Shown here piece after piece: positions 1 to 64,000 of a DNA stretch of 64,000 nucleotides. The notes under the pieces were generated by a model, which saw only the letters and a list, made by a program, of their open reading frames with translations, was not told where the DNA came from and did not search any database. This DNA is from Terriglobia bacterium. GTDB taxonomy: Bacteria > Acidobacteriota > Terriglobia > Terriglobales > Acidobacteriaceae. The first letter of the stretch is position 1; each line of letters begins with the position of its first letter. The position numbers and the translations under genes were made by a program. The stretch spans positions 1 to 64,000 of the forward strand of contig JAJPJE010000046.1 in NCBI GenBank assembly GCA_021324365.1, read 5' to 3'.

Positions 1-1168
1 ATTCATTCTTACGCACCAGGCCTTGTGCCACTAGCTTTTTCAAACCTGCCAGGGTAGCAGCCGAAGCCGGCTCGCAGCCGATGCCGTCTTCGCCGATTTC
101 GGCCTTCGCCACCGCGATCTCTGTCTCAGTCACCTGCTCAACAGAGCCGCCGGTCGCTTCCACGACGCGTACTGCTTTCTTCCACGATGCCGGATTGCCG
201 ATGCGGATCGCTGTCGCCAGTGTCTCCGCCTTTACAGGAACCAGTTTCTTGCCACCGGTTTCGCGGACAGTTCGCACTAGCGCATTGGCGCCTTCCGCCT
301 GGATGACGTGAATCTGCGGCAAGCGGCGAATCAACCCAGCGCGATGCAGTTCGAGCATGCCCTTCCCAATCGCCGACGAGTTGGCGAGGTTTCCTCCCGG
401 GACAACAATGTGATCCGGGGCCTCCCATTCCAACTGTTCGAGCAACTCGAACGCCAGCGTCTTCTGTCCTTCCAGCCGGTAGGGGTTCATCGAATTCAGC
501 AGATAGATCGGGTAACGATGTACCAGCTCAGTCAGGACATTCACGCAACCGTCAAAATCCGTTCTCAACTGCAATGTAACCGCGCCATACTCCAGCGACT
601 GCGCCAGCTTTCCCCACGCAATCTTTCCTTCTGGGATCAACACCAGGCTGCGCATCCCCGCACGAGCAGCATAAGCGGCCATCGAAGCCGATGTGTTCCC
701 AGTGGAAGCACAAGCCACCCAGCGGAAGCCCTTCTCCTTGGCCACGGAAATCGCCGCCGTCATGCCGGTATCTTTAAACGAACCAGTTGGATTCATCCCC
801 TGATGTTTGGCGAGCAATGTCTCCACACCAGCGCTCTTTGCACCGCCTGGCATCTGGTACAACGGGGTGTTTCCCTCGCGCAATGTTATGACGTGGTTCA
901 AATCCTGCAGAATCGGAAGGAAATCACGGAAACGCCAGACCCCGCTTTGATCCAGCGGCCCCAAGGATGTTCGTCGGCGAAGCCAGAATCTTTGAACGGT
1001 TTCCGCCTCGATCTCCGGCCAGTCGTAGACAGCCTCGAACAGATCTCCGCAGTTTTCACATCGAAAGTCTGCACTGGCTTCTGCACAGTTGGCGCCACAT
1101 CCGATACATTGCAGCTTATGGTGGCTCACTTGCGGCATCTGTTCAACAGCTTGCGCGGAATGGCTCAT
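1..1168 (-). CDS. thrC: threonine synthase (3' end cut by window edge)
   Basis: Converts O-phosphohomoserine to threonine with PLP, the last step of threonine synthesis in the cytoplasm. The frame is open from the ATG at 1168 to base 1, giving about 389 residues, so only the C terminus is missing. The N terminus has a Zn-ribbon-like cysteine cluster (Cys21, 24, 37, 40), usual for the long type of threonine synthase. The PLP lysine lies in NPTGSFKDTGM (Lys132) and the phosphate-binding loop in ASTGNTSAS. The start is only 7 bases after the lysC stop, with a GGAG inside the lysC end, so the two genes are one aspartate-family operon. Confidence 0.93.
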   Translation of the reverse strand, partial: MSHSAQAVEQMPQVSHHKLQCIGCGANCAEASADFRCENCGDLFEAVYDWPEIEAETVQRFWLRRRTSLGPLDQSGVWRFRDFLPILQDLNHVITLREGNTPLYQMPGGAKSAGVETLLAKHQGMNPTGSFKDTGMTAAISVAKEKGFRWVACASTGNTSASMAAYAARAGMRSLVLIPEGKIAWGKLAQSLEYGAVTLQLRTDFDGCVNVLTELVHRYPIYLLNSMNPYRLEGQKTLAFELLEQLEWEAPDHIVVPGGNLANSSAIGKGMLELHRAGLIRRLPQIHVIQAEGANALVRTVRETGGKKLVPVKAETLATAIRIGNPASWKKAVRVVEATGGSVEQVTETEIAVAKAEIGEDGIGCEPASAATLAGLKKLVAQGLVRKNE

Positions 1169-1175
1169 CTTGTAC

Positions 1176-2597
1176 TTATGCCTCCGCCCGCGCCGCATGC
1201 TGTGACAGGAACTCACCGTGAACCGCCTTCACCACGTCATCGGCGCTCGATGCATTCACGGCGAAGCAGATGTTCAACTCGCTCGCTCCCTGCGCTACCG
1301 CTATCACGCTCTGATTTGCATTCGCGACGGCGGAAAACAGCCGGCCCAGGATTCCTCTGGTGCCTCGCATCGATTCGCCCAGGACGCAGACCACGGCAAT
1401 ATCCCGTTGCACCTGGATGGGATTCACGACTCCATGCTGAATCTCTACGCGGAAGGTACGCTCCATCAGTTTGACTACCGTGTCAGTATCTGCCTCGCGC
1501 AGCACTAATCCTAATGAATTTTCCGAGGAGGATTGCGTCGAAAACAGAACGTCCACATGTTCGTGGCCGAGGCGTAAAAACAGCCTTCCGAAGATTTCCG
1601 CGAAAGAGGCCTCCCGCTTCGTGGTGAGAGTAATCAGGCTTGCTTGCTTTACAACCGTCACAGCTTTCACGGCCGAGCCGTTCCGGGGTACCTTCGCGAC
1701 GATCTCCGTTCCAGCAACTTCAGGGCGAAAAGAATTCTTGATCCACACCGGAATGCCTTTGTCCATCGTTGGGTGGATTGCCTTGTGGTGAATAACCTTC
1801 GCTCCATAGTAGGAAAGCTCGATCGCCTCCGAAAATGTAATCGCGGGAAGCGTCTTCGCATCGGAACAAACGCGCGGATCGGCAGTAAGTACGCCGTCGA
1901 CGTCGGTATAGATCCAGACTTCGTCGGCTCCCAGAGCCGCTCCTAATATCGTTGCCGAAGAATCCGAACCTCCGCGTCCCAGGGTGGTAGGCTGGCCCTT
2001 TGTAGTGGCGCCCATGAACCCCGTAATCACCGGAACCTTGCCAGCCTTCAGCAGAGGCGTCAGTACCTCGTGTGCCTTCTTTGCAGTCGCTTCGATATCG
2101 GGAGAGGCGTCGCCGAACTTATCATCGGTAACCAGAACGCGGGTCGAATCCACGAACTCGCCTGCCGTATTCATGGTGCGTAACACAGCGGCAAAGATGT
2201 GTGCGGACATCTTTTCTCCCATCGGGGCTGCGGCATCCATAATCTGTGGAGTGGTCGAGCGCAACAACAGCAGGGCCGCACAGACGTCGTGAAGCTGTTT
2301 CAGAACTGCCCCAACCTGGTCTTCAACGCCCTTGCGCTCCGGCCCTTTGAAAAGTTCTGCAATGACCTTCTTGTGGCGCTCCTGCAGGAGTTGCATTTGC
2401 TCTGCGACCTGCTTGTCCTCACCCTGACGCGCCGCGCTAACTGTCTTTAGAATCAAGTCAGTAACGCCGGACAGAGCCGATACGACGACTGCCACGCGGT
2501 TCTTCGCGGCAGTCTTACACACTATTTCGGCCGACCCGCGGATGCGTTCCACGCTACCGACAGACGTACCCCCAAACTTTAAGACAAGAAGACTCAT
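1176..2597 (-). CDS. lysC: aspartate kinase
   Basis: Phosphorylates aspartate, the committed step to lysine, threonine and methionine. The 473-residue protein opens with the kinase signature KFGGTSVGS (residues 7-15), followed by an amino-acid kinase fold with GRGGSDSSA and a YTDVDGVLTADPR stretch. The last 150 residues contain tandem ACT domains, the site of allosteric feedback by end-product amino acids. The length fits the monofunctional long aspartokinase related to the ThrA/MetL N terminus, not the shorter Bacillus type. It is followed at 7 bases by thrC, suggesting that the pair serves threonine supply. Which amino acid inhibits it cannot be read from the sequence. Confidence 0.94.
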   Translation of the reverse strand: MSLLVLKFGGTSVGSVERIRGSAEIVCKTAAKNRVAVVVSALSGVTDLILKTVSAARQGEDKQVAEQMQLLQERHKKVIAELFKGPERKGVEDQVGAVLKQLHDVCAALLLLRSTTPQIMDAAAPMGEKMSAHIFAAVLRTMNTAGEFVDSTRVLVTDDKFGDASPDIEATAKKAHEVLTPLLKAGKVPVITGFMGATTKGQPTTLGRGGSDSSATILGAALGADEVWIYTDVDGVLTADPRVCSDAKTLPAITFSEAIELSYYGAKVIHHKAIHPTMDKGIPVWIKNSFRPEVAGTEIVAKVPRNGSAVKAVTVVKQASLITLTTKREASFAEIFGRLFLRLGHEHVDVLFSTQSSSENSLGLVLREADTDTVVKLMERTFRVEIQHGVVNPIQVQRDIAVVCVLGESMRGTRGILGRLFSAVANANQSVIAVAQGASELNICFAVNASSADDVVKAVHGEFLSQHAARAEA

Positions 2598-2726
2598 CCC
2601 TGGCTCGATTTCCTTGGCTGTAGCAAATACTCGATTGTACCGGAGGAGGTTTCGCAGCCATTTCGAAAAACCCGAACAGTCCTAGCGGATTCTTCGATAA
2701 CGACGTCTGCGCTGTGTCCTGCAACC

Positions 2727-2755
2727 GTGACCTGCTCTCCTGCGGATGCTAGAAT
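2727..2755 (+). promoter_or_regulatory. candidate sigma70-type promoter for the DUF294 gene
   Basis: GTGACC (2727-2732), a 17-base spacer and TAGAAT (2750-2755) preceded by TGC, giving an extended -10 TGCTAGAAT. The expected start of transcription (about 2762) lies within a few bases of the possible TTG start codon at 2765, so the mRNA may be nearly leaderless or use the GTG at 2777. The same TGCTAGAAT occurs just before the glycosyltransferase start near 7377. Confidence 0.45.
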
Positions 2756-2764
2756 TCGGCGCCA

Positions 2765-4711
2765 TTGAGGTCTTCAGTGGCATCCTCCTCGCACTCTGTC
2801 GTGACTGAGAGCGTCATTTCTTTTCTGCAGAATGTACCACCCTTTGAATTCCTGCCGTCCGCGGAACTCGCCACAGTTGCGCGAACCATGTCTCTGGAAT
2901 ATTTCCCCAAGGATTCGACCATTCTCAGCGCCGGCAATCCAGCATCTGAGGCTCTCTATATCGTGCAGAAAGGGGCAGTGAAGCTGGCAATTCGGACACA
3001 AGTAGGCAAAGAACTCATCATCGATATGCGCAGTGAAGGCGAGTTCTTCGGCCTGCTCTCTTTCCTGGGACGTGATATTGCCCGCCTCGATGTGACTGCA
3101 GTCGAAGATACCCTTTGCTACGCCATTTCCAGTCAGGACATGCAGAAGCTGATGTCTCGGCATCGCGATGTTTCCGATTACCTGCTGCGGACCTCGGTGA
3201 CCCGCTATGTCGATCGCAGTCTGAACGAGCTGCGTTCGCAAACCAACTTGATGGGCAGCTCGGAGCGTTTGCTTTATGCACTCTCTGTACGCGATGTGGC
3301 GAAGGTGTCTCCCCTACTTTGCCCGGGCGATACTTCGATTCGCGACGTCGCGAAGCTGATGTCGCAACGGCGATCGAGCAGCGTTTTTGTCATTGATGAA
3401 AACAAGAATGCTGTCGGAATCGTTACCGATCGCGATCTCGCGGAGAAAGTCGTCGCTCGAGGTATGTCGCCCGACCTTCCGGTTACGAAGCTCATGACGT
3501 CCCCCGTTATCGCCGTCGACGAGGGCGATCCGGTATTCAACGTCCTGCTGACCATGCTGGGACGGAATATCCACCACGTGCTGGTGACATCGGGTGGATT
3601 TCCTAAAGGCATTCTGACCAGCCACGACCTGATGCTGCTCCAGGGGAAGTCGCCACTGAACGTCGTAGAACACATCGATCAGCAGCAGACGCTGGAAGGC
3701 CTGGCCAATGCTCACAAGCGAGTGAGCGACTTGCTGCCGTTACTGCTGCGCGAAGGCGCCAAGGCCAGTCACGTTACACGCGTTATCGCCGAGATGAATG
3801 ATCGCTTGCTAGCCAGAATTCTGAACCTTGCAGAGGAAAAGCTTGGACCGCCTCCTGTGAGCTATTGCTGGGTTGTTCTCGGCAGCGAAGGACGGCGTGA
3901 GCAGACGTTCAAAACCGATCAGGACAACGCCATTATCTATGCTGATGTAGAGCCGACAAACAAGGATTCCGTTTCTGCCTACTTCGCCGACTTTGCTTCC
4001 TTCATTGAGTCCGCGCTACAAGCGTGCGGGTATCCGCCATGTCCCGGCAATTACATGGCAACGAATTCGCGCTGGCGCCAGCCGCTCTCAACCTGGCAAG
4101 GTTACTTTGACCAATGGATCTCCGGAGCAGAGACCCACGATACCGAAGATGCTCTGATCTTCTTCGATATGCGCCCGATTGCAGGTGACCTTTCATTGTT
4201 TCGCTCCCTGTCAGCCCACGTGCAGCCACGCGTCAAAGAAGCAGCCTTCTTCAAATCCATCCTGGCGTACATTTCCACGCAGCACAAACCGCCGCTTGGA
4301 TTCTTTCGCACCTTCGTTCTCGAGCGCTCCGGAGAGCACAAATCCACCCTCGACGTAAAACTCTATGGCACCGGTCCTATCGTGAATGCCGCGCGCCTGT
4401 TCGCCATCGATGTCGGAGTTGAGGCCTCCAACACTGCCGAACGCTTGCGAGCAATCAAGGCGCTCGCATATGCCGATCCACCCCTGATCGATGACCTATG
4501 CGAGGCTTTCGAATTCCTGACAATGTTGCGCATCGAGCACCAACTTCGGCAGGTCCGGGAAGCAAAGTCTCCCGACAATTACATCGCTCCCGACACACTG
4601 ACAACACTGCAGAAGAGCTTACTGAAAGAGTCCTTTCACAGCATTGCCCGTGCCCAGTCTTTTATCGAAGACCGCTTTCGCAGCGCGGTATGGGCTCAAC
4701 TGGGGAGATGA
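2765..4711 (+). CDS. cNMP-binding / CBS / DUF294 nucleotidyltransferase-like signalling protein
   Basis: A 648-residue cytoplasmic signal protein. Residues about 25-130 form a cyclic-nucleotide-binding fold. Residues about 175-300 hold two CBS domains (adenine-nucleotide sensors). From about 330 there is a DUF294 putative nucleotidyltransferase domain with the motif LGSEGRREQTFKTDQDNA at about 372-390, followed by the helical DUF294_C domain to the end. The combination is widespread, and its target is usually unknown. The start is uncertain: TTG 2765, GTG 2777 and GTG 2801 are all possible. It overlaps the next gene, a DnaQ-like exonuclease, by 4 bases (ATGA), which implies translational coupling and a joint role. 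Confidence 0.85.
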   Translation: MRSSVASSSHSVVTESVISFLQNVPPFEFLPSAELATVARTMSLEYFPKDSTILSAGNPASEALYIVQKGAVKLAIRTQVGKELIIDMRSEGEFFGLLSFLGRDIARLDVTAVEDTLCYAISSQDMQKLMSRHRDVSDYLLRTSVTRYVDRSLNELRSQTNLMGSSERLLYALSVRDVAKVSPLLCPGDTSIRDVAKLMSQRRSSSVFVIDENKNAVGIVTDRDLAEKVVARGMSPDLPVTKLMTSPVIAVDEGDPVFNVLLTMLGRNIHHVLVTSGGFPKGILTSHDLMLLQGKSPLNVVEHIDQQQTLEGLANAHKRVSDLLPLLLREGAKASHVTRVIAEMNDRLLARILNLAEEKLGPPPVSYCWVVLGSEGRREQTFKTDQDNAIIYADVEPTNKDSVSAYFADFASFIESALQACGYPPCPGNYMATNSRWRQPLSTWQGYFDQWISGAETHDTEDALIFFDMRPIAGDLSLFRSLSAHVQPRVKEAAFFKSILAYISTQHKPPLGFFRTFVLERSGEHKSTLDVKLYGTGPIVNAARLFAIDVGVEASNTAERLRAIKALAYADPPLIDDLCEAFEFLTMLRIEHQLRQVREAKSPDNYIAPDTLTTLQKSLLKESFHSIARAQSFIEDRFRSAVWAQLGR

Positions 4712-5367
4712 GTTTGCGCTGGCCTAACCCTTTCTCTTCGCAAGCTTCCTATGCAATTCCCCTCGCCACGCCGCTCCGCGAGCTGCGCTTTGTAATTCTC
4801 GACACCGAACTGACATCCCTGAATCCGCACGACAACCGGCTGCTCTCTCTCGGTGCCATTGCGATGACCGGCACAAAAATCCATCTGGGAGAGCAGTTTT
4901 ATCGACTAGTGAATCCGGGAATTCCGGTTCCCTCCGACACTGTGGTTGTCCACAAACTTCGCTCCAACGATGTGGCGAGGGGCGAAACTGCAAATGAGGT
5001 TCTAACTGCGTTTCAGAAATTCTCCGAGGGCGCCATTTTGGTTGGCCATTTTGTCAGGATTGATCTGAACGCAATCCGCAAGGAACTGGCAATCGAAAAA
5101 CGCGACTTTGCTCAGAATGCCATCGATACTGTGCGTGTTCATCGCTGGATTGTCAGCCGCACCAAGTGTGCCGAAGACGTCGGGCATGCTCACGAGAAGC
5201 TTGATCTATCTTCTCTCTCCGCGGTGTATGGCTTGGATATTCACGATACGCATCACGCGCTGGAAGACGCCTTCCTCACGGCGCGCTTGTGGCAGAAATT
5301 GCTTTGCTCAATCGAGAAACTCGGCGTCCGTGATCTGGACAGCTTATTACGAATCGGGTCCACCTAG
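4708..5367 (+). CDS. DnaQ-like 3'-5' exonuclease
   Basis: A DEDD-superfamily nuclease of 219 residues, related to the polymerase III epsilon subunit but probably not the replicative proofreader. Motif I is DTELT (D-x-E), motif II lies in LVGHFVRIDLNAI, and motif III is the HHALEDA stretch (H-x4-D, DEDDh type). The ATG at 4708 overlaps the TGA of the DUF294 gene. The frame stays open further upstream, but that part is antiparallel to nothing recognisable and lies inside the DUF294 coding sequence, so the later start is chosen. DUF294 plus exonuclease pairs are known in other phyla. Substrate and partner are not known. Confidence 0.82.
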   Translation: MSLRWPNPFSSQASYAIPLATPLRELRFVILDTELTSLNPHDNRLLSLGAIAMTGTKIHLGEQFYRLVNPGIPVPSDTVVVHKLRSNDVARGETANEVLTAFQKFSEGAILVGHFVRIDLNAIRKELAIEKRDFAQNAIDTVRVHRWIVSRTKCAEDVGHAHEKLDLSSLSAVYGLDIHDTHHALEDAFLTARLWQKLLCSIEKLGVRDLDSLLRIGST

Positions 5368-5384
5368 CTCTTGAGTAAGTAACC

Positions 5385-5861
5385 TTATCCGTTTGCGAGC
5401 GCCCTGAGCGGCTCGCCCATTATCCTCACGCTCAGCCATTCCTTCTGTAACTTGGCGCCCAGTGCTTCGTAGAACTCGATTGCCGGGGTGTTCCAATCCA
5501 GCACCTGCCACTTCATGCCATAGCAGTTTTCGGCGAGGGCGATGCGTGCCAGTTCCGCCAGCACGGCTTTGCCAATCCCCTTTCCGCGGAATTCGGGACG
5601 GACAAACAGGTCCTCCAGGTACAAACCGGGGCGGCCCAGCCAGGTTGAGTAGTTCAGAAAGAACAAGGCGAAACCGGCAGGCTTGTCCTCCCACTCTGCC
5701 ATGAGTACGCGAAATTTCGGATCGCGTCCGAAGCCATCCCGCAGAATGTCGACAGAGGTTGCAATAGCCGCCTGCGGTTCGCGTTCGTAGTCCGCAAGCT
5801 CGCGTATGAATTGAACGATTAAGTCCGCGTCCTCGGGGACTGCGGGTCGAATCCTGAGCAT
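5385..5861 (-). CDS. GNAT family N-acetyltransferase
   Basis: A 158-residue single-domain acetyltransferase that uses acetyl-CoA. The cofactor-binding motif A is RPEFRGKGIGKAVL (R-x-x-G-x-G), preceded by the LEDLFV strand. The C-terminal VLDWNTPAIEFYEALGA block is typical of the spermidine/spermine (diamine) acetyltransferase branch. The gene stands alone and converges on the exonuclease gene with a 17-base gap. The true substrate, a polyamine or another amine, cannot be told from the sequence. Confidence 0.85.
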   Translation of the reverse strand: MLRIRPAVPEDADLIVQFIRELADYEREPQAAIATSVDILRDGFGRDPKFRVLMAEWEDKPAGFALFFLNYSTWLGRPGLYLEDLFVRPEFRGKGIGKAVLAELARIALAENCYGMKWQVLDWNTPAIEFYEALGAKLQKEWLSVRIMGEPLRALANG

Positions 5862-5900
5862 GATGTCATTCTACTGAGAGGAGTTCCCGTTTGGCAGAAT

Positions 5901-6236
5901 CTAACTACCGGCAGCAGGAATTACTGGCAGTGGCTTATCGAACTTCATGCCCACGAGCGAGTACTTGTCCCGCACCTCGGTTCGTACCACATCTCCCTCG
6001 ATGAAACGAACCGCGTTTTGGCCTTCCGGTGCGGCTACTGGCGAGACCGGTATCTCGATGGAAAGCCGATGAGAGCGCGGGCTCTTCCGTAGCGCGAGCA
6101 GTACCCCTCCTGCACTCACGTTGATCGCGGTGGCAAATTCCAGGGACATTTTGCCCTGCTCGTCGATGGTGCGAACGAACACAGGAAACGCAATGGGCAA
6201 ACGCGGCCACCTGCGCGTATTTCGGAAAGAAGCCAC
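5901..6236 (-). CDS. PilZ domain protein (c-di-GMP receptor)
   Basis: A stand-alone PilZ domain of 111 residues. It has the two c-di-GMP contact motifs: RRWPR (RxxxR, residues 8-12) at the N terminus and NVSAGG (N-x-S-x-x-G) at about residue 39. It is therefore expected to bind cyclic di-GMP and pass the signal to an unknown partner. The start is the GTG at 6236. It is divergent from a second PilZ gene starting at 6446, and the two share about 210 bases of upstream DNA. Confidence 0.85.
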   Translation of the reverse strand: MASFRNTRRWPRLPIAFPVFVRTIDEQGKMSLEFATAINVSAGGVLLALRKSPRSHRLSIEIPVSPVAAPEGQNAVRFIEGDVVRTEVRDKYSLVGMKFDKPLPVIPAAGS

Positions 6237-6445
6237 ACTTCATTATGAACTTTCTGATGCACTTCGGTTGTAACCATAGTAGCTCGCGATTGTTGCTAAA
6301 GGGTCCTGCAGCTTCTCGTCCCTCTGCTCGCCAATGAATGTCCTTCTGTCGGACCGCTTCTGTACTGGGGAGCATCGACCTTCGTAACAGAACGGATCAC
6401 CCCAATCAGCCATCTATTAAGGCATGATGAACCAGGAGCATCTGC

Positions 6446-7039
6446 TTGAGATGGTTTGGCAAAAGTCGTGACCGGTCGCATAAACCTTTCCATGTAACCG
6501 GCCCTACGCATGCCCGCGCCAAGCGTTTTACGGTGCGAACGCCCATTCGCTTTCGCTCGAACCGCGAATCGGAATGGCGTGTTGGAATCACGGAGAACAT
6601 CAGCTGCACGGGCGTGTTGTTCCGTTCGGATGACGCTTTGCAACCTCGTACTCAAATCACGATGCGCTTCACCGTGCCTTCGCAGATTTCAGGCGGGCTT
6701 CCCGTCGAAGTAATTTGCGATGCACTGGTTGTGCGTGAAGCGACTATAGCTCAGAATTCTCATGCACTGGCCGCAGCCATTCTGAACTATCACATTCAAT
6801 ATGACCGTACTCAGGTCCCGACTTTTTCGGCTGTGCCTGAACTGCTTTCTCCCGATAAACCCGCTTCCGCCAACTTCGTCCATCAATTCAACACACACTT
6901 GGCGGTCATCGTCGGCAACTGTGACCTTGTCCTAAGCCAGGCGAATCTGGATCCTGCGATCAGGAAAAGCGTTGAAAGCGTAAAGAGCGCCGGACTGAAA
7001 GCGGCATCCCTGGTACGTGAACTCACAACCGAATCTTGA
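6446..7039 (+). CDS. PilZ domain protein with C-terminal histidine-kinase-like DHp helix
   Basis: 197 residues. The N-terminal half is a PilZ domain with RFTVR (RxxxR, residues 27-31) and NISCTG (residues 51-56), so c-di-GMP binding is expected. Residues about 143-195 resemble the dimerisation/phosphoacceptor helices of hybrid sensor kinases of the HDFNNLL type: FVHQFNTHLAVIVGN with His146, then a second helix ending in ASLVRELT. No ATPase domain follows. The start is the TTG at 6446, with AGGAG seven bases upstream; the nearby ATG at 6451 is out of frame. It may be a phosphotransfer or dimerisation module that links c-di-GMP to a two-component system, which is inference. Confidence 0.8.
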   Translation: MRWFGKSRDRSHKPFHVTGPTHARAKRFTVRTPIRFRSNRESEWRVGITENISCTGVLFRSDDALQPRTQITMRFTVPSQISGGLPVEVICDALVVREATIAQNSHALAAAILNYHIQYDRTQVPTFSAVPELLSPDKPASANFVHQFNTHLAVIVGNCDLVLSQANLDPAIRKSVESVKSAGLKAASLVRELTTES

Positions 7040-7058
7040 AAAAGGAAAAGGAGTAGAA

Positions 7059-7262
7059 GTGCAAATCACGGCTAACAACCTCCCCCCATCGGTCATGGCC
7101 GCGATCCGGACCCCGGAACCATTGGTTTGGATAGACCGCTACATCGCCATCGTCGACGTGCTGCTCGCATCGCATCCCGACGAAGACGCTTACGGCCCAT
7201 GTAAGCCTCAACTCAAGGAGAAACGGTCACACAGACTGAAACTCGTGACCAAAGCTCAATAA
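7059..7262 (+). CDS. small hypothetical protein
   Basis: A 67-residue ORF with no family I recognise. The GTG at 7059 is preceded by AAGGAG at a spacing of five bases, a strong ribosome site, and an intrinsic terminator follows ten bases after the stop. These flanks are the main reason to believe it. It starts 19 bases after the PilZ-DHp stop, so it would be the second gene of that operon. The middle part (PLVWIDRYIAIVDVLL) is hydrophobic and probably helical; the C terminus is basic. Confidence 0.5.
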   Translation: MQITANNLPPSVMAAIRTPEPLVWIDRYIAIVDVLLASHPDEDAYGPCKPQLKEKRSHRLKLVTKAQ

Positions 7263-7272
7263 CCAAAAATCC

Positions 7273-7329
7273 GGCCCTGACTGCCTCTGATCAACCTCCG
7301 ATCCCAAAGCGTCAGGGCCTTTCTCTTTT
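7273..7329 (+). terminator. intrinsic terminator
   Basis: A nine-base perfect stem, GGCCCTGAC (7273-7281) with GTCAGGGCC (7311-7319), a long loop of 29 bases, and a T-rich tail (TTTCTCTTTT). It ends the PilZ/small-ORF unit before the glycosyltransferase operon. Confidence 0.7.
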
Positions 7330-7376
7330 CGCCCGAAATTCCTGTGACATTCTCTGTGCTAGAATCCGCGCGAGAT

Positions 7377-8375
7377 ATGCACGAAAACGACAGCGCGGGG
7401 CAAATCACCCTGCACGAGATCTCCGTCGTTGTACCCGTGTATCAGGGTGAACATACACTCGCGGCACTAACACAGGAAATCCTACCGCTTACTACACCTC
7501 AGGTCACGGCTGAAGGAAATCGATTTCGAATCCTTGAGCTGCTTTTCGTCAACGACGGTGCCGTCGATCGTTCTGCGGATGTGATGCGCGAACTTGCATC
7601 TCGGCATTCGTTCGTGCGGCCCATCTGGTTGTCACGCAATTACGGGCAACATCCTGCGACCCTCGCCGGCATGGCAAGTACCGTTGGCGAGTGGATTGTC
7701 ACCCTTGATGAAGACGGCCAGCAGAACCCGCTGGATATTGGACCGATGATTGACACGGCTCTGGCAACGGGTACGCGGCTCGTGTACGCGAAACCTACCA
7801 ATCCCGCTCCACATGGCTTCATTCGCAACGTACTGTCGAAATCGGCTAAATGGATTTCCACCAAAATGCTGGGGAATCGTATCGGTGCATTCAACAGCTT
7901 TCGCTTGATCGAAGGCGAGATTGCCCGCGGAGTCGCCGCCTACTGTGGCTCCAATGTATTTCTCGACGTCGCACTCTCGTGGGTCGTGGATACCGCCGAG
8001 CATTGCCCCGTGACTCTACGTCCGGAACGTGGCCGTCCGTCCGGCTACACATTCAGCAGCCTGTTCTCGCATTTTTTGCAACTTGTGCTCACCTCAGGCA
8101 CGCTTCCATTGCGTCTCGTGAGCCTGATGGGAGCGCTCTCCATCATCTTTGGGGTCCTGATCAGCGCCTTCGCTGTCTGGGAGCGTGTGCAGAATAGGGT
8201 ACCTGTCCAGGGTTGGACTTCGATTTTCATCGTGACCTGCCTCTTTTCCGGCTTGATCCTCATTTCACTTGGCGTAATTTCTGAATACTTGGGCGTGGCC
8301 GTTTCGATGGCGATGGGCAAGCCTGCCTACCTCATAACATCGCACCCCTCAGAAAATCTGGCTCGCAAGCCATGA
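7377..8375 (+). CDS. family 2 glycosyltransferase, DPM1/GtrB-like, membrane-anchored
   Basis: Transfers a sugar from an activated nucleotide donor to a polyprenyl phosphate or related lipid acceptor. The N-terminal GT-A domain begins with ISVVVPVYQGE and has the nucleotide/metal site DEDGQ about 95 residues later. Two transmembrane helices close the protein, the GtrB/ArnC layout. The ATG at 7377 is preferred over 7344, because a TGCTAGAAT -10 element lies between them (7357-7365). The gene overlaps the next, an epimerase, by four bases (ATGA), so the two probably act in one glycan pathway. Confidence 0.83.
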   Translation: MHENDSAGQITLHEISVVVPVYQGEHTLAALTQEILPLTTPQVTAEGNRFRILELLFVNDGAVDRSADVMRELASRHSFVRPIWLSRNYGQHPATLAGMASTVGEWIVTLDEDGQQNPLDIGPMIDTALATGTRLVYAKPTNPAPHGFIRNVLSKSAKWISTKMLGNRIGAFNSFRLIEGEIARGVAAYCGSNVFLDVALSWVVDTAEHCPVTLRPERGRPSGYTFSSLFSHFLQLVLTSGTLPLRLVSLMGALSIIFGVLISAFAVWERVQNRVPVQGWTSIFIVTCLFSGLILISLGVISEYLGVAVSMAMGKPAYLITSHPSENLARKP

Positions 8376-9349
8376 GTACTCTGTCATGGGTGATTGGTCG
8401 TGGTGGATTGCTAGGCTCGAGCGTGGAGCGGGCGATAAGCACTTCAACCTTTCGTCCTGACGAACTAATTGCGTGGCAAGATCGAACGCGTCTGCACGAT
8501 CAAATCGTAAGCACCGTGGCCGCCTTCCGTATGCGGTTGGAGAGCAATCAATTTAGCGACTGCAGTGTTTACTGGTGTGCAGGAGCTGGAGTCATCGGCA
8601 CTTCGACAGAAGATCTCGCAGCTGAAACAGCCGCTCTTCGTTTCTTCCTCGACCAACTCGGCTATGCGCTCGAGTGTCTTCCGGAGATCTCTGCCCGAGT
8701 TTTTCTTGCCAGCAGTGCCGGAGGCGTTCACGGCGGCAGCTCCGATCGTCCGATCACGGAAACAACTCCTCCGAATCCCATGTCGCCTTACGGGTGGGCC
8801 AAACTCGAGCAGGAAAATGTTCTCCGCGATTGGGTGCATGCCCACCCACACGTTTCCACACTGATTGGACGCCTATCCAACCTATACGGTCCTGGCCAGC
8901 GCCTGGACAAGCCGCAAGGACTGATTTCTCACATGAGCAGATGTGTATTGTTCAATGTGCCGGTTCGAATCTACGTCTCACTGGATACGATCCGGGATTA
9001 TTTGTATGCAGAAGACGCGGGAACGCTCATTGCTGCGGGAATGCGGCGACTGTGCCCAGTCGGAAGCGACGCACCGCAACATCTCATCAAGCTGTACGCT
9101 TCCGAAAAGGAAACCACGATTGCGGCTCTCATCGGGCTGTTTCGCGATATCGCCAAACGCCATCTTCGGCTGGTAAACGTTCGCAGTCCCGCAGGTGCAC
9201 AGCAACCTGCCAAATTGCACTTCCGCTCAGCAATCTGGACAGATCAGCGCTTCCTACTCCGAACGGAACTGCTCGACGGAATTCATCGCGTATACCAGCA
9301 CCAATTGATGCTGCTGCAGGCCGGTCGATTGCCCAAGCCGATAAGTTGA
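8372..9349 (+). CDS. NAD(P)-dependent epimerase/dehydratase family protein
   Basis: An extended short-chain dehydrogenase of 325 residues. The N-terminal Rossmann glycine motif is GRGGLLGSS (residues 9-17) and the catalytic YxxxK is in SPYGWAKLEQ. The SSAGG stretch before it supplies the serine. It probably modifies a nucleotide sugar (4-epimerase or 4,6-dehydratase type). It is translationally coupled to the upstream glycosyltransferase, and no other sugar gene is nearby, so the pathway is unknown. Confidence 0.8.
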   Translation: MSTLSWVIGRGGLLGSSVERAISTSTFRPDELIAWQDRTRLHDQIVSTVAAFRMRLESNQFSDCSVYWCAGAGVIGTSTEDLAAETAALRFFLDQLGYALECLPEISARVFLASSAGGVHGGSSDRPITETTPPNPMSPYGWAKLEQENVLRDWVHAHPHVSTLIGRLSNLYGPGQRLDKPQGLISHMSRCVLFNVPVRIYVSLDTIRDYLYAEDAGTLIAAGMRRLCPVGSDAPQHLIKLYASEKETTIAALIGLFRDIAKRHLRLVNVRSPAGAQQPAKLHFRSAIWTDQRFLLRTELLDGIHRVYQHQLMLLQAGRLPKPIS

Positions 9350-9373
9350 TTCTTTCGCGCGAACGCGCCAGTG

Positions 9374-9649
9374 CTATATGTCCACCCGCTGCTCCCGATG
9401 CCGGGTCAGGTACCAGCAAGGCGAAAACCCCATGTGCGGAAATAATGCGTGAACGCAGGTCTGAGTTTCGGCCTGTTGTGGGAACATGTATTCGGTTTTG
9501 TTCGCTTTTTCCTTAACCGCGTAGTACACGTCAACTTGAACAGTGCCGAATGCATTCTGATTCCGCCATGCGCGGTACTGAATCTGCGCATAGTCAATCA
9601 CGTACGCGAGTGCTGCGACGGCACACACCGCTAACACAATGTTCCGCAA
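9374..9649 (-). CDS. small membrane-anchored hypothetical protein
   Basis: 91 residues starting at the TTG at 9649, with AGGAG 12 bases upstream. Residues 3-20 form one hydrophobic N-terminal anchor or uncleaved signal. A soluble part follows with two cysteines (in TCVHALFP and SPCWYLTRH), which would allow a disulfide if it faces the periplasm. I do not recognise the family. It lies 24 bases from the convergent epimerase gene and downstream of htrA, separated from that gene by a terminator. Confidence 0.6.
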   Translation of the reverse strand: MRNIVLAVCAVAALAYVIDYAQIQYRAWRNQNAFGTVQVDVYYAVKEKANKTEYMFPQQAETQTCVHALFPHMGFSPCWYLTRHREQRVDI

Positions 9650-9707
9650 AACTTTCAGACGCTCTCCTGTACCAGTGCGATTCTACAACTGCTGCTGCCT
9701 TCTATTC

Positions 9708-9747
9708 CCAAACAAAAGCCCTTTGCACTCTCACGAGCACAAAGGGC
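9708..9747 (-). terminator. intrinsic terminator of the htrA-like gene
   Basis: An eight-base stem CAAAGGGC/GCCCTTTG (9740-9747 with 9718-9725), a 14-base loop, then TTTTGTTT on the minus strand. It sits about 20 bases after the protease stop codon. Confidence 0.75.
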
Positions 9748-9767
9748 CTGATTTTCAGTTACTCTAA

Positions 9768-11309
9768 TCAGCCTTGCGATTTCTCTGAAGGCGCATGCAG
9801 AACTCGGAAGCTGTTGCCGCCATTCGACCACACCAGCACCAGCGCATCCTGACCTTGTGGTACCGAAGAGAGCGCCTGCTGCACGTCCGCCGCAGTCTTC
9901 GTGTCTTTATGGTTGACCTGCAGGATCACGTCTCCGCGCTGCAGTCCGGCATCATCGGCGGAGCTTCCCGGAACCACCTTGCCGACTACCGCTCCCTTTA
10001 CATCGCTGGGCGCCTGGATCTCCTGGCGGATGTCCGGAGTCATGTCCTCCAGTCCCAGTCCCCAACGAGCCTTTCCGTGATTCTCTGCCGAAGCGGTAAT
10101 CACGCCACCGTGGCTACCCATCGCTTCGAGCGTAACCGGCAGCGTCATCTGCTTGCCGTCGCGCAAAACGGTGAGTTCCACTTTCGTTCCTGGCTGTTTC
10201 TCGCCGATCAGGATCTGCAGGTGGCTGGCATCATTCACCGGCTTTCCATCCACGGCTGTGATCACATCGCCGATCTTGAGTCCGGCTTTTGCTCCCGGCG
10301 AATCCGTCTCCACTTGCGTGATCACGGCGCCGTTGTTGCTCTTCATGTCGAAAAACCTCGAGTTTTCCGGCGTGATGTCCGTGATGCCAATTCCCATGTA
10401 CGCATGCTCAACCTTGCCCGTGCGAATCAGGCTGTCAACAACCGGTTTGGCAATCTGCGATGGGATCGCAAATCCCATCCCCGAGAATGCGCCGGACGGG
10501 GAGATCAGAAATGTGTTGATTCCCACCACTTCTCCGCGCGAATCTACGAGCGCTCCTCCAGAATTGCCCTGGTTGATCGCGGCATCGGTCTGAATAAATC
10601 CACCAGGCCTGCGCGGATCCGAGCTATCAGGATTCGCCCGGTTCAATCCACTCACGATTCCGCGGGTCACTGTAAACCGAAAACCGAACGGATTACCGAA
10701 CGCCAGCACCGTCTGTCCCGGACGCAGTGCCGTGGAATCGCCCCATGGGACGCTCGGGAAATCGTTCCCGTTGATCTTGATTACCGCCAAGTCGGTCAGC
10801 GGGTCGCGCCCGATCAGTTTGGCCGTGTAGGTTTGCCGGTTGTTCATGGTAACGCGAATTTCTGTCGCGCCTTCCACTACGTGGTTGTTGGTGACGATGT
10901 ATCCATCGGGTGAAATCAGAATTCCGCTACCGATGCCATGTTCGATCTGCTGGCGTGGCTGCATCTGTTGCATCGGAGGCATCTGGTCGCCGAAGAACCG
11001 CTGGAAAAACTGCTCCGCGTCACCGTCATCGCCACTCAGTTGCGATGCCTTCACCTTCGAGGTGACCGCTACGTTCACGATCGCGGGCGTAACCCGTGCC
11101 GCAACCGTTTCCATCGCATGATCCAGCGCCGTTAGTGCGCTGACGCTATCCGGATCGAGTGGTGCCGCTGCTGGTGCTGCAACCGCTGCATGCGCTGCTG
11201 CCGGCCTCACTATTTCGTACGTGCCGAACGAAACTACGCTCGCAATAGCCAGCGCCGATACCAGCACCCGCCGTGATGCTTTTGCTTTCAATTCATTGAC
11301 GTATTTCAT
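9768..11309 (-). CDS. Do/HtrA (DegP-like) periplasmic serine protease
   Basis: A 513-residue envelope protease and chaperone for misfolded proteins. Residues 13-41 are a signal or anchor. The trypsin-like domain has the full triad: His143 (TNNHVVEG), Asp173 (LTDLAV) and Ser250 (QGNSGGAL). Two PDZ domains follow (about 300-385 and 415-505), as in DegP/DegQ. A glutamine/methionine-rich stretch (about 111-122) lies in the LA-loop region before the catalytic His. The gene is monocistronic, with its own terminator. It could be called degP, degQ or mucD; the exact orthologue cannot be fixed by eye. Confidence 0.93.
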   Translation of the reverse strand: MKYVNELKAKASRRVLVSALAIASVVSFGTYEIVRPAAAHAAVAAPAAAPLDPDSVSALTALDHAMETVAARVTPAIVNVAVTSKVKASQLSGDDGDAEQFFQRFFGDQMPPMQQMQPRQQIEHGIGSGILISPDGYIVTNNHVVEGATEIRVTMNNRQTYTAKLIGRDPLTDLAVIKINGNDFPSVPWGDSTALRPGQTVLAFGNPFGFRFTVTRGIVSGLNRANPDSSDPRRPGGFIQTDAAINQGNSGGALVDSRGEVVGINTFLISPSGAFSGMGFAIPSQIAKPVVDSLIRTGKVEHAYMGIGITDITPENSRFFDMKSNNGAVITQVETDSPGAKAGLKIGDVITAVDGKPVNDASHLQILIGEKQPGTKVELTVLRDGKQMTLPVTLEAMGSHGGVITASAENHGKARWGLGLEDMTPDIRQEIQAPSDVKGAVVGKVVPGSSADDAGLQRGDVILQVNHKDTKTAADVQQALSSVPQGQDALVLVWSNGGNSFRVLHAPSEKSQG

Positions 11310-11376
11310 TTCTCATTCTGCTCCTATTTAATTAGTTGATGTTGGCAAACCCTTTCTCTTTGTTGCCTTCAAACTC

Positions 11377-12735
11377 CTAGATTTTTCGGGATCCCTCAGG
11401 CTTGCTCTGCTGAGGCGTTGGATAGAACACCGCCAGCCGCACGGTGCGCACGATCCACAACTGGCTTGCACCGTCCGGCGTACCACTCTCAACAAGCAGG
11501 GTGGTTGTTAACAGAACCGGAACTGCATGCATCTGCCGGGCGCTGGCTATCATGACCTTCGCTCTGCGTTGGTCAGTTCGTTTCGCGAAGGCATCTACTG
11601 TTCGCTTCGAGTCCCTCTGCAACGGCTTCGGGACTCTCACCATCGCGCTCTTCAATGCAGGTTTAAGCCCTGCCTGCATTGCGCGCGGCCGCCGGACTGT
11701 CATCAGGGCCGGGACCAATCTCGGCGCAAACTGCTGTACGCTCGCGAGGTCAGAAGCTTCTGCCCCTGCGGGTGCCCAGCTATCTCGAAACGTAACCAGC
11801 TCTGGCGCCTGCACCAATACGGCGGAACACGACAGCACTCCTACCAGACTCACAGCAACCGCCCACGGACGCGCCGATCGGCGCTCCTCTGCCCGAAGCA
11901 ACTTTTCCACCCGAAGCGATGTCTGTCGCATCCGGCTGACTGCAGCCTGAACCAGGGCGACGGTCCTTCGCAGAACGCTGCGTTCAGCCAAGCTTGCAAG
12001 GCATTGAGCGTAAGCACGGGCGTCGGAGGTCTGGGCCACGACGGCTTCGTCGCAGGCCATCTCACGTTCCAGCGAAAGCCTTTTCTCGAGCCACCAAACT
12101 GCCGGATGAAAGAACAACAGCGCACCCACAATCTTCTGCAGCAGGTTTGTCCAATCGTCGTAGCGCAACAGGTGCGTGCTCTCATGCAGCAGGAGTTGTT
12201 TCAGCTGGTCAGGCGGAAGTTGCCTGAGCAGATCGGCAGGAAAAACCACCGCAGGACGCACGAAGCCAATCGCCATGGGAACGCGCACCTGATCGGATGC
12301 GCGCAGCGTGAATTTCCTCTGCTGGCATGCGCGCTCGATCACCTCGCGTACAGTCGGATCCAAGGTGCCATTCTCCACTGGCACACTGTTTGAGCGTAGC
12401 TTTTGAATGTGCAGGGCACCGCGAATCACTATGCCGAGTCCAACACTCGCGAAAGCAGCCCAGCTAAACAACAGATAGGTTGCAAGTCCACCGGGCAACA
12501 CGATCAATCCATGCACTGCCGAACCCGGCTCAACTCCCCGGAGGCGTTGCAGCACGCCCTGAGCCACCGGCATGAGCGCGATTGCCGTCAGAGCGCCAAA
12601 CCACAGTCCAAAACGCAGTCCTGCCCTGCCAATGGGCAATACTCTGGAAAGCAACCAGGCCACAAGTGCGATGGCTAAACCCAACGCAAGGCTGCTGATA
12701 ATTGCTTCCGCGAGTTTTTGTGCGATGGCTTCCAT
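11377..12735 (-). CDS. M56 family membrane metallopeptidase (BlaR1/MecR1-like)
   Basis: The membrane sensor partner of BlaI repressors. In the known systems it senses an envelope signal and triggers cleavage of the repressor. Four hydrophobic segments lie within residues 1-215. The zinc site HESTH is at 184-188 and the second ligand region EREMACDE at 223-230. The C-terminal part (about 230-452) has one further membrane segment and a basic tail, but no penicillin-binding sensor domain, so the inducer need not be a beta-lactam. It lies 11 bases after the BlaI gene in the same direction. Confidence 0.88.
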   Translation of the reverse strand: MEAIAQKLAEAIISSLALGLAIALVAWLLSRVLPIGRAGLRFGLWFGALTAIALMPVAQGVLQRLRGVEPGSAVHGLIVLPGGLATYLLFSWAAFASVGLGIVIRGALHIQKLRSNSVPVENGTLDPTVREVIERACQQRKFTLRASDQVRVPMAIGFVRPAVVFPADLLRQLPPDQLKQLLLHESTHLLRYDDWTNLLQKIVGALLFFHPAVWWLEKRLSLEREMACDEAVVAQTSDARAYAQCLASLAERSVLRRTVALVQAAVSRMRQTSLRVEKLLRAEERRSARPWAVAVSLVGVLSCSAVLVQAPELVTFRDSWAPAGAEASDLASVQQFAPRLVPALMTVRRPRAMQAGLKPALKSAMVRVPKPLQRDSKRTVDAFAKRTDQRRAKVMIASARQMHAVPVLLTTTLLVESGTPDGASQLWIVRTVRLAVFYPTPQQSKPEGSRKI

Positions 12736-12746
12736 AACGTCCCAGG

Positions 12747-13124
12747 TCAGCTCTTCTGTTTCAAAAGTTCGCGCAAGCGCATCAATTCCTTGTCGTCGAT
12801 GCTTTCGTCCTCAATAAGGTTCAACACCAGCAATTCATGGGAGTTCTTAAAGAACCGGTTCACCAGATGTTTCACTTCGAATCGAGAGGCTTCCTTGCGG
12901 CCAATAACCGGAGCATACACATGGGCACGTCCATCTTTCCCGTGCTTGACGTATCCTTTCCGCTCCAGCACCCGAATGGTTGTAAGTACGGAGTTGTACG
13001 CCAACGGTGGATTCTCCTCCAGAGCATCCAGTACTTGCTGCACTGTGGCCGCACCCTTTTCCCACAGGACGTTCATCAAGCGGAGTTCAGCTTCGGTCAG
13101 GGTCGCGGACGTCTTCGGCGGCAC
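12747..13124 (-). CDS. BlaI/MecI/CopY family transcriptional repressor
   Basis: 125 residues. It has an N-terminal winged helix (LTEAELRLMNVLWEKGAATVQ, recognition helix near LAYNSVLTTIRVLERKGYV) and a C-terminal dimerisation helix. It starts with GTG at 13124 behind AAAAGGAG. With the downstream M56 gene it forms the usual repressor-protease operon, expected to repress itself through a dyad in the AT-rich stretch at about 13170-13215. Targets outside the operon are unknown; the beta-barrel gene on the far side is a candidate only by position. Confidence 0.9.
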   Translation of the reverse strand: MPPKTSATLTEAELRLMNVLWEKGAATVQQVLDALEENPPLAYNSVLTTIRVLERKGYVKHGKDGRAHVYAPVIGRKEASRFEVKHLVNRFFKNSHELLVLNLIEDESIDDKELMRLRELLKQKS

Positions 13125-13423
13125 AGCGTTTTCTCCTTTTCTTCAAACTATCGATTTAGACGAGGCTCCTTGGAAATAGTAACTAATTTTTTAAGATTTT
13201 TTCTACTACTTACTGCGTCTTCGTAACAAATTGACATAGTGGCATTTAGCTCTTGCTGTTCTATTCGCGAGGTCAGTGCAGTGGAGTTCTCACCCTCACC
13301 GAAGCTGATTCACAGTCGTTTTCCACTGGTTCTCTGGGCAGTTACATTGCGGCTACCACAAATTGGACACTTTCTTTAGCTGCGCCTTATCCTGAGTTGC
13401 ACTAAATCTCAAAAGGCGGATAC
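13125..13423 (+). promoter_or_regulatory. divergent control region between blaI-like gene and beta-barrel gene
   Basis: 299 bases without a gene. The blaI-proximal part is AT-rich and holds a small dyad TAGTAACTA (about 13177-13185) and a second TAGTA-type half site in TCTACTACTTACTG (about 13201-13214). It could be the BlaI operator, although the classical TACA/TGTA core is absent. The right end has AAGGCGGA before the ATG at 13424. Confidence 0.35.
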
Positions 13424-14029
13424 ATGAAACACTGGATCGTCGTGCTGCTTCTCTGCTCCTGCAGCGCAGTGGCTGTGGCTCAGGCGCAGAAAGCACCTCC
13501 CAAGTGGGACTTATATCTCGGATACAGCCTGACCCACATGAACGCAGGCAGCATTGCTTCTTCTTTCAACGAACAAGGCGGCGGGATTCAATACCAATAC
13601 CACTTTGGAAAGCACCTCGGCCTCGTGGGTGATCTCAGCGCCGGCCACATCGGCAACATTCATAATCAATTCATTGATCAGACGACCTACAGCCTGATGG
13701 GAGGCCCTCGCTATAACTTTTTCTTTCTGAAGGGCAATCAAATCGTTTACGTCGAAGGCTTGGCAGGTGAAACACGCGAAGCGAGCCACATTTCTGTCCC
13801 GGGCACAATCCCCATCGCTGTATACGTCAATAGACAATGGGCGGTTTCGGCCTTTGTAGGCGGAGGCACCGAGTTCAAACTTTCTCCTCGGATTTGGTTT
13901 CGTCCAGCCGAATTCGGCTACTACATGACGCGCTTCCCTGCATTCGCGGTTCCTGGCCTCGGGACTTGGAACAGCAACACAACCCAGAATAACTATCGTT
14001 TTTCGCTCGGCTTTAGATTTGCAATCTGA
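13424..14029 (+). CDS. outer-membrane beta-barrel protein
   Basis: A 201-residue exported protein. Residues 1-21 are a clear signal peptide (hydrophobic core, cleavage near AVAQAQ). The mature part alternates aromatic and polar strands (WDLYLGYSLTHM, YSLMGGPRYNFFF) and ends in RFSLGFRFAI. That suggests an eight-stranded OmpA/Opa-like barrel with a C-terminal beta signal. A good ribosome site (AAGGCGGA) precedes the ATG. Its function is unknown. It is divergent from the blaI-like operon. Confidence 0.7.
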   Translation: MKHWIVVLLLCSCSAVAVAQAQKAPPKWDLYLGYSLTHMNAGSIASSFNEQGGGIQYQYHFGKHLGLVGDLSAGHIGNIHNQFIDQTTYSLMGGPRYNFFFLKGNQIVYVEGLAGETREASHISVPGTIPIAVYVNRQWAVSAFVGGGTEFKLSPRIWFRPAEFGYYMTRFPAFAVPGLGTWNSNTTQNNYRFSLGFRFAI

Positions 14030-14116
14030 AACCTGTTGCTGTTATTGGAAAAGGCCGCGGCTTCACAATCCGCGCTTGAGTGTTGGTGACGTTAACTAGG
14101 ATTCGGCAAACAAGGT

Positions 14117-15562
14117 TCACTTACTGTCTTTACCATCCACCGCCTGAATCAACTTCTGTGCGGTGCCGTCGTCGAAGCTTTCGGTAATCACCAGCAGACC
14201 ATCTTTTTCGCTTGCGATCACCGTCCCTTCATTCGTCCCGAATTTCTGGAACCCCTGGCCGGGTTCGCGTGTCGACGTCACCGCCGAATACCGCTTGGGC
14301 AGATAACTGAGATACGTTTTCGCGAACTGTTGCGCCTGCTCTACTGTGGCCCACTTGGTGACGAATACCAGACTCGTATCGGAGGTCTTCGGATCTTTGG
14401 TGCCATGCTTTGTGGCAGCGTAGTAGTAACCGCCGCGCCAGCCGGTACCGAGCTTTTCTGCATCGTCGTGCTTCATGCCGTATTGCTGGCCCATAATCAT
14501 GACGTCGAATTCGCCAATGGAGCCCACATCGTAGCGGTCCCACTCGTGCCCGAGCAGGCTCTTGAAATCAGGAATGACCAGAGGCGGCAATTTCTCTCCG
14601 GCTAGATAGGTTTCCGGCTGCATAATTTCGCGGGTATTCTGCGGCGGATTACGGAATACGTCGGCGTACGCTTTTTCCTTGCCGCCTTTTCTTAGCAGGG
14701 TAACCGTGAAATCCATTCCGTAGGTGTAGGGAAAAATCAGTGCCTGCTGGAGGTAAAGCGGAGCCTTGTCGTATACCGGCGATCCGCCCCCACTCGACAT
14801 GCCGATTTCCGTTGCTTTCACCATCAGCGGAGAGGTCAAAACCGACTGCCCAGTCGGTGCCAGCATGTAATCCAACATCGCCGTCATCGCCTGCCCTTCG
14901 AGAATCGCCTCGCGCGCGGCCACCTGTTCGTCAGACTGGACTTCGTCTTGTACTTTTTTGTCTCCAGCCAGCCCGTTCTTTGACCACTTCTCCAGCTTAA
15001 AATTCTGATCCTGCAGCGCGTGCGTCAGCTCGTGAGCCAGCACCGGCTTTTGCTGATCTGGATCAATCCAGTTCAAAAGATAGACAGTCTTGTTATCGGA
15101 GTTGTAGTACCCGGCGACCTGCTCGCGGAGCAGTTCCAGCATGAAGCCCTCGAGGTAAAAATCGCGCGGCACCAGCCCGAATTTCTTCAAAACGATTTCT
15201 GACCGCTTGAGTCTTTGCGCTTCCTCGTCTTTCTGGAATCGCTCGACGAAAAATTTCTCCACATTGTCACGATCCGTGAACTGCCGTTTGACGTCGTGCT
15301 TAATGGGCAGGCCCGTGTCTGCGCTCTGGATCTTCAGAATGGCATCAACTGAGTCAAGGAGCTCCTTCTCCTCGGCCTTGGTGAGCTGGTGCTCCGGCTG
15401 GACCTGCGAGTCTGCTGCTTGAGACTGTGATTGCGACGGGGCCGGCTTTTGTTCCGGCGGTGGGGACTGCGTGGGCCCCTGCGCCGTAACGGACTGGCGC
15501 CCTGCCTGCCCCCATCCGAGCAGCGCTGTTAAGAGTAATAAGACAAACGAAATCTTCTTCAA
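14117..15562 (-). CDS. secreted HExxH-containing putative metalloprotease
   Basis: About 481 residues if started at the TTG at 15562, which gives a textbook signal peptide (MKKISFVLLLLTALLGWG). An upstream start at 15610 would place 16 residues before it. A proline/glutamine-rich linker follows. The central motif LAHELTHALQDQNF contains HExxH, and the region before it (DNKTVYLLNW) resembles the strand preceding the active site of gluzincins. No named family is certain. The remaining 300 residues look globular and periplasmic. It converges with the beta-barrel gene and is divergent from a TPR gene. Confidence 0.68.
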   Translation of the reverse strand: MKKISFVLLLLTALLGWGQAGRQSVTAQGPTQSPPPEQKPAPSQSQSQAADSQVQPEHQLTKAEEKELLDSVDAILKIQSADTGLPIKHDVKRQFTDRDNVEKFFVERFQKDEEAQRLKRSEIVLKKFGLVPRDFYLEGFMLELLREQVAGYYNSDNKTVYLLNWIDPDQQKPVLAHELTHALQDQNFKLEKWSKNGLAGDKKVQDEVQSDEQVAAREAILEGQAMTAMLDYMLAPTGQSVLTSPLMVKATEIGMSSGGGSPVYDKAPLYLQQALIFPYTYGMDFTVTLLRKGGKEKAYADVFRNPPQNTREIMQPETYLAGEKLPPLVIPDFKSLLGHEWDRYDVGSIGEFDVMIMGQQYGMKHDDAEKLGTGWRGGYYYAATKHGTKDPKTSDTSLVFVTKWATVEQAQQFAKTYLSYLPKRYSAVTSTREPGQGFQKFGTNEGTVIASEKDGLLVITESFDDGTAQKLIQAVDGKDSK

Positions 15563-15708
15563 TGGAATGCCTGTAACTAATGTAACCCACAGTTTACGGC
15601 AATGTGGCAAATGCCGTTCCAGAGGTACATCTCGTCAGTGAACTGTCGGTTCCTCTTGATTACCTTCGGATTTCCACGGTTTTTAACATTTCAGCTATAT
15701 TCCTGTTC

Positions 15709-16194
15709 ATGAGGGGATCGGACCAACGGGATTATGCGATCGATCTGTTCCGGCAGGCCTATGCGAGCCAGATGAAGGGCGAATATGAGGAGGCACTGCG
15801 GCTTTACGCCCGCTCCATCCAGGCTTTTCCAACCGCCGAGGCTTATACCTTTCGCGGCTGGACTTACTCGTTCATGGGTATCTGGGACAAAGCCATTGCC
15901 GAGTGCCTGAAGGCTATCGACATTGATCCCGACTTCGGCAACCCATATAACGACATCGGCGCTTACCTGATCGAGCAGGGCAAATGCGATGAAGCTCTCC
16001 CATGGTTTGAAAAGGCTCTACGGGCGCCCCGTTACGAGGCCTACTGCTACCCGTGGTTCAACATGGGCCGCATTTGGGAAAAGAAACACGACTGGAAAAA
16101 AGCCCGCTCGTGCTACGAAAAATCTTTGGAGCAGAATCCCAACTACCAGGTCGCGATTACCGCGCTCAAACGACTCAAAGCCATGTGGAACTGA
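15709..16194 (+). CDS. tetratricopeptide repeat protein
   Basis: 161 residues, nearly all TPR. Three to four 34-residue repeats can be seen (GEYEEALRLYARSIQAFP, GIWDKAIAECLKAIDIDP, GKCDEALPWFEKALRAP, HDWKKARSCYEKSLEQNP). It has no signal peptide with the start at 15709; the open frame continues upstream to 15604 but would overlap the start of the divergent peptidase gene. Probably a cytoplasmic protein-protein adaptor. Its stop abuts the hpnE stop in convergent orientation without spare bases. Confidence 0.75.
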   Translation: MRGSDQRDYAIDLFRQAYASQMKGEYEEALRLYARSIQAFPTAEAYTFRGWTYSFMGIWDKAIAECLKAIDIDPDFGNPYNDIGAYLIEQGKCDEALPWFEKALRAPRYEAYCYPWFNMGRIWEKKHDWKKARSCYEKSLEQNPNYQVAITALKRLKAMWN

Positions 16195-17562
16195 TCAGAG
16201 CCAACGCATTAAGCCGCGTGCCTGCAGATCCCGTACAAGAAACTTCTTTCCGGCAATCGCTTCAGCCGCAAGATAGCCTCCGCGAACCGCGCCTTCCATC
16301 GTGGCCGGCCATCCAGTCGCTGTCCAGTCGCCCGCTAGAAAGACTCGTGGCCACACCGATTCAGCTCCCGGACGATATCCATCAACCCCCGGCTTCGGCG
16401 AATACGTTGCGTGCACTTCCTTAATCACGGTGCTCTTCACCAGCTTGGCCTGAGCAACCACCGGAAAGAATTCCGCCAGTTCGCGCATTGCGATGTCGAC
16501 GATCTCCTGCTTCGGTTTCTCGACTAGCGACTTGGACGAACTGACTACCAACTCCAGATAGCTGCCCTCGTCCTTCCGCCCCTGCAGCCGTGACTTGTTG
16601 AACATCCACTGAATGGTTCGATCCAGCAATACCGCGTGATCCAGTTCCGTCACCTTGCGATCGAACCAAAGGTGAATCCCGGTAATGGGCGAACTCTCGA
16701 AATGTGCAAGCATTCCTCGAAGACCCGCGTGGTTCGGTTCCTCTGGCAAAACCTGCTGAAGAGTGTTGAAAGGCAGCGCCAGCACCGCAAGGTCGGCGCA
16801 TACCTCGTTTCCGGCGACGGAAAGCTTCACACCATTATCATCCGCCGTGAACGAATCCACCGATGCCCTGAGCCGGACTTCCCCACCCCGCTCTTCGATG
16901 TATCTCCCTGCTGCGGAATAAAGCTGCGTCAGCGGAACTGTAGGAATCCCCATCCGGCCGGCTTCGCGTGACTTGAGAAACGACTCGCGAAAGACCAACG
17001 CCGCGTAACGCGTTGAAACCCTATCCAAGTCCTCATTGAGCGCACTCACCAACACCACGTTCCAAAAGCGATCGATCGCTCGTTGCGTCTGGCCGTGTCT
17101 GCGTAGCCACTCGAGAAACGGCTTGCCATCATCCGGTACTTCGCCCAGAAGAGACAGCATCGCCCGTGCGACCGCAGTTTTGTCTGCAACCGATAGTGCG
17201 TGAGCTTTCAAAAATGATGGCGATGTATGGAATGGCTCGGGCAGAAATGACGGACCGATTATAGAAATCCGCCCTCCAGGCTCGATAAAGTTGAGTTCCT
17301 CGAACCAGCGGACCTGATCGAGCACACCCGAACGTTGGTAGAGATCCAGCAGATTCGTGCAGCAGCCCAGCAATACATGCTGGCAGTTATCAACCACCTC
17401 CCCAGTCGCCGGGTGCTGATACGAAGAGGCCCGGCCGCCGAGGTACGGACGCCTCTCAAAAAGCTGTACGCGATATCCGGAATCGGCCAGTGCGCAACCG
17501 GCCGCCAACCCCGCCAGTCCTCCACCGGCGATCGCAACCGTACGTTGTAACTGGGCCATCAT
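16195..17562 (-). CDS. hpnE: hydroxysqualene dehydroxylase
   Basis: A FAD-dependent amine-oxidase-fold enzyme of 455 residues that reduces hydroxysqualene to squalene, the third step of the HpnCDE route. The dinucleotide-binding motif is GGGLAGLAAGCAL (residues 13-25), ending in the FER acidic strand and GGRASS. The C terminus has the second FAD motif (VFLAGDWTATGWPATMEGAV). It overlaps hpnD by four bases (ATGA) and is the last gene of the hopanoid operon. Identification rests on both sequence and the hpnC-hpnD-hpnE order. Confidence 0.92.
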   Translation of the reverse strand: MMAQLQRTVAIAGGGLAGLAAGCALADSGYRVQLFERRPYLGGRASSYQHPATGEVVDNCQHVLLGCCTNLLDLYQRSGVLDQVRWFEELNFIEPGGRISIIGPSFLPEPFHTSPSFLKAHALSVADKTAVARAMLSLLGEVPDDGKPFLEWLRRHGQTQRAIDRFWNVVLVSALNEDLDRVSTRYAALVFRESFLKSREAGRMGIPTVPLTQLYSAAGRYIEERGGEVRLRASVDSFTADDNGVKLSVAGNEVCADLAVLALPFNTLQQVLPEEPNHAGLRGMLAHFESSPITGIHLWFDRKVTELDHAVLLDRTIQWMFNKSRLQGRKDEGSYLELVVSSSKSLVEKPKQEIVDIAMRELAEFFPVVAQAKLVKSTVIKEVHATYSPKPGVDGYRPGAESVWPRVFLAGDWTATGWPATMEGAVRGGYLAAEAIAGKKFLVRDLQARGLMRWL

Positions 17563-18500
17563 GGCTGGAATCGCCGAAATAGTCCCCTGCCTAGCACTTT
17601 GAGCTTTTCGGTGGTAGAAAGGCGGATTTTTCCGCTGAACACGTTGTAGTCAGCTTTCGCGATCTTCTCCAGCAACCGGCTGTAGATCGTGACCAGCACC
17701 CACATTGCTGCGCGCGCATCCGGATCGAGCATCGGAATCAACTCGAACCCAGCTTTGTAGTACTCTCGGGCGCGATCGGCTTCGAGTTTCAGCAACGGCT
17801 TGAAACTCTCCGCATTCACTTCTCCGACGAAGTGTTCAGGATTTAATCCGAATGCCTGCAGGTCGTCATGCGGAAGATAGATGCGACCCATCTGCGCATC
17901 TTCTTTTACATCGCGAATAATGTTCGTCAACTGGAACGCAATCCCGGTTTTCTCCGCCAGGTCTTCGGCTTGTGCATCGCGATAGCCGAAAATGTGAATG
18001 CAAACCAGACCGACTACGGAAGCCACGTGATAGCAGTACTTATACAGATCCTGAAATGTCGTATACGGAACGGCAGGAGGCCGCCCAGGTTCTGCAGGCT
18101 CGACGCGCACATCCATGCTGGTGCCGTAAACCAGCTTCTCGAGCAATTGCACGGGAATCTTGAACCGCTGCTGGGTATCGGCGAGCGCCAGCAGCACAGG
18201 ATCGTCGGTAGCACGGCCGAATGTTACGCGATGGAAGCCTTCCAGCCACTCGCCTAATTGCTGCCGCTTTTTCTCGTCAGAAACATTGGGATCATCGGAA
18301 ATATCATCCGCGTGACGCATGAACGCGTACACCGCGCAGAGTGCATCGCGCTTGCGTCTGGGAAGCGCGACGAACGCGTAATAGAAATTCTTGGCCGATG
18401 CTCGGGTGATGCTCCGGCAGACTGCGTACGCCGCGCTCAGTTGCAGAGCTGCGGGTTTCTTTCGAGTGGGCTTGGCTGGGTTCTGCGTCAAGGTGCTCAC
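17559..18500 (-). CDS. hpnD: presqualene diphosphate synthase
   Basis: A trans-isoprenyl diphosphate synthase of the squalene/phytoene family, 313 residues. It joins two farnesyl diphosphates to presqualene diphosphate. The first aspartate-rich motif is in FMRHADDISDD (DDxxDD) and the second in NIIRDVKEDAQMGRIYLP (D-x3-D with the RIYLP box). It overlaps hpnC upstream and hpnE downstream by four bases each, so the three are translationally coupled. The C terminus is basic. Confidence 0.92.
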   Translation of the reverse strand: MSTLTQNPAKPTRKKPAALQLSAAYAVCRSITRASAKNFYYAFVALPRRKRDALCAVYAFMRHADDISDDPNVSDEKKRQQLGEWLEGFHRVTFGRATDDPVLLALADTQQRFKIPVQLLEKLVYGTSMDVRVEPAEPGRPPAVPYTTFQDLYKYCYHVASVVGLVCIHIFGYRDAQAEDLAEKTGIAFQLTNIIRDVKEDAQMGRIYLPHDDLQAFGLNPEHFVGEVNAESFKPLLKLEADRAREYYKAGFELIPMLDPDARAAMWVLVTIYSRLLEKIAKADYNVFSGKIRLSTTEKLKVLGRGLFRRFQP

Positions 18501-19447
18501 ACGAATCTCCGCACGGCTGCGCGGGCCAGGAGCAGGAACTTGCGACGCCTGGAGAGTGCAGGCCGCGATCTCAGCACATCATAGCCCTGCGCTTCGATCG
18601 CATTGAGGATCTCCTGCCCGCCCCGCGAAAAGAGTTCGATGTCGATGGCAAGTTCCTTCTCGAGCATCGCGGCCAGCGGAAGACCGCGCTCAAACCACTC
18701 GCGAGCGCGCTGCACTTCGAACTTCATCAAATCGATAAAACCTGGCGTGCAGCGCCGCTGCGAAATCTGCTCTTCTGTCACTCCGAAAGCACGCAAATCC
18801 TCGAGTGGCAGATAAATTCGGTTCTTCGCGTAATCGACCGTTACATCCTGCCAGAAATTCGCCAATTGCAGTGCGGTGCACGTGTAATCGGATAGCCGCT
18901 GACGGTCTGCATCGCGATATCCACAGACATACAGCACGAGCCGCCCGACTGGGTCCGCGGAATTCCTGCAATACCCGCGCACATCCTCGAATGTCTGGTA
19001 ACGCGTTACCACCTGGTCCTGCCGGAACGCCGTCAACAAATTGACGAATGGTTCCTTGGGAATCTCGCATTTCTGCACCGTTTCGCGTAGCGCCACAAAA
19101 ACTGGATGACGTGGATTTCCTGCATAGCATGCATTCAGTTCGGATTCCCACTCATCCATCAACAGCAACGACTGCTGAGAATCTCCAACCTCGTCGCCTA
19201 GATCGTCGCTGATCCGGCAATACGCATACACGTTGTAAAAATGCTGGTGCAGCCGGGCAGGAAGAAACCATGTCACGACGGAAAAGTTTTCGTAATGACT
19301 GGTCGCCAGCCGCTTGCAATAAGCCTGCGCTTCTGCCAAAGATGGCGGTTTCGCAGGAATGGCATACTCCGCTGGCAACGCCGACCATCCCGACGCTGTG
19401 GGGAACCGAGTGCTGTTCGAAGCTGCCATTCCTTTGTACCTGAACAA
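18497..19447 (-). CDS. hpnC: hydroxysqualene synthase
   Basis: A squalene/phytoene synthase fold protein of 316 residues that converts presqualene diphosphate to hydroxysqualene. Motifs: CRISDDLGDEVGD (first Asp-rich) and NFWQDVTVDYAKNRIYLP (second). Compared with HpnD the first motif is DDxxDE, which fits HpnC. The TTG at 19447 has AGGA six bases upstream. The ATG at 19429 is the alternative, but its AAAGGA is too close. It starts 56 bases after the dehydrogenase stop. Confidence 0.91.
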   Translation of the reverse strand: MFRYKGMAASNSTRFPTASGWSALPAEYAIPAKPPSLAEAQAYCKRLATSHYENFSVVTWFLPARLHQHFYNVYAYCRISDDLGDEVGDSQQSLLLMDEWESELNACYAGNPRHPVFVALRETVQKCEIPKEPFVNLLTAFRQDQVVTRYQTFEDVRGYCRNSADPVGRLVLYVCGYRDADRQRLSDYTCTALQLANFWQDVTVDYAKNRIYLPLEDLRAFGVTEEQISQRRCTPGFIDLMKFEVQRAREWFERGLPLAAMLEKELAIDIELFSRGGQEILNAIEAQGYDVLRSRPALSRRRKFLLLARAAVRRFV

Positions 19448-19503
19448 ACTACATCCTAAGAACCATTTCGGCTCTCAGGATCACACCTTAGATCTTCCCT
19501 GCT

Positions 19504-20553
19504 TTAGTGGCCGGGGATAATGGCGGTTTTGATGTCGCCATTCCGGTTCATCATGTGCTGCAGTACGTGGTGCAGGCGGGATAGCGGCGCTTCGCCCGTA
19601 ATGTAATCCGCGCTGCGAATCTTCCGCTCCGAAATCAAGGTGAACGCCTTGCGCACGCTCTCCGGTGTGTGATGGAACGTTGCCTTCAGCGTGATCTCGG
19701 AGTAGTGCAGCCGGTTCGTATCCAGCGAGACCTTGGTCCCATTCGCGCATCCACCGAAGAAGTTCACTGTGCCGCCTTTGCGCACCATGTCGATGGACTG
19801 CTCCCATGCCAAGGGACGCCCGACTGCTTCAACCACCACGTCAGCTCCGCGCCTGTCAGGCGTCAATGATCGTACCGCACCAACTGGATCGTCCGTTTTC
19901 GTGACCTGGATGACTTCATCCGCACCCAGCCTCTTTGCGGCGCCAACCTGCGAGTCGCGCTTCACCATCGAGATCACATTGCATCCCGTCAGCTTTGCCG
20001 CTTGCGTAAACATCAAGCCAATAGGACCGCCGCCGATCACCACAACGGTGTCGCCGATTTCTACGCCGGTCTCGTGTAGGCCGCGAAGGACGCACGCCAG
20101 AGGCTCGGCCATCGCGGCCTCTTCATAGCTCACGTTGGAAGGGATCGCCAGCATGTTGGTCTCAACGATGCGGCGGGGAATCTTGATGTACTCGGCGTAG
20201 GCACCGTTATTGAAGAGCAGGTCCTCACACAGATTTTCCTGGTGCTTCGAACAGTAGAAGCACATGCCGCAGGGCGCGGAATTCAGCGCCACCACGCGCA
20301 TTCCCTTTTTGAAGCCTTTTACATTGGGACCGACTTCCTCGATGATTCCCGCCAGTTCGTGTCCGAACAGAGCAGGCGGCACAATCATACGGGCGTGATA
20401 GCCTCGCTGATAAACCTTCAGATCGGTACCGCAGGTCAGTGCGACCTGCACCTTGATCAGAACTTCTCCTTCACCGACTCGAGGGATCGGAACTTTCTCG
20501 ATTTTTACGTCCTCTTTCCCGTAGAGGACGGCTGCTGTCATCTGACCGTTCAC
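19504..20553 (-). CDS. zinc-dependent MDR dehydrogenase (second of two)
   Basis: A medium-chain dehydrogenase of the sorbitol/threonine dehydrogenase type, 349 residues from the GTG at 20553 (345 from the ATG at 20541). The catalytic zinc site has TCGTDLKVY and GHELAGIIEEVG. The structural zinc cysteines are in SAPCGMCFYCSKHQENLC. NAD(P) binds at GGGPIGLMF. Directly abutting its paralogue and followed by hpnC, it sits inside the hopanoid operon. A role in reducing or oxidising the hopanoid side chain is inferred from position only. Confidence 0.85.
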   Translation of the reverse strand: MNGQMTAAVLYGKEDVKIEKVPIPRVGEGEVLIKVQVALTCGTDLKVYQRGYHARMIVPPALFGHELAGIIEEVGPNVKGFKKGMRVVALNSAPCGMCFYCSKHQENLCEDLLFNNGAYAEYIKIPRRIVETNMLAIPSNVSYEEAAMAEPLACVLRGLHETGVEIGDTVVVIGGGPIGLMFTQAAKLTGCNVISMVKRDSQVGAAKRLGADEVIQVTKTDDPVGAVRSLTPDRRGADVVVEAVGRPLAWEQSIDMVRKGGTVNFFGGCANGTKVSLDTNRLHYSEITLKATFHHTPESVRKAFTLISERKIRSADYITGEAPLSRLHHVLQHMMNRNGDIKTAIIPGH

Positions 20554-21672
20554 TTAATTTCCTTCCCACGTGCTGCCGGGCTGTATGATCAATTTCATCG
20601 TATCTGGCTGCGGATGCGCAGCAACGTTCAGCCCCTCAACAGCACCTGCTAGCGGAAAGCGATGGCTGATCAAGCTTTCCAGATTGGCGGCTCCGCTGAA
20701 AACCCACTCCGTGGAGGCCGGCTGCATGTCGACCGAGGCACTGTAGGAGCCGAGTAATGTCTTTTCGTCCACGCAGACTGACGCAGGATCAATCACCGCC
20801 TGCTCCCTCACGGTCTGCGCAAATAGCATCACGCGCCCTCCCGGGCGTGCCGAATCAATGGCATTGCGAATCAGCTTCGTTCCCGGGACTGCCAGAATCA
20901 CTGCGTCGGCGCCGCGGCTCTCAGTGATTCCCCGTATGTACTCAACTGTGTCCTGACGCGATGCGTCGATAGATTCGCTTAACCCAAACCCTCTGGATAT
21001 TGTAAGCCTCTGCGGGAACAAATCGGAAGTTACCACCCTTGCGCCCTTTCGCGCCGCCAAAACCCCGAGGATAATACCGATTGGACCTTGACCTATCACC
21101 AGAACCGTTTCCGACCCTCCAAGTTCCAGTGTTTCAATGGCCTTCCAGCATGTGTTCACCGGCTCCGCAAACGATGCCTGCTCGAAAGAAACATTGTCGG
21201 GAATGCGCACCACGCCCCTCTGGACAATCCAATCCATCACCCGAACGTACTCGGCGAAGCCGCCCCCGGAAGCTTCGTAACCAGCCGTACACCCTACCTT
21301 CTTGTAAACGGGGCATTGAGCGAACACCTTATGTTTACAGTAGTAGCATTCGCCACAAGGGATGTGATGAAAAACGATGACGCGATCGCCGGGACGGAAC
21401 TTCGTGACGCCTGAACCGATCCCCACAACAATGCCTGCCGTCTCATGACCGAAAATGCGGGGAGCAGAGTGTGAGCCAGTCGCAATCTTCTTCAGATCCG
21501 TACCGCAGATCCCGCATGTATGTACGCGAACCAGAATCTCTCCTGCGCCAATTTTCGGGACAGGCACTTGTTCAAGGCGCACGTCATTGATGCCGTAATA
21601 CACAGCCGCGCGCATCGTTGATGGAATGGGACTGCCTGCTGATTGATTCTGAACTTGAGTTACTGTACTCAA
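20554..21672 (-). CDS. zinc-dependent MDR dehydrogenase (first of two, next to hpnG)
   Basis: About 372 residues from the TTG at 21672. An ATG at 21615 just before AAVYYGINDVRLEQ is also possible, and a start at 21750 would run into hpnG. Catalytic zinc ligands are in CGICGTDLKKI and GHETAGIVVGIGSG. The four structural cysteines are in HIPCGECYYCKHKVFAQC. The cofactor loop is GQGPIGIILG. It resembles sorbitol/threonine dehydrogenases that act on polyols or their aldehydes. It lies 14 bases after hpnG and abuts the second dehydrogenase. The polyol-type fold beside HpnG, whose product carries a ribose, is suggestive. Confidence 0.84.
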   Translation of the reverse strand: MSTVTQVQNQSAGSPIPSTMRAAVYYGINDVRLEQVPVPKIGAGEILVRVHTCGICGTDLKKIATGSHSAPRIFGHETAGIVVGIGSGVTKFRPGDRVIVFHHIPCGECYYCKHKVFAQCPVYKKVGCTAGYEASGGGFAEYVRVMDWIVQRGVVRIPDNVSFEQASFAEPVNTCWKAIETLELGGSETVLVIGQGPIGIILGVLAARKGARVVTSDLFPQRLTISRGFGLSESIDASRQDTVEYIRGITESRGADAVILAVPGTKLIRNAIDSARPGGRVMLFAQTVREQAVIDPASVCVDEKTLLGSYSASVDMQPASTEWVFSGAANLESLISHRFPLAGAVEGLNVAAHPQPDTMKLIIQPGSTWEGN

Positions 21673-21686
21673 CTTTATGTTTTTCC

Positions 21687-22388
21687 TTAACTTACCTGTA
21701 CAACTCGGGATTTCCGGATCCCTGTAATCAGATGCTGTAACGCGGTACAAAGCTCGGCGGACGCTCGGGCAGAGTTTGTACCCATTCTGATCAACCCCGG
21801 CCAGTGCCCCGGCCTGATACTCATGTGGCCCAGGAACTTTGCTGTCCTGAAGATTCCCCTGTCGTCAACGAATGGCTCGAACGGCAACATTGGGAAGTCG
21901 AGTTCGTCCGAAATCGTTTTGACCGCGTAAAACGGGATTCCATGCCGCTTTGCAACGAGAGCGACAGAAGCTCCTTCCATGTCGACCGCCTCTGCCTGAA
22001 ATCGTAAATTCAATTCGAGCTTCGCCTTTCGATTTGCGATAAATCCGGAACTTACGATCCTGCTGCTTGAAGTCGATTCGGTACGGAAGTTCTCGCCCGT
22101 AGCGCTGTCCACCACGACTCCAGGAACGATGTCATCCGCGATTTTGCGTTCTGGAACCAGAGCGCCTGCAAATCCGGCAGAAATCAGAACGTCCGGCCCG
22201 AATTCTGCAACTAATGCCTCTGTCGCTCTGATTCCCGGCTCGCGACCGATGCCCGAAGCAACGTAGGCAGTATCGCCACTTTGATCGATTCTCGCTGCAA
22301 GACCCCCGGTTCGTTGTCGACGCCATCCGGAGATGAGCGGCGCTACCTCTCGTTGCAACGCCGAGACGATGCCGATCCTAATGGACAT
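21687..22388 (-). CDS. hpnG: hopanoid-associated phosphorylase
   Basis: A purine-nucleoside-phosphorylase-like enzyme, 233 residues. In characterised species it removes adenine from adenosylhopane on the way to ribosylhopane and bacteriohopanetetrol. The start MSIRIGIVSALQREVAPL at 22388 is typical. The frame is open for 68 more codons upstream, but these lie within hpnA. Key stretches: VLISAGFAGAL (phosphate/ribose side), AEAVDMEGASVA (the MEG ribose-binding motif) and VKTISDELD (base-binding Asp). It overlaps hpnA by 11 bases. Confidence 0.88.
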   Translation of the reverse strand: MSIRIGIVSALQREVAPLISGWRRQRTGGLAARIDQSGDTAYVASGIGREPGIRATEALVAEFGPDVLISAGFAGALVPERKIADDIVPGVVVDSATGENFRTESTSSSRIVSSGFIANRKAKLELNLRFQAEAVDMEGASVALVAKRHGIPFYAVKTISDELDFPMLPFEPFVDDRGIFRTAKFLGHMSIRPGHWPGLIRMGTNSARASAELCTALQHLITGIRKSRVVQVS

Positions 22389-23451
22389 AGCCGTTCGCCT
22401 GAAACCACTCGGCCGCACGCCGCAGGGCGCCATCCACTGGCGCAATCTTCCAGCCCAGCTCCCTCTCCGCTTTTGCCGAGGAAACAAACATCTTCTTGCG
22501 CCCCATGCGAACTGCATCGATGGTGGCGCGCGGCTCCCGCCGCAGGATGCAGCCGGTGAAGACGGTATCGAAAACACTGAAACCGAGCGCAACTCCGTAA
22601 GGGAGCTTCACCGTAGGCGCGGGAATACCTGTGATCGCCGAAAGCTTCTGCAGAATTTGCTCAAGCGTCAGATTCTGGCCGCCCAGAATGTAGCGCTCAC
22701 CCGATCTCCCCTTCTCTAGCGCCGCCATATGTCCTTCCGCGCAAACTGTGGCGTCGACCAGATTCAGCCCCGTATCCACGAACGCCGGAAACTTACAGCG
22801 CAGAAAATCGAGAATGATCCGTCCTGTCGGCGTTGGCTTCACGTCCTGTTCGCCGACTGGTGTCGAGGGATTCACGACAACGACATTCGCTCCCTTGCGT
22901 CCAGCTTCCAGTGCCACTTGCTCCGCCATGAACTTTGAGCGCTTGTAGTGCCCGATCATGTCAGGCAAGCCGACAGGTGTTTCTTCATCGACAATGGATC
23001 CGTCCTTCCGGAAGCCCATCGTCGCCACGCTGCTGGTATAAACCACCCGGCGCACACCGGATTCCTGTGCTGCTCGAATCAGGGAACGCGTTCCTTCGAC
23101 ATTCGACCGGTACATCTCCTGGGCGTCCGCCTTGTTCCTTGTCCACAAACGGTAATCCGCTGCGACGTGGTACACGAAATCGCATCCGGCCATTGCCTTC
23201 TTCAGCGAAGCCGCGTCACGCAGGTCACCAATCACCCGATCAGCTCTCAGCGAATTCACGTTACGCAGATCGCTGGTCCGTCTGACTAGCAACCTCAGAT
23301 CGGCTCCATTCGCTGCCAGAATTCGCGCCACATGGCTTCCCAGGAAACCCGTCGCTCCGGTGACAAAAATTCGCGGAGTATCGTGCGCGCCCGTTCTTTC
23401 GGAACGTGCAGAGGGATCCACTGAATTTTCGAAAGCTGCCGTATGCGCCAC
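22378..23451 (-). CDS. hpnA: hopanoid-associated sugar epimerase/reductase
   Basis: An extended SDR protein, 357 residues, close to dihydroflavonol 4-reductases and marker of hopanoid clusters; its exact reaction is not settled. The N-terminal 25 residues are a tail before the Rossmann motif VTGATGFLGSHVA. The active site has YTSSVATMG and YKRSKFMAE (YxxxK). The start codon abuts the shc stop without spare bases, and the 3' end overlaps hpnG, so the gene is embedded in the operon. Confidence 0.9.
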   Translation of the reverse strand: MAHTAAFENSVDPSARSERTGAHDTPRIFVTGATGFLGSHVARILAANGADLRLLVRRTSDLRNVNSLRADRVIGDLRDAASLKKAMAGCDFVYHVAADYRLWTRNKADAQEMYRSNVEGTRSLIRAAQESGVRRVVYTSSVATMGFRKDGSIVDEETPVGLPDMIGHYKRSKFMAEQVALEAGRKGANVVVVNPSTPVGEQDVKPTPTGRIILDFLRCKFPAFVDTGLNLVDATVCAEGHMAALEKGRSGERYILGGQNLTLEQILQKLSAITGIPAPTVKLPYGVALGFSVFDTVFTGCILRREPRATIDAVRMGRKKMFVSSAKAERELGWKIAPVDGALRRAAEWFQANGYVH

Positions 23452-25488
23452 CTAGTCTGTCCGGAGGCGTGCATCTTCGGCCGGAGTCGGCATTGCGCCA
23501 TTCTCCGCCGTGCTCGCCTTGTCTGCTCGTTGCATGCCCTTCATCACTTGTGAATACGTGGCCAGCGCGAGCAGCGGGAAATATTCCGCATACATGTGGT
23601 ATTTCAGATAGAAGACCTTCGGGAATCCGGTGCCCGTGTAGGTCTTCTCCCACCACGAGCCGTCTTTGCGCTGCGTGCGCAGCAAATACACGATGCCGCG
23701 CTCGACGCAATTGCTCCGCGTGTCCCCTGCCGCTAATAGACCCAGCACTGCCCACGCCGTCTGCGAAGCTGTGCTATCGCCTTGTCCGCGCAATGCCGGG
23801 TTGTCGTACGAGCCGAGCGTCTCGCCCCAGCCGCCATCCGGATTCTGCACGGACCGAATCCATTCCGCGGCCTGTTGAACGTAGGGTTCGTGGTTATCGA
23901 CGCCGATCGCCTGTAGTCCTCGCAGCACCAGGAAAGTTCCGTAAATATAGTTGCAGCCCCAGCGTCCGAACCAGCTGCCGTCCGGTTCCTGCTCTTTGAT
24001 CAGGAACTTGACCGCTTTCTTCACTGCCGGATGCTCAAGCGTGTACCCATGGTTCGCCAGCATCTCCAGCACGCGCCCCGTGATATCGACGGTTGGTGGA
24101 TCGAGCATGGCGTTGTGATCGGCGAATGGAATGTACTGAAAAACCATCTTCGTATTGTCTTTATCGAAGCTGGCCCATCCACCACTCTTGCACTGCATCG
24201 AGAGAACCCACTCAATGGCGCGCTGCACCGATTCGTGCTGGTAGCGCTCGTTGCTATGGTCGACGTGGTTCAGTGCGAGGCATACCTGTGCTGTATCGTC
24301 CACATCGGGATAAAACTCGTTGTTGAACTCGAAATACCAGCCGCCCGGCTGCGCTTTGGAATTCTTTACCGACCAGTCGCCCTTGTGAGTAATCTGCTTC
24401 TTCAGTACCCAATCTGCGGCGGCCTGCATGCGCGGATCTTTGCGCGACACCCCGCTCTCGCCCAGCGCAAACATCGCGTAAACAGTATCCCAGACCGGCG
24501 ACTTGCAAGGCTGCATGCGGAACGTATCTTCCTCTTCGATCCCGAGAGCCTCCAGTTCATCCATCGCGCGAATGAACTGTGGATCATCCACGGAGTAGCC
24601 CAGCGCGCGTAGCGCAATAATCGAGTTCATGACACCCGGGAAAATTGCCCCAAGACCGTCGCTCATCTCCAGGCGTTCCAACATCCACTTTTCCGCAGCT
24701 CTGATCGCAATCGAACGCAGCGGACGCACATGTACCCACTCGAACCAGTGCGTGATCCGATCCAGTCCCAGGAAAACATTGTTCCAACTTACGATCTTTT
24801 TCTTATTCCAGCGGAGATGCAGGTTCGCATTTTTTCGCCCCCCGACGAACAACTCGTCGATCGCCATCTCGACGGGGATCTTCTTCAACGGCTTCTTTGC
24901 ATAGACAATTGCGAGCGGGATGAAGATCGCGCGCGACCAGGATGAAATTTCGTAGATGTTGAACCAGAACCAGTTCGGAAACAGCACAATCTCCGGCGGA
25001 ATTGCCGGCACAGCATCCCACTCGTATTGACCGAAGAAGCAGAGATAAATCTTCGTGTAGGTATTTGCGGCCGTCACTCCGCCGAGTTCCACGATCTTCT
25101 TGCGCGCCCGCACCAGCGCAGGATCATCTGCACGATATCCGCAAAGTTTCAAGGCGAAGTAAGTCAGAATCGAAGCGCTAATCTCTGACGGACCGGTTTC
25201 ATAGATCGGCCAGCCACCATCGTCATTCTGGTGCGCCAGCATCCAGCGGCACGCCTTCTGCAGTTTGCGAGCGTCGCCCGTCCCGAGCAGCGTGTGCATC
25301 AGGATGTATTCGGCTTCCAGCGTGGTGTCGGCCTCTAGCTCGCCGCACCAGTAGCCTTCTTCATTTTGGGTTGAAAAGAGGTATCGACGTGCAGCGTCCA
25401 TGCTGGCCGCAAGACGGCTCATCATGTCATCGATCTTCCCGAAACGCATCGGGGCCTGGGGAGGAACAGCACCCGAAAATTGTTCCAT
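23452..25488 (-). CDS. shc: squalene-hopene cyclase
   Basis: Cyclises squalene to hopene/hopanol; a monotopic membrane enzyme of about 678 residues, the normal size. The protonating motif DVDDTAQ (DxDD at residues 395-398) is intact. Several QW repeats are visible, for example SGGWASFDKDN, DGSWFGRWGCNYIYG and DGGWGETLGSYDN. The ATG at 25488 has GGAG eight bases upstream and is preferred to the GTG three codons earlier. It follows ispH by about 130 bases that contain a small dyad (25533-25551). Confidence 0.95.
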   Translation of the reverse strand: MEQFSGAVPPQAPMRFGKIDDMMSRLAASMDAARRYLFSTQNEEGYWCGELEADTTLEAEYILMHTLLGTGDARKLQKACRWMLAHQNDDGGWPIYETGPSEISASILTYFALKLCGYRADDPALVRARKKIVELGGVTAANTYTKIYLCFFGQYEWDAVPAIPPEIVLFPNWFWFNIYEISSWSRAIFIPLAIVYAKKPLKKIPVEMAIDELFVGGRKNANLHLRWNKKKIVSWNNVFLGLDRITHWFEWVHVRPLRSIAIRAAEKWMLERLEMSDGLGAIFPGVMNSIIALRALGYSVDDPQFIRAMDELEALGIEEEDTFRMQPCKSPVWDTVYAMFALGESGVSRKDPRMQAAADWVLKKQITHKGDWSVKNSKAQPGGWYFEFNNEFYPDVDDTAQVCLALNHVDHSNERYQHESVQRAIEWVLSMQCKSGGWASFDKDNTKMVFQYIPFADHNAMLDPPTVDITGRVLEMLANHGYTLEHPAVKKAVKFLIKEQEPDGSWFGRWGCNYIYGTFLVLRGLQAIGVDNHEPYVQQAAEWIRSVQNPDGGWGETLGSYDNPALRGQGDSTASQTAWAVLGLLAAGDTRSNCVERGIVYLLRTQRKDGSWWEKTYTGTGFPKVFYLKYHMYAEYFPLLALATYSQVMKGMQRADKASTAENGAMPTPAEDARLRTD

Positions 25489-25532
25489 TCGATACACTCC
25501 GCAGAGTTCGCGAGACTCGCATCTCGTCCAGA

Positions 25533-25551
25533 TACTCCGAATCGGGGAGTA
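25533..25551. promoter_or_regulatory. dyad upstream of shc, possible operator
   Basis: TACTCC (25533-25538) and GGAGTA (25546-25551) form a perfect six-base inverted repeat with a seven-base centre that itself contains most of CCGA/TCGG. It lies 45-60 bases before the shc start. Binding factor unknown. Confidence 0.3.
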
Positions 25552-25623
25552 CCAAATCTACTTAGCTTCATGCGGCTTCGTTGGTCCGCCCAGTCCAGAA
25601 CCTCAAAATAGGTCCTGCCTGCG

Positions 25624-26619
25624 CTAACTGACTCTCGCGCCTTCGATGCTCACGAACGATTGTGGTGCGTTGTTTACCGCATCGGCAATTTCCGGCGGCA
25701 ATCCAAAGCGCACGTTTTCCGGCATGACTTCCACTTCCTGCACATTGTTGAAACCGGCTCCAATTAGGTACGTGACCGCTTCCTGCACCAGAATCTCTGG
25801 CGCCGAAGCACCGGCTGTGAGCGCGATCGTTTTCACGCCCTCCAGCCACTCCGTACGAATTGCCCGGAAGTTCTCGATCAGGTACGAGGGAGTGCCCAGG
25901 TTCCTGGCAACTTCGACCAGCCGGTTCGAGTTCGAGCTGTTCACCGAACCCACAACCAACAACAACCCAGCATCACTGGAAGTTTGCTTTACTGCAGTCT
26001 GACGGTTCTCGGTGGCGTAGCAGATGTCTTGTGCGGCAGGTCCCTTGATATTCGGGAATTTTGCCTTAAGTGCCTCGATGATATCTCGCGTCTCATCCAG
26101 GCTCAGCGTCGTCTGTGTCAAATAAGCAACTTTATTAGGATTGGCGACGTGAACCTTCTCCACGTCTTGTACCGACCCGACCACCTGAGTAACCAATGGC
26201 GCCTCGCCCAAGGTGCCGATCACCTCATCGTGATCGTGATGACCGATCAGGATGAGCGAATAGCCTTCCTTGGCAAACCGTACCGCCTCCACGTGAACCT
26301 TAGTGACCAGCGGGCAAGTTGCGTCAATGACGCGCAGCTTCCTTGCCTTGCTCGCTTCGCGGACCTCGGGTGAAACCCCGTGGGCACTGTAGATGACCCT
26401 CTCACCCGCCGGGACTTCTTCCACGCTATCCACAAAGATAGCGCCCTTAGCCTGGAGTTCCTCGACGACGAAACGGTTATGTACGATCTCTTTGCGCACG
26501 TAAATGGGAGCTCCAAAGGTTTCCAGCGCAATGCGTACGATATCGATGGCCCGCACCACCCCGGCGCAGAACCCTCGCGGCTTCAGAAGCAGCAAAGTTT
26601 TTCCACTATCAACGTTCAC
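25624..26619 (-). CDS. ispH: 4-hydroxy-3-methylbut-2-enyl diphosphate reductase
   Basis: The last enzyme of the MEP isoprenoid pathway, making IPP and DMAPP with an Fe-S cluster. The three cluster cysteines are present: PRGFCAGV (Cys18), DATCPLVTKVH and DICYATENRQ. The proton relay THGE-type site appears as GHHDHDEV and the substrate loop as VGSVNSSNSNRL. The GTG at 26619 is preferred, as a -10 like ACTAGAAT lies upstream at about 26643-26651. The frame stays open to 26703, so a longer N terminus is possible. Its place before shc ties precursor supply to hopanoid synthesis. Confidence 0.93.
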   Translation of the reverse strand: MNVDSGKTLLLLKPRGFCAGVVRAIDIVRIALETFGAPIYVRKEIVHNRFVVEELQAKGAIFVDSVEEVPAGERVIYSAHGVSPEVREASKARKLRVIDATCPLVTKVHVEAVRFAKEGYSLILIGHHDHDEVIGTLGEAPLVTQVVGSVQDVEKVHVANPNKVAYLTQTTLSLDETRDIIEALKAKFPNIKGPAAQDICYATENRQTAVKQTSSDAGLLLVVGSVNSSNSNRLVEVARNLGTPSYLIENFRAIRTEWLEGVKTIALTAGASAPEILVQEAVTYLIGAGFNNVQEVEVMPENVRFGLPPEIADAVNNAPQSFVSIEGARVS

Positions 26620-26807
26620 TATTTGCCATCCACCATCACTATAGATTCTAGTATGCCCGAAGAATATGCATTTAAACATATCTAAAAAGATGCTCTTAGT
26701 CAATGTAAGGCGCTGGATTTACAAGGGTTAGCATCGATTGGATACTGGGAGCACGTGAAACGCGGTTATCGCGGCCAAGTGGTTGGCTCTGGCGGGTACA
26801 AACCAGG

Positions 26808-28502
26808 TCAGGCGTTCGTTTTCAGCATCTGCTCGGCATGTTTGCGGCTGGCGTCCGTCAGCGTCGCCCCGCTCAGCATTCGTGCCACTTCTTCCCGGCG
26901 ATCGGTATCACTCAGGTGCTTGACCGTGGTCCTGGTCCTCCCGCCTGCCTCTGTTTTCTCAATCAAATAATGGTGATCGGCAAAAGAGGCGATCTGCGGG
27001 AGGTGCGTGATACAGAGAACCTGGGTGGTCTGCGACAGCGCCTTCAGCTTGCGTCCCACAGCTTCCGCTGCTCGCCCGCCGATGCCAATGTCGATTTCAT
27101 CGAAGACTAGAGTACGTTGCGAACTTGTCTTCTTCTTTGATGACTTCCCTGCCTCGACCGCTACCTTCAGCGCCAGCATGACGCGTGACAACTCGCCACC
27201 AGAAGCAATTTCCTCTAACGGCCGTAATGGCTCGCCGGAGTTCGTCGAGATCACATATTGGACTGCATCGAAGCCGCTACGTGTCCAGTTCGCTTCCTCG
27301 TCATCGCCCGTGACCTCTACTTTGAATCGGGCCTTCATTGCCAGATCATTGATTTGGGATTCAACTACTTTCTCCAGCTTCCGCGCCCCTTCGAATCGCT
27401 GCTTTGATAACGATCGCGCTGCCGTCAGATAAACGGTGCCAGCGTTCTCCAGCTCTTTTCTGAGCCTTCTCAGGACTTCATCCTTATTTTCCATCTCGTG
27501 AAGCTTGCGCGAAACCTCTTCGCCGTACGCCATAACTTCGCTCAAGCTCGGGCCATATTTCCGTTTCAGTCGATCCAGCGCGGCGAGCCGATCATCTACT
27601 TCCGCCAGCCGCTCCGGCGACACACTCACCGACTCGGCGTAGTCACGCAGCGTGACTCCAATGTCCTCTACCGCTATTCTGGCGGACTCCAGTTGCGCCA
27701 GCGATTCGCGGAACTTCTCGTCATATTTTGCGACTTCCTGCGCCTGCTTGTATCCAGCCCGTATCAGTGCAGACGCCGAAGTGTCGCTCTCGTACAAAGC
27801 TTCGTAGGCAGCTTGTGCAGCCGCGTAAATTTTTTCAGCGTTGGCGAGGACGCGTTTCTCGCCGCCGAGCTTTTCGTCTTCTCCCTGTTGCGGGTTAACC
27901 TCGCAAATTTCTTTCTTCTGGAAGGACCAAAGATCCACCAGTCGAAGCCGGTCCTGCTCATCTCTTTCCAGCGCGCCGATGTGCTCGCGTAGCTCCTTCC
28001 ACTTCTCAAAAGCAGCTTCCGTGGCTTGATGATCGATTCCCGCATAACGGTCTAGCAATTCCAGGCGCGTGTCTTCACCAAAAGACACGATCGATTCCCT
28101 CTGCGAATGCACCGAAGCCAGTACCGGCGCCAACTGTTTGAGCACGGTCACGCTGGCGGGTTGATTGCACACAAATGCGCGGCCGCGCCCACCAGCCATA
28201 ATCTCGCGCCGCAAGATTACGTGCTCACCGTCAAAATCAAGGCCATTTTCTTCCAGAATTGCAGTGATGGCCGTGGCTTCCGCAGCTTCCTGCAACTCGA
28301 AGACAGCGCTGACCACGGCCTTATCCGTTCCGTGGCGAATCTTATCCGATGAAGCCTTTTCACCTAATAACAACGCAAGCGCATCGATGAGAATAGATTT
28401 TCCGGCACCGGTTTCGCCGGTCAGCAGATTCAGGCCCGGGGCGAACTCCACAATCACACTATCGATCACTGCGTAATTTTCGACGCGGAGTTCCAGGAGC
28501 AC
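26808..28502 (-). CDS. recN: DNA repair protein RecN
   Basis: An SMC-like ATPase for double-strand break repair, 564 residues from the GTG at 28502. Walker A is GETGAGKS in TGETGAGKSILIDALALLLG. A long central coiled coil is interrupted by a short hinge. The ABC signature ASGGELSRVMLAL and Walker B TLVFDEIDIGIGG are near the C terminus. The open frame extends 32 codons further upstream but those residues do not look conserved. It is transcribed toward ispH with a gap of about 190 bases to the preferred ispH start. Confidence 0.94.
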   Translation of the reverse strand: MLLELRVENYAVIDSVIVEFAPGLNLLTGETGAGKSILIDALALLLGEKASSDKIRHGTDKAVVSAVFELQEAAEATAITAILEENGLDFDGEHVILRREIMAGGRGRAFVCNQPASVTVLKQLAPVLASVHSQRESIVSFGEDTRLELLDRYAGIDHQATEAAFEKWKELREHIGALERDEQDRLRLVDLWSFQKKEICEVNPQQGEDEKLGGEKRVLANAEKIYAAAQAAYEALYESDTSASALIRAGYKQAQEVAKYDEKFRESLAQLESARIAVEDIGVTLRDYAESVSVSPERLAEVDDRLAALDRLKRKYGPSLSEVMAYGEEVSRKLHEMENKDEVLRRLRKELENAGTVYLTAARSLSKQRFEGARKLEKVVESQINDLAMKARFKVEVTGDDEEANWTRSGFDAVQYVISTNSGEPLRPLEEIASGGELSRVMLALKVAVEAGKSSKKKTSSQRTLVFDEIDIGIGGRAAEAVGRKLKALSQTTQVLCITHLPQIASFADHHYLIEKTEAGGRTRTTVKHLSDTDRREEVARMLSGATLTDASRKHAEQMLKTNA

Positions 28503-28932
28503 GGCACACCCAGGACAAGAGATGAAATCTCGCCGCAGTTTAGCAGTGAACGATTTGCAACGTACAGTAGTCAGTAGCAAGTAGTCACATGTGATCAATG
28601 ATCTCCTACTAAGAACATCCGGCTACCTGCTAGAACCGGTTCTATAAGTGTGACTTGAAGGGGCGCGGCTTTCAGTCGCGCCGCTCTGAGCCACGAACCG
28701 AGGTGCTTTAGCCCCCGAGGTCTGGCGTCCTTACTGGGATGCATTCGTAAAACCGGTTCTACTGACTTCTGACAACTTCTGACTGACTGCTGACTATCCC
28801 TACGCGAATCTTGCTAATTCCGACGTAAATGTACCTTGTATGCAATCAGTACATGCCCCTAGGGAGTCATCTTATGTAGTTGCCTGTTCTATAATTGCGC
28901 TTGCAGATTCTGCGCGAAAAACAAGAGAAGTG
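28503..28932. repeat. gene-free intergenic region with REP-like hairpins and palindromes
   Basis: 430 bases between recN and tolQ with no credible gene. They contain a perfect 14-base palindrome TAGAACCGGTTCTA (28631-28644) and a second AACCGGTT core (28751-28758). Between them is a GC hairpin GGCGCG/CGCGCC (28662-28667 with 28677-28682), followed by GGTGCTTTAGCCCCCGAGG, a degenerate half of a GGGGCTTTAGCCCC-type repeat. A dyad ATGTAC/GTACAT (28829-28834, 28849-28854) and a TATAAT box (28890-28895) belong to the tolQ promoter area. Confidence 0.6.
28890..28895 (+). promoter_or_regulatory. -10 element of the tol-pal promoter
   Basis: A perfect TATAAT. The matching -35 (around 28866-28872) is weak. 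The predicted start of transcription near 28902 lies about 30 bases before the ATG at 28933 and supports that tolQ start. Confidence 0.5.
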
Positions 28933-29655
28933 ATGCTAAATCCGCTTTTGATTGCCAGTGTTGTCGGTGGTGACGAGTTAGCAAGCCTGCTTGGACAAAC
29001 AGGTCCTGTCGCCAAGACCGTTCTCGTAATTTTGCTTTGCTTCAGCCTGTTTTCCTGGGCAATTATCCTTTCGAAGTGGAGCACATTCCGCCGCGCACGC
29101 GTCCAAAGCTCGCGTTTCCAGCGCGCATTTCGACGTGCCACCCGCCTCCAGGATATGGCTGCTGTTGCGGACCAGTTTAAGCCCAGTCCGCTGGTTCCTG
29201 TTTTCGAAGGCGGCCTTGAAGAACTGAAACGTCAGGGCGGACCGCGCAATCCCGTCGCCATCCAGCGAGCGATGCAGATCGCATCTTCGGAGGAACTGAC
29301 TCGCCTCGAGCGTCGCCTTCCCTGGCTTGCGACCACTGGCTCCGTCACTCCGTTTGTGGGTCTGTTCGGTACCGTATGGGGCATTATCGATGCCTTCCAG
29401 GGCCTTGGCACGGCTGGTGCCGCCACCCTGCGCGCTGTGGCGCCGGGTATTTCCGAAGCACTTATCACTACGGCGGCTGGCCTGTTTGCTGCTATCCCTG
29501 CGGTTATCGCCTACAACTTCTTTGTAAGTGAAATTCGTCAGTTTGGCGCTCGTATGGACGATTTCTCCATGGAGATGCTCAACAATGTGGAGCGCGCCAC
29601 CGTCGCGCCGCCTCCAAGGCAGGCCATGGTGGTTCAGGAAGCGGAACTGCGATAG
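28933..29655 (+). CDS. tolQ: TolQ/ExbB-type proton channel subunit
   Basis: The inner-membrane motor protein of the Tol-Pal system, 240 residues. The first membrane helix is at about 22-42 (VLVILLCFSLFSWAIILSKW), and two further helices flank the conserved PFVGLFGTVWGIIDAFQGLG loop and GISEALITTAAGLFAAIPAVIAYN. The start at 28933 has AAGAGAAG upstream and a -10 box in the right place; the frame is open back to 28840. tolR follows after three bases. It opens a six-gene envelope operon. Confidence 0.92.
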   Translation: MLNPLLIASVVGGDELASLLGQTGPVAKTVLVILLCFSLFSWAIILSKWSTFRRARVQSSRFQRAFRRATRLQDMAAVADQFKPSPLVPVFEGGLEELKRQGGPRNPVAIQRAMQIASSEELTRLERRLPWLATTGSVTPFVGLFGTVWGIIDAFQGLGTAGAATLRAVAPGISEALITTAAGLFAAIPAVIAYNFFVSEIRQFGARMDDFSMEMLNNVERATVAPPPRQAMVVQEAELR

Positions 29656-29658
29656 CAC

Positions 29659-30087
29659 ATGGCTTTCACCAATACACAAGGTAAGACGCAGAGCTCGCTG
29701 GCCGACATCAACGTCACGCCGCTGGTAGACGTCGTTCTCGTGCTGCTGATCATCTTTATGGTGACTGCGCCAGTGCTGCAATCAGGCATTGAAGTCAACG
29801 TCCCGAAGACGAAAACCGTCAAGGAAATTACCGAAGAACGCCTGGTGATCTCCATCGACAAAGAGCAGCGCGTCTTTCTCGGGAATGATCCAATCAACAT
29901 CAACTCGATTGGAAATACGCTTCACCAGAAAATTCGCGATCCACAGGGTCAGGCGATTTATGTTCGTTGCGACGAAGAAGTACCCTTCGGTGTTTTCGCA
30001 ACAGTCATGGATGCAGTAAAGCAGTCTGGCATAACCAATGTCAGTGTCGTGACCCAGCCTTTGAATGAACATGGCGGCAAACGCTGA
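29659..30087 (+). CDS. tolR: TolR/ExbD-type motor subunit
   Basis: 142 residues, with one membrane helix at about 22-42 preceded by the signature DINVTPLVDVVLVLLIIF. This carries the aspartate (LVDVV) used for proton translocation. The periplasmic part is a short ExbD fold ending in IRDPQGQAIYVRCDEEVPFGVF-type strands. It lies three bases after tolQ and overlaps the next gene by 23 bases. Confidence 0.92.
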   Translation: MAFTNTQGKTQSSLADINVTPLVDVVLVLLIIFMVTAPVLQSGIEVNVPKTKTVKEITEERLVISIDKEQRVFLGNDPININSIGNTLHQKIRDPQGQAIYVRCDEEVPFGVFATVMDAVKQSGITNVSVVTQPLNEHGGKR

Positions 30088-30862
30088 TATCTTCACAGAA
30101 CGTGAACCACTCGGATTTCCGCTAGCTTTTTCCGTAGCGGTACACGGACTGCTTTTTGCTTCCATCGTCATCTACACCTACGTAGCAGGTCGTCCGGGGC
30201 AGAATTGGGGCACAGGCGGCACCGGCGATGCCATTGGCGTAACGCTCACTTCGACGATCCCGCTGCCCAAGCCTGCTGTGGAAACGCCAAACATCCTTGC
30301 AAATGATTCCAAAGGGCTCACGCAGACACAGCCCAGGGTAGAAGAAGTACAACCTCCGCCCGATGCGATCGCGATCCCGGATCGCAACGTAAAGCCGAAG
30401 CCGAAGCCAAAAGAAAAGCCTCGCCAGACCAATCAACCAAAACCGAAGCCGGTTGAAGAAGCCAATAACGTTGTTCCATTCGGTCAGGGTGGGCCCGTAA
30501 GCGGTCCCTATGGCACTTTCAGTGCTGGCGGCGCAAAGGGCGGTTTCGGCTTTAATGGCGGCGGCGATTTCGGTTCGCGCTATGCTTGGTACGTTCGTGT
30601 TGTGCAGCAAAAGGTTTCCGATAATTGGCTCAAGTACGAAGTCGACCCCCGTATTACCGCCGCAAATCGTGTTTACATAACGTTTGACATTATGCGGAAT
30701 GGTCAACCGCGCAATATACAGATCGAGCAGTCGAGCGGCGTTCCGTCGCTGGACCAGTCTGCCGTACGGGCTCTGCAGCGTATTGACACATTTGGCGCGC
30801 TACCGCCCGATTACGCCGGAAATCAGGTTTCCGTAGAGTTCTGGTTCGACTATAAAAGATAG
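30065..30862 (+). CDS. TolA/TonB-like energy transducer
   Basis: 265 residues. One N-terminal membrane helix (about 17-40), then a proline/lysine-rich stretch (KPKPKPKEKP region, about 112-138), a glycine-rich linker (about 148-175), and a C-terminal TonB/TolA domain (YAWYVRVVQQKVSDNWLKY ... FWFDYKR). By position it is the TolA of this Tol-Pal locus, bridging the motor to Pal/TolB. It lacks the long alanine-rich helix of enterobacterial TolA. It overlaps tolR; ATG 30065 and ATG 30071 are both possible starts. Confidence 0.85.
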   Translation: MNMAANADIFTEREPLGFPLAFSVAVHGLLFASIVIYTYVAGRPGQNWGTGGTGDAIGVTLTSTIPLPKPAVETPNILANDSKGLTQTQPRVEEVQPPPDAIAIPDRNVKPKPKPKEKPRQTNQPKPKPVEEANNVVPFGQGGPVSGPYGTFSAGGAKGGFGFNGGGDFGSRYAWYVRVVQQKVSDNWLKYEVDPRITAANRVYITFDIMRNGQPRNIQIEQSSGVPSLDQSAVRALQRIDTFGALPPDYAGNQVSVEFWFDYKR

Positions 30863-31001
30863 TGAGTAGCACAGGCGGGATGCTGGTGGAAAAAGAGCTT
30901 TGTTCTTTTGTCATCATAACCGGATGCGAGTTCATGAGAGATCTGCATTCCCGCAGCTTTCTCGGTTACTGCCACACTCCGGAGTTGAATTAAGGCGAAC
31001 G

Positions 31002-31607
31002 ATGAAGAGATTTTTTGCACTGTCTGTTTTCATTTTCTTATTTACCTTCCATCTTCTCGCGCAAACTGATTGGATTCGAACTGGCACTGGCCTCGGAGTG
31101 GAAAAGCCCCGCATCGCTGTTGCAGATTTTAAGCCGCTTTCCACCGATCCTCAGGCTGCCGGACTGCTGAAAGTCTTCAACGATACACTCTGGAACGATC
31201 TTGATAATGCTGGCATCTTTGAACTCGTTTCCAAGAGCTTCTATCCGCTTGAAGCTCCGGGGCTGCCGCAGGAAGTAAAGTTCGACGCTTGGGCAAATCC
31301 GCCGGCCAATGCCAGCATGCTCGTTTTTGGAAACCTGAATATCGCCGCATCGAACCTGGTGATCCAAGGATGGCTCTATGACGTCAGGAACACAGGTTCA
31401 CCACAAATCCTTGGCAAGCAATACAGCGATCAGCCTACGCCCGATGCCGCCCGCCTGATCGCGCACAAATTTGCGGACGAAATCATTTACCGCCTGGGTG
31501 GGGTGTTCAGGGCATTGCCGAAAGTAAGATCGTCTATGTCAGCAGCCGCAGTGGCAACAAAGAAATCTGGATCATGGATTACGACGGCGCCAACCAGCGG
31601 CAGCTAA
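31002..31607 (+). CDS. tolB: TolB, N-terminal fragment (frameshifted)
   Basis: The first part of the periplasmic translocation protein TolB. ATG 31002 opens a signal peptide (MKRFFALSVFIFLFTFHLLAQ), then the TolB N-terminal domain (PRIAVADFKPL, WNDLDNAGIFELVSKS, VFGNL) up to HKFADEIIYRLGG. At 31500-31503 the frame is lost in a run of four Gs, and the remaining residues to 31607 are nonsense. One more base there would restore the expected GVQGIAESKIVYVSSRSG continuation. Upstream starts exist to 30900, but this one gives the signal peptide. Confidence 0.8.
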   Translation: MKRFFALSVFIFLFTFHLLAQTDWIRTGTGLGVEKPRIAVADFKPLSTDPQAAGLLKVFNDTLWNDLDNAGIFELVSKSFYPLEAPGLPQEVKFDAWANPPANASMLVFGNLNIAASNLVIQGWLYDVRNTGSPQILGKQYSDQPTPDAARLIAHKFADEIIYRLGGVFRALPKVRSSMSAAAVATKKSGSWITTAPTSGS

Positions 31608-32329
31608 CCCACAAAGGCTCCATCTCGCTCTCTCCGCGAATTTCGCCTGACGGTTCGCGCGTGGCGTTCAGTGGTATTAGCGGCGGAAACTGGGAGATTG
31701 AGATGTACTCGCTCGATCTCAATCGCACTGTCTCATTTCCCCGCTATAGCGGCACCAACCTTTCTCCGGCGTGGTCCGCTGATGGAACCAGGATCGCCTT
31801 TTCATCTTCTCGCACCGGTGATCCCGAAATTTACATTGTCGATGCGGATGGACGTAACATCCGGCGCATAACGGAGGCCAAGGGTCCCGACGTATCTCCG
31901 ACTTGGAATCCAAAGACCAATGCGCAGATCGCCTGGGTCAGCGGCCGCACCGGATTGCCGCAGATTTACACGATGGAGAGCGATGGCACCAACGTCCAGC
32001 GTATGACGGACCAGGGCTATGCGGTCTCGCCTTCCTGGGCCCCAAATGGCCAGTTCCTTGCCTTCGCATGGATTCGCCGTTACGGTCCTGGCGCTCCGGG
32101 CGCGCGCGACATCTATGTCATGGATATCACCACCAAGCAGTTCGTCCAATTGACGCATGATGTGGGACGGAATGACTTCCCTTCGTGGTCGCCAGACAGT
32201 CGGCACATCGTTTTTCAATCGGACCGTACTGGCACCGAACAGATCTGGACAATGCTGGCCGATGGGACGAATCAAAAGCAACTGACGACCTCGGGAAAGA
32301 ATTCGCAGCCGAACTGGAGTTTCAAGTAG
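31502..32329 (+). CDS. tolB: TolB, C-terminal beta-propeller fragment (frameshifted)
   Basis: The continuation of tolB in the other frame: GVQGIAESKIVYVSSRSGNKEIWIMDYDG, then five to six WD-like propeller blades with the TolB pattern (LSPRISPDGSRVAFSG, LSPAWSADGTRIAFSS, VSPTWNPKT, VSPSWAPNGQFLAF, FPSWSPDSRHIVFQS, QPNWSFK). The first ATG in this frame is at 31574, with no ribosome site and in mid-domain, so it is not a gene of its own. The propeller binds Pal in known systems. The sequence is otherwise intact, which favours a read error or a very recent deletion. Confidence 0.8.
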   Translation, partial: GVQGIAESKIVYVSSRSGNKEIWIMDYDGANQRQLTHKGSISLSPRISPDGSRVAFSGISGGNWEIEMYSLDLNRTVSFPRYSGTNLSPAWSADGTRIAFSSSRTGDPEIYIVDADGRNIRRITEAKGPDVSPTWNPKTNAQIAWVSGRTGLPQIYTMESDGTNVQRMTDQGYAVSPSWAPNGQFLAFAWIRRYGPGAPGARDIYVMDITTKQFVQLTHDVGRNDFPSWSPDSRHIVFQSDRTGTEQIWTMLADGTNQKQLTTSGKNSQPNWSFK

Positions 32330-32447
32330 CAACTCAGCGGAATCTCGCTGATGTAGTCGTGTACATATTGAGAGTAGCTGGACGTCAGTTCCAGCACCCT
32401 GAACTATTAACCGAAATGCGCCATCACCCCGATGGCAGGAGGCAGAG

Positions 32448-33179
32448 TTGAAGCATAGAGCGATTCAGTGGTCGATCATCATTCTGGCGTTGGCCGGGAT
32501 CATGGTACTTGGTGCGTGCAAAAAGAAAGTTACGCCCCCGCCGCCGCCACCACCGCCGCCGCCCGCGGCACCCACAGCTTCACTGACAGCGAATCCCAGC
32601 ACTATCCAGCAGGGTCAATCCACAACCCTGACGTGGGAAACGCAGAACGCAACCGATGTCACACTCGACGGCAATAAGGTCGATGCCAACGGCTCTCAGA
32701 CTGTGAGCCCGACCGATTCGACCACTTACCACCTCGTCGCCAAGGGTGCAGGCGGTTCGCAGGAGTCAACTGCGCGCGTGACGGTAACCCCGCCTCCGCC
32801 TCCACCTCCTCCAGCGCCCTCACCAACCGACATGGATTTGTTCAACACCAATGTGAAGGACATCTTCTTCGATTATGACTCCTATGACATCAAGCCGGAT
32901 CAGCAGAGCGTAATTCAGGGAGATGCCGCTTTCCTCAAGCAGCATCCAAATATAACCTTCACCATTGAGGGTCACTGCGATGAGCGCGGGTCCACTGAGT
33001 ACAACCTGGCACTTGGTGACAACCGCGCAAACGCCGTCAAGAATGCGCTTGTTCAGGCCGGTGTCGACGCGAGCCGCATCAAAACCATCAGCTACGGCAA
33101 GGAAAAGCCGTTCTGTACCGAATCGAACGAAAGCTGCTGGCAGCAAAACCGCCGCGGCCACTTCGTTTATGGCAAGTAA
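32448..33179 (+). CDS. pal: Pal peptidoglycan-associated lipoprotein with Ig-like insert
   Basis: A 243-residue outer-membrane lipoprotein. The start is TTG with GGAGG five bases upstream. The signal ends in a lipobox LGAC (Cys at about 24). A poly-proline run, an Ig-like/bacterial-surface domain (residues about 45-112, ANPSTIQQGQSTTLTWET ... STTYHLVAKG), and a second poly-proline run come before the OmpA C-terminal domain. That domain has the peptidoglycan motif TIEGHCDERGSTEYNLALGDNRA. Pal usually has only a short linker, so the Ig domain between proline spacers is unusual. Confidence 0.92.
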   Translation: MKHRAIQWSIIILALAGIMVLGACKKKVTPPPPPPPPPPAAPTASLTANPSTIQQGQSTTLTWETQNATDVTLDGNKVDANGSQTVSPTDSTTYHLVAKGAGGSQESTARVTVTPPPPPPPPAPSPTDMDLFNTNVKDIFFDYDSYDIKPDQQSVIQGDAAFLKQHPNITFTIEGHCDERGSTEYNLALGDNRANAVKNALVQAGVDASRIKTISYGKEKPFCTESNESCWQQNRRGHFVYGK

Positions 33180-33197
33180 ACCAACTCGTGTAGGTAC

Positions 33198-33231
33198 CCC
33201 ACCCTGGCCTGGTCTTGGTCAGGGTGGGATT
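33198..33231 (+). terminator. hairpin after pal
   Basis: A 12-base stem CCCACCCTGGCC/GGTCAGGGTGGG (33198-33209 with 33217-33228, one G-T pair) and a seven-base loop. The T-tract is short (ATTTGAG), so termination may be partial and let cpoB be co-transcribed. Confidence 0.55.
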
Positions 33232-33407
33232 TGAGTACTTCGACAGTGTTGGGGCAAGCGCGAAAGAGCAGCCGGTCTAGTGCTCCTTTAAGGCGCTTAG
33301 TTTTGTGATTCCGAGAGAACTTCAGTCTCGAGGAATCTCCATTTCGGCGCTGACCCCTTACACACCCAGGTCTCCGCGTTATGATTGTCTCCAAGGAACG
33401 CATCGCC

Positions 33408-34277
33408 ATGAAACTGAATAAATTCATTGCCGTACTCGCTGTGCTTGTTCTTTGCACTTCTGCCCTCTTTGCCGCCAATAAGGACATGGTCCAACTGCAG
33501 ACGCAGGTTCAGGCGATCCAGGACCAGTTGACGCAGATGAAACAGTCCATCGACGAGCGCATGGGCGTCATGCGCAATCTCGTCGAACAGAGCACGGATA
33601 CGGTCAACAAGCTCAACGGAACCATGGCCGATCTGCAGAAGGCTATCCAGCAGCAACACACCGATACCGGCACGCGTGCCGATCAACTTTCTGGACAGAT
33701 CCAGGCCCTCAACGATAGCGTCGACGAACTGAAGGCGCGGCTGAACAAGATGGGCCAGCAGCTCGATGCCATGCAAGCCGCCGCGCAGAATTTGAACACG
33801 CCCCCTACCGGCACTCCCGGCGCAACTGGAATGCCTGGTCCCGGTGGTGCTCCGCAGGCGCAGGCTCCTCCGCCAGACGTTCTCTATAACAACGCTCTTC
33901 GTGACTACAACTCCGCCAACTACCAATTAGCCCAGCAGGAATTCGGCGATTACATGAAGTACTATCCGAGCACCGATCTTGCCGGCAATGCTCAGTACTA
34001 TCTTGCGGACATTCTTTACCGGCAAGGAGACTACCAGGGTGCAGTGAAGGCCTACGATCAGGTTCTGGAAATGTATCCCGGCGGAAACAAGACTCAAGCA
34101 GCTCAATTGAAGAAGGGTTACGCTCTGCTCGAACTCGGCCAGCGCTCCGCAGGAGTCAAGGAACTGAACTCTCTCATCCAGCGCTACCCACGCAGCCTCG
34201 AAGCACAACAAGCGCGGGAGCGGCTCCGTAAGATGGGCGCGACAGCTTCGGCTAAGCCCTCGGCGGCACGCGAATAG
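33408..34277 (+). CDS. cpoB: CpoB/YbgF, Tol-Pal accessory protein
   Basis: 289 residues from the ATG at 33408 (an upstream ATG at 33381 adds nine residues before the signal peptide). Signal peptide MKLNKFIAVLAVLVLCTSALFA, then a coiled coil of about 90 residues (trimerisation in known CpoB), a Gly/Pro/Thr linker, and three TPR units (YNNALRDYNSANYQLAQQEF, AGNAQYYLADILYRQGDYQGAVKAYDQVLEMYP, AAQLKKGYALLELGQ). It coordinates Tol action with cell-wall synthesis in E. coli. It closes the Tol-Pal locus. Confidence 0.88.
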   Translation: MKLNKFIAVLAVLVLCTSALFAANKDMVQLQTQVQAIQDQLTQMKQSIDERMGVMRNLVEQSTDTVNKLNGTMADLQKAIQQQHTDTGTRADQLSGQIQALNDSVDELKARLNKMGQQLDAMQAAAQNLNTPPTGTPGATGMPGPGGAPQAQAPPPDVLYNNALRDYNSANYQLAQQEFGDYMKYYPSTDLAGNAQYYLADILYRQGDYQGAVKAYDQVLEMYPGGNKTQAAQLKKGYALLELGQRSAGVKELNSLIQRYPRSLEAQQARERLRKMGATASAKPSAARE

Positions 34278-34281
34278 CGAT

Positions 34282-34647
34282 TTACTTTTGTTCGGGGGAA
34301 ACCTGAATCTCTTCAGCGTGCTTTCCTGGATCTTTCGGCGGCAGCTTCAAACTGCGCAGGCAATAACTGATCTCGCTCGCCATATCCAGGATTCGCATTC
34401 CATCCTGCACCATCAGCTTGCAGGAGATCGCTTTGCGTACCGGCGTCCCCTCGCCCAAGTCGTACGTCACCCGGCAATACTGACAATCCTCGTTCCAGCA
34501 GAACCTTCCATACGAGATATCTTCCGGCGCGAGAAACTGCAGGCAGCGCAGAACCATATTGTTATCGGGAACCTCAAACTCGCGTCCGCGAATCTGTATG
34601 CGCACCATGCGCGTGTGAGGCCGCATCAACGGCCCAGGCGAACTCAT
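34282..34647 (-). CDS. small [2Fe-2S] ferredoxin-like protein
   Basis: 121 residues. The core resembles the N-terminal plant-type [2Fe-2S] domain of NuoG/SdhB/HoxU proteins. Cluster ligands are in GRFCWNEDCQYCRVTY (C-x4-C-x2-C), with a fourth Cys about 20 residues later in AISCKLMVQDGMRI. No redox partner gene is adjacent: it converges with cpoB at four bases. It is cytoplasmic, with no signal. It could be a stand-alone electron carrier or an orphan subunit of a larger oxidoreductase. Confidence 0.7.
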   Translation of the reverse strand: MSSPGPLMRPHTRMVRIQIRGREFEVPDNNMVLRCLQFLAPEDISYGRFCWNEDCQYCRVTYDLGEGTPVRKAISCKLMVQDGMRILDMASEISYCLRSLKLPPKDPGKHAEEIQVSPEQK

Positions 34648-34690
34648 GTCACGATTGTAGTGGGATTACCCCTTTCGCTCGATAACCAAA

Positions 34691-34728
34691 AGGGCGCAGG
34701 CGACCGGGTGCGGAGGTCGCTGCGCCCT
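34691..34728 (-). terminator. strong orphan hairpin with T-rich 3' side on the minus strand
   Basis: AGGGCGCAGGCGACC (34691-34705) pairs with GGTCGCTGCGCCCT (34715-34728) apart from one bulged G; loop of nine bases. On the minus strand it is followed by TTTTGG. No recognised minus-strand gene ends here, so it may close a small unannotated transcript between about 34930 and 34690. Confidence 0.5.
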
Positions 34729-34944
34729 AAATGCTCCCCACGACGGAGAGCTTGCGCAAAGGCCTGAGGACGTTAGCTGAAAACGCCAGCTCAGAGCGAT
34801 TACTCATACAAACGTCAACTCCCACTGAAAGTTTCGGACCACGATTCGGGTGCGGCATTACCCTTACTCCAACTTGCGTGCCCGTCCGTTCCTTCCGAGA
34901 ACTTAGGGGCAACAATTGTTGCGCATTGCGTCATCTTGTCTTCC

Positions 34945-35181
34945 ATGACCGACCAACAAGACGAGTTCCAGAACAAGGGTGCGGTAGAGCAAGGCAAACC
35001 GAAGCAGCCTACAAATACTTCCTTGAGCGGCCAGCTCGGTCATCGCGAGCAGAACCCGCTAGTCGAGGGCAATGACACAGATTTCCCTGAGCAAGGCAAC
35101 AGCCCTGAACACAGCGGCCAATCCAATGAACCGCCGGATCGCGGCATGCTTTTCGGACACCAAGCCTCGTCCCAGCCCTGA
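34945..35181 (+). CDS. small hydrophilic hypothetical protein
   Basis: 78 residues from the ATG at 34945. Nearly all residues are polar (Gln, Asn, Glu, Gly, Pro, Ser) with no hydrophobic core, so it is predicted to be disordered. No family is recognised. There is no convincing ribosome site, and the frame could be open by chance. A second hydrophilic frame (to 35260) overlaps its end. Confidence 0.35.
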   Translation: MTDQQDEFQNKGAVEQGKPKQPTNTSLSGQLGHREQNPLVEGNDTDFPEQGNSPEHSGQSNEPPDRGMLFGHQASSQP

Positions 35182-35260
35182 TCGCGATATCGTTGACCAG
35201 GATCCCGGCGAGCGCCAGAAAGAGAATCAGGACGAGAAGGACGATCCATTAGCGGCTTAG

Positions 35261-35345
35261 ATTTTTTTCTGAAGGTGCGCGCCTTCAGGTGCGCCGAGGA
35301 GCCAATTTTTTCAGCTCTGCTTTAGCGACTGAGGAAGTCGTTCGA
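35261..35345. repeat. REP-like intergenic element, degenerate second copy
   Basis: Contains the hairpin TGAAGG/CCTTCA (35270-35275 with 35282-35287), a direct repeat GGTGCGC, and then CTGCTTTAGCGACTGAGG. The TGAAGG-GC block followed by GCTTTAGC-N-GAGG matches the order seen in 28655-28720. It lies between the small hydrophilic ORF and korB; the remaining bases to 35437 hold nothing I can name. Confidence 0.4.
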
Positions 35346-35437
35346 GGTTGTCATCATTCCTGAGGGGACTTCAGCCTTCGAAGAATCCAGGTCTTCGATT
35401 TCTTCCGCAGGCTCTCACGCTTGCCGTGAACTTGCAA

Positions 35438-36484
35438 TTACTTCAGCCGTTCCATGCACTCGGCCAGCACTTCCCTCGACGGACGCACGCGCTCTTCCGG
35501 CAAGGTCGCCAGGGGCTCCTCTGTCATGTTTAATAATTCCATGAACGTCGGCTGTTTGGTGTTGATGTAGAACACTCCTGTCAGGATTTCGCCATCCTCG
35601 TGCGCCTGGGCTACTCGCCTCAATGCTTCGATCTTGTTTGTCGGATCGTAGTCCTCCTCCAGCTTGTGCAACCGCAGCCGCGATCCGTCGTGCATGGTGA
35701 CATCGACTGTTTCACCCTCTGCATACTCGACATCGATTTCCTCAAAGGACGGCACAAACGTGATGTCATGCAGCGGCTCTTCGTGGTCCTTGGTGAACTT
35801 GTACGATTTCGTCGAGCCTTCGTGATCGTTGAACGTCACGCATGGCGAGATCACATCGAGCATCACCGTTCCCTTGTGCGCGATTGCCGCCTTCAGCATC
35901 GCCGTCAGTTGCTTCTTGTCTCCTGAGAACGATCGACCCACGAACGTCGCACCCAACTGGATCGCCAGTGCACATGTATCAATCGGCGGTAAGTCGTTAA
36001 TCACACCGGTCTTCAGCTTCGATCCCAAATCCGCCGTGGCCGAAAACTGGCCCTTCGTGAGCCCATAAACGCCGTTGTCCTCGATGATGTAGATCATGGG
36101 AATATTGCGCCGCATTAGATGCACGAACTGGCCGATTCCGATCGATGCCGTATCACCATCTCCGCTGACCCCAATCGCGACAAGGCCCTGGTTCGCCAGC
36201 AATGTCCCAGTCGCAATCGACGGCATTCGCCCATGCACACTATTGAAGCTGGGCGACCGGCTCATGAAGTACGCCGGGCTTTTCGACGAACACCCGATAC
36301 CGGAGAGTTTCGCTACCCGGGTCGGATCGACGCCCATTTCAAACATCGCGTCGATAATTCGCTCAGAGATCGCATTGTGCCCGCAACCTGCGCACAAAGT
36401 CGTCTTTCCACCCTTGTATTCGACTACCGTAAGGCCGATGTTGTTCGTCTTTGGCGTCCCGGTTGAACTCGGTATCGTTCCCAT
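35438..36484 (-). CDS. korB: 2-oxoacid:ferredoxin oxidoreductase subunit beta
   Basis: The TPP- and Fe-S-binding subunit, 348 residues. Cluster cysteines are in CAGCGHNAI (Cys31, Cys34), GIGCSSKSPAYF and ISPCVTFNDHEGS. The TPP motif is SGDGDTASIGIGQFVHLMRRN, followed by IEDNGVYGLTKGQ. With KorA it converts 2-oxoglutarate (or a related oxoacid) plus CoA to the acyl-CoA and reduced ferredoxin, reversibly. Its ATG shares bases with the korA stop (TAATG), so the two are coupled. The substrate is most likely 2-oxoglutarate by similarity. Confidence 0.9.
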   Translation of the reverse strand: MGTIPSSTGTPKTNNIGLTVVEYKGGKTTLCAGCGHNAISERIIDAMFEMGVDPTRVAKLSGIGCSSKSPAYFMSRSPSFNSVHGRMPSIATGTLLANQGLVAIGVSGDGDTASIGIGQFVHLMRRNIPMIYIIEDNGVYGLTKGQFSATADLGSKLKTGVINDLPPIDTCALAIQLGATFVGRSFSGDKKQLTAMLKAAIAHKGTVMLDVISPCVTFNDHEGSTKSYKFTKDHEEPLHDITFVPSFEEIDVEYAEGETVDVTMHDGSRLRLHKLEEDYDPTNKIEALRRVAQAHEDGEILTGVFYINTKQPTFMELLNMTEEPLATLPEERVRPSREVLAECMERLK

Positions 36485-38322
36485 TACTTCCCCTCCTGAG
36501 ACGCAATCTCGCTGGTAATGCTGCGCGCATCAATCGGCAGCCCATCGTAATTGCGCACCGACCGCAGCTTTTCGGTCTGCTCCGCCGCCAAATCCAATTT
36601 CAGCAGTTGGAACATCTGTGCGTCGCGGTTCTGGTCGATGATGTACACGCGATCATGCTTCGCAATGAACTCATGCACCTCCGCGCTAAACGGATACGCC
36701 CGCACCCGCAGGTAGTCCAGTTCCACTCTATGTTCCTTGCGCAACTGATCACGGCTCTCGCCTGTAGCGTAATGCGACGTGCCATATGCGATCACCCCAA
36801 CTTCCGATGTTCCATTCACCACCAGTTGCGGCTTCGGCACCAGCGTCCGCAAATACTCAAACTTCCGGTTCAATCGATCCATGTTGTTGCGGTAGTCGTC
36901 TGGGCGCTCGCTATACTGTCCCTTCTCGTTGTGTCCGCTACCGCGTGTGAAATACGCCGACGCCGGATGCGAATTGCCCGGAATCGTTCGATAACCAATG
37001 CCGTCGCCGTCCACGTCCTTGTACCGGGCAAATCCTCCCAACCGATCGCGATCTTCCTTCGACAGCACCTTTCCCCGTTTGATCGGCGTGGTCGGATACT
37101 GGAACTGATCGGCCATCCAGTTGTTCATTCCCAGATCCAGATCTGACAAGACGAACACCGGCGTCTGCGCCAGTTCCGCGAGATTGAATGCATCCTGCGC
37201 CATAGTGAAGCACTCTTCCGGCGACGCTGGGAATAACAGCACGTGCTTGGTGTCTCCGTGAGAAAGGAACGCCGTCGACAGCAGATCACCCTGCGCCGTA
37301 CGAGTCGGCAATCCGGTTGATGGTCCCACACGCTGAATGTCCCAAATCACTGCCGGAACCTCGGCGTAGTATCCAAGTCCGGTGAACTCCGACATCAATG
37401 AGATTCCCGGGCCCGAAGTCGCCGTCATTGATCGCGCTCCAGCCCAGGCAGCCCCAATTACCATGCCCACAGCGGCCAGCTCATCTTCCGCCTGAACGAT
37501 AGCGAAAGTAGCTTTCCCGTCAGCGCCAATGCGGTACTTCTTCATGTAATCAATGAGTGATTCCACAAGCGATGACGATGGCGTAATCGGATACCACGTA
37601 ACCACTGTTACGCCCGCAAACATGCAGCCCAGCGCGGCCGCCGAGTTCCCGTCGATGATGATCTTCCCCCGGTTCTCGTCCATGCGCGAGATCCAGTACG
37701 GATCCATTTTCTCGATCGTCGCCACGGCATAGTCATAGCCGGCTTTCACGGCGTTCACGTTCAGATCGGCGGCTTTCTGTTTCTTGCCGAACTGCCGTCG
37801 GATCGCCTTTTCCACTTCGGTCATGTCGAGGCCAAGCAGGTGCGCAGCCACGCCGACGTACACCATGTTCTTCACCAGCTTGCGCAGCTTCGCTTCCGGG
37901 CAAACTGTCGCGGTAATCTTGTCAAACGGAACCGGATAGAAAGTCAGATCGGTGCGCACCGCATTCAGTTTCAGAGGCTCGTCATAGAGAACCGCCGCAC
38001 CTGCTGCCAACACCTTTACATCTTCGATTGCGGTCTCCGGGTTCATCGCGATCAGGAAATCCACTTCCTTTTTTCGAGCGATGTAGCCGTTCTTGTTTGC
38101 GCGAATCGTGTACCAGGTTGGTAGTCCCGCGATGTTAGAAGGAAACAGGTTTTTGCCGGAGACCGGCACGCCCATCTGGAAGATCGTACGTAGCAGAACC
38201 GTATTGGCCGACTGGGAGCCCGAACCGTTTACCGTCGCTACTTGCAGGCTGAAATCATTCACGATCCGGCTACCTGCAAACTGTCCGGTCGAGCCATGTA
38301 CCGCTAAATCCGTAGTGGCCAT
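36484..38322 (-). CDS. korA: 2-oxoacid:ferredoxin oxidoreductase subunit alpha (gamma-alpha fusion)
   Basis: 612 residues, the fused form: an N-terminal gamma domain (about 20-190, GSGSQSANTVLLRTIFQMG) followed by the alpha pyrimidine-binding domain (GNSAAALGCMFAGVTVVTWYPITPSSS, EDELAAVGMVIGAAWAGARSMTATSGPGISLM). The YPITPSS motif is diagnostic of the family. It lies upstream of korB in an operon. Its promoter region (38323-38489) holds a widely spaced perfect inverted repeat. It may link the TCA cycle to ferredoxin under low oxygen. Confidence 0.91.
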   Translation of the reverse strand: MATTDLAVHGSTGQFAGSRIVNDFSLQVATVNGSGSQSANTVLLRTIFQMGVPVSGKNLFPSNIAGLPTWYTIRANKNGYIARKKEVDFLIAMNPETAIEDVKVLAAGAAVLYDEPLKLNAVRTDLTFYPVPFDKITATVCPEAKLRKLVKNMVYVGVAAHLLGLDMTEVEKAIRRQFGKKQKAADLNVNAVKAGYDYAVATIEKMDPYWISRMDENRGKIIIDGNSAAALGCMFAGVTVVTWYPITPSSSLVESLIDYMKKYRIGADGKATFAIVQAEDELAAVGMVIGAAWAGARSMTATSGPGISLMSEFTGLGYYAEVPAVIWDIQRVGPSTGLPTRTAQGDLLSTAFLSHGDTKHVLLFPASPEECFTMAQDAFNLAELAQTPVFVLSDLDLGMNNWMADQFQYPTTPIKRGKVLSKEDRDRLGGFARYKDVDGDGIGYRTIPGNSHPASAYFTRGSGHNEKGQYSERPDDYRNNMDRLNRKFEYLRTLVPKPQLVVNGTSEVGVIAYGTSHYATGESRDQLRKEHRVELDYLRVRAYPFSAEVHEFIAKHDRVYIIDQNRDAQMFQLLKLDLAAEQTEKLRSVRNYDGLPIDARSITSEIASQEGK

Positions 38323-38355
38323 TAACTGAGCACGCCTTTCCTACTGAATGGATGT

Positions 38356-38437
38356 TTCCCCACGAGGTATGACTTAAATTATAAAGGCTGGTATCACTTA
38401 GCGAGGATGCCTTGGCAGTTAGCGTACCCGTGGGGAA
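38356..38437. promoter_or_regulatory. korA promoter region with widely spaced inverted repeat
   Basis: TTCCCCACG (38356-38364) and CGTGGGGAA (38429-38437) are a perfect nine-base inverted repeat with centres 73 bases apart. Between them the minus strand reads TATAAT (38383-38378). The repeats may be two operator sites flanking the korAB promoter, or a long-loop hairpin after accA. Confidence 0.4.
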
Positions 38438-38489
38438 GCCAAATGGTAAGCCATCCATCCCGAACGGGATTATGTAACTGCGGCAGGAA

Positions 38490-39446
38490 TTAGACTTCCG
38501 TGAAGAACTGGGCCATGGTCCGGAATTTCTCGTAACGCGAATTCACCAGTTCTTCTGGCGAAAGCTGCTTCAGCTCACCCAAATGCTTCTGCAGCCACTG
38601 GTCCAGGAAAGCGGCTGCGCCATCGTGATCGCAATGCGCTCCTCCCGGCGGCTCCGGAATGACATCATCGATAATTCCAAGTTCGGTCAAGTCTTTCGCA
38701 GTAATTTTCATGGCTTCGGCGGCCAGTTCTTTCTTACTCGAATCGCGCCACATGATCGACGCGCAACCCTCGGGTGAAATCACCGAGTAGACCGAGTTTT
38801 CCATCATCAGTACCCGGTTGGCGACCGCGATCGCCAGTGCGCCACCGCTTCCACCTTCACCAGTGATTGCCGTGATCACCGGAACCCGCAACCGTGCCAT
38901 CTCCCGCAAGTTGAGTGCAATCGCTTCAGCCTGGCCACGTTCTTCGGCGCCGATTCCCGGATACGCTCCCGTGACATCGATGAGCGTAAAAATCGGCCGT
39001 CCAAACTTCTCTGCAAACTTCATGGCTCGAATTGCCTTCCGGTATCCCTCCGGGTTGGGAGATCCGAAATTCCTCTGAACCTTTTCTTTAGTCGTGCGGC
39101 CCTTTTGTGTACCAACAACCAGCACTTCTTCTCCGTGGAATCGTGCCATCCCGCAGACCATCGCCGCATCATCGGCGTAGCGACGATCACCATGGACTTC
39201 GCTCCAGTCCGTGAAAATGCGTTCGACGAAATCTAACGGATACGGGCGCTGTGGATGCCGAGCTAGCTCTGCCCGCTGCCAGGGACCGAGGCTCTGGTTG
39301 ATCTGCTTGCGCAGACCATTTACCTGCTCCTGCAGCGACTTCAAATGCCGATGCGCTTCCTCGTTATCGCGTGCCAGCGGTTCCAGTTGCGCGATCTGTT
39401 TCTCGATTTTTTCCAATTCCTGCTGGGCCTTCGTCGCCGTTTCCAT
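38490..39446 (-). CDS. accA: acetyl-CoA carboxylase carboxyltransferase subunit alpha
   Basis: Part of the carboxyltransferase that makes malonyl-CoA for fatty acid synthesis. 318 residues from the ATG at 39446, the usual AccA length; the frame is open to 39548 but the extra residues are not AccA-like. The N-terminal coiled coil (KAQQELEKIEKQIAQLEPL) and the body with HGDRRYADD, GGMARF-type strand, FTLIDVTGAYPGIGAEERGQ and GEGGSGGALAI are typical. accD is not in the window. Confidence 0.93.
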   Translation of the reverse strand: METATKAQQELEKIEKQIAQLEPLARDNEEAHRHLKSLQEQVNGLRKQINQSLGPWQRAELARHPQRPYPLDFVERIFTDWSEVHGDRRYADDAAMVCGMARFHGEEVLVVGTQKGRTTKEKVQRNFGSPNPEGYRKAIRAMKFAEKFGRPIFTLIDVTGAYPGIGAEERGQAEAIALNLREMARLRVPVITAITGEGGSGGALAIAVANRVLMMENSVYSVISPEGCASIMWRDSSKKELAAEAMKITAKDLTELGIIDDVIPEPPGGAHCDHDGAAAFLDQWLQKHLGELKQLSPEELVNSRYEKFRTMAQFFTEV

Positions 39447-39580
39447 CTGATTTAGGTGTCCATCCGCGGAGTCGCTTCGGATCTGCTCCAGTTCGGAGCC
39501 GAGCAAATCGCATACCAGTGCCAGTCCGGTTGCTGCCACAGCGCACATCCTTTTGGGAGAGCCGTCACGAAAACGGCGGG

Positions 39581-42500
39581 TTATTCAACTACGCGGACAC
39601 TGCCTCGTCCACACAGTTCCTCAACGCGTGTAATGAACGCCTGGTCCGGCATAACATTATAGCCGTCAGCCTCCATTATCACCATGAAGTCCCCCACCCG
39701 TTCCAGATCAAATAACAGCCGGGCTTCTCCTTTGTGTGCTGCCAGTACAGTGTGCAACTCGTCGATGAGTTCGCAGGTGGTTGTTTCTAAAGGAATCTTG
39801 AGTCGCAGAGTGCTCGCCAGCTTGGGTTTGGCGTCCTCCAGTGCAGTGATGTCGCTGACCATCAGCTTGGGATTCGAGCCCTCCTCCACTCGTACCGATG
39901 CGCGCACCAGCACTGGAACTTCCAGTTTGAGCCTCTCCTGCAGGCGCTTGAAGTTATCGGAGAACAACAGGAAATCGATCTTCCCGGTCATATCCTCCAG
40001 CGTGCCCTGCGCATAGAGATCGCCCTTTTTGGACTTGGCAATCTTATGGCCCGTAATCACGCCTCCTGCGCAGATCGACTCATCCCGCCCGGTGGACTGC
40101 TTCATGGCACAAATATCTTCGATCGTGAGCGCGCGGAAATCTTTCAGCTTGTTAAGATACTTCTCCAGCGGATGGCCAGTGATGAAGAATCCGAGAATCT
40201 CTTTCTCAAAAGCCAGGCGCGTGTGCTCATCCCAATCAGGGACTTCCGGCAACGTATCGTTTCCGTTCGCGGTAGCTGGCATATCGTCGAAGACCCCGAA
40301 AAGCCCATGTTGGCCCGATTCTGCATCGCGCTGTGCCTTTTGAGCGCGTTCGATCGCCTTATCCAATGCGGTCATCAGCTGATTGCGCCGGCCGAGTGAA
40401 TCCATTGCGCCGCTCTTGATCAGCGATTCCAGTACGCGCTTGTTCAACAGGCGCAGATCAACCTTCTCGCAAAACTGGTAGATCGTAGTGAACTTCCCCA
40501 ACTCCTTGCGCGCGGTCACGATCGACTCGATCGCATTGTGCCCGACGTTCTTTACTGCAGCCAGGCCAAACCGTATCGCCTGCCCGTGAGGCGTGAAGTT
40601 TGCGTCGCTGACATTGATATCGGGCGGCTCCACCGCGATTCCCATGTCGCGGCATTCGTTGATATATTTCACGACGTCGTCCGTATTACCCGTAACTGAG
40701 GTCAGCAGCGCCGCCATGAACTCCACCGGATAATGCGTCTTCAGATATGCCGTCTGATACGCCAGCACTGCATACGCCGCCGAGTGGGACTTGTTGAATC
40801 CATATCCCGCAAATTGCTCCATCAGGTCGAAAATCTTCTCAATCTTCTTCTGTGGGAACTTGCGTTCCTGGGCGCCTAGCACGAAGCGCTCGCGCTGCTT
40901 TGCCATCTCTTCGGCGTTCTTCTTGCCCATCGCGCGGCGGAGCAGATCGGCTTCCCCGAGCGAGTATCCAGCTAGCCGGTTGGCAATCTGCATCACCTGC
41001 TCCTGATACACGATCACGCCCAGCGTCTCTTTCAGTACTGCTTCCAGTTCGGGCAGCTCGTACTCGATCTTCTTGCGTCCGTGCTTGCGATCGACGAAGT
41101 CGTCAATCATTCCGCCCTGGATCGGCCCCGGACGGTACAACGCATTCAATGCTGTCAGATCTTCAATGGAATTTGGTTGATATTTCCGCAGCACATCGCG
41201 CATGCCGTGCGATTCAAACTGGAAGACACCAGACGTCAGCCCGCTGTGAAAGACCTTCTTATAGGTCTCCTCGTCATCAGTCGGCAGCTTTTGTAGGTCG
41301 ATATCTTCGCCCCGCGTCTGCTTGATCAGCTTCAGCGCATCATCGAGGATTGTCAGCGTCGTCAGCCCAAGGAAGTCCATCTTGAGAAGCCCGAGCTTCT
41401 CGATCGCCTTCATGTCGTACGCGGTGACGATTTCCTCGTTTTTCGTCAGATGGACCGGAACTAGATCCGTCAACGGCTGCGGTGAGATCACCACGCCCGC
41501 CGCATGCACACCCGAATTGCGAACTAGTCCTTCAAGCTTCTTCGCGGTATCGATGATCTGCCGTACCTGCTGCTCGTTTTCATAGGCCTGCGCCAGTGGC
41601 GGAGAATCCTGCAGTGCCTGGTCAATCGTGATGTTCAGAGTGGTCGGGATCATCTTCGCGATCCTGTCCACCTCCGCGTACGGCATGTCCATGACGCGGC
41701 CCACGTCCTTGATCGCCGCTTTCGCCGCCATGGTGCCGAACGTGATGATCTGCGCCACATTCTCGCGCCCATATTTTTCGGTGACGTACTTGATGACCTC
41801 GCCGCGGCGGTTCATGCAGAAGTCGACATCAATATCAGGCATGCTGACGCGCTCAGGATTGAGGAAGCGCTCAAACAGCAACTCGTTTTGCAAGGGATCG
41901 ACGTCCGTAATCGACATGGCATAAGCGACCAGCGAACCCGCCGCCGATCCGCGCCCCGGTCCCACAGGAATACCGTGCTCTTTCGCGTAGCGAATGAAAT
42001 CCCACACGATCATGAAATAACCGGGAAACTTCATTTGCTTGATGATCTGGATCTCCCAGGAGAGCCGCTGCTCGTAGTCGCTGATCTGGTGCTTCAGCCG
42101 ACCTTCGGCCTGCAGCTCGCGCAGCAGGTTCAAGCGTTTTGCAAAGCCTTCCCGACACACTCGCTCAAAGTAGCTGTCGATATCCATTCCCGCAGGTACA
42201 TCGAAACGCGGAAACGGATTGCTCACCTTGTTCAGCTTGAAATTGCAGCGCTCGGCGATGTCGAGCGTTCGCTTGAGCACATCGGGCTCGCTGCCGAAGA
42301 CCTTTTCCATTTCCTCGTAGCTCTTCACGAAGAACTGGTTCGTCTGGAACTTCATGCGGTTTTCTTCCGCAACCGACTTGCCGGTCTGTATGCAGATCAT
42401 CACGTCCTGCGCGTGCGCGTCGTCTTCGCACAGATAGTGACTGTCGTTTGTGGCAACGGCGGGTAGGTCCAGTTCTCGCGCGATGCGGAACTGATCGCTC

Positions 42501-43066
42501 AGGATTTTGTGTTCCTGCGGAAGCCCCTGGTTCTGCACCTCAATGAAGAAGTTTCCCTCGCCGAAGATGTCGTTGAAAGTAGCGGCGGCCTTCTTCGCAG
42601 CCTCGTACTTCCCTTCCATCAGGTTCTCCGCGACTTCACCCTTCAGACACCCGGAAAGTCCAATCAGCCCCTTGCTGTGCTCCGCGAGGAAGCGCTTGCT
42701 GATACGAGGCTTGTAATAGAAGCCATGCAGTGACGCCTCCGACGTAATCTTCACCAGATTGCGATATCCCTCTTCGTTCTCCGCCAGTACCAGCAGATGG
42801 TTATACGTATCGCCTTCCGGCGCCATCCGCTCGGTGTCATGATCTTCTTTCTTGCAGATATACAGCTCGCACCCGATGATCGGTTTAATGCCCTCGTTCT
42901 TCGCTGCGTTGTAGAAATTTACCGCGCCGAAGATATTGCCATGATCAGTCATGGCGACCGCCGGCATCCCAAGCTGCTTTACACGCTTGACAAGCTTGTC
43001 GACGTCACAGGCGCCATCCAGGAGGGAATAATCCGTGTGCAGGTGCAAGTGAACAAATTGGGACAT
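39581..43066 (-). CDS. dnaE: DNA polymerase III subunit alpha
   Basis: The replicative polymerase catalytic subunit, 1161 residues. The N-terminal PHP domain starts HLHLHTDYSLLDG. The polymerase active site has GPGRGSAAGSLVAYAMSITDVDPL and PDIDVDFCMNRRGEVI (two catalytic Asp), with a third Asp in the palm. A helix-hairpin-helix region and an OB fold (CAGGVITGHKIAKSKKGD) lie near the C terminus. Length and domain order fit DnaE1. It is separated from accA by about 135 bases. Confidence 0.95.
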   Translation of the reverse strand: MSQFVHLHLHTDYSLLDGACDVDKLVKRVKQLGMPAVAMTDHGNIFGAVNFYNAAKNEGIKPIIGCELYICKKEDHDTERMAPEGDTYNHLLVLAENEEGYRNLVKITSEASLHGFYYKPRISKRFLAEHSKGLIGLSGCLKGEVAENLMEGKYEAAKKAAATFNDIFGEGNFFIEVQNQGLPQEHKILSDQFRIARELDLPAVATNDSHYLCEDDAHAQDVMICIQTGKSVAEENRMKFQTNQFFVKSYEEMEKVFGSEPDVLKRTLDIAERCNFKLNKVSNPFPRFDVPAGMDIDSYFERVCREGFAKRLNLLRELQAEGRLKHQISDYEQRLSWEIQIIKQMKFPGYFMIVWDFIRYAKEHGIPVGPGRGSAAGSLVAYAMSITDVDPLQNELLFERFLNPERVSMPDIDVDFCMNRRGEVIKYVTEKYGRENVAQIITFGTMAAKAAIKDVGRVMDMPYAEVDRIAKMIPTTLNITIDQALQDSPPLAQAYENEQQVRQIIDTAKKLEGLVRNSGVHAAGVVISPQPLTDLVPVHLTKNEEIVTAYDMKAIEKLGLLKMDFLGLTTLTILDDALKLIKQTRGEDIDLQKLPTDDEETYKKVFHSGLTSGVFQFESHGMRDVLRKYQPNSIEDLTALNALYRPGPIQGGMIDDFVDRKHGRKKIEYELPELEAVLKETLGVIVYQEQVMQIANRLAGYSLGEADLLRRAMGKKNAEEMAKQRERFVLGAQERKFPQKKIEKIFDLMEQFAGYGFNKSHSAAYAVLAYQTAYLKTHYPVEFMAALLTSVTGNTDDVVKYINECRDMGIAVEPPDINVSDANFTPHGQAIRFGLAAVKNVGHNAIESIVTARKELGKFTTIYQFCEKVDLRLLNKRVLESLIKSGAMDSLGRRNQLMTALDKAIERAQKAQRDAESGQHGLFGVFDDMPATANGNDTLPEVPDWDEHTRLAFEKEILGFFITGHPLEKYLNKLKDFRALTIEDICAMKQSTGRDESICAGGVITGHKIAKSKKGDLYAQGTLEDMTGKIDFLLFSDNFKRLQERLKLEVPVLVRASVRVEEGSNPKLMVSDITALEDAKPKLASTLRLKIPLETTTCELIDELHTVLAAHKGEARLLFDLERVGDFMVIMEADGYNVMPDQAFITRVEELCGRGSVRVVE

Positions 43067-43161
43067 GGGAACTACTTCAATTGTAGTGGCCGTATAGAGA
43101 CCTGAGAAGCCGCACGAGAAATGCTTTGTGGAAATCGAGGCACAATGGAGGCCGCTATTGC

Positions 43162-43968
43162 TTAGGACTTGGCCAGCAATCTGGCAAAAAGTCCCTTCTT
43201 CTTCTCTGCCGGTTCGACGCCCACCGCCCGTAGAACTCTTTCGACATCAGCTTCCCCCAGCGGTTCCCGGTCCTTATTGATCCGGATCATCTCCTGATAT
43301 CCGGTGTACCGGTCAAGGCAGTAGAAGCAGTCGCTCATGTGCTGCTCTGCCAGTTCGCGTTCACGCCAGGTGATTTGCCCATTTACCAGGTTGTTGTATG
43401 TGCGCAGCGCAAGACACTGCTCGCCTTTGGTCTGCTCTGCCGATTCCATCAACGCTCGGGCTGACACCGTGAAAGCCGCGCTGCTCGCTTCTGGCAGAAC
43501 TTCCGCCAAGCGATTGTCGGCGATCTCTTTTACCGCGTTTGCTGTGGCCTCGGCATTCATCATCATGGGTGCGATCTGCTGCGCGTTGTAACCCTTCACG
43601 AACAGCCAGAGCAGTTGCCGCTCCACCACCGGCAGATCCTTAACCACTTCACTGAACTGATCCAGCGAAATTTCGGGCTTCGGAAGGCGCGCAACCGATC
43701 GTCCGTAGGCAAACACCAACTCTCGGAACGACATCGCAAACTCGCGCTCATTCTGGAATCTCAGCTGACGGAACCATTCGCAGCCATTGGCATACGCGCG
43801 CGCGAACACCCCAATCACATGCTGCTCGATGTCAGGCGACAATGACGGAAAGTAATGTATCAGCAGAGTTCGTGCAACCGGGGCATAATCGCGGACGAAG
43901 TCGTGCCATCCGCTCCGCTCGGCGCGCGCGCACTCTTCCGCCATGCTGAATATGGTACGAACTGCCAT
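43162..43968 (-). CDS. putative sigma-like / anti-sigma zinc-finger fusion protein
   Basis: 268 residues. The first 160 resemble a diverged ECF sigma factor: a helical region-2-like part (IEQHVIGVFARAYANGCEWF) and a region-4-like part (LPVVERQLLWLFVKGYNAQQIAPMM). Residues about 185-225 look like an anti-sigma zinc finger with H-x3-C-x2-C (His210, Cys214, Cys217). No membrane helix follows. Sigma and anti-sigma are normally separate genes. Alternatively the N terminus is an unrelated helical domain. No partner gene is adjacent. Confidence 0.6.
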   Translation of the reverse strand: MAVRTIFSMAEECARAERSGWHDFVRDYAPVARTLLIHYFPSLSPDIEQHVIGVFARAYANGCEWFRQLRFQNEREFAMSFRELVFAYGRSVARLPKPEISLDQFSEVVKDLPVVERQLLWLFVKGYNAQQIAPMMMNAEATANAVKEIADNRLAEVLPEASSAAFTVSARALMESAEQTKGEQCLALRTYNNLVNGQITWRERELAEQHMSDCFYCLDRYTGYQEMIRINKDREPLGEADVERVLRAVGVEPAEKKKGLFARLLAKS

Positions 43969-44078
43969 CCCAGTACAGTTTTACCTTGTGAAGACGCCAG
44001 CTTCAACTCTCACCAGCGCAATGGAAGCTTCCAGCAGTGAATGGCAGATAAGGACATGCGACATCACACTTCCCTCAG

Positions 44079-45332
44079 TTACTCACGGTTGCGCAGCAAA
44101 GAGATAATGTCGTCCGCAGTAATCACGCCCATGAGCTTTCCTTCGTCGTCTACGACCGGCAACGTGAGCAGGTTATATTTGTCGAACAGCTCGACAAAAT
44201 CGTTTTCTTTCGCTCGTTCTTGGACCAAGATCAGCGGCTCCGAACTCAGCTCTTTCAGCTTTTGGCCATGATTCGCGAGCACCAGCTTCTGCAGAGGAAC
44301 CACCCCGGTAAGTTTCCCATGGATGTCGACAAGGAACAATGTGACTACGCTCTCGACGCCGCCTTCGAAATTTCGCAACAGTTCCAGCGCATCATCGACA
44401 ATCGCGACATCCTGCAGCGCCAGGTAATCCGTGGTCATACGGCCCGCGGCGGTGTTCTCTTTGTGCTCGAGCAGTTCTTCCACTTCTTCGCGCTGCTCCG
44501 GTTCCATCTCTTCGAGAATCTCTTCCGACTTGGATTCCGGCAGATCTCCCAGCAAGTCAGCCGCCGCATCCGGATCCATTTCTTCGACGATGTCAGCCGC
44601 GCGTTCCGAATCCAGTGAATGAATGATTGATCGCTGCAGCTTCGGGTCGACCTCCTCCAGCGCCTCCGCCGCGACATCCTCGTCGAGTGTTTCGAAGACG
44701 GCCTCGCGCTCGTCTGGCGACAGCTCTTCGACGATATCGGCAATATCCGCGGGATGTAGCTTCGCCAGCCGGTCGTGTTCAATCTTTAGCTTTACGCGAC
44801 GCGCCGGATCAGTCTCGATCAGGTCGACGTAGTCCCATGGGATCAGCCGGGGTGGAATCTTTCTCAGCAGTGCCTGCAATGCGCCGTAGGGGACAATTCC
44901 CTTCAATAGCCTCCTCACCGCCCCGCGCGCCCCGATGTCCACCGCCTCCATCTTCAGCGCGATGTGATGGTTGGTCGGCTCCTGCTTCAAATCGATATCG
45001 TTGACGCGCACTACCTTGCGCCCGTGCACGTCGATAATCTGTTGATCCAGCAAATCGCGGCTCAACAGCAGGAATCCCTCGGGATTGAGGAATGCCGGCC
45101 AGTTTTGCGTTTTCCCCTTTACTCGCACTCCGCCGCGCAACTCATCTACCTCTTTCAGCGGCAGCAACCGCAAATCGCTTCCGGCCTTCACCACGAAGGA
45201 CGAAACCCACTGCGAATCCTCCTGCGGACACAAGGCGACCTCCCGCACGCGGCCTACCACCTGCCCGGTGGGATCCAGAACCGGTGAGCCGAGGAGTTCC
45301 GTAAGCGCAATCTGCGACATCCGTTGGAGCAT
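44079..45332 (-). CDS. PRC-barrel / MgtE_N / CBS domain protein without channel
   Basis: About 417 residues from the ATG at 45332 (ATG 45320 also fits). Order: PRC-barrel-like domain (ELLGSPVLDPTGQVVGRVREV), a second one (DQQIIDVHGRKVVRVNDIDL), an MgtE N-terminal superhelix (LHPADIADIVEELSPDEREAVFETL ... LGDLPESKSEEILEEM), then two CBS domains ending DDEGKLMGVITADDIISLL. The membrane channel of MgtE magnesium transporters is absent. It is cytoplasmic; it may sense Mg2+ or nucleotide and act on another transporter. Confidence 0.78.
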   Translation of the reverse strand: MLQRMSQIALTELLGSPVLDPTGQVVGRVREVALCPQEDSQWVSSFVVKAGSDLRLLPLKEVDELRGGVRVKGKTQNWPAFLNPEGFLLLSRDLLDQQIIDVHGRKVVRVNDIDLKQEPTNHHIALKMEAVDIGARGAVRRLLKGIVPYGALQALLRKIPPRLIPWDYVDLIETDPARRVKLKIEHDRLAKLHPADIADIVEELSPDEREAVFETLDEDVAAEALEEVDPKLQRSIIHSLDSERAADIVEEMDPDAAADLLGDLPESKSEEILEEMEPEQREEVEELLEHKENTAAGRMTTDYLALQDVAIVDDALELLRNFEGGVESVVTLFLVDIHGKLTGVVPLQKLVLANHGQKLKELSSEPLILVQERAKENDFVELFDKYNLLTLPVVDDEGKLMGVITADDIISLLRNRE

Positions 45333-45496
45333 AACGAACACGACGGTCGGAAAGCTAGCGCTATCGTGTGCTAATCCGATTCCCAGCAAGCGGAACGGGA
45401 ATTCCGGCAGTAAGCGCGACTGACTAGCGATCCAACGCACCTTTTGGCGCATCGAATTCTCCTCCAGTGGAATCTACTGCCCAAGGAGAATCTGAC

Positions 45497-45790
45497 ATGC
45501 GCGACAAGGCACGACGCAAAATCGATTCGAAAATACCAATCTCGCAGGACGAGTTTGATTCTGAATCTGCCGGGCAATCCGGTGACACACAGGGACTTTC
45601 CGGAATAGAAGAAGCCGACTCCGAGAGCGTCGAGGAGTTGATCGAAGAAGGCCAGGCCGAAGAAGCTGAAGTCATCGACTCTGTCGAGAACGCCCCCGAC
45701 CCGGATGTCTCCGAAGTCCGCACCCGCGAAGTCCCCGAAGACGACGTCCCCGAGGAATATCGGGACGATCAGCAGTCCGATGTGGCTTAA
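45497..45790 (+). CDS. small acidic hypothetical protein
   Basis: 97 residues from the ATG at 45497, which has AAGGAG eight bases upstream. After a basic start (RDKARRK) the protein is strongly acidic, with about a third Asp/Glu, and low in hydrophobics, so it is probably disordered. No family recognised. It is divergent from the MgtE_N/CBS gene (gap about 165 bases). The good ribosome site and skewed composition support a real gene. Confidence 0.55.
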   Translation: MRDKARRKIDSKIPISQDEFDSESAGQSGDTQGLSGIEEADSESVEELIEEGQAEEAEVIDSVENAPDPDVSEVRTREVPEDDVPEEYRDDQQSDVA

Positions 45791-45933
45791 GTCGAACAAG
45801 CAGGGGACTATCTCTGTCATCTGTTGCCAGAGGCGGGACTACTGAGGTGTCCAACCTTCTAGCCGTCGTTTGGCGCAAAGGTGGGAAAATCAGAGTGCTT
45901 CGTCGTGCGTTTTTCGATTCGAGCGAAGAATCG

Positions 45934-46509
45934 TTACCCGCGTAGCCAGAACCCGATGATTACGCCCAGCGTTGCGTAGGCCCAGCACTTGTCTCCTGTG
46001 CTGTACGGTTTCGTAAGAATTACGAAGAGACCGCCGGCAAGCAGCAACAAGCTGACACTTACGAAGATAGAGTCGGGTTTCAACTGCTCCGATGCAGCCC
46101 CCACGTTCAAACGCGAGACATCATAGGAAACCGGAAGAGGTACCTCTCTGCTGCTGGATGGCGGAATATCCACTTTCAACCCGAGTGGAACCTCGACCCG
46201 GACAGTCGAGCCTGTTTTGTTGTAAATCATGAGCGAGTCGGGAGTATAAACCTCACGTTCGCCATGAGAGCTGGCCTTACCGCGTTGCGCATCGAGCCAT
46301 CCTAACGCGATGGCCTCTCTGAGCGTGACGGTCTTGCCTGCGAGACCGGTCACATTCACGTTGGACCGGACAGACGGCGGTGGAGGCTCGAAGAAATCAA
46401 ACCGAAAGCGTCTGGCAGCCCACAACGATGGAAGCGCGACAAGGAATAGCGCGATAGAAGAAAAGCGCGTAGCACGGCGCGGTGTGAAGGCAGGAGCTGC
46501 TGTTGCCAT
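45934..46509 (-). CDS. hypothetical membrane protein
   Basis: 191 residues. One hydrophobic helix lies near the N terminus (about 17-33), followed by an extracytoplasmic domain of about 100 residues (beta-rich, with YNKTGSTVRVEVPLGLKVDIPPSSSREVPL). Two more helices come at the C terminus (about 148-165 and 175-189). I do not recognise the family. It is divergent from the rsbW-like gene. Confidence 0.6.
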   Translation of the reverse strand: MATAAPAFTPRRATRFSSIALFLVALPSLWAARRFRFDFFEPPPPSVRSNVNVTGLAGKTVTLREAIALGWLDAQRGKASSHGEREVYTPDSLMIYNKTGSTVRVEVPLGLKVDIPPSSSREVPLPVSYDVSRLNVGAASEQLKPDSIFVSVSLLLLAGGLFVILTKPYSTGDKCWAYATLGVIIGFWLRG

Positions 46510-46740
46510 CCGCCGCGGATTTTAGCACACACACTTCTGCCCGGCCTTCGGTTTTCTTTCGCGAATCGTACACGAGTACGTTGCGAGTAACGGGAATTAG
46601 AAGGCATTATCAAACTCGAAAAAACGTTGTTTGACACAGGTACACTCGGACAGGCAAACTACGGGATTCTTGGAAGCTCGCTGATTCTGGCGCTCTCCCG
46701 GGCTTCGAAGCGAGAAAAAGGTGACGGTAACCGTTTGAGC

Positions 46741-47187
46741 ATGACGGCAAAGAAGGTCGTCTACAAGCTGGACTCTACGCTCGAAAGCGTCAATGAAGCC
46801 GAGCAGAAGGCCAGCGAACTCGCATCGGCTTCGGGTTTCGACGAGGAAGAGGCTCTTCGTATCGAAATGGCAGTCCGTGAAGCGGCCGTCAATGCCGTCT
46901 ACCACGGTAATGGCTATGACCCTAATAAGAAGATGACTCTGGCATTCGAGCGGACCGAGGATGCACTTGTTATCACCGTATCGGACGAGGGTCACGGCCT
47001 TGATCCGGAAACACTGCCCGATCCGCTGGCGCCTGAGAATTTGTTGAAGCCTTCTGGGCGAGGGATTTTCCTGATCCGGTCTTTTATGGACGAAGTGCGG
47101 TTCCGAAAACTGGATCCGGGAACTGAAATTACTTTGATTAAGCACGTCCGCAGCCACGATGCAGACGGCAAGGAGGAGTCCAAGTGA
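46741..47187 (+). CDS. anti-sigma factor serine/threonine kinase (RsbW/SpoIIAB-like)
   Basis: A GHKL-fold ATPase of 148 residues from the ATG at 46741. It has the N box EMAVREAAVNAVYHGN, the G1 box VSDEGHGLDPE and the G2 box SGRGIFLIRSFMD. In known systems it holds a sigma factor and phosphorylates an anti-anti-sigma protein. Its stop overlaps the STAS gene that follows, the usual partner. The open frame upstream to 46627 is not conserved-looking. The target (sigma factor or other regulator) is not in the window. Confidence 0.87.
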   Translation: MTAKKVVYKLDSTLESVNEAEQKASELASASGFDEEEALRIEMAVREAAVNAVYHGNGYDPNKKMTLAFERTEDALVITVSDEGHGLDPETLPDPLAPENLLKPSGRGIFLIRSFMDEVRFRKLDPGTEITLIKHVRSHDADGKEESK

Positions 47188-47531
47188 CGATGAAGTCCAA
47201 TACCCGGCAGGTGGATGGCGTAACCATCATCGATCTGAGCGGTCGTATCACTCTCGGCGAGGGCAGCACGGTATTGCGTGACCTTGTCCGTCAGAACGTT
47301 GCTAAGGGAAACAAAAAGATTCTGCTCAACCTTGGCGACGTAACGTATATCGACAGCTCTGGCATCGGCGAGTTGGTAAGCGCCTTCACCAGTGTCCGCA
47401 ATGCAGGCGGAGAGCTCAAGCTTCTCAACCTGACGAAAAAAGTTCACGATCTACTGCAGATCACAAAGCTGTACACCGTGTTCGACGTGAAGGACGACGA
47501 AGCTGCAGCTATTCAGGCCTTTTCGAAGTAA
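47184..47531 (+). CDS. anti-anti-sigma factor (STAS domain)
   Basis: 115 residues, a single STAS domain of the SpoIIAA/RsbV type. The phosphorylated serine is in YIDSSGIGELV (SSG motif), preceded by the LLNLGDVTY strand. It starts with GTG 47184 (AGGAGG nearby) or ATG 47190 and overlaps the kinase gene by four bases. In the unphosphorylated form it would release the target from the kinase. Confidence 0.88.
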   Translation: MTMKSNTRQVDGVTIIDLSGRITLGEGSTVLRDLVRQNVAKGNKKILLNLGDVTYIDSSGIGELVSAFTSVRNAGGELKLLNLTKKVHDLLQITKLYTVFDVKDDEAAAIQAFSK

Positions 47532-47581
47532 GTCTTAGCTCGAACCAAACGGCACTACCCTGGCATCTTTCTTACCTGGAA

Positions 47582-47605
47582 GCGGGGCGACTTTCTTCGC
47601 CCCGC
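47582..47605. terminator. GC-rich hairpin after the STAS gene
   Basis: GCGGGGCGA (47582-47590) and TCGCCCCGC (47597-47605), a perfect nine-base stem with a six-base loop, between two convergent genes. There is no T-run on the plus side, so efficiency as an intrinsic terminator is uncertain. Confidence 0.5.
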
Positions 47606-47621
47606 ATCGCCAGTTCTGCCT

Positions 47622-48308
47622 CTACCCCGCGGGTGGATACTCCATCAGCATTGCCGCCGCGCGCCTTCGCGAAATATTCAGCACGCTATTGTCATCCGCG
47701 ATCGATTTCAGAATCGGAGCCAGCGCCTGAATTTCGGCTAGCTGGTGATCTTTCGACATCTGCTCCATCTGTTTCAGTTCGGAATCGAGTCCGAGCTTGT
47801 CGTGCGCGTGGTAATAGGTGAGGCGTCGTCCAAACTCCATTGTCTCGGCAATCCCCTCGAATAACGCCGTCAGCTCCTGTACCGCCTGATTGTTAGACCA
47901 GTTGTAGCTGCTGCGGAAGTTTCGGTCCGCATCCTTGTAGGCGAGCGTCTTGTTCCCGGTGAACGCGACCTTCCCTTTGCGAGATTCGAAGTCCTCGTTG
48001 AAATACTTGAGCTGTTTCGCGCCGTTGAATATCTTGTCCCGATCGGCCGCGCTAATCGTGAAACGATAGGTGTACGGTTCACCTGTCTGCTGCTCCGATC
48101 CGGGATCTGATTCGTACGTCGCGCGACCGTCGGAACTCACAGTGATCGAGTAGTGCGGCGGATCGCCACTCGGAAACTCCAGGCTGAAAGTTACGTTCGG
48201 ACTGACCGCATAGTTCGGATTTGTGCTGACTTGCGCAGTTTGCGCAGAGGCAAATATAAGACAAATGCAGAAGACGGCCACGCAGATTGCAGACGAACGG
48301 ACGAGCAC
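47622..48308 (-). CDS. secreted hypothetical protein
   Basis: 228 residues from the GTG at 48308, which has GGAGG eight bases upstream and begins a signal peptide (MLVRSSAICVAVFCICLIFASAQ). A TTG six codons earlier is the other option. The mature part starts with a beta domain (VTFSLEFPSGDPPHYSITVSSDGRATYES) and ends in an alpha-helical segment (ELKQMEQMSKDHQLAEIQALAPILKSIA). I know no name for it. It converges with the STAS gene and follows ruvC. Confidence 0.65.
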   Translation of the reverse strand: MLVRSSAICVAVFCICLIFASAQTAQVSTNPNYAVSPNVTFSLEFPSGDPPHYSITVSSDGRATYESDPGSEQQTGEPYTYRFTISAADRDKIFNGAKQLKYFNEDFESRKGKVAFTGNKTLAYKDADRNFRSSYNWSNNQAVQELTALFEGIAETMEFGRRLTYYHAHDKLGLDSELKQMEQMSKDHQLAEIQALAPILKSIADDNSVLNISRRRAAAMLMEYPPAG

Positions 48309-48356
48309 GCGCAGTTCCTCCGCCAAACATTGTAGACGGAAATCGACTCTCGCTGG

Positions 48357-48875
48357 TCACACACGACAGGAAACGGCTTTTGCCGGCTGCTGCTTCTGCA
48401 AGGTGCTCCAGGTATGCAGATGACAAATAGCGATCGCTAGTGCGTCCGCCGCGTCGGGCGATTCCGGCGCTTGCGGCAGATCAAGCAACTGGGTCACCAT
48501 ATGCTGCACCTGCGACTTCTCGGCGCGGCCGTAACCAACCACCGACGACTTGATCGAAAGCGGCGAATACTCGGCAACCTGTAGGCCGCAGGAAGACGCA
48601 GCCAGCATGGCAACGCCTCGGACCTGCCCCAGCTTCAGCGCCGATTTCGCATTTACGGCGTAGAAGACGTCTTCAATCGCAACCATCTCCGGCCTGACCT
48701 CGGCGATGACCTCCCGCAAACGCTCGAATACGCGATTCAAACGCACCGGAAGCGGTTCCCGGGTCGAGAGGCGAATGGTTCCGCAACACACAATCCGCAG
48801 CTTGGTGTCACTTCCCTGCTCTACGACGCCATAACCCGTATATTCGCCACCGCAATCGATCCCGAGAACGCGCAT
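48357..48875 (-). CDS. ruvC: crossover junction endodeoxyribonuclease RuvC
   Basis: Holliday junction resolvase, 172 residues from the ATG at 48875 (open frame to 49112, not conserved). Catalytic acids: Asp in VLGIDCGG, Glu in VAIEDVFY, and the C-terminal Asp pair in ESPDAADALAIAICHLH. The length is typical. ruvA and ruvB are not in the window. It is transcribed toward the secreted protein gene and may share its operon. Confidence 0.94.
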   Translation of the reverse strand: MRVLGIDCGGEYTGYGVVEQGSDTKLRIVCCGTIRLSTREPLPVRLNRVFERLREVIAEVRPEMVAIEDVFYAVNAKSALKLGQVRGVAMLAASSCGLQVAEYSPLSIKSSVVGYGRAEKSQVQHMVTQLLDLPQAPESPDAADALAIAICHLHTWSTLQKQQPAKAVSCRV

Positions 48876-48966
48876 CGGGTGCAGTCTACCCGAAAATTGG
48901 TTGAGGACGGGATAGCTTTCCCGTAACCAGCCAGCCTGAGTCACCGGATTTGCATCCATTTCAGCA

Positions 48967-49386
48967 ATGACACGGGATCGCATCTTGCTGGTTAGGGGAG
49001 GCATCGCATTTCTGATCGCCGTATTACTGCTGGCAGGGACTGCTCGCCCGCAGACAACAAACGTTACAGACCAGCAGGCCCCGCCAATCCGGATCACCAG
49101 TGGTCCCACCATAGAACATTACGGTGCAGAAGACGCCATTATTGCCTGGTCCACGAATGTTTCGTCAGGAACCGAAGTGCTGTTTGGAATAGATCCTCAG
49201 CATTTGGATCATCGCGCCGAAACTCCCTGGGGCGCGCTCACCCACCGTGTGACTCTGAAACACCTCTCGCCAGACACGACCTACTACTTCCGAGCCATTT
49301 CGGATCAGGCGCTGGGAACCGGGGACAAGGCCGAGAGCGGTGTCCTACAGTTCAGGACTGAAGGAAAGGTGCAGGCGGCGAACTAG
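48967..49386 (+). CDS. secreted fibronectin III-like protein
   Basis: 139 residues. Signal peptide or anchor at 8-28 (VRGGIAFLIAVLLLAGTA). The rest is one Fn3 / purple-acid-phosphatase N-terminal-like domain: DAIIAWSTNVSSGTEVLFG, then HRVTLKHLSPDTTYYFRAIS, then VLQFRTE. No catalytic domain follows, so it is an isolated adhesion-type module, possibly a truncated or lineage-specific exported protein. It is divergent from ruvC. Confidence 0.65.
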   Translation: MTRDRILLVRGGIAFLIAVLLLAGTARPQTTNVTDQQAPPIRITSGPTIEHYGAEDAIIAWSTNVSSGTEVLFGIDPQHLDHRAETPWGALTHRVTLKHLSPDTTYYFRAISDQALGTGDKAESGVLQFRTEGKVQAAN

Positions 49387-49414
49387 CATCGCGCCGTACG
49401 GCCTTGGCAGTTAA

Positions 49415-49789
49415 TTAGACATTGTTGCGTTTTACCAACGACACAGTTTGCGTATATCTGGCCAACTGACCCGTCAGCATCAGGTAAACCATCCGGAAGT
49501 CACTAATGAATGACCAGAATGGATGCCCAAAAGTAGCGGGCCGATTGCCTTCGATTCCAAAATGGCCGATCCACGCGAAGCCGTAGCCAATTACGGGCCA
49601 CAGCAGGATGAACCAGTAATGCGCCGTCACAAGTGCCCAGATCACGAGAGCGATGCCCAGCACCGTTCCACACAGGTGCAGATAACGAGTCCCCGGCTTG
49701 CTGTGTTCGCCAAGGTAAAACGAGAAGAATTCGTTGTACGTTGAAAAGCGCTGCTTGTCGTCGGTCACACCCATCCTCTGGCGCGACAT
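49415..49789 (-). CDS. Mpo1-like (DUF962) membrane protein
   Basis: 124 residues from the ATG at 49789; ATG 49774 is possible. It has the DUF962 pattern: FFSFYLGEHSKPGTRYLHLCG, then two hydrophobic stretches, then GYGFAWIGHFGIEGNRPATFGHPFWSFISDFRM. The yeast member is an iron-dependent dioxygenase acting on 2-hydroxy fatty acids; the histidines in EHSKPGTRYLH and GHFGIEGN fit a metal site. Bacterial members are uncharacterised. It is an integral membrane protein with about four helices. Confidence 0.82.
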   Translation of the reverse strand: MSRQRMGVTDDKQRFSTYNEFFSFYLGEHSKPGTRYLHLCGTVLGIALVIWALVTAHYWFILLWPVIGYGFAWIGHFGIEGNRPATFGHPFWSFISDFRMVYLMLTGQLARYTQTVSLVKRNNV

Positions 49790-49947
49790 AGTACACCGAT
49801 TCGAGGGTCCGCGCCCTCGAATTAGCCGTTTCAATTGCACGCGACAAATTCATTGCTCTCTCGATAAAATCGCTGCACGGACTCGAATCCATTTCCGATT
49901 CACATAATTGGTCAACTCAGGCGGATAAGCGGATAAAAGGAGCAGGA

Positions 49948-51024
49948 ATGAAGATCGGTGTATTAACCGGCGGAGGCGACTGCCCAGGTCTGAACGCGGT
50001 GATTCGTGCCATCGTGCGCAAAGGAACATTTCACTATGGCGATCAGTTCGTCGGATTCCTGGAAGGATGGCGCGGCGTTCAGGATAACAAGGCGGAGGTT
50101 CTCGATCTGGCAAAGGTCTCGGGAATTTTGCCGCGTGGCGGCACAATACTTCGCACCTCTCGCACTAATCCGGCCAAGCGCGAAGGCGGACTCCAGCGCT
50201 GCATTGACAACCTGAAGCGCCACGGTTGCGAAGCGCTCATCGCCATCGGCGGCGATGACACCATGTCCGTCGCACAAAAGCTATTCGAACTGGGCGTCAA
50301 GGTCGTAAGTGTGCCCAAGACAATCGACAATGATCTGAGCGGCACCGACTTCTGCTTCGGTTTCGATACGGCGGTCGAGATCGCAACCGAAGCGATTGAT
50401 CGCGTGCACACCACAGCCGAAGCGCACAATCGGGTGATCGTCGTCGAAGTGATGGGACGTGATTCCGGCTGGATTGCTATCTACAGCGGATTGGCCGGCG
50501 GCGCCGATGTGATCCTCATCCCGGAAAAGCCGTTCGAGCTAGAAGATGTTGCCGAAGCGATCCGGTTGCGCCACTCGCGTGGACGCTACTTCAGCATTGT
50601 TGTGGTCGCGGAAGGCGCCAAGGTCGCGGAGCACTCGAGCGACAACGTCACTCTGGACATCACCAAGGATGAGTTCGGTCACGTGCGCCTCGGCGGAATC
50701 GGAAATCTCCTGGCAAAGGAAATCGAGAAGCGCACCGGCTTCGAGACGCGCGCCGTAGTACTGGGTCACGTGCAGCGCGGCGGGTCTCCAACAGCATTCG
50801 ATCGTGTGCTGGGGACGCGTTACGGCTCAGGCGCAATCGACATGGTTCATCGCGGCGAGTTTGGCAAGATGGCGGCTCTGCGTGGAACCGAGATCGTTGC
50901 CATCCCGATCAAAGATGCGCTGTCGGAGAATCGCAAAGTCGATCAGGCGCTGATCGATGTCGCCCTTGGACTTCACGACAAGATCGGCGGCGAAGCCCGA
51001 AGAGAAGTAATTCAGTCCACCTAA
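49948..51024 (+). CDS. 6-phosphofructokinase, probably pyrophosphate-dependent
   Basis: Phosphorylates fructose 6-phosphate; 358 residues, PfkA fold. The donor-site residues are Asp104 in GGDDT and Lys124 in PKTIDND, in the same numbering as E. coli PfkA, where both are Gly. The Asp/Lys pair is the known mark of PPi-dependent enzymes, whose reaction is reversible. The catalytic TIDND and substrate motif MGRDSGW are intact. Start ATG 49948 with AAGGAG five bases upstream. Single gene with a strong terminator. Confidence 0.9.
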   Translation: MKIGVLTGGGDCPGLNAVIRAIVRKGTFHYGDQFVGFLEGWRGVQDNKAEVLDLAKVSGILPRGGTILRTSRTNPAKREGGLQRCIDNLKRHGCEALIAIGGDDTMSVAQKLFELGVKVVSVPKTIDNDLSGTDFCFGFDTAVEIATEAIDRVHTTAEAHNRVIVVEVMGRDSGWIAIYSGLAGGADVILIPEKPFELEDVAEAIRLRHSRGRYFSIVVVAEGAKVAEHSSDNVTLDITKDEFGHVRLGGIGNLLAKEIEKRTGFETRAVVLGHVQRGGSPTAFDRVLGTRYGSGAIDMVHRGEFGKMAALRGTEIVAIPIKDALSENRKVDQALIDVALGLHDKIGGEARREVIQST

Positions 51025-51092
51025 TATGGGCTTGGTGCCCCATTCAATCCGTGGAAATCGAGAACTGGCACAAGCCAGAGGGTTCTCGCTCA

Positions 51093-51127
51093 CGAAAAAA
51101 GCCTCCTCGATCGAGGAGGCTTTTTCG
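51093..51127. terminator. bidirectional intrinsic terminator
   Basis: A perfect palindrome: GCCTCCTC (51101-51108), GATC loop, GAGGAGGC (51113-51120), with AAAAAA before and TTTTT after. It serves the convergent phosphofructokinase gene and the Gly/Ala-rich protein gene. Confidence 0.9.
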
Positions 51128-51144
51128 TTTCGCTTTCAACTCAG

Positions 51145-52122
51145 TTACTTCTTAAAGTACCGCGCTTTCCAAACACCAAAGCTTACGCCTCCGAGACCAA
51201 GTAGCCCGAGCAACGGAAGCGGACTGGCCGTGCTGGGCATCTTGCCGTTTCCATTCGCAGCTTCGTTCGTCCCGTTCTGGTTGGTCGAAGTGCCAGTTTG
51301 ATCCTGTGGCGGAGGATTGCCCGTGTTGGCAGCGGCGCCGTTCTGATCTGCACTCTGATCGGATCCAGTCACCGCATTCTTCGCTCCATGATAGGCACCT
51401 TTAACACCAGCCTTGGTTTTGTGATACCCGGTTTCAGCACCGCTCTTCACCGTCCCCGCCGCACTGGAAGCCGCACCTTTGGTCTGTTCTGCGGTATTCT
51501 GCGCCTGATCGGAGGTGCTCTGCTGGTCGGAAGTCTGCGGAGCGCCCGTCAGCATCGACATTTCCTGCGGCGGCGTTGAAGTTGATTCCGCATTGCCGGT
51601 GCCATTCGTTCCCGTCTGGCCTGACATGCCCGGAGTTGAGCTGCTGGTTCCAGGGGCCACAGCAGTGCCCGCCGGCGAATTCGGCGGCGCTGTCGCGGAG
51701 GTAGCGGTCCCGGTGGTGCCACTCGGCGTTCCGGACGCAGTGGGAGCTGCCGCACTCGGCTCACCAGGGGTCGTAGTCGTGCCCGGAGTCGTTGTTCCAG
51801 TTTGGCCGGTTGTTCCACTCATGTCGGTCCCTGGAGTTGTGGAACCAGGAGCCGCTGTGCCTGGATTTGTTGCACCCGGAGTTGCCGTACCCGGTGCTCC
51901 GGCCTGAGATCCCATCGCGCCGGGATTTGCACTTCCGGTACCTACAGATCCAGATCCTGCGGTTCCTGTGCTCTGTCCAGCGACGCCGCCCGTTGCTCCG
52001 GTTCCGGCTGTGCCGGCGCCCGCTCCTGCACCAGCGCCAGCCCCAGCACCTCCCGCGCCCGCTTGTGCTACCGCCATTCCCGCTCCGAGCAGCAGCACGC
52101 TCACAATACTTAGTGTTTTCAT
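51145..52122 (-). CDS. exported Gly/Ala/Thr-rich repeat protein with sortase-signal-like C terminus
   Basis: 325 residues. Signal peptide MKTLSIVSVLLLGAGMAVAQ. Then about 180 residues of Gly-Ala, Gly-Thr and Pro-Gly-Thr/Ala repeats, a Gln/Ser/Ala segment with LEA-like helix (KGAASSAAGTVKSGAETGYHKTKAGVKGAYHGAKNAVTG region, about 222-260), and a Gln/Asn/Gly linker. The last 31 residues read MPSTASPLPLLG..., a hydrophobic helix and a basic tail KARYFKK, like an LPxTG-type sorting signal. Start ATG with GAGGAG. It is probably a cell-surface protein, with function unknown. Confidence 0.7.
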   Translation of the reverse strand: MKTLSIVSVLLLGAGMAVAQAGAGGAGAGAGAGAGAGTAGTGATGGVAGQSTGTAGSGSVGTGSANPGAMGSQAGAPGTATPGATNPGTAAPGSTTPGTDMSGTTGQTGTTTPGTTTTPGEPSAAAPTASGTPSGTTGTATSATAPPNSPAGTAVAPGTSSSTPGMSGQTGTNGTGNAESTSTPPQEMSMLTGAPQTSDQQSTSDQAQNTAEQTKGAASSAAGTVKSGAETGYHKTKAGVKGAYHGAKNAVTGSDQSADQNGAAANTGNPPPQDQTGTSTNQNGTNEAANGNGKMPSTASPLPLLGLLGLGGVSFGVWKARYFKK

Positions 52123-52541
52123 AGATTCTCCTCAGTTGGCTAGCAGTGCGCCTCCTTCTCGGGATACACACTGGTGTTTCGTTGACAGTGGCGTTCATCG
52201 TTCTGACGCCATGCCGTTCAAGCGAGATGTCCTCGTCCAGCGGCGCTCTCGCAAGCGAGAGTAGGTTGCGGCTCGGAAAACACAAGCCAGGAGCGGCAAA
52301 GGATTGCTGGCGTTATGGGAATCCAGTTCAGCTCTGGGTTCTCTCACCCGTTGACGTGATGGCGCGCACACCAAATTCCACGGAAAAAGATGAGACTGCT
52401 TACAAAGGAACTGCGGAGGCTGGGCCAGAGGAGCGCATTCCGGCTAGTGGCCCAACGACAACTTGGCTTCTGATCGACCCTGCTAAAAAGGGTACGGTTG
52501 AGCACTGTCCCGCTGTGTCCTTTCGTGTGAAAGGAGATCTG
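52123..52541 (+). promoter_or_regulatory. intergenic control region upstream of the hox operon
   Basis: 419 bases between divergent genes. The frame of hoxE stays open through most of it, but no start before 52542 has a ribosome site. It holds a TTGACG (52351-52356) without a good -10, and a small hairpin ACCCT/AGGGT (52477-52481 with 52489-52493) about 50 bases before hoxE. The hoxE ATG has AAAGGAG five bases upstream. I see no sigma54-type GG-N10-GC element. Confidence 0.4.
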
Positions 52542-53048
52542 ATGCCGGCGTATCCAGCGACAGTTTTGCCACCGTCCGACGATAAGCGCTGGCGCATCGT
52601 GGAAGGCACCATGCGCCGCCACGGACGCGAACCCAACGCGCTCATCGAAGTCCTGCACACCGTGCAGGAAAGCTTCGGGTATCTGGACGACACCGCGTTG
52701 AAATTTGTCGCGCAAAGCTTGCGGCTTCCCTATAGCAAGGTTTTTGGTGTCGCGACTTTCTATCACTTCTTCACCCTGAAGCCGAAAGGCAAGCACACCT
52801 GCGTGGTCTGCACCGGCACCGCATGCTACATCAAGGGATCTCCGGCATTGCTGAAGGCCGTTGAAGAAACCGCGCACATTCAACCGGGTGAAACGAGCGA
52901 GGATGACCAGGTCTCATTGCTAACTGCCCGGTGTGTTGGGTCGTGCGGATTGGCACCCGCAGTCGTGTTTGACGGCGAGGTCGCCGGCAAGGTCGTGCCC
53001 GAAGAGATGTCCAAACGCATTCTGAGGTGGCTGCACCATGACGCTTGA
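52542..53048 (+). CDS. hoxE: bidirectional hydrogenase diaphorase subunit HoxE
   Basis: A NuoE-like [2Fe-2S] protein of 168 residues in the diaphorase part of the NAD-linked hydrogenase. Cluster cysteines are in [13 protein letters not shown] and [14 protein letters not shown]. The N-terminal helical part ([15 protein letters not shown] ... [11 protein letters not shown]) is typical. ATG 52542 is chosen for its AAAGGAG. The frame is open to 52146 but those residues do not look conserved. It overlaps hoxF by 11 bases and starts the hydrogenase operon. Confidence 0.92.
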
Positions 53049-54714
53049 CGAGCTACGCGAAATCGCGCGCATCGAGCGGGAAAAACAGCAGGAAGTCCCA
53101 CGCAAAATCCACGTCTGCATGGCGGCGGCCTGTCTTTCACAGCATAGCGACAAAGTGAAAGCCGGACTCGAAGCACAGATCAAAGAAAAAGGCCTCGAGC
53201 ACAGCTGCAAGGTGAAGGGCGTCGGCTGCATGGGTCTATGTGCTGCCGGGCCGTTGGTTTCCGTTGAGCCCGAGGGTAAGCTTTACCAGGGCGTGCGTCC
53301 GCCAGAGGAAGGCTCAGACGTCGCCGACATCGTTGGTTCCGTCGATGGCAAGCCAGCGAACAAGCTCGAACTCGATCCTGGGCTTCCCTTCTTCAAAGAG
53401 CAAGTAAAAGTGGTCTTGGAGAACTCGGGAAAGATCGACCCCGAACGAATCGAAGACTACATCGCTGCCGATGGATACGAAGCCCTACTCACCGCGCTCA
53501 CATCGATGACACCGCTCGAAATCATCGAGCAGGTGACGAAGAGTGGACTACGGGGCCGTGGCGGCGCCGGTTATCCCACCGGCCTGAAGTGGAGCACGGT
53601 CGCCAAAGCTCGCAGCCAGAACAATACCAAGTTCGTAATCTGCAATGCGGATGAAGGCGACCCGGGAGCCTTCATGGATCGCAGCGTGCTCGAAAGCGAT
53701 CCGCAACGTGTGCTCGAAGGCATGGCAATCGCCGCTTACGCCGTTGGAGCCAGCCAAGGATATATCTATGTTCGCGCCGAGTATCCCCTGGCAATCAAGC
53801 GACTGAAGACCGCGATTAAGCAGGCCGAAAATCTGGGCCTGCTCGGCAATAACATTTGCGAAACCCGTTTCAGCTTCCGCATCGACATTCGACTCGGTGC
53901 AGGTGCATTCGTCTGCGGCGAAGAAACCGCTCTGATCAACTCCGTCGAAGGAAAGCGTGGGACGCCGCGTCCGCGTCCCCCTTATCCCGCCCAGGAGGGT
54001 CTGTGGGGCGCACCCACTTTGATCAACAACGTCGAGACCTACGCCAACATTGCTCCCATTGTTCGCAAAGGGGGTGCATGGTTCGCGGGCATCGGCACCG
54101 AAAAGAGCAAAGGGACAAAGGTCTTCGCACTTGCCGGGCGCGTCCAGAACACCGGGCTTATTGAAGTGCCGATGGGGATCAAGCTGCGCGACATCATCTT
54201 CCGCCTTGGCGGCGGAATTCCCGATGGCCGGAAATTCAAAGCCGCCCAGACCGGTGGCCCGTCGGGCGGATGCGTGCCGGAGCAGTACCTCGATATGCCC
54301 GTGGATTATGAGTCGCTGGCAAAGGTCGGCTCGATCATGGGGTCCGGCGGCCTCATCGTCATGGACGACAGCTCCTGCATGCCCGATGTCGCCAAGTACT
54401 TCATGGATTTCTGCCGCACCGAATCCTGCGGCAAGTGCGCTCCCTGTCGCGTGGGAACCACCCACATGTACAACCTGCTGGAGCGGATCACCTCGGGCGC
54501 CGCAGCCGAAAAAGAATTGAGCCTTCTCGAAGAGTTGTGCTCCGTGGTCAGCCAGACCAGCCTTTGCGGACTAGGGCAGAGCGCGCCAAATCCGGTGGTC
54601 ACGACACTGCGCTACTTCCGCGACGAGTATCTGGCGCATATCGGTGAGAAGCACTGTCCGGCAGGCGTCTGCAAAACCAAACCTCTCTCCAGAACCACGG
54701 AGGTGGGTAAATGA
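53038..54714 (+). CDS. hoxF: bidirectional hydrogenase diaphorase subunit HoxF
   Basis: The NAD(H)- and FMN-binding subunit, 558 residues. Residues 18-90 form a thioredoxin-like [2Fe-2S] domain ([20 protein letters not shown]). The NuoF core follows with [13 protein letters not shown] (NADH), [15 protein letters not shown] (FMN) and [16 protein letters not shown]. An SLBB domain and the [4Fe-4S] site [13 protein letters not shown] with a later Cys in SLCGLGQ complete it. It passes electrons between NAD(H) and the HoxU clusters. Overlaps hoxE and hoxU. Confidence 0.94.
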
Positions 54715-55430
54715 GCCCCGCAGTGGAAATCAAAACACTACAAATTGACGGCAAGGACGTAGGTGCGCGCGCTGATCAGACCATCCTCGAAGTCGCGCGC
54801 GAAAATGGTATCGATATTCCCACTCTCTGCCATCTCGACGGCCTCGGCGATGTCGGCGCATGCAGGCTATGCCTGGTGGAAGTGAAAGGGAGCAACAAGC
54901 TGCTACCGGCGTGCGTGACCCGCGTACAGGAAGGCATGGAGGTCACCGCACATTCACCGCGACTGGAATCGTTGCGCAAAATCATTGTCGAGATGCTCTT
55001 CTCCGAGCGCAACCACGTCTGCTCCGTCTGCGTTTCTAATGGTCACTGCGAACTGCAGGCGCTGGCAGCCAGCCTCGGGATCACGCATGTGCGGGTTCCT
55101 TATCTGAATCCAAAGCTCCAGGTAGATGCAACCAACCGCCGCTTCGTTATCGACCACAACCGCTGTGTGCTTTGCTCGCGTTGCGTGCGCGTATGCGATG
55201 AGATCGAAGGAGCACACACCTGGGATCACTTCGGCCGCGGCATCGACTGCCGCGTCATCACCGACCTGAATCAGCCATGGGGTAATTCCGATAGCTGCAC
55301 CGGTTGCGGCAAGTGCGTGCATGTCTGCCCGACCGGCGCGCTAGTAGAGAAAGGACGTGCGGCTGGCGAGATGAGAAAGCGGCAGCAGTTCCTGCCTTAT
55401 CTGACCTTGATGCGGGAGGGACGCCAATGA
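54711..55430 (+). CDS. hoxU: bidirectional hydrogenase diaphorase subunit HoxU
   Basis: 239 residues, the NuoG N-terminal equivalent carrying several Fe-S clusters. A plant-type [2Fe-2S] site ([22 protein letters not shown] with a fourth Cys in [11 protein letters not shown]), a His-Cys3 [4Fe-4S] site ([16 protein letters not shown]), and two ferredoxin-type [4Fe-4S] motifs ([13 protein letters not shown] and [15 protein letters not shown]). It connects HoxF with HoxY. ATGA overlap with both neighbours. Confidence 0.94.
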
Positions 55431-55960
55431 GCAAGATCCGAATCGCTACCGTATGGATGGATGGCTGCTCTGGATGTCACATGTCCTTCCTCGACATGGA
55501 CGAGCGTCTGCTCGAACTCGCCGAACACATCGACTTGGTCTACAGCCCGCTCGTTGACTTGAAAGACTTCCCGCAGGAAGTGGACGTCACCTTGATCGAA
55601 GGCGCCCTCAGTTCCGAGGAGGACATGGAAAAGCTGCATAAGATTCGAAAGCACTCCAAGCTCCTTGTCTCATTGGGCGACTGCGCGGTCACCGCCAATG
55701 TCCCCGGAATGCGCAATTCGTTTCCAGTCGATTCCGTGCTGAAGCGCGGCTATCTCGAGAATGCCACCTTGAACCAGCAGATCCCGTTGCAGGTGATTCC
55801 GAAGCTTCTACCCCGCGCGCTCCCGCTGCACGAGGCAGTCAAAGTCGACCTGTTCATCCCCGGATGCCCGCCCCACCGTGACGCCATTCACTACGCGCTT
55901 TCGGAATTGATCGCGGGACGCGTGCCGGACCTGAGCACGCATAGCCATTTCGGAGCCTAG
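55427..55960 (+). CDS. hoxY: [NiFe] hydrogenase small subunit HoxY
   Basis: 177 residues, the short form of small subunit typical of group 3 cytoplasmic hydrogenases, with only the proximal [4Fe-4S] cluster. Ligands: Cys14 and Cys17 in [11 protein letters not shown], then [16 protein letters not shown] and [11 protein letters not shown]. No twin-arginine signal, so cytoplasmic. ATG 55427 overlaps the hoxU stop. The frame open from 55304 lies in hoxU coding sequence. Confidence 0.94.
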
Positions 55961-55969
55961 GAGAGCGAG

Positions 55970-57388
55970 ATGCAAACTGTCGTAATCGATCCCGTCACTC
56001 GCATCGAAGGACATTCCAAGATCACGATCCAACTCGACGATCATGGCATGGTGCAGGACGCGCATTTTCATGTTACCCAATTCCGCGGTTTCGAGAAGCT
56101 CTGCGAGGGTCGTCCGTTCTATGAAATGCCTGCCCTGATGGCGCGTATCTGCGGCATCTGTCCCGTCTCGCACCTGATCGCCTCGGCCAAAGCTTGCGAC
56201 GCGATCCTGGCAGTGCGTATTCCCGAAACCGCCGAAAAGCTGCGTCGCATTATGAATCTCGCGCAGATCGTGCAATCGCACGCCTTGAGCTTCTTCCATC
56301 TTTCTTCGCCTGACTTCCTGCTTGGCATGGATTCCGATCCGGCCAAGCGCAACATCTTCGGCGTGGCTGCACACAGTCCTGAGATGTCACGCGACGGCGT
56401 GCGCCTGCGCAAGTTCGGGCAGGAGATTATCGAACTGCTCGGCGGCAAGCGTATCCACCCGGCATGGGTTGTCCCGGGTGGTGTCAGCGAACCGCTGAAA
56501 GTCGAATATCGCGACAAGATTCTGAAGTCCATCCCGGAAGCCAAGGACATCGTTTTCCGTACCTTAGCGTGGTTCAAGCGGCAGTTGGAAAGCTTTCGAG
56601 AAGAGATTCGTACCTTCGCGAACTTCCCTTCCCTCTTCATGGCGCTCACCAAGGAAGACGGCAACCTGGCCTTCTACAAAGGATGGCTGCGCCTGGTAGA
56701 TGCCGATGGCGAAGTTGTTCAAGACCATGTCGATCCAGCCGACTATCAGGAATACATCGGCGAAGCCGTCGAGCCCTGGTCCTATCTCAAATCTCCCTAT
56801 TACAAGCCGCTCGGCTATCCGAAAGGCATGTATCGCGTTGGACCGTTGGCGCGCCTCAACATGGCGAAGCGCTGCGGCACGCCGCTCGCTGATCAGGAAC
56901 TGGCGGAATTTCGCGAACTGGAGCGCCGCTTCGTCCTCAGCTCCTTCTATTACCACTATGCGCGTCTGATCGAAGCGCTCTTTGCAATCGAGCGCATTGA
57001 GGCCTACCTCGAAGAGCCCGAGATCCTTGGCAAGCACGTACGCGCTTATGCCGGTCCCAACAACTACAACGGCGTCGGCGTGGCTGAGGCACCGCGCGGC
57101 ACACTGATCCACAATTACAGGATCGACGAGAGCGGCCTGATCACTCATGCCAATCTCATCATTGCCACCGGGCACAACAATTTGGCGATGAACCGCGGAG
57201 TGTTGCAGGTGGCTAAGCATTTCATAAAAGGAAGAACGATTCCGGAAGGCATGTTAAACCGCGTCGAGGCCGTTATCCGGTGCTACGATCCTTGCTTGAG
57301 TTGCTCGACACACGCGCTCGGACAGATGCGCCTGCACTTGGAACTGCGTGATGCGGGCGGAACCGTGCTCTCAGAGGTAAAGAGATAA
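55970..57388 (+). CDS. hoxH: [NiFe] hydrogenase large subunit HoxH
   Basis: 472 residues, carries the Ni-Fe site. The N-terminal L1 motif is [10 protein letters not shown] (Cys61, Cys64) and the C-terminal motif DPCLSCSTH (Cys442, Cys445, His448). A 24-residue extension after the histidine must be removed by the endopeptidase encoded next. With HoxY it oxidises H2 or reduces protons, exchanging electrons with NAD through HoxEFU (group 3d). It starts nine bases after hoxY, with GGAG upstream. Confidence 0.95.
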
Positions 57389-57874
57389 ATGGCACCAATT
57401 GTTGTGATCGGGTATGGCAATCCGCTGCGCGGTGATGACGCTATCGGATGGAAGGCTGCGGAAGCCCTCCGTGATGTCTACGAAGATGATCTCTCCGTCG
57501 AAGTCTTTGCCAGTCACCAGCTCAACCCGGAGATGGCAGAATCCGTTGCCGAAGCCGGTGCTGTGATCTTCATCGATGCCGTTGCCGACAAACTCTCAGC
57601 CGGCAACGTAATATGCGAAAACATAGATCCAGCCGATCACTCCTCGGCATTCACCCACGATCTCGACCCCGCGACGCTGCTCGCCTCCGCCATCGACCTC
57701 TATGGCAGCTGTCCACGCGCGGCGCTCATTGGTATAGGCGTTCACTCCTGTGATCTCGGCCAAGAACTGAGTCGCGAAGTAAAAGCTGCCCTGCCGAAGG
57801 TGGTGGCAGAAGTAAAACAGATGATCGAGCGCCACCGAACTGGTCTCCCGTTCCATTCTCGGTCGTCGACATAG
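57389..57874 (+). CDS. hoxW: hydrogenase maturation protease
   Basis: 161 residues of the HyaD/HycI/HoxW family; cleaves the C-terminal peptide of HoxH after nickel insertion. The N-terminal GYGNPLRGDDAIGW contains the conserved nickel-sensing Asp, with further ligands in the central Asp (VIFIDAVAD) and His (GIGVHSCDLGQEL). Its ATG directly follows the hoxH stop. The other maturation genes (hypA-F) are not in the window. Confidence 0.9.
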   Translation: MAPIVVIGYGNPLRGDDAIGWKAAEALRDVYEDDLSVEVFASHQLNPEMAESVAEAGAVIFIDAVADKLSAGNVICENIDPADHSSAFTHDLDPATLLASAIDLYGSCPRAALIGIGVHSCDLGQELSREVKAALPKVVAEVKQMIERHRTGLPFHSRSST

Positions 57875-57983
57875 TTAATTCGCCGAGAAAAAATTGCATA
57901 CCACTCAAATTTCTAAGTTCAAGAAGGACAATGAATTACGATCTGACTTCCAAAAATGGAATACGCAAATATACTGTTTTTAG

Positions 57984-58012
57984 TTGACCTCACAATTGGT
58001 CTCAGGTAGACT
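57984..58012 (+). promoter_or_regulatory. candidate promoter with a long 5' leader
   Basis: TTGACC (57984-57989), 17-base spacer, TAGACT (58007-58012), inside an AT-rich stretch after the hox operon. Transcription would start near 58019, leaving a leader of about 150 bases before the 75-residue protein gene. Confidence 0.4.
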
Positions 58013-58167
58013 TCTGAGTTTGACCGGGGTTGTTCGAAACGACAGGTAGGCTGCACGATAAGTCACTCCGTTTGTTAAGTGCCTGTGAATCGTACGGAAG
58101 TCCCCAAGAATCGAATCTAGTACGCGTAATTTCTGGTTCTCATCACAACAAGGCAGGACGACTGATA

Positions 58168-58395
58168 ATGGCAAAGAGACGTGGAAACCCTAACTGGGGC
58201 AAGCCCGAGCCAATTGGCCCCGTGATTCCAACCGTTACCGAGTTCGAGCAGGTTGTGCGCGAGTTCAAGCTCACGCCCGACCAGTACCTCCGCTCGACCC
58301 GTCTGCGCGAGTGGGCGCGGAAGAACCGCAATTCGAAGTACATCCCTGAGCCTCTTCTGGAAGCCTGGGGATTCGAAATCGAGTCGGCTTTGTAA
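58168..58395 (+). CDS. small basic conserved-looking protein
   Basis: 75 residues, MAKRRGNPNWGKPEPIGPVIP start, then a helical part (VTEFEQVVREFKLTPDQYLRS, LREWARKNRNSKYIPEPLLEAWG). It is basic in the first half, without membrane or export signal. It may bind nucleic acid, but no known domain is visible. I recall similar small proteins from Acidobacteria, unverified. It has a candidate promoter 150 bases upstream and a strong terminator right after the stop, so it is an independent unit. Confidence 0.7.
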   Translation: MAKRRGNPNWGKPEPIGPVIPTVTEFEQVVREFKLTPDQYLRSTRLREWARKNRNSKYIPEPLLEAWGFEIESAL

Positions 58396-58421
58396 TTGGG
58401 TCATTCTACACTTCGGGTCTC

Positions 58422-58450
58422 AGGCCGCCTTCGGGCGGCCTTTCCCTTTT
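58422..58450 (+). terminator. intrinsic terminator
   Basis: AGGCCGCC (58422-58429), TTCG tetraloop, GGCGGCCT (58434-58441), then TTTCCCTTTT. It lies 26 bases after the stop of the 75-residue protein. Confidence 0.9.
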
Positions 58451-58493
58451 ATGTGCACATCCTGTTTCCGTGGGCTGGGTGTAGAGTAGTCGG

Positions 58494-59900
58494 ATGAGGC
58501 GCCTATCTGCTCTCGTCGCTGTTCTCTTTCTGGCATTGCCATTCACGCTTGCTGAGGAGCCCACCCTCGCCGCCGGCCGGATAATCGATAAAGTCATTTG
58601 CAGTGACAATCCTCAGCAAACCTACGCCCTCTATCTTCCCAGTCGCTACTCACCGGCGGCTAAGTGGCCGATCATCTATGTCTTCGATCCGATGGCGCGT
58701 GGCGACGTTGCCGTCGAGGCAATCCATGAGGCGGCCGAACAATACGGGTACATCGTCGCTGCCTCGAACAATTCTCGTAATGGATCGTTCGGCGATTCCT
58801 CCGAAGCGGCCAACGCCATATCCCAGGACACTCATGAGCGCCTCTCGATCGACGATCGCAGAGTTTACGTAGCCGGTTTCTCCGGTGGTGCGCGTTTGGC
58901 CACGGAAATCGCGATTCTGTGCAAGACCTGCATCGCTGGCGTACTTGCCAGCGGGGCCGGTTTCCCGATCAACACCCCCCCGTCCAAGGACATTCATTTC
59001 GCGTACTTTCTGGCCGTAGGTAATGCGGACTTCAACTTTCCGGAAGGCGTAGCGCTGCGGCAGCAGCTTGAACAGGTTCATGCTGTGTATCGCATCCGCA
59101 ATTTTGATGGCGGCCACGAGTGGGCTCCCTCGCCGGTCTGGAAGGAAGCTCTGGGTTGGATGGACCTCCAGGCCATGCGCTCGGGTTCGCAGCCTAAAGA
59201 AGCCAACACAGTCCAGCAGATCTTTCAACAAGAACTCGAACTCGCTCGCGCAGATCAGAAGACAGGCAAACTTTTAGCTTCCCAGCGTGAGTATCAATAC
59301 ATGGCCCGGGATTTCGATGGATTGACCGACACCAGCGAGGTGAAAACACAACTGGCGCAGCTGAAGTCCGAAAAGCAGCTTAAGAGCGAAGAAAAGCAGG
59401 AGCGCGCTGACGTTGATCGTCAGGCCAAGCTGGCTGGCAAGGCCTCGGCTCAAATGCAGGGGATCCTGACCAATGATACGGACATGACCACGTACGCTGA
59501 AATTACTCGAACCATGGTGGGTCTGAAGGCAGACATCTCGAAGGCTTCTAATCAGCAGGACCCAAGCGTCCTGGTGATGAGACGAGCTCTCGGGCAGCTG
59601 GTGGTCCAGGCTTACGAGTCCGGAGACCGCGCTCTCGAGCAAAAGAACTACCCGGCAGCTCTGAAGTATTTCGACCTTCTCGTGGCTGGAACGAGCTCTC
59701 CTGGCGGGGCACTTTACGAACGCGCACGGGTCTACGCTGCCCAGGGTGATGCACAGAAGTGCCTCTCTGAGCTGCAGCAAGCCCAAGCCGCCGGATTCCA
59801 TGATCCCAAAGCTTTGCAAGCCGCAGAATTCAATCAGTATCGCCAACTGCCGCAATTTCGGGACTTGCAATCTGAATGGAACAAGCAGGCACGCCCCTGA
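58494..59900 (+). CDS. secreted alpha/beta-hydrolase-like protein with C-terminal TPR region
   Basis: 468 residues. Signal peptide MRRLSALVAVLFLALPFTLA. Residues about 35-240 are an alpha/beta hydrolase of the PHB-depolymerase/esterase type: nucleophile elbow AGFSGGARLA (G-x-S-x-G), acid probably in VGNADFNFP, and the histidine in FDGGHEWAP. Residues about 250-468 are helical, with a coiled coil (LAQLKSEKQLKSEEKQERADVD) and TPR-like repeats (LEQKNYPAALKYFDLLVAG). Substrate unknown. It is followed by a DUF4126 gene after 12 bases. Confidence 0.68.
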   Translation: MRRLSALVAVLFLALPFTLAEEPTLAAGRIIDKVICSDNPQQTYALYLPSRYSPAAKWPIIYVFDPMARGDVAVEAIHEAAEQYGYIVAASNNSRNGSFGDSSEAANAISQDTHERLSIDDRRVYVAGFSGGARLATEIAILCKTCIAGVLASGAGFPINTPPSKDIHFAYFLAVGNADFNFPEGVALRQQLEQVHAVYRIRNFDGGHEWAPSPVWKEALGWMDLQAMRSGSQPKEANTVQQIFQQELELARADQKTGKLLASQREYQYMARDFDGLTDTSEVKTQLAQLKSEKQLKSEEKQERADVDRQAKLAGKASAQMQGILTNDTDMTTYAEITRTMVGLKADISKASNQQDPSVLVMRRALGQLVVQAYESGDRALEQKNYPAALKYFDLLVAGTSSPGGALYERARVYAAQGDAQKCLSELQQAQAAGFHDPKALQAAEFNQYRQLPQFRDLQSEWNKQARP

Positions 59901-59912
59901 CGTAGATAGCAT

Positions 59913-60539
59913 ATGCACTTTTCGGGGACCGAACTCGCTGCCCTGATCGTAGCCACCAGCTTCGCGGCAGGACTGAACGTCTACGCAACCTTGGCGACCT
60001 TGGGGCTGCTGTCCCACGCAGGCGTGATCGTGCTCCCCAGTTCCCTGCACCTGGTTTCGGACTGGTGGGTCATCGGCGTAAGCCTGGCGCTTTTTGCGGT
60101 CGAGTTTTTTGCCGACAAGGTGCCTGCCTTCGACCTGGTTTGGAATGCCCTGCATACCTTCATTCGCATTCCCATCGCTGCGCTGCTTGCGTTTGGAGCC
60201 ACATCCCAACTGAGCCCGCCGATGCAGTTGCTCGCGGCAGTTGCCGGTGCAGGTATCGCCTTCGCGGCCCATGGAGGAAAAACTGCCGTCCGGGCAGCTA
60301 TTACACCCTCGCCCGAGCCGGTCTCCAACATAGCCCTAAGCGCGAGCGAGGACGTGCTCGCAATTTTCCTCACCTGGTTCGCCACCAGGCACCCATTCAT
60401 CAGTGCAGCCATCGCGCTTGTTCTGGTTGTGCTCATAGTACTCGCGATCCGGTGGGTAGCGCGCGCCTTGCGCAATCTATTCCGGGGTGCCGAGCGCACC
60501 TTCGAACCCCGATCCCCCGAAACTCATCTTACGAGCTAA
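59913..60539 (+). CDS. DUF4126 family membrane protein
   Basis: 208 residues with about five hydrophobic helices, among them TELAALIVATSFAAGLNVYATLATLGLL and the C-terminal AAIALVLVVLIVLAIRW. The NVYATLATLGLLSHAGVI and VSNIALSASEDVLAIFLTWFATRHP blocks are typical of DUF4126, of unknown function. It lies 12 bases after the hydrolase gene and is probably co-transcribed. Confidence 0.75.
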   Translation: MHFSGTELAALIVATSFAAGLNVYATLATLGLLSHAGVIVLPSSLHLVSDWWVIGVSLALFAVEFFADKVPAFDLVWNALHTFIRIPIAALLAFGATSQLSPPMQLLAAVAGAGIAFAAHGGKTAVRAAITPSPEPVSNIALSASEDVLAIFLTWFATRHPFISAAIALVLVVLIVLAIRWVARALRNLFRGAERTFEPRSPETHLTS

Positions 60540-60679
60540 ACTTGTCCCTTTCCATGTCGATGGCTGCGCGTGGAAATTACGAACCTTAACGAAGTTTTCA
60601 TCCGGTATTTGTATTTGCGGCATTCTATGTAACTCGGCGGGGAGAGTTCCTGCTCAAAATTCAAGTGAGGAGTGCTCCG

Positions 60680-62281
60680 ATGCGATTGTCCAGATTACAA
60701 CTGCGACTGCTCGCGTTCGTGTTGCCGCTGTTGTACGCACCGCTTGCGCTAGCGGATGGAAACATCAACCAGGTAAAACACATCATCATCCTCGTCCAGG
60801 AAAACCATTCTTTCGATAACTATTTCGGCGCGCTGGCATATGCGCCTGGCAGCCCCTACCACAACGGTGACGGTCATTGCAGCCAGCGCGACCATCGCTG
60901 CATAGACGGCCTGCGCTGCAAGGTGAATCGCGACGGCACCCTCCAGTGCTCAAACTCCAATCTCGACGACAACGGCTCGCGCGTGTCTGCTTTCCACATC
61001 CCGACTCGCTGCGTTACGCCGGACCTGAATCACGACTGGTTCGGAACGCACGAGGAAATCAATTTTCTGTTTCCCAACAGCACGCTGGATCGTCCCCTCA
61101 GCGACGGCTTTGTCCGAGTGAGCGATGCGACGGATCAACTCGACAACGGCGTCGAGTCCCCAACCGAAGACGACACTATCGGCTACTACAATCAGAGCGA
61201 CATTCCCTTCTACTACCAACTGGCGAGCCAGTTCGCGGTAAATGATCGCTATTTCGCATCGGTGCTTGGACCGACTTTCCCCAACCGTGCGTACGTCATG
61301 GCAGCAACTTCTTTTGGTCACCTTACAACCAATGACACGTTCCCTCCGCCGGGAGGATACAAGCCGATCACCGGCACAATTCTCGACCTGATGGACAAAT
61401 ATCAGGTTAGTTGGGCCGACTACTTTCAGGATGCTCCTGCCGGCGCTGCCTTCCGTCTGTTTGGAACAACCGGCATCGATCCCCACTTTCTGCCGCTTAC
61501 TCTTTTCCTCGCGCAAGCCGCGGGAGTGCCCGGTGCAGGCGATCTGCCGAGCGTTTCTTTTGTCGATCCCAACTTTGGCCTGACTGGGAGAGCCACGGAG
61601 AACGACGAGCATCCTCCGACAGACATCCAGCGCGGCCAGGCATGGGTATCGCAAGCGATTAGCGCGGTGCGCAATGGTCCCTTCTGGAAAGATACCGTCA
61701 TATTCATCACCTACGACGAGCATGGCGGATTTTACGACCATGCCGCGCCGCCCCGAGCACCTCAGGGAGGCGCTCGCACACCGGACGGAATCTCCCCCGG
61801 TCAATGCGAGGATTTGTCCAATCCTCCCGCGAGCTTGAAACCAGGTGGCGGAGCCGAATGCAGCAGCAACCCTCTTAGCACAACGGATACAACGGTGATC
61901 GATGCAGGCAAGCTGTGTCCGGAATTTGCGTCCGATCCGACCCGCCCCTACCCGGACAACTGCGCGTCTTTCGATCAGCTCGGAGTTCGCGTACCGTTCA
62001 TGGCCGTATCGCCGTTCTCTAAGCCCCATTACGTCTCGCACACCATTGGCGACCACACGTCGCTACTGGCGTTCATCGAACAACGCTTCCTAAGCACGCG
62101 AGCGAGCAGCGGAGATGGAGATCATGACGGCGACGATCGTGGTGCACCTGCGCATCTTTACCTGACAAGGCGTGATCAGCATGCGCACACGCTCGAAGAT
62201 ATGTTTGACTTCGATCGCTCACCGTCGCTGAATGTGCCCATTGCCCCAGTCACAGGACCCACACAAGACTGCACGCCGTAA
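60680..62281 (+). CDS. phosphoesterase family protein (phospholipase C / acid phosphatase AcpA type)
   Basis: 533 residues from the ATG at 60680. The signal peptide ends near PLALADG. The alkaline-phosphatase-superfamily metal site starts IIILVQENHSFDNYFG (Asn/Glu ligands). Later metal ligands are in VIFITYDEHGGFYDH, with further conserved residues in RVPFMAVSPFSKPHYVSHT and DHTSLLAFIEQRFL. It probably hydrolyses phospholipid or phosphate esters outside the cytoplasm. The neighbouring PiT genes fit phosphate scavenging. Confidence 0.85.
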   Translation: MRLSRLQLRLLAFVLPLLYAPLALADGNINQVKHIIILVQENHSFDNYFGALAYAPGSPYHNGDGHCSQRDHRCIDGLRCKVNRDGTLQCSNSNLDDNGSRVSAFHIPTRCVTPDLNHDWFGTHEEINFLFPNSTLDRPLSDGFVRVSDATDQLDNGVESPTEDDTIGYYNQSDIPFYYQLASQFAVNDRYFASVLGPTFPNRAYVMAATSFGHLTTNDTFPPPGGYKPITGTILDLMDKYQVSWADYFQDAPAGAAFRLFGTTGIDPHFLPLTLFLAQAAGVPGAGDLPSVSFVDPNFGLTGRATENDEHPPTDIQRGQAWVSQAISAVRNGPFWKDTVIFITYDEHGGFYDHAAPPRAPQGGARTPDGISPGQCEDLSNPPASLKPGGGAECSSNPLSTTDTTVIDAGKLCPEFASDPTRPYPDNCASFDQLGVRVPFMAVSPFSKPHYVSHTIGDHTSLLAFIEQRFLSTRASSGDGDHDGDDRGAPAHLYLTRRDQHAHTLEDMFDFDRSPSLNVPIAPVTGPTQDCTP

Positions 62282-62300
62282 CGCATCGGTGCAGTTTTGA

Positions 62301-62343
62301 CGGTTGGCGTGGCTATGTAACCCCCGCGCCAACCGCCACTTTT
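62301..62343 (+). terminator. hairpin terminator after the phosphoesterase gene
   Basis: CGGTTGGCG (62301-62309) and CGCCAACCG (62327-62335), a perfect nine-base stem with a 17-base loop; TTTT at 62340-62343 follows after CCAC. Confidence 0.6.
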
Positions 62344-62373
62344 CAGAAACGGTTCCCCGCATTGCAATCAGGT

Positions 62374-62408
62374 TTGACCACCCTGAATTATTAATGTCAT
62401 ATTAATAA
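62374..62408 (+). promoter_or_regulatory. promoter/operator candidate of the phosphate uptake pair
   Basis: TTGACC (62374-62379) with a poor -10 (CATATT, 62398-62403). Over it lies a perfect dyad TTATTAAT-GTCAT-ATTAATAA (62388-62408). The dyad is a likely operator. It does not match the 11-base direct repeats of a Pho box. Confidence 0.4.
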
Positions 62409-62478
62409 GCCCGTCACGAACGAAATGGGCAAACCGTATCCGTGCCTTTGAGGAAACGGAAAAGGATCCTCCTAATTT

Positions 62479-63093
62479 ATGGTTCGCCTCGTCCCGCGCG
62501 AGACAAAATTCTTCCAGATGTTCTCCCAAGTCGCCGATAACGTGACCGAGGGCGCTCGGCTTATGAAAGATCTGTTGGAGAACTATACCGATGTCCCCAC
62601 TCGAGTCAGTAAGCTCAAAGAAATCGAACATCGCGGTGATGACATGACGCACGCGATCCTGACCAAGCTGAACCAGACTTTCATCACTCCGTTCGACCGG
62701 GAAGACATCCATCGGCTGGCGTCATCTCTTGATGATGTGCTCGACTTGCTGAATTCCGCCGGTGAGCGCCTGGTCACTTATAAGATTGAGTCTGTTCCGC
62801 CCGCCTCGGTGACTCTGGCGGCCCTGATCTTGCAGCAAAGTATTGAACTCGGACGCGCCGTTGCAATGTTGGAGAAGAATCATCACGTCCTCGAGCACTG
62901 CGTGGAGATCAACCGCCTGGAAAATGAAGCCGACAGGGTGGCGCGCCAGGCGATTGGTGACCTCTTCGACACCGAAAAGGATCCTATAACCCTCATTAAA
63001 ACCAAAGAGCTGTTTGAAGTGCTGGAACTAGCCACGGACAAAGCCGAGGATGCTGCCAACGTTCTGGAAGCCGTGGTATTGAAAAGCGCCTGA
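62479..63093 (+). CDS. DUF47 (PhoU-like) phosphate transport accessory protein
   Basis: 204 residues, all helical, cytoplasmic. It has the PhoU/DUF47 patterns ETKFFQMFSQVADNVTEGARLM, EIEHRGDDMTHAILTKLNQTFITPFDREDIHRLASSLDDVLD and EADRVARQAIGDLF. The E-x3-D/D-x-x-D clusters bind metal in PhoU relatives. It lies 44 bases upstream of a PiT transporter and is its usual regulatory partner. Confidence 0.88.
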   Translation: MVRLVPRETKFFQMFSQVADNVTEGARLMKDLLENYTDVPTRVSKLKEIEHRGDDMTHAILTKLNQTFITPFDREDIHRLASSLDDVLDLLNSAGERLVTYKIESVPPASVTLAALILQQSIELGRAVAMLEKNHHVLEHCVEINRLENEADRVARQAIGDLFDTEKDPITLIKTKELFEVLELATDKAEDAANVLEAVVLKSA

Positions 63094-63136
63094 TGAATTT
63101 CGGCTCCCCCGCTATGGGCTTAAGAAAGAGCGACCG

Positions 63137-64000
63137 GTGAATACTGGCCTGATTCTTGTCGCAGCCACAATCTTTGTTGCACTCATTTTTGACTTCTTTA
63201 ACGGCTTTCACGATGCGGCCAACAGCATCGCGACCGTCGTCTCGACCCGGGTTCTTTCGCCAAAACTGGCCGTACTTTGGGCAGCAGCGTTTAATTTTCT
63301 CGCTGCATTTTTTCTCGGAACAGCCGTCGCGAAAACGATCGGGCGCGGCATGATTCGTCTCGATATCGATGGCGTCGCCGTGGTTACCCAATACGTCGTT
63401 CTCGCCGGGCTGGTCGGCGCCATCGTTTGGGATCTGGTGACCTGGCTGTGGGGTCTGCCAACGTCTTCATCTCATGCGCTGATCGGAGCTTATGCAGGCG
63501 CAGCCGTCGCGAAGGCCGGCTTCGGCGTGATCCTCCCCTCCGGTTGGACGAAGACTCTGGTCTTCATTGTAGTTGCCCCCGTCATGGGCCTCGTCTTGGG
63601 CTTTGCGCTGATGGTGGCCGTCTACTGGATTTTTCAGCGTAAATCGCCACTGCAGGTTGATGGTCTGTTTCGTAAGCTGCAACTGTTTTCTGCGGCCGCC
63701 TACAGCCTAGGCCATGGCGGAAATGATGCGCAAAAAACCATGGGCATCGTGGCCGGAGCGCTTTACACCGGCGGGCTCATGACCAAGGCTGATTTCGCTG
63801 GCAACTGGGGCAAGCTGCATTGGCCGATCATTCTTGCCGCCCACACAGCGATCGCCCTCGGAACCTACTTTGGTGGCTGGCGCATCGTCCGCACCATGGG
63901 ATCGAAGATCACCAAGCTCAAGCCGGTCGGGGGATTCTGTGCGGAAACCGCCGGCGCCGTGACGCTATTCGGAACCGCTCTCGCTGGTATTCCGGTCAGC
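63137..64000 (+). CDS. pit: inorganic phosphate transporter, PiT family (3' end cut by window edge)
   Basis: Starts with GTG 63137 after AAGAAAGAG; 288 residues are present and the gene runs off the window. The PiT signature is FDFFNGFHDAANSIATVVSTRVL in the first helix pair, and the second copy is SLGHGGNDAQKTMGIVAGAL. GLPTSSSHALIGAYAGAAV is also typical. It carries out proton- or sodium-coupled, low-affinity phosphate (or metal-phosphate) uptake. The GTG start means it was not reported as a complete frame here. Confidence 0.9.
   Translation, partial: MNTGLILVAATIFVALIFDFFNGFHDAANSIATVVSTRVLSPKLAVLWAAAFNFLAAFFLGTAVAKTIGRGMIRLDIDGVAVVTQYVVLAGLVGAIVWDLVTWLWGLPTSSSHALIGAYAGAAVAKAGFGVILPSGWTKTLVFIVVAPVMGLVLGFALMVAVYWIFQRKSPLQVDGLFRKLQLFSAAAYSLGHGGNDAQKTMGIVAGALYTGGLMTKADFAGNWGKLHWPIILAAHTAIALGTYFGGWRIVRTMGSKITKLKPVGGFCAETAGAVTLFGTALAGIPVS

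Follow-up and report, generated by a model that had tools for sequence, protein, structure and literature searches.

In other bacteria, HpnH makes adenosylhopane and HpnG removes the adenine to give ribosylhopane. Ribosylhopane reductase activity was reportedly observed by Bodlenner in 2015 in a Methylobacterium cell-free system. The sequence-only reading of the locus described here held that the reductase forming bacteriohopanetetrol from ribosylhopane lacks an assignment, in agreement with the available portions of papers from 2017 and 2025, in which the enzyme is still called unknown and, in the later one, not yet established (PMC5462960, PMC12583986); the earlier paper suggests hpnA for the reduction (PMC5462960). 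In hopanoid clusters of Acidobacteria, Sinninghe Damste (2017) placed a gene termed 'ug1' after hpnA-hpnG and a second, 'ug2', before hpnC-hpnD-hpnE, for which annotations often give a zinc-binding alcohol dehydrogenase, ca. 350 aa long (PMC5462960). As far as the accessible text of that paper goes, the ug1 product is unnamed, neither gene has an assigned function and ug2 is tied to the squalene genes, while Chloracidobacterium thermophilum lacks ug2 but still makes bacteriohopanetetrol (PMC5462960).

The two dehydrogenase genes considered here, MDR1 and MDR2, occupy the same places in the operon as ug1 and ug2 (PMC5462960). MDR2 fits ug2 as described there, and MDR1 is probably ug1, judging from its position. 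The gene association itself is not new, having already been published under these names. The cofactor split and the loci without MDR1 reported below are additions, neither being mentioned in the portion of PMC5462960 that was accessible.

The hopanoid locus

The window (the whole stretch of DNA that was analysed, 64,000 nucleotides from a Terriglobia soil bacterium) contains nine genes on the same strand in the order ispH-shc-hpnA-hpnG-MDR1-MDR2-hpnC-hpnD-hpnE (Table 1). Genes, strand and order confirm the nine-gene hopanoid operon proposed earlier, with both dehydrogenases between hpnG and hpnC. IspH, SHC, HpnA, HpnC and HpnE pass their NCBIfam cut-offs; HpnD and HpnG miss theirs. The real start of ispH probably lies further downstream than the listed TTG. 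hpnH is found outside the operon, on a separate contig of the same genome (G000:C117:9903-10853).

Of the gaps of 14, 0 and 56 bases given in the sequence-only reading, the last two hold, MDR2 following directly after the MDR1 stop and 56 bases preceding hpnC, but the first requires MDR1 to start at TTG 21672. Since methionine occupies the column of ATG 21615 in 27/28 aligned MDR1 sequences (the start codons of the other sequences being script-picked), the gap between hpnG and MDR1 is probably 71 bases.

Table 1. Genes of the hopanoid operon in the window, in order of transcription
Gene	Coordinates	Strand	Description
ispH	25624..26703	minus	ORF listed from TTG; TIGR00216 317.4 bits, cut-off 187.85
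shc (hpnF)	23452..25497	minus	squalene-hopene cyclase; TIGR01507 775.1 bits, cut-off 431.1
hpnA	22378..23451	minus	hopanoid-associated SDR; overlaps hpnG start; TIGR03466 481.3 bits, cut-off 367.65
hpnG	21687..22388	minus	nucleoside-phosphorylase-like; ATG start; 233 aa; divergent; TIGR03468 85.5 bits, cut-off 187.1
MDR1	20554..21615	minus	zinc MDR dehydrogenase; 353 aa from ATG 21615 or 372 aa from TTG 21672
MDR2	19504..20553	minus	zinc MDR dehydrogenase; 349 aa from GTG 20553 or 345 aa from in-frame ATG 20541
hpnC	18497..19447	minus	TTG start 19447; TIGR03464 352.8 bits, cut-off 250.45
hpnD	17559..18500	minus	TIGR03465 246.2 bits, below cut-off 278.6
hpnE	16195..17562	minus	TIGR03467 490 bits, cut-off 283.05

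Zinc sites, cofactor motifs and fold

MDR1 and MDR2 both have ADH_N and ADH_zinc_N domains above the Pfam cut-offs, and both keep the catalytic zinc ligands (C, H, E, E) and the four-Cys structural site, as had been claimed. These positions are conserved across the operon clade, with at most one exception per position among 94 MDR1 and 92 MDR2 sequences; among further loci compared, the MDR2 of L254 has its first Cys ligand replaced by Asp. The zinc-ligand alignments cover 28 of 29 MDR1 and 29 of 30 MDR2 orthologues, one near-identical row being omitted from each. For the motif tally, exact duplicates were dropped, leaving 118 MDR1 and 114 MDR2 rows; grouping was by locus, so that the Vicinamibacteria-type MDR1 group counts an unrelated 27% paralogue from L094. 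The second Rossmann strand ends with an acidic residue in MDR1 and with a basic one in MDR2, and from this motif MDR1 is predicted to be NAD-type and MDR2 NADP-type. A tree built on 91 rows, picked out of 312 collected segments, points to an old pair of genes whose trees largely mirror each other.

AlphaFold2 models (mean pLDDT 94.1 for MDR1 and 92.6 for MDR2) have the MDR fold in both cases. Compared by sequence and by fold, both proteins have the same nearest structures, among them a ketose reductase that uses NADP and a dehydrogenase with bound NADP; these structures therefore have no bearing on the cofactor split. The top PDB profile match of both is 1e3j, the NADP(H)-dependent ketose reductase. 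MDR1 and MDR2 have the full-length fold (Z 39.3 and 40.5, respectively) and the catalytic zinc ligands in common with 1e3j and the sorbitol dehydrogenases, at ~30% identity, and the structural zinc Cys residues in common with 1e3j. The FRY segment of 1e3j, however, aligns with FHH in MDR2 and YSA in MDR1, and the Arg-Tyr pair, which we take from SDH structures to be the substrate-binding signature of sorbitol dehydrogenase, is absent from both in this alignment. The earlier description of the enzymes as polyol-type thus stands for the fold and the zinc site but fails for the substrate pair. In VIA-align comparisons, both models match best (Z 42.7 and 40.9) to 4ej6/4ejm, an NADP-bound putative zinc-binding dehydrogenase of Sinorhizobium meliloti, again at ~30% identity and itself without known function. 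L-threonine 3-dehydrogenase (TIGR00692) is among the top NCBIfam matches, with 177.2 bits for MDR2 and 151.8 bits for MDR1, far under its equivalog cut-off of 458.35 bits; both proteins also fall under the cut-off for every other listed match, including scyllo-inosose 3-dehydrogenase.

Association with hopanoid genes across genomes

Co-occurrence with HpnH was scored in 250 genomes sampled from the class, with E-value limits of 1e-80 for MDR1, 1e-75 for MDR2 and 1e-60 for HpnH. Among the 203 HpnH-positive genomes, 177 have both dehydrogenases, 7 MDR2 only, 1 MDR1 only and 18 neither, while the 47 HpnH-negative genomes comprise 43 with neither and 4 with both, 3 of these 4 being <90% complete. 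In an evenly drawn phylum sample of 199 genomes, MDR1 orthologues occur in 29, of which 28 are HpnH-positive; MDR1/MDR2 orthologues are present in 28/50 HpnH-positive Acidobacteriota and missing from 22/50. In neither sample, then, do the genes accompany HpnH in all genomes, as a universal reductase would. Within the phylum sample, MDR1 or MDR2 orthologues were found in 0/28 HpnE-positive, HpnH-negative genomes, and 6 HpnH-positive genomes have both dehydrogenases without detected HpnE. Fisher values for co-occurrence ignore kinship and are not taken as probabilities. These results bear out the anticipated co-occurrence and support a tie between the MDR pair and hopanoid genes, beyond local chance, that follows HpnH and not squalene synthesis. 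One of the 22 HpnH-positive Acidobacteriota that lack orthologues (G007) has HpnH and SHC with no match for MDR1, MDR2, HpnG or HpnE; it is not read as biological loss, since its hpn contig stops 2.4 kb past hpnH. Contig edges are also reached at G341, G419 and G262, the MDR1 of G419 being cut at the edge.

The placement of the genes is likewise constrained. In the phylum sample, MDR1 lies directly downstream of hpnA or hpnG in 28/29 cases and MDR2 directly precedes hpnC or an hpnD-like gene in 28/30; where the two are apart (12 genomes), MDR1 remains by hpnA/hpnG and MDR2 by hpnC-hpnD. For 80 named loci, hpnA/G is upstream in 58/75 and hpnC/D downstream in 62/70, loci with too short flanks being excluded from the denominators. 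In the phylum sample, the paralogues are therefore not found equally often away from hopanoid genes, the outcome that would have counted against the sequence-only reading, although exceptions exist. In family f72, 5/5 loci that have MDR2 show it straight after hpnG, MDR1 being absent, and this MDR2 keeps the KR cofactor motif. In family f70, three genomes (G342, G358, G366) have an hpnG match by hpnA at a contig edge and neither MDR gene was found in them; in four readable MDR-less loci of this family (G220, G227, G281, G299), hpnG is missing beside hpnA.

Confinement of the pair to hopanoid genes is ruled out by its presence in genomes without detected HpnH or SHC. Six genomes (G199-G204; completeness not given) carry a pair with similar active-site motifs, and HpnH and SHC were not found in them; a UBP4 genome has MDR1-MDR2-hpnC-hpnD-hpnE, with neither SHC nor HpnH above cut-off. 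More distant adjacent pairs, lying away from any hpn gene, occur in f32, f47, G078, G132 and G192, and the pair comes after a proline dehydrogenase (Pro_dh) gene in G066 and L136. Recurring neighbours outside hopanoid loci are EAL proteins (L135, L136, L137), WYL regulators (L135, L136), Pro_dh (L094, L136), MetW (L138, L139), FAD oxidoreductases (L074, L087) and a polyprenyl synthetase domain (L138). Within the hand-picked part of the neighbouring ORFs that was scanned, no clear pathway is indicated.

Possible roles of MDR1 and MDR2

Our best explanation, held tentatively, is that MDR1 and MDR2 are hopanoid side-chain oxidoreductases, MDR2 reducing ribosylhopane to bacteriohopanetetrol; here we infer the substrate, the direction, the cofactor use and the division of labour. 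HpnH would make adenosylhopane, HpnG would strip the adenine to give ribosylhopane, and the ribose ring would open. The zinc of MDR2 (C37, H61, E62, with E146; numbering from ATG 20541) would polarise the C-35 aldehyde, and hydride from NADPH would be delivered via MDR2 to yield bacteriohopanetetrol. MDR1, as the NAD-type partner, may act on the same tail, either at an adjacent carbinol or by running in reverse, and would be dispensable, one group having lost the gene. Of the two enzymes, MDR2 is the stronger reductase candidate because of the cofactor motifs and because five f72 genomes keep it in place without MDR1; these genomes rule out that the two enzymes are equally likely to be the reductase. 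The co-occurrence with HpnH in both samples, the placement of the two genes beside hpn genes and the NADP ketose reductase and NADP-bound dehydrogenase among the nearest structures also speak for the scheme. The earlier proposal that one or both are good candidates therefore keeps its hopanoid link and is narrowed to MDR2, but is weakened by the 22/50 HpnH-positive Acidobacteriota without orthologues and by the six pair-carrying genomes without HpnH or SHC. Also counted against the reductase scheme are the 18/203 HpnH-positive genomes of the class sample without the pair, C. thermophilum (from the accessible text on it), the UBP4 locus, the MDR-less f70 genomes and the absent Arg-Tyr pair; linkage, moreover, is not activity.

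It is possible, if somewhat unlikely, that the pair tailors the side chain instead, MDR1 oxidising a carbinol (e.g. at C-34) and MDR2 reducing the ketone, so that a stereocentre is inverted or a keto/amino derivative is fed, with bacteriohopanetetrol made by another enzyme. The opposite cofactor motifs kept in two paralogues and the mirrored trees of this old gene pair are consistent with such a role, as are HpnH-positive genomes without either MDR: another enzyme must make bacteriohopanetetrol in producers that lack the pair, and could do so here. The ketose reductase and the sorbitol dehydrogenases among the nearest structures act on secondary carbinols. A strict two-enzyme relay, however, does not predict the five f72 genomes with MDR2 and no MDR1, and a limited search of partly accessible literature found neither lipid data at stereoisomer resolution nor acidobacterial hopanoid side-chain stereochemistry.

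We consider it unlikely that the operon captured a pair of general sugar or alcohol dehydrogenases which act on a small molecule and have no dedicated hopanoid role, or serve redox balance. The similar-motif pair in G199-G204, the distant adjacent pairs away from hpn genes and the Pro_dh neighbour would fit, but the way in which the pair and HpnH are present or missing together in the class sample would not, nor would the 12 split genomes, in which each MDR gene is still beside hpn genes. A role in squalene synthesis might explain why MDR2 remains by hpnC-hpnD in split operons, and the UBP4 arrangement, in which SHC was not found. Such a role is nevertheless very unlikely: the 6 HpnH-positive genomes have both MDRs with HpnE not found, the pair carriers G200, G202 and G204 have no HpnC match, and the 0/28 HpnE-positive, HpnH-negative genomes rule it out as the main reading.

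A combination of side-chain roles, quite unlikely in its entirety, would make MDR1 and MDR2 a redox pair on the hopanoid polyol tail: MDR2 (NADPH) would make bacteriohopanetetrol, and MDR1 (NAD) together with MDR2 would reset a stereocentre or give rise to a keto intermediate. Side chains would then be distinguishable among genomes with both genes, with MDR2 only (f72) and with neither, and the pair would have been taken from a module handling an equivalent sugar-like group in non-hopanoid bacteria. Bacteriohopanetetrol and related compounds are in wide use as molecular fossils. As a candidate for the reduction of ribosylhopane, MDR2 would provide a specific gene that makes the reductase question directly testable, with natural MDR1-less loci and pair-less hopanoid clusters for comparison.

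The hopanoid gene run and its counterparts

In the window, ispH, shc, hpnA, hpnG, MDR1, MDR2, hpnC, hpnD and hpnE form a single minus-strand run. This gene order bears out the placement, in the sequence-only reading, of the MDR pair between hpnG and hpnC within a nine-gene hopanoid run. Its 14-base gap between hpnG and MDR1 needs a TTG start and is probably not right, the MDR1 start being best placed at ATG 21615. Start codons and gene ends were taken directly from the window sequence. HpnH is encoded on a different contig of the same assembly.

In an even sample of 199 Acidobacteriota, MDR1 orthologues were found in 29 genomes (identity at least 49%, E 4.6e-112 or better), set apart from the next match by E-value, which shows only 36% identity. 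All 29 also carry MDR2, and one further genome (G132) has MDR2 without MDR1. The gene directly upstream of MDR1 is hpnA or hpnG in 28/29, and hpnC or an hpnD-like gene lies directly downstream of MDR2 in 28/30. MDR1 and MDR2 are apart in 12 of the 29 genomes, each still adjoining hpn genes. Gene order was also compared at the 80 named-record loci that ranked highest, out of 537, for similarity to the MDR1 of genome G066: the two genes are adjacent in 74/79, with hpnA/hpnG upstream in 58/75 and hpnC/hpnD downstream in 62/70. The 17 loci without hpnA/hpnG upstream are L134–L139, L143, L148 and nine others, several of which (e.g. L171, L176, L194) have hpnA, shc and ispH a few kb off on the opposite strand. 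In family f28 (L028–L034, L051, L061, L088–L091, L106) MDR1 directly follows hpnA, and the HpnG-like match lies on a different contig. Genus g40 has a single hpnD-like gene in place of hpnC-hpnD, and 6/6 of its genomes gave no HpnE match.

Coordinates of loci and window features
Feature	Location	Coordinates	Strand
MDR1	window	21615-20554	minus
MDR2	window	20553-19504	minus
M56/BlaR1-like peptidase adjoining BlaI/MecI-like repressor (putative, named from sequence)	window	11377-13124	minus
recN-like gene (putative), divergent from Tol-Pal-like run	window	26808-28598	
Tol-Pal-like run (putative): ExbB/TolQ, ExbD/TolR, TonB/TolA-like, TolB-like	window	28840-32329	plus
hpnG directly before MDR2 (f72)	L238	8280-11691	
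hpnG directly before MDR2 (f72)	L248	5550-9516	
hpnG directly before MDR2 (f72)	L264, L265, L266		
hpnH-hpnA without hpnG/MDR genes after them (f70)	L239, L241, L243, L244		
Pair directly after proline dehydrogenase gene	L094	8580-11616	
Pair directly after proline dehydrogenase gene	L136	8882-12102	
MDR1-MDR2-hpnC-hpnD-hpnE (UBP4)	L148	10001-15622	

Co-occurrence with the extended side chain

HpnH, whose model gave zero matches in 14 control genomes, served as marker of the extended side chain, and HpnE of the squalene branch. In the phylum sample both MDR genes occur in 28/50 HpnH-positive genomes, and neither was found in any of the 28 HpnE-positive, HpnH-negative genomes. Among the 121 genomes without either marker, G132 has MDR2 and G113 has both; the absence of HpnH from G113 is probably a gap, since SHC and an hpn cluster are present. 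In the class sample (n=250), the 203 HpnH-positive genomes comprise 177 with both genes, seven with MDR2 only, one with MDR1 only (G368) and 18 with neither, and the 47 HpnH-negative genomes 43 with neither and four with both; relatedness inflates the counts from both samples, and 12 of those 18 belong to one family, f70. Three of the four HpnH-negative genomes with both genes (G251, G267, G416) are each <90% complete; the fourth (G427, 97%) holds shc-hpnA-hpnG-MDR1-MDR2-hpnC-hpnD together.

Five of the seven MDR2-only genomes (G215, G230, G243, G249, G255) belong to family f72, and in 5/5 of its MDR2 loci MDR2 comes straight after hpnG, with hpnC next; these loci represent natural loss of MDR1. 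In the other two (G341, G419) the loci run into contig edges. Two further f72 genomes (G223, G237, both 88% complete) have HpnH and lack both MDR genes. In f70, four genomes (G246, G258, G273, G290) carry hpnH-hpnA-hpnG-MDR1, and four (G220, G227, G281, G299) show, at the locus itself, hpnH-hpnA with no hpnG or MDR genes behind; at L241 hpnA is followed by a 491-aa ORF that we take to be an aldehyde dehydrogenase look-alike. Three further MDR-less f70 genomes (G342, G358, G366) have an hpnG match adjoining hpnA at a contig edge, which counts against simple joint loss of hpnG and the MDR genes.

Fold, zinc site and cofactor

Both proteins contain ADH_N and ADH_zinc_N domains, and neither passed any NCBIfam cut-off. 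The AlphaFold2 models have mean pLDDT values of 94.1 (MDR1) and 92.6 (MDR2). The nearest structures do not tell the two apart, because 1e3j, an NADP(H) ketose reductase, is the top PDB profile match for both, and 4ej6/4ejm, an NADP-bound dehydrogenase of unknown role, the top fold match for both. Retention of the zinc ligands, noted earlier for the two dehydrogenases, extends to the operon group (94 MDR1 and 92 MDR2 sequences), where no ligand position has more than one exception; among later loci, one MDR2 (L254) has Asp for the first Cys ligand. An Arg-Tyr pair is the substrate signature of sorbitol dehydrogenase. Alignment to 1e3j shows that it is missing from MDR1 and MDR2, the FRY segment of 1e3j corresponding to YSA and FHH, respectively. 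At the end of the second Rossmann strand, Asp/Glu is among the commonest listed forms of MDR1 in all groups, whereas most MDR2 groups have Lys-Arg, Arg-Arg or a neutral/basic form (Asp in the distant f47 pairs); MDR1 is therefore predicted to be NAD-type and MDR2 NADP-type.

Candidate role of the pair

Sinninghe Damste et al. (2017) described cluster A as ug2-hpnC-hpnD-hpnE and cluster C as hpnA-hpnG-ug1; annotations of ug2 frequently call it a zinc alcohol dehydrogenase (~350 aa). The passages concerned assign no function to ug1 or ug2, and propose hpnA as a possible catalyst of the still unassigned reduction of ribosylhopane to bacteriohopanetetrol (PMC5462960). A 2025 alphaproteobacterial study describes the enzyme for this step as not yet established (PMC12583986), and no paper assigning it was found in the literature searched, whose coverage left out most subscription journals.

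The MDR pair is not restricted to a hopanoid context, because it also occurs in genomes G199–G204, in unlinked pairs and at a UBP4 locus, and because of nesting in the tree. In G199–G204 (two titled Vicinamibacteria, four only Acidobacteria; loci L134–L139, with the L134 MDR2 interrupted by a contig end), of unstated completeness, neither HpnH nor SHC was found, and HpnC occurs in 3/6. Their motifs are operon-like, with FHHTP in 6/6 MDR2 rows, and HHxPC and YSxS in 7/8 rows of MDR1 of this type; the remaining row is an unrelated paralogue from L094. The pair is unlinked in G066, which has HpnH and where it lies behind a Pro_dh gene, as at L136, and in G205 (Armatimonadota), which has HpnH and SHC. 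In G206 (UBP4) the pair precedes hpnC; no SHC was found, and the only HpnH-like match reached 80.7 bits against a cut-off of 225. In a midpoint-rooted tree with some long branches, MDR1 and MDR2 branching is largely mirrored, and older pairs located away from hpn genes surround the operon rows, which fork with UBP4 at 99/92 for MDR2, and with UBP4 and the Armatimonadota row at 85/80 for MDR1. The pairs in G199–G204, G066, G205 and UBP4 all speak against a strictly hopanoid role, as does Chloracidobacterium thermophilum, reported in the same 2017 article to make bacteriohopanetetrol with ug2 absent (PMC5462960).

The best reading, which we hold tentatively, is that MDR2 would act as an NADPH-dependent reductase on the open-chain aldehyde of ribosylhopane. 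That the pair instead tailors the hopanoid tail and is not the reductase comes next and seems rather unlikely. Taking both readings together, a role in the hopanoid side chain is reasonably probable, and in producers without the MDR pair the reduction must be carried out by another enzyme.
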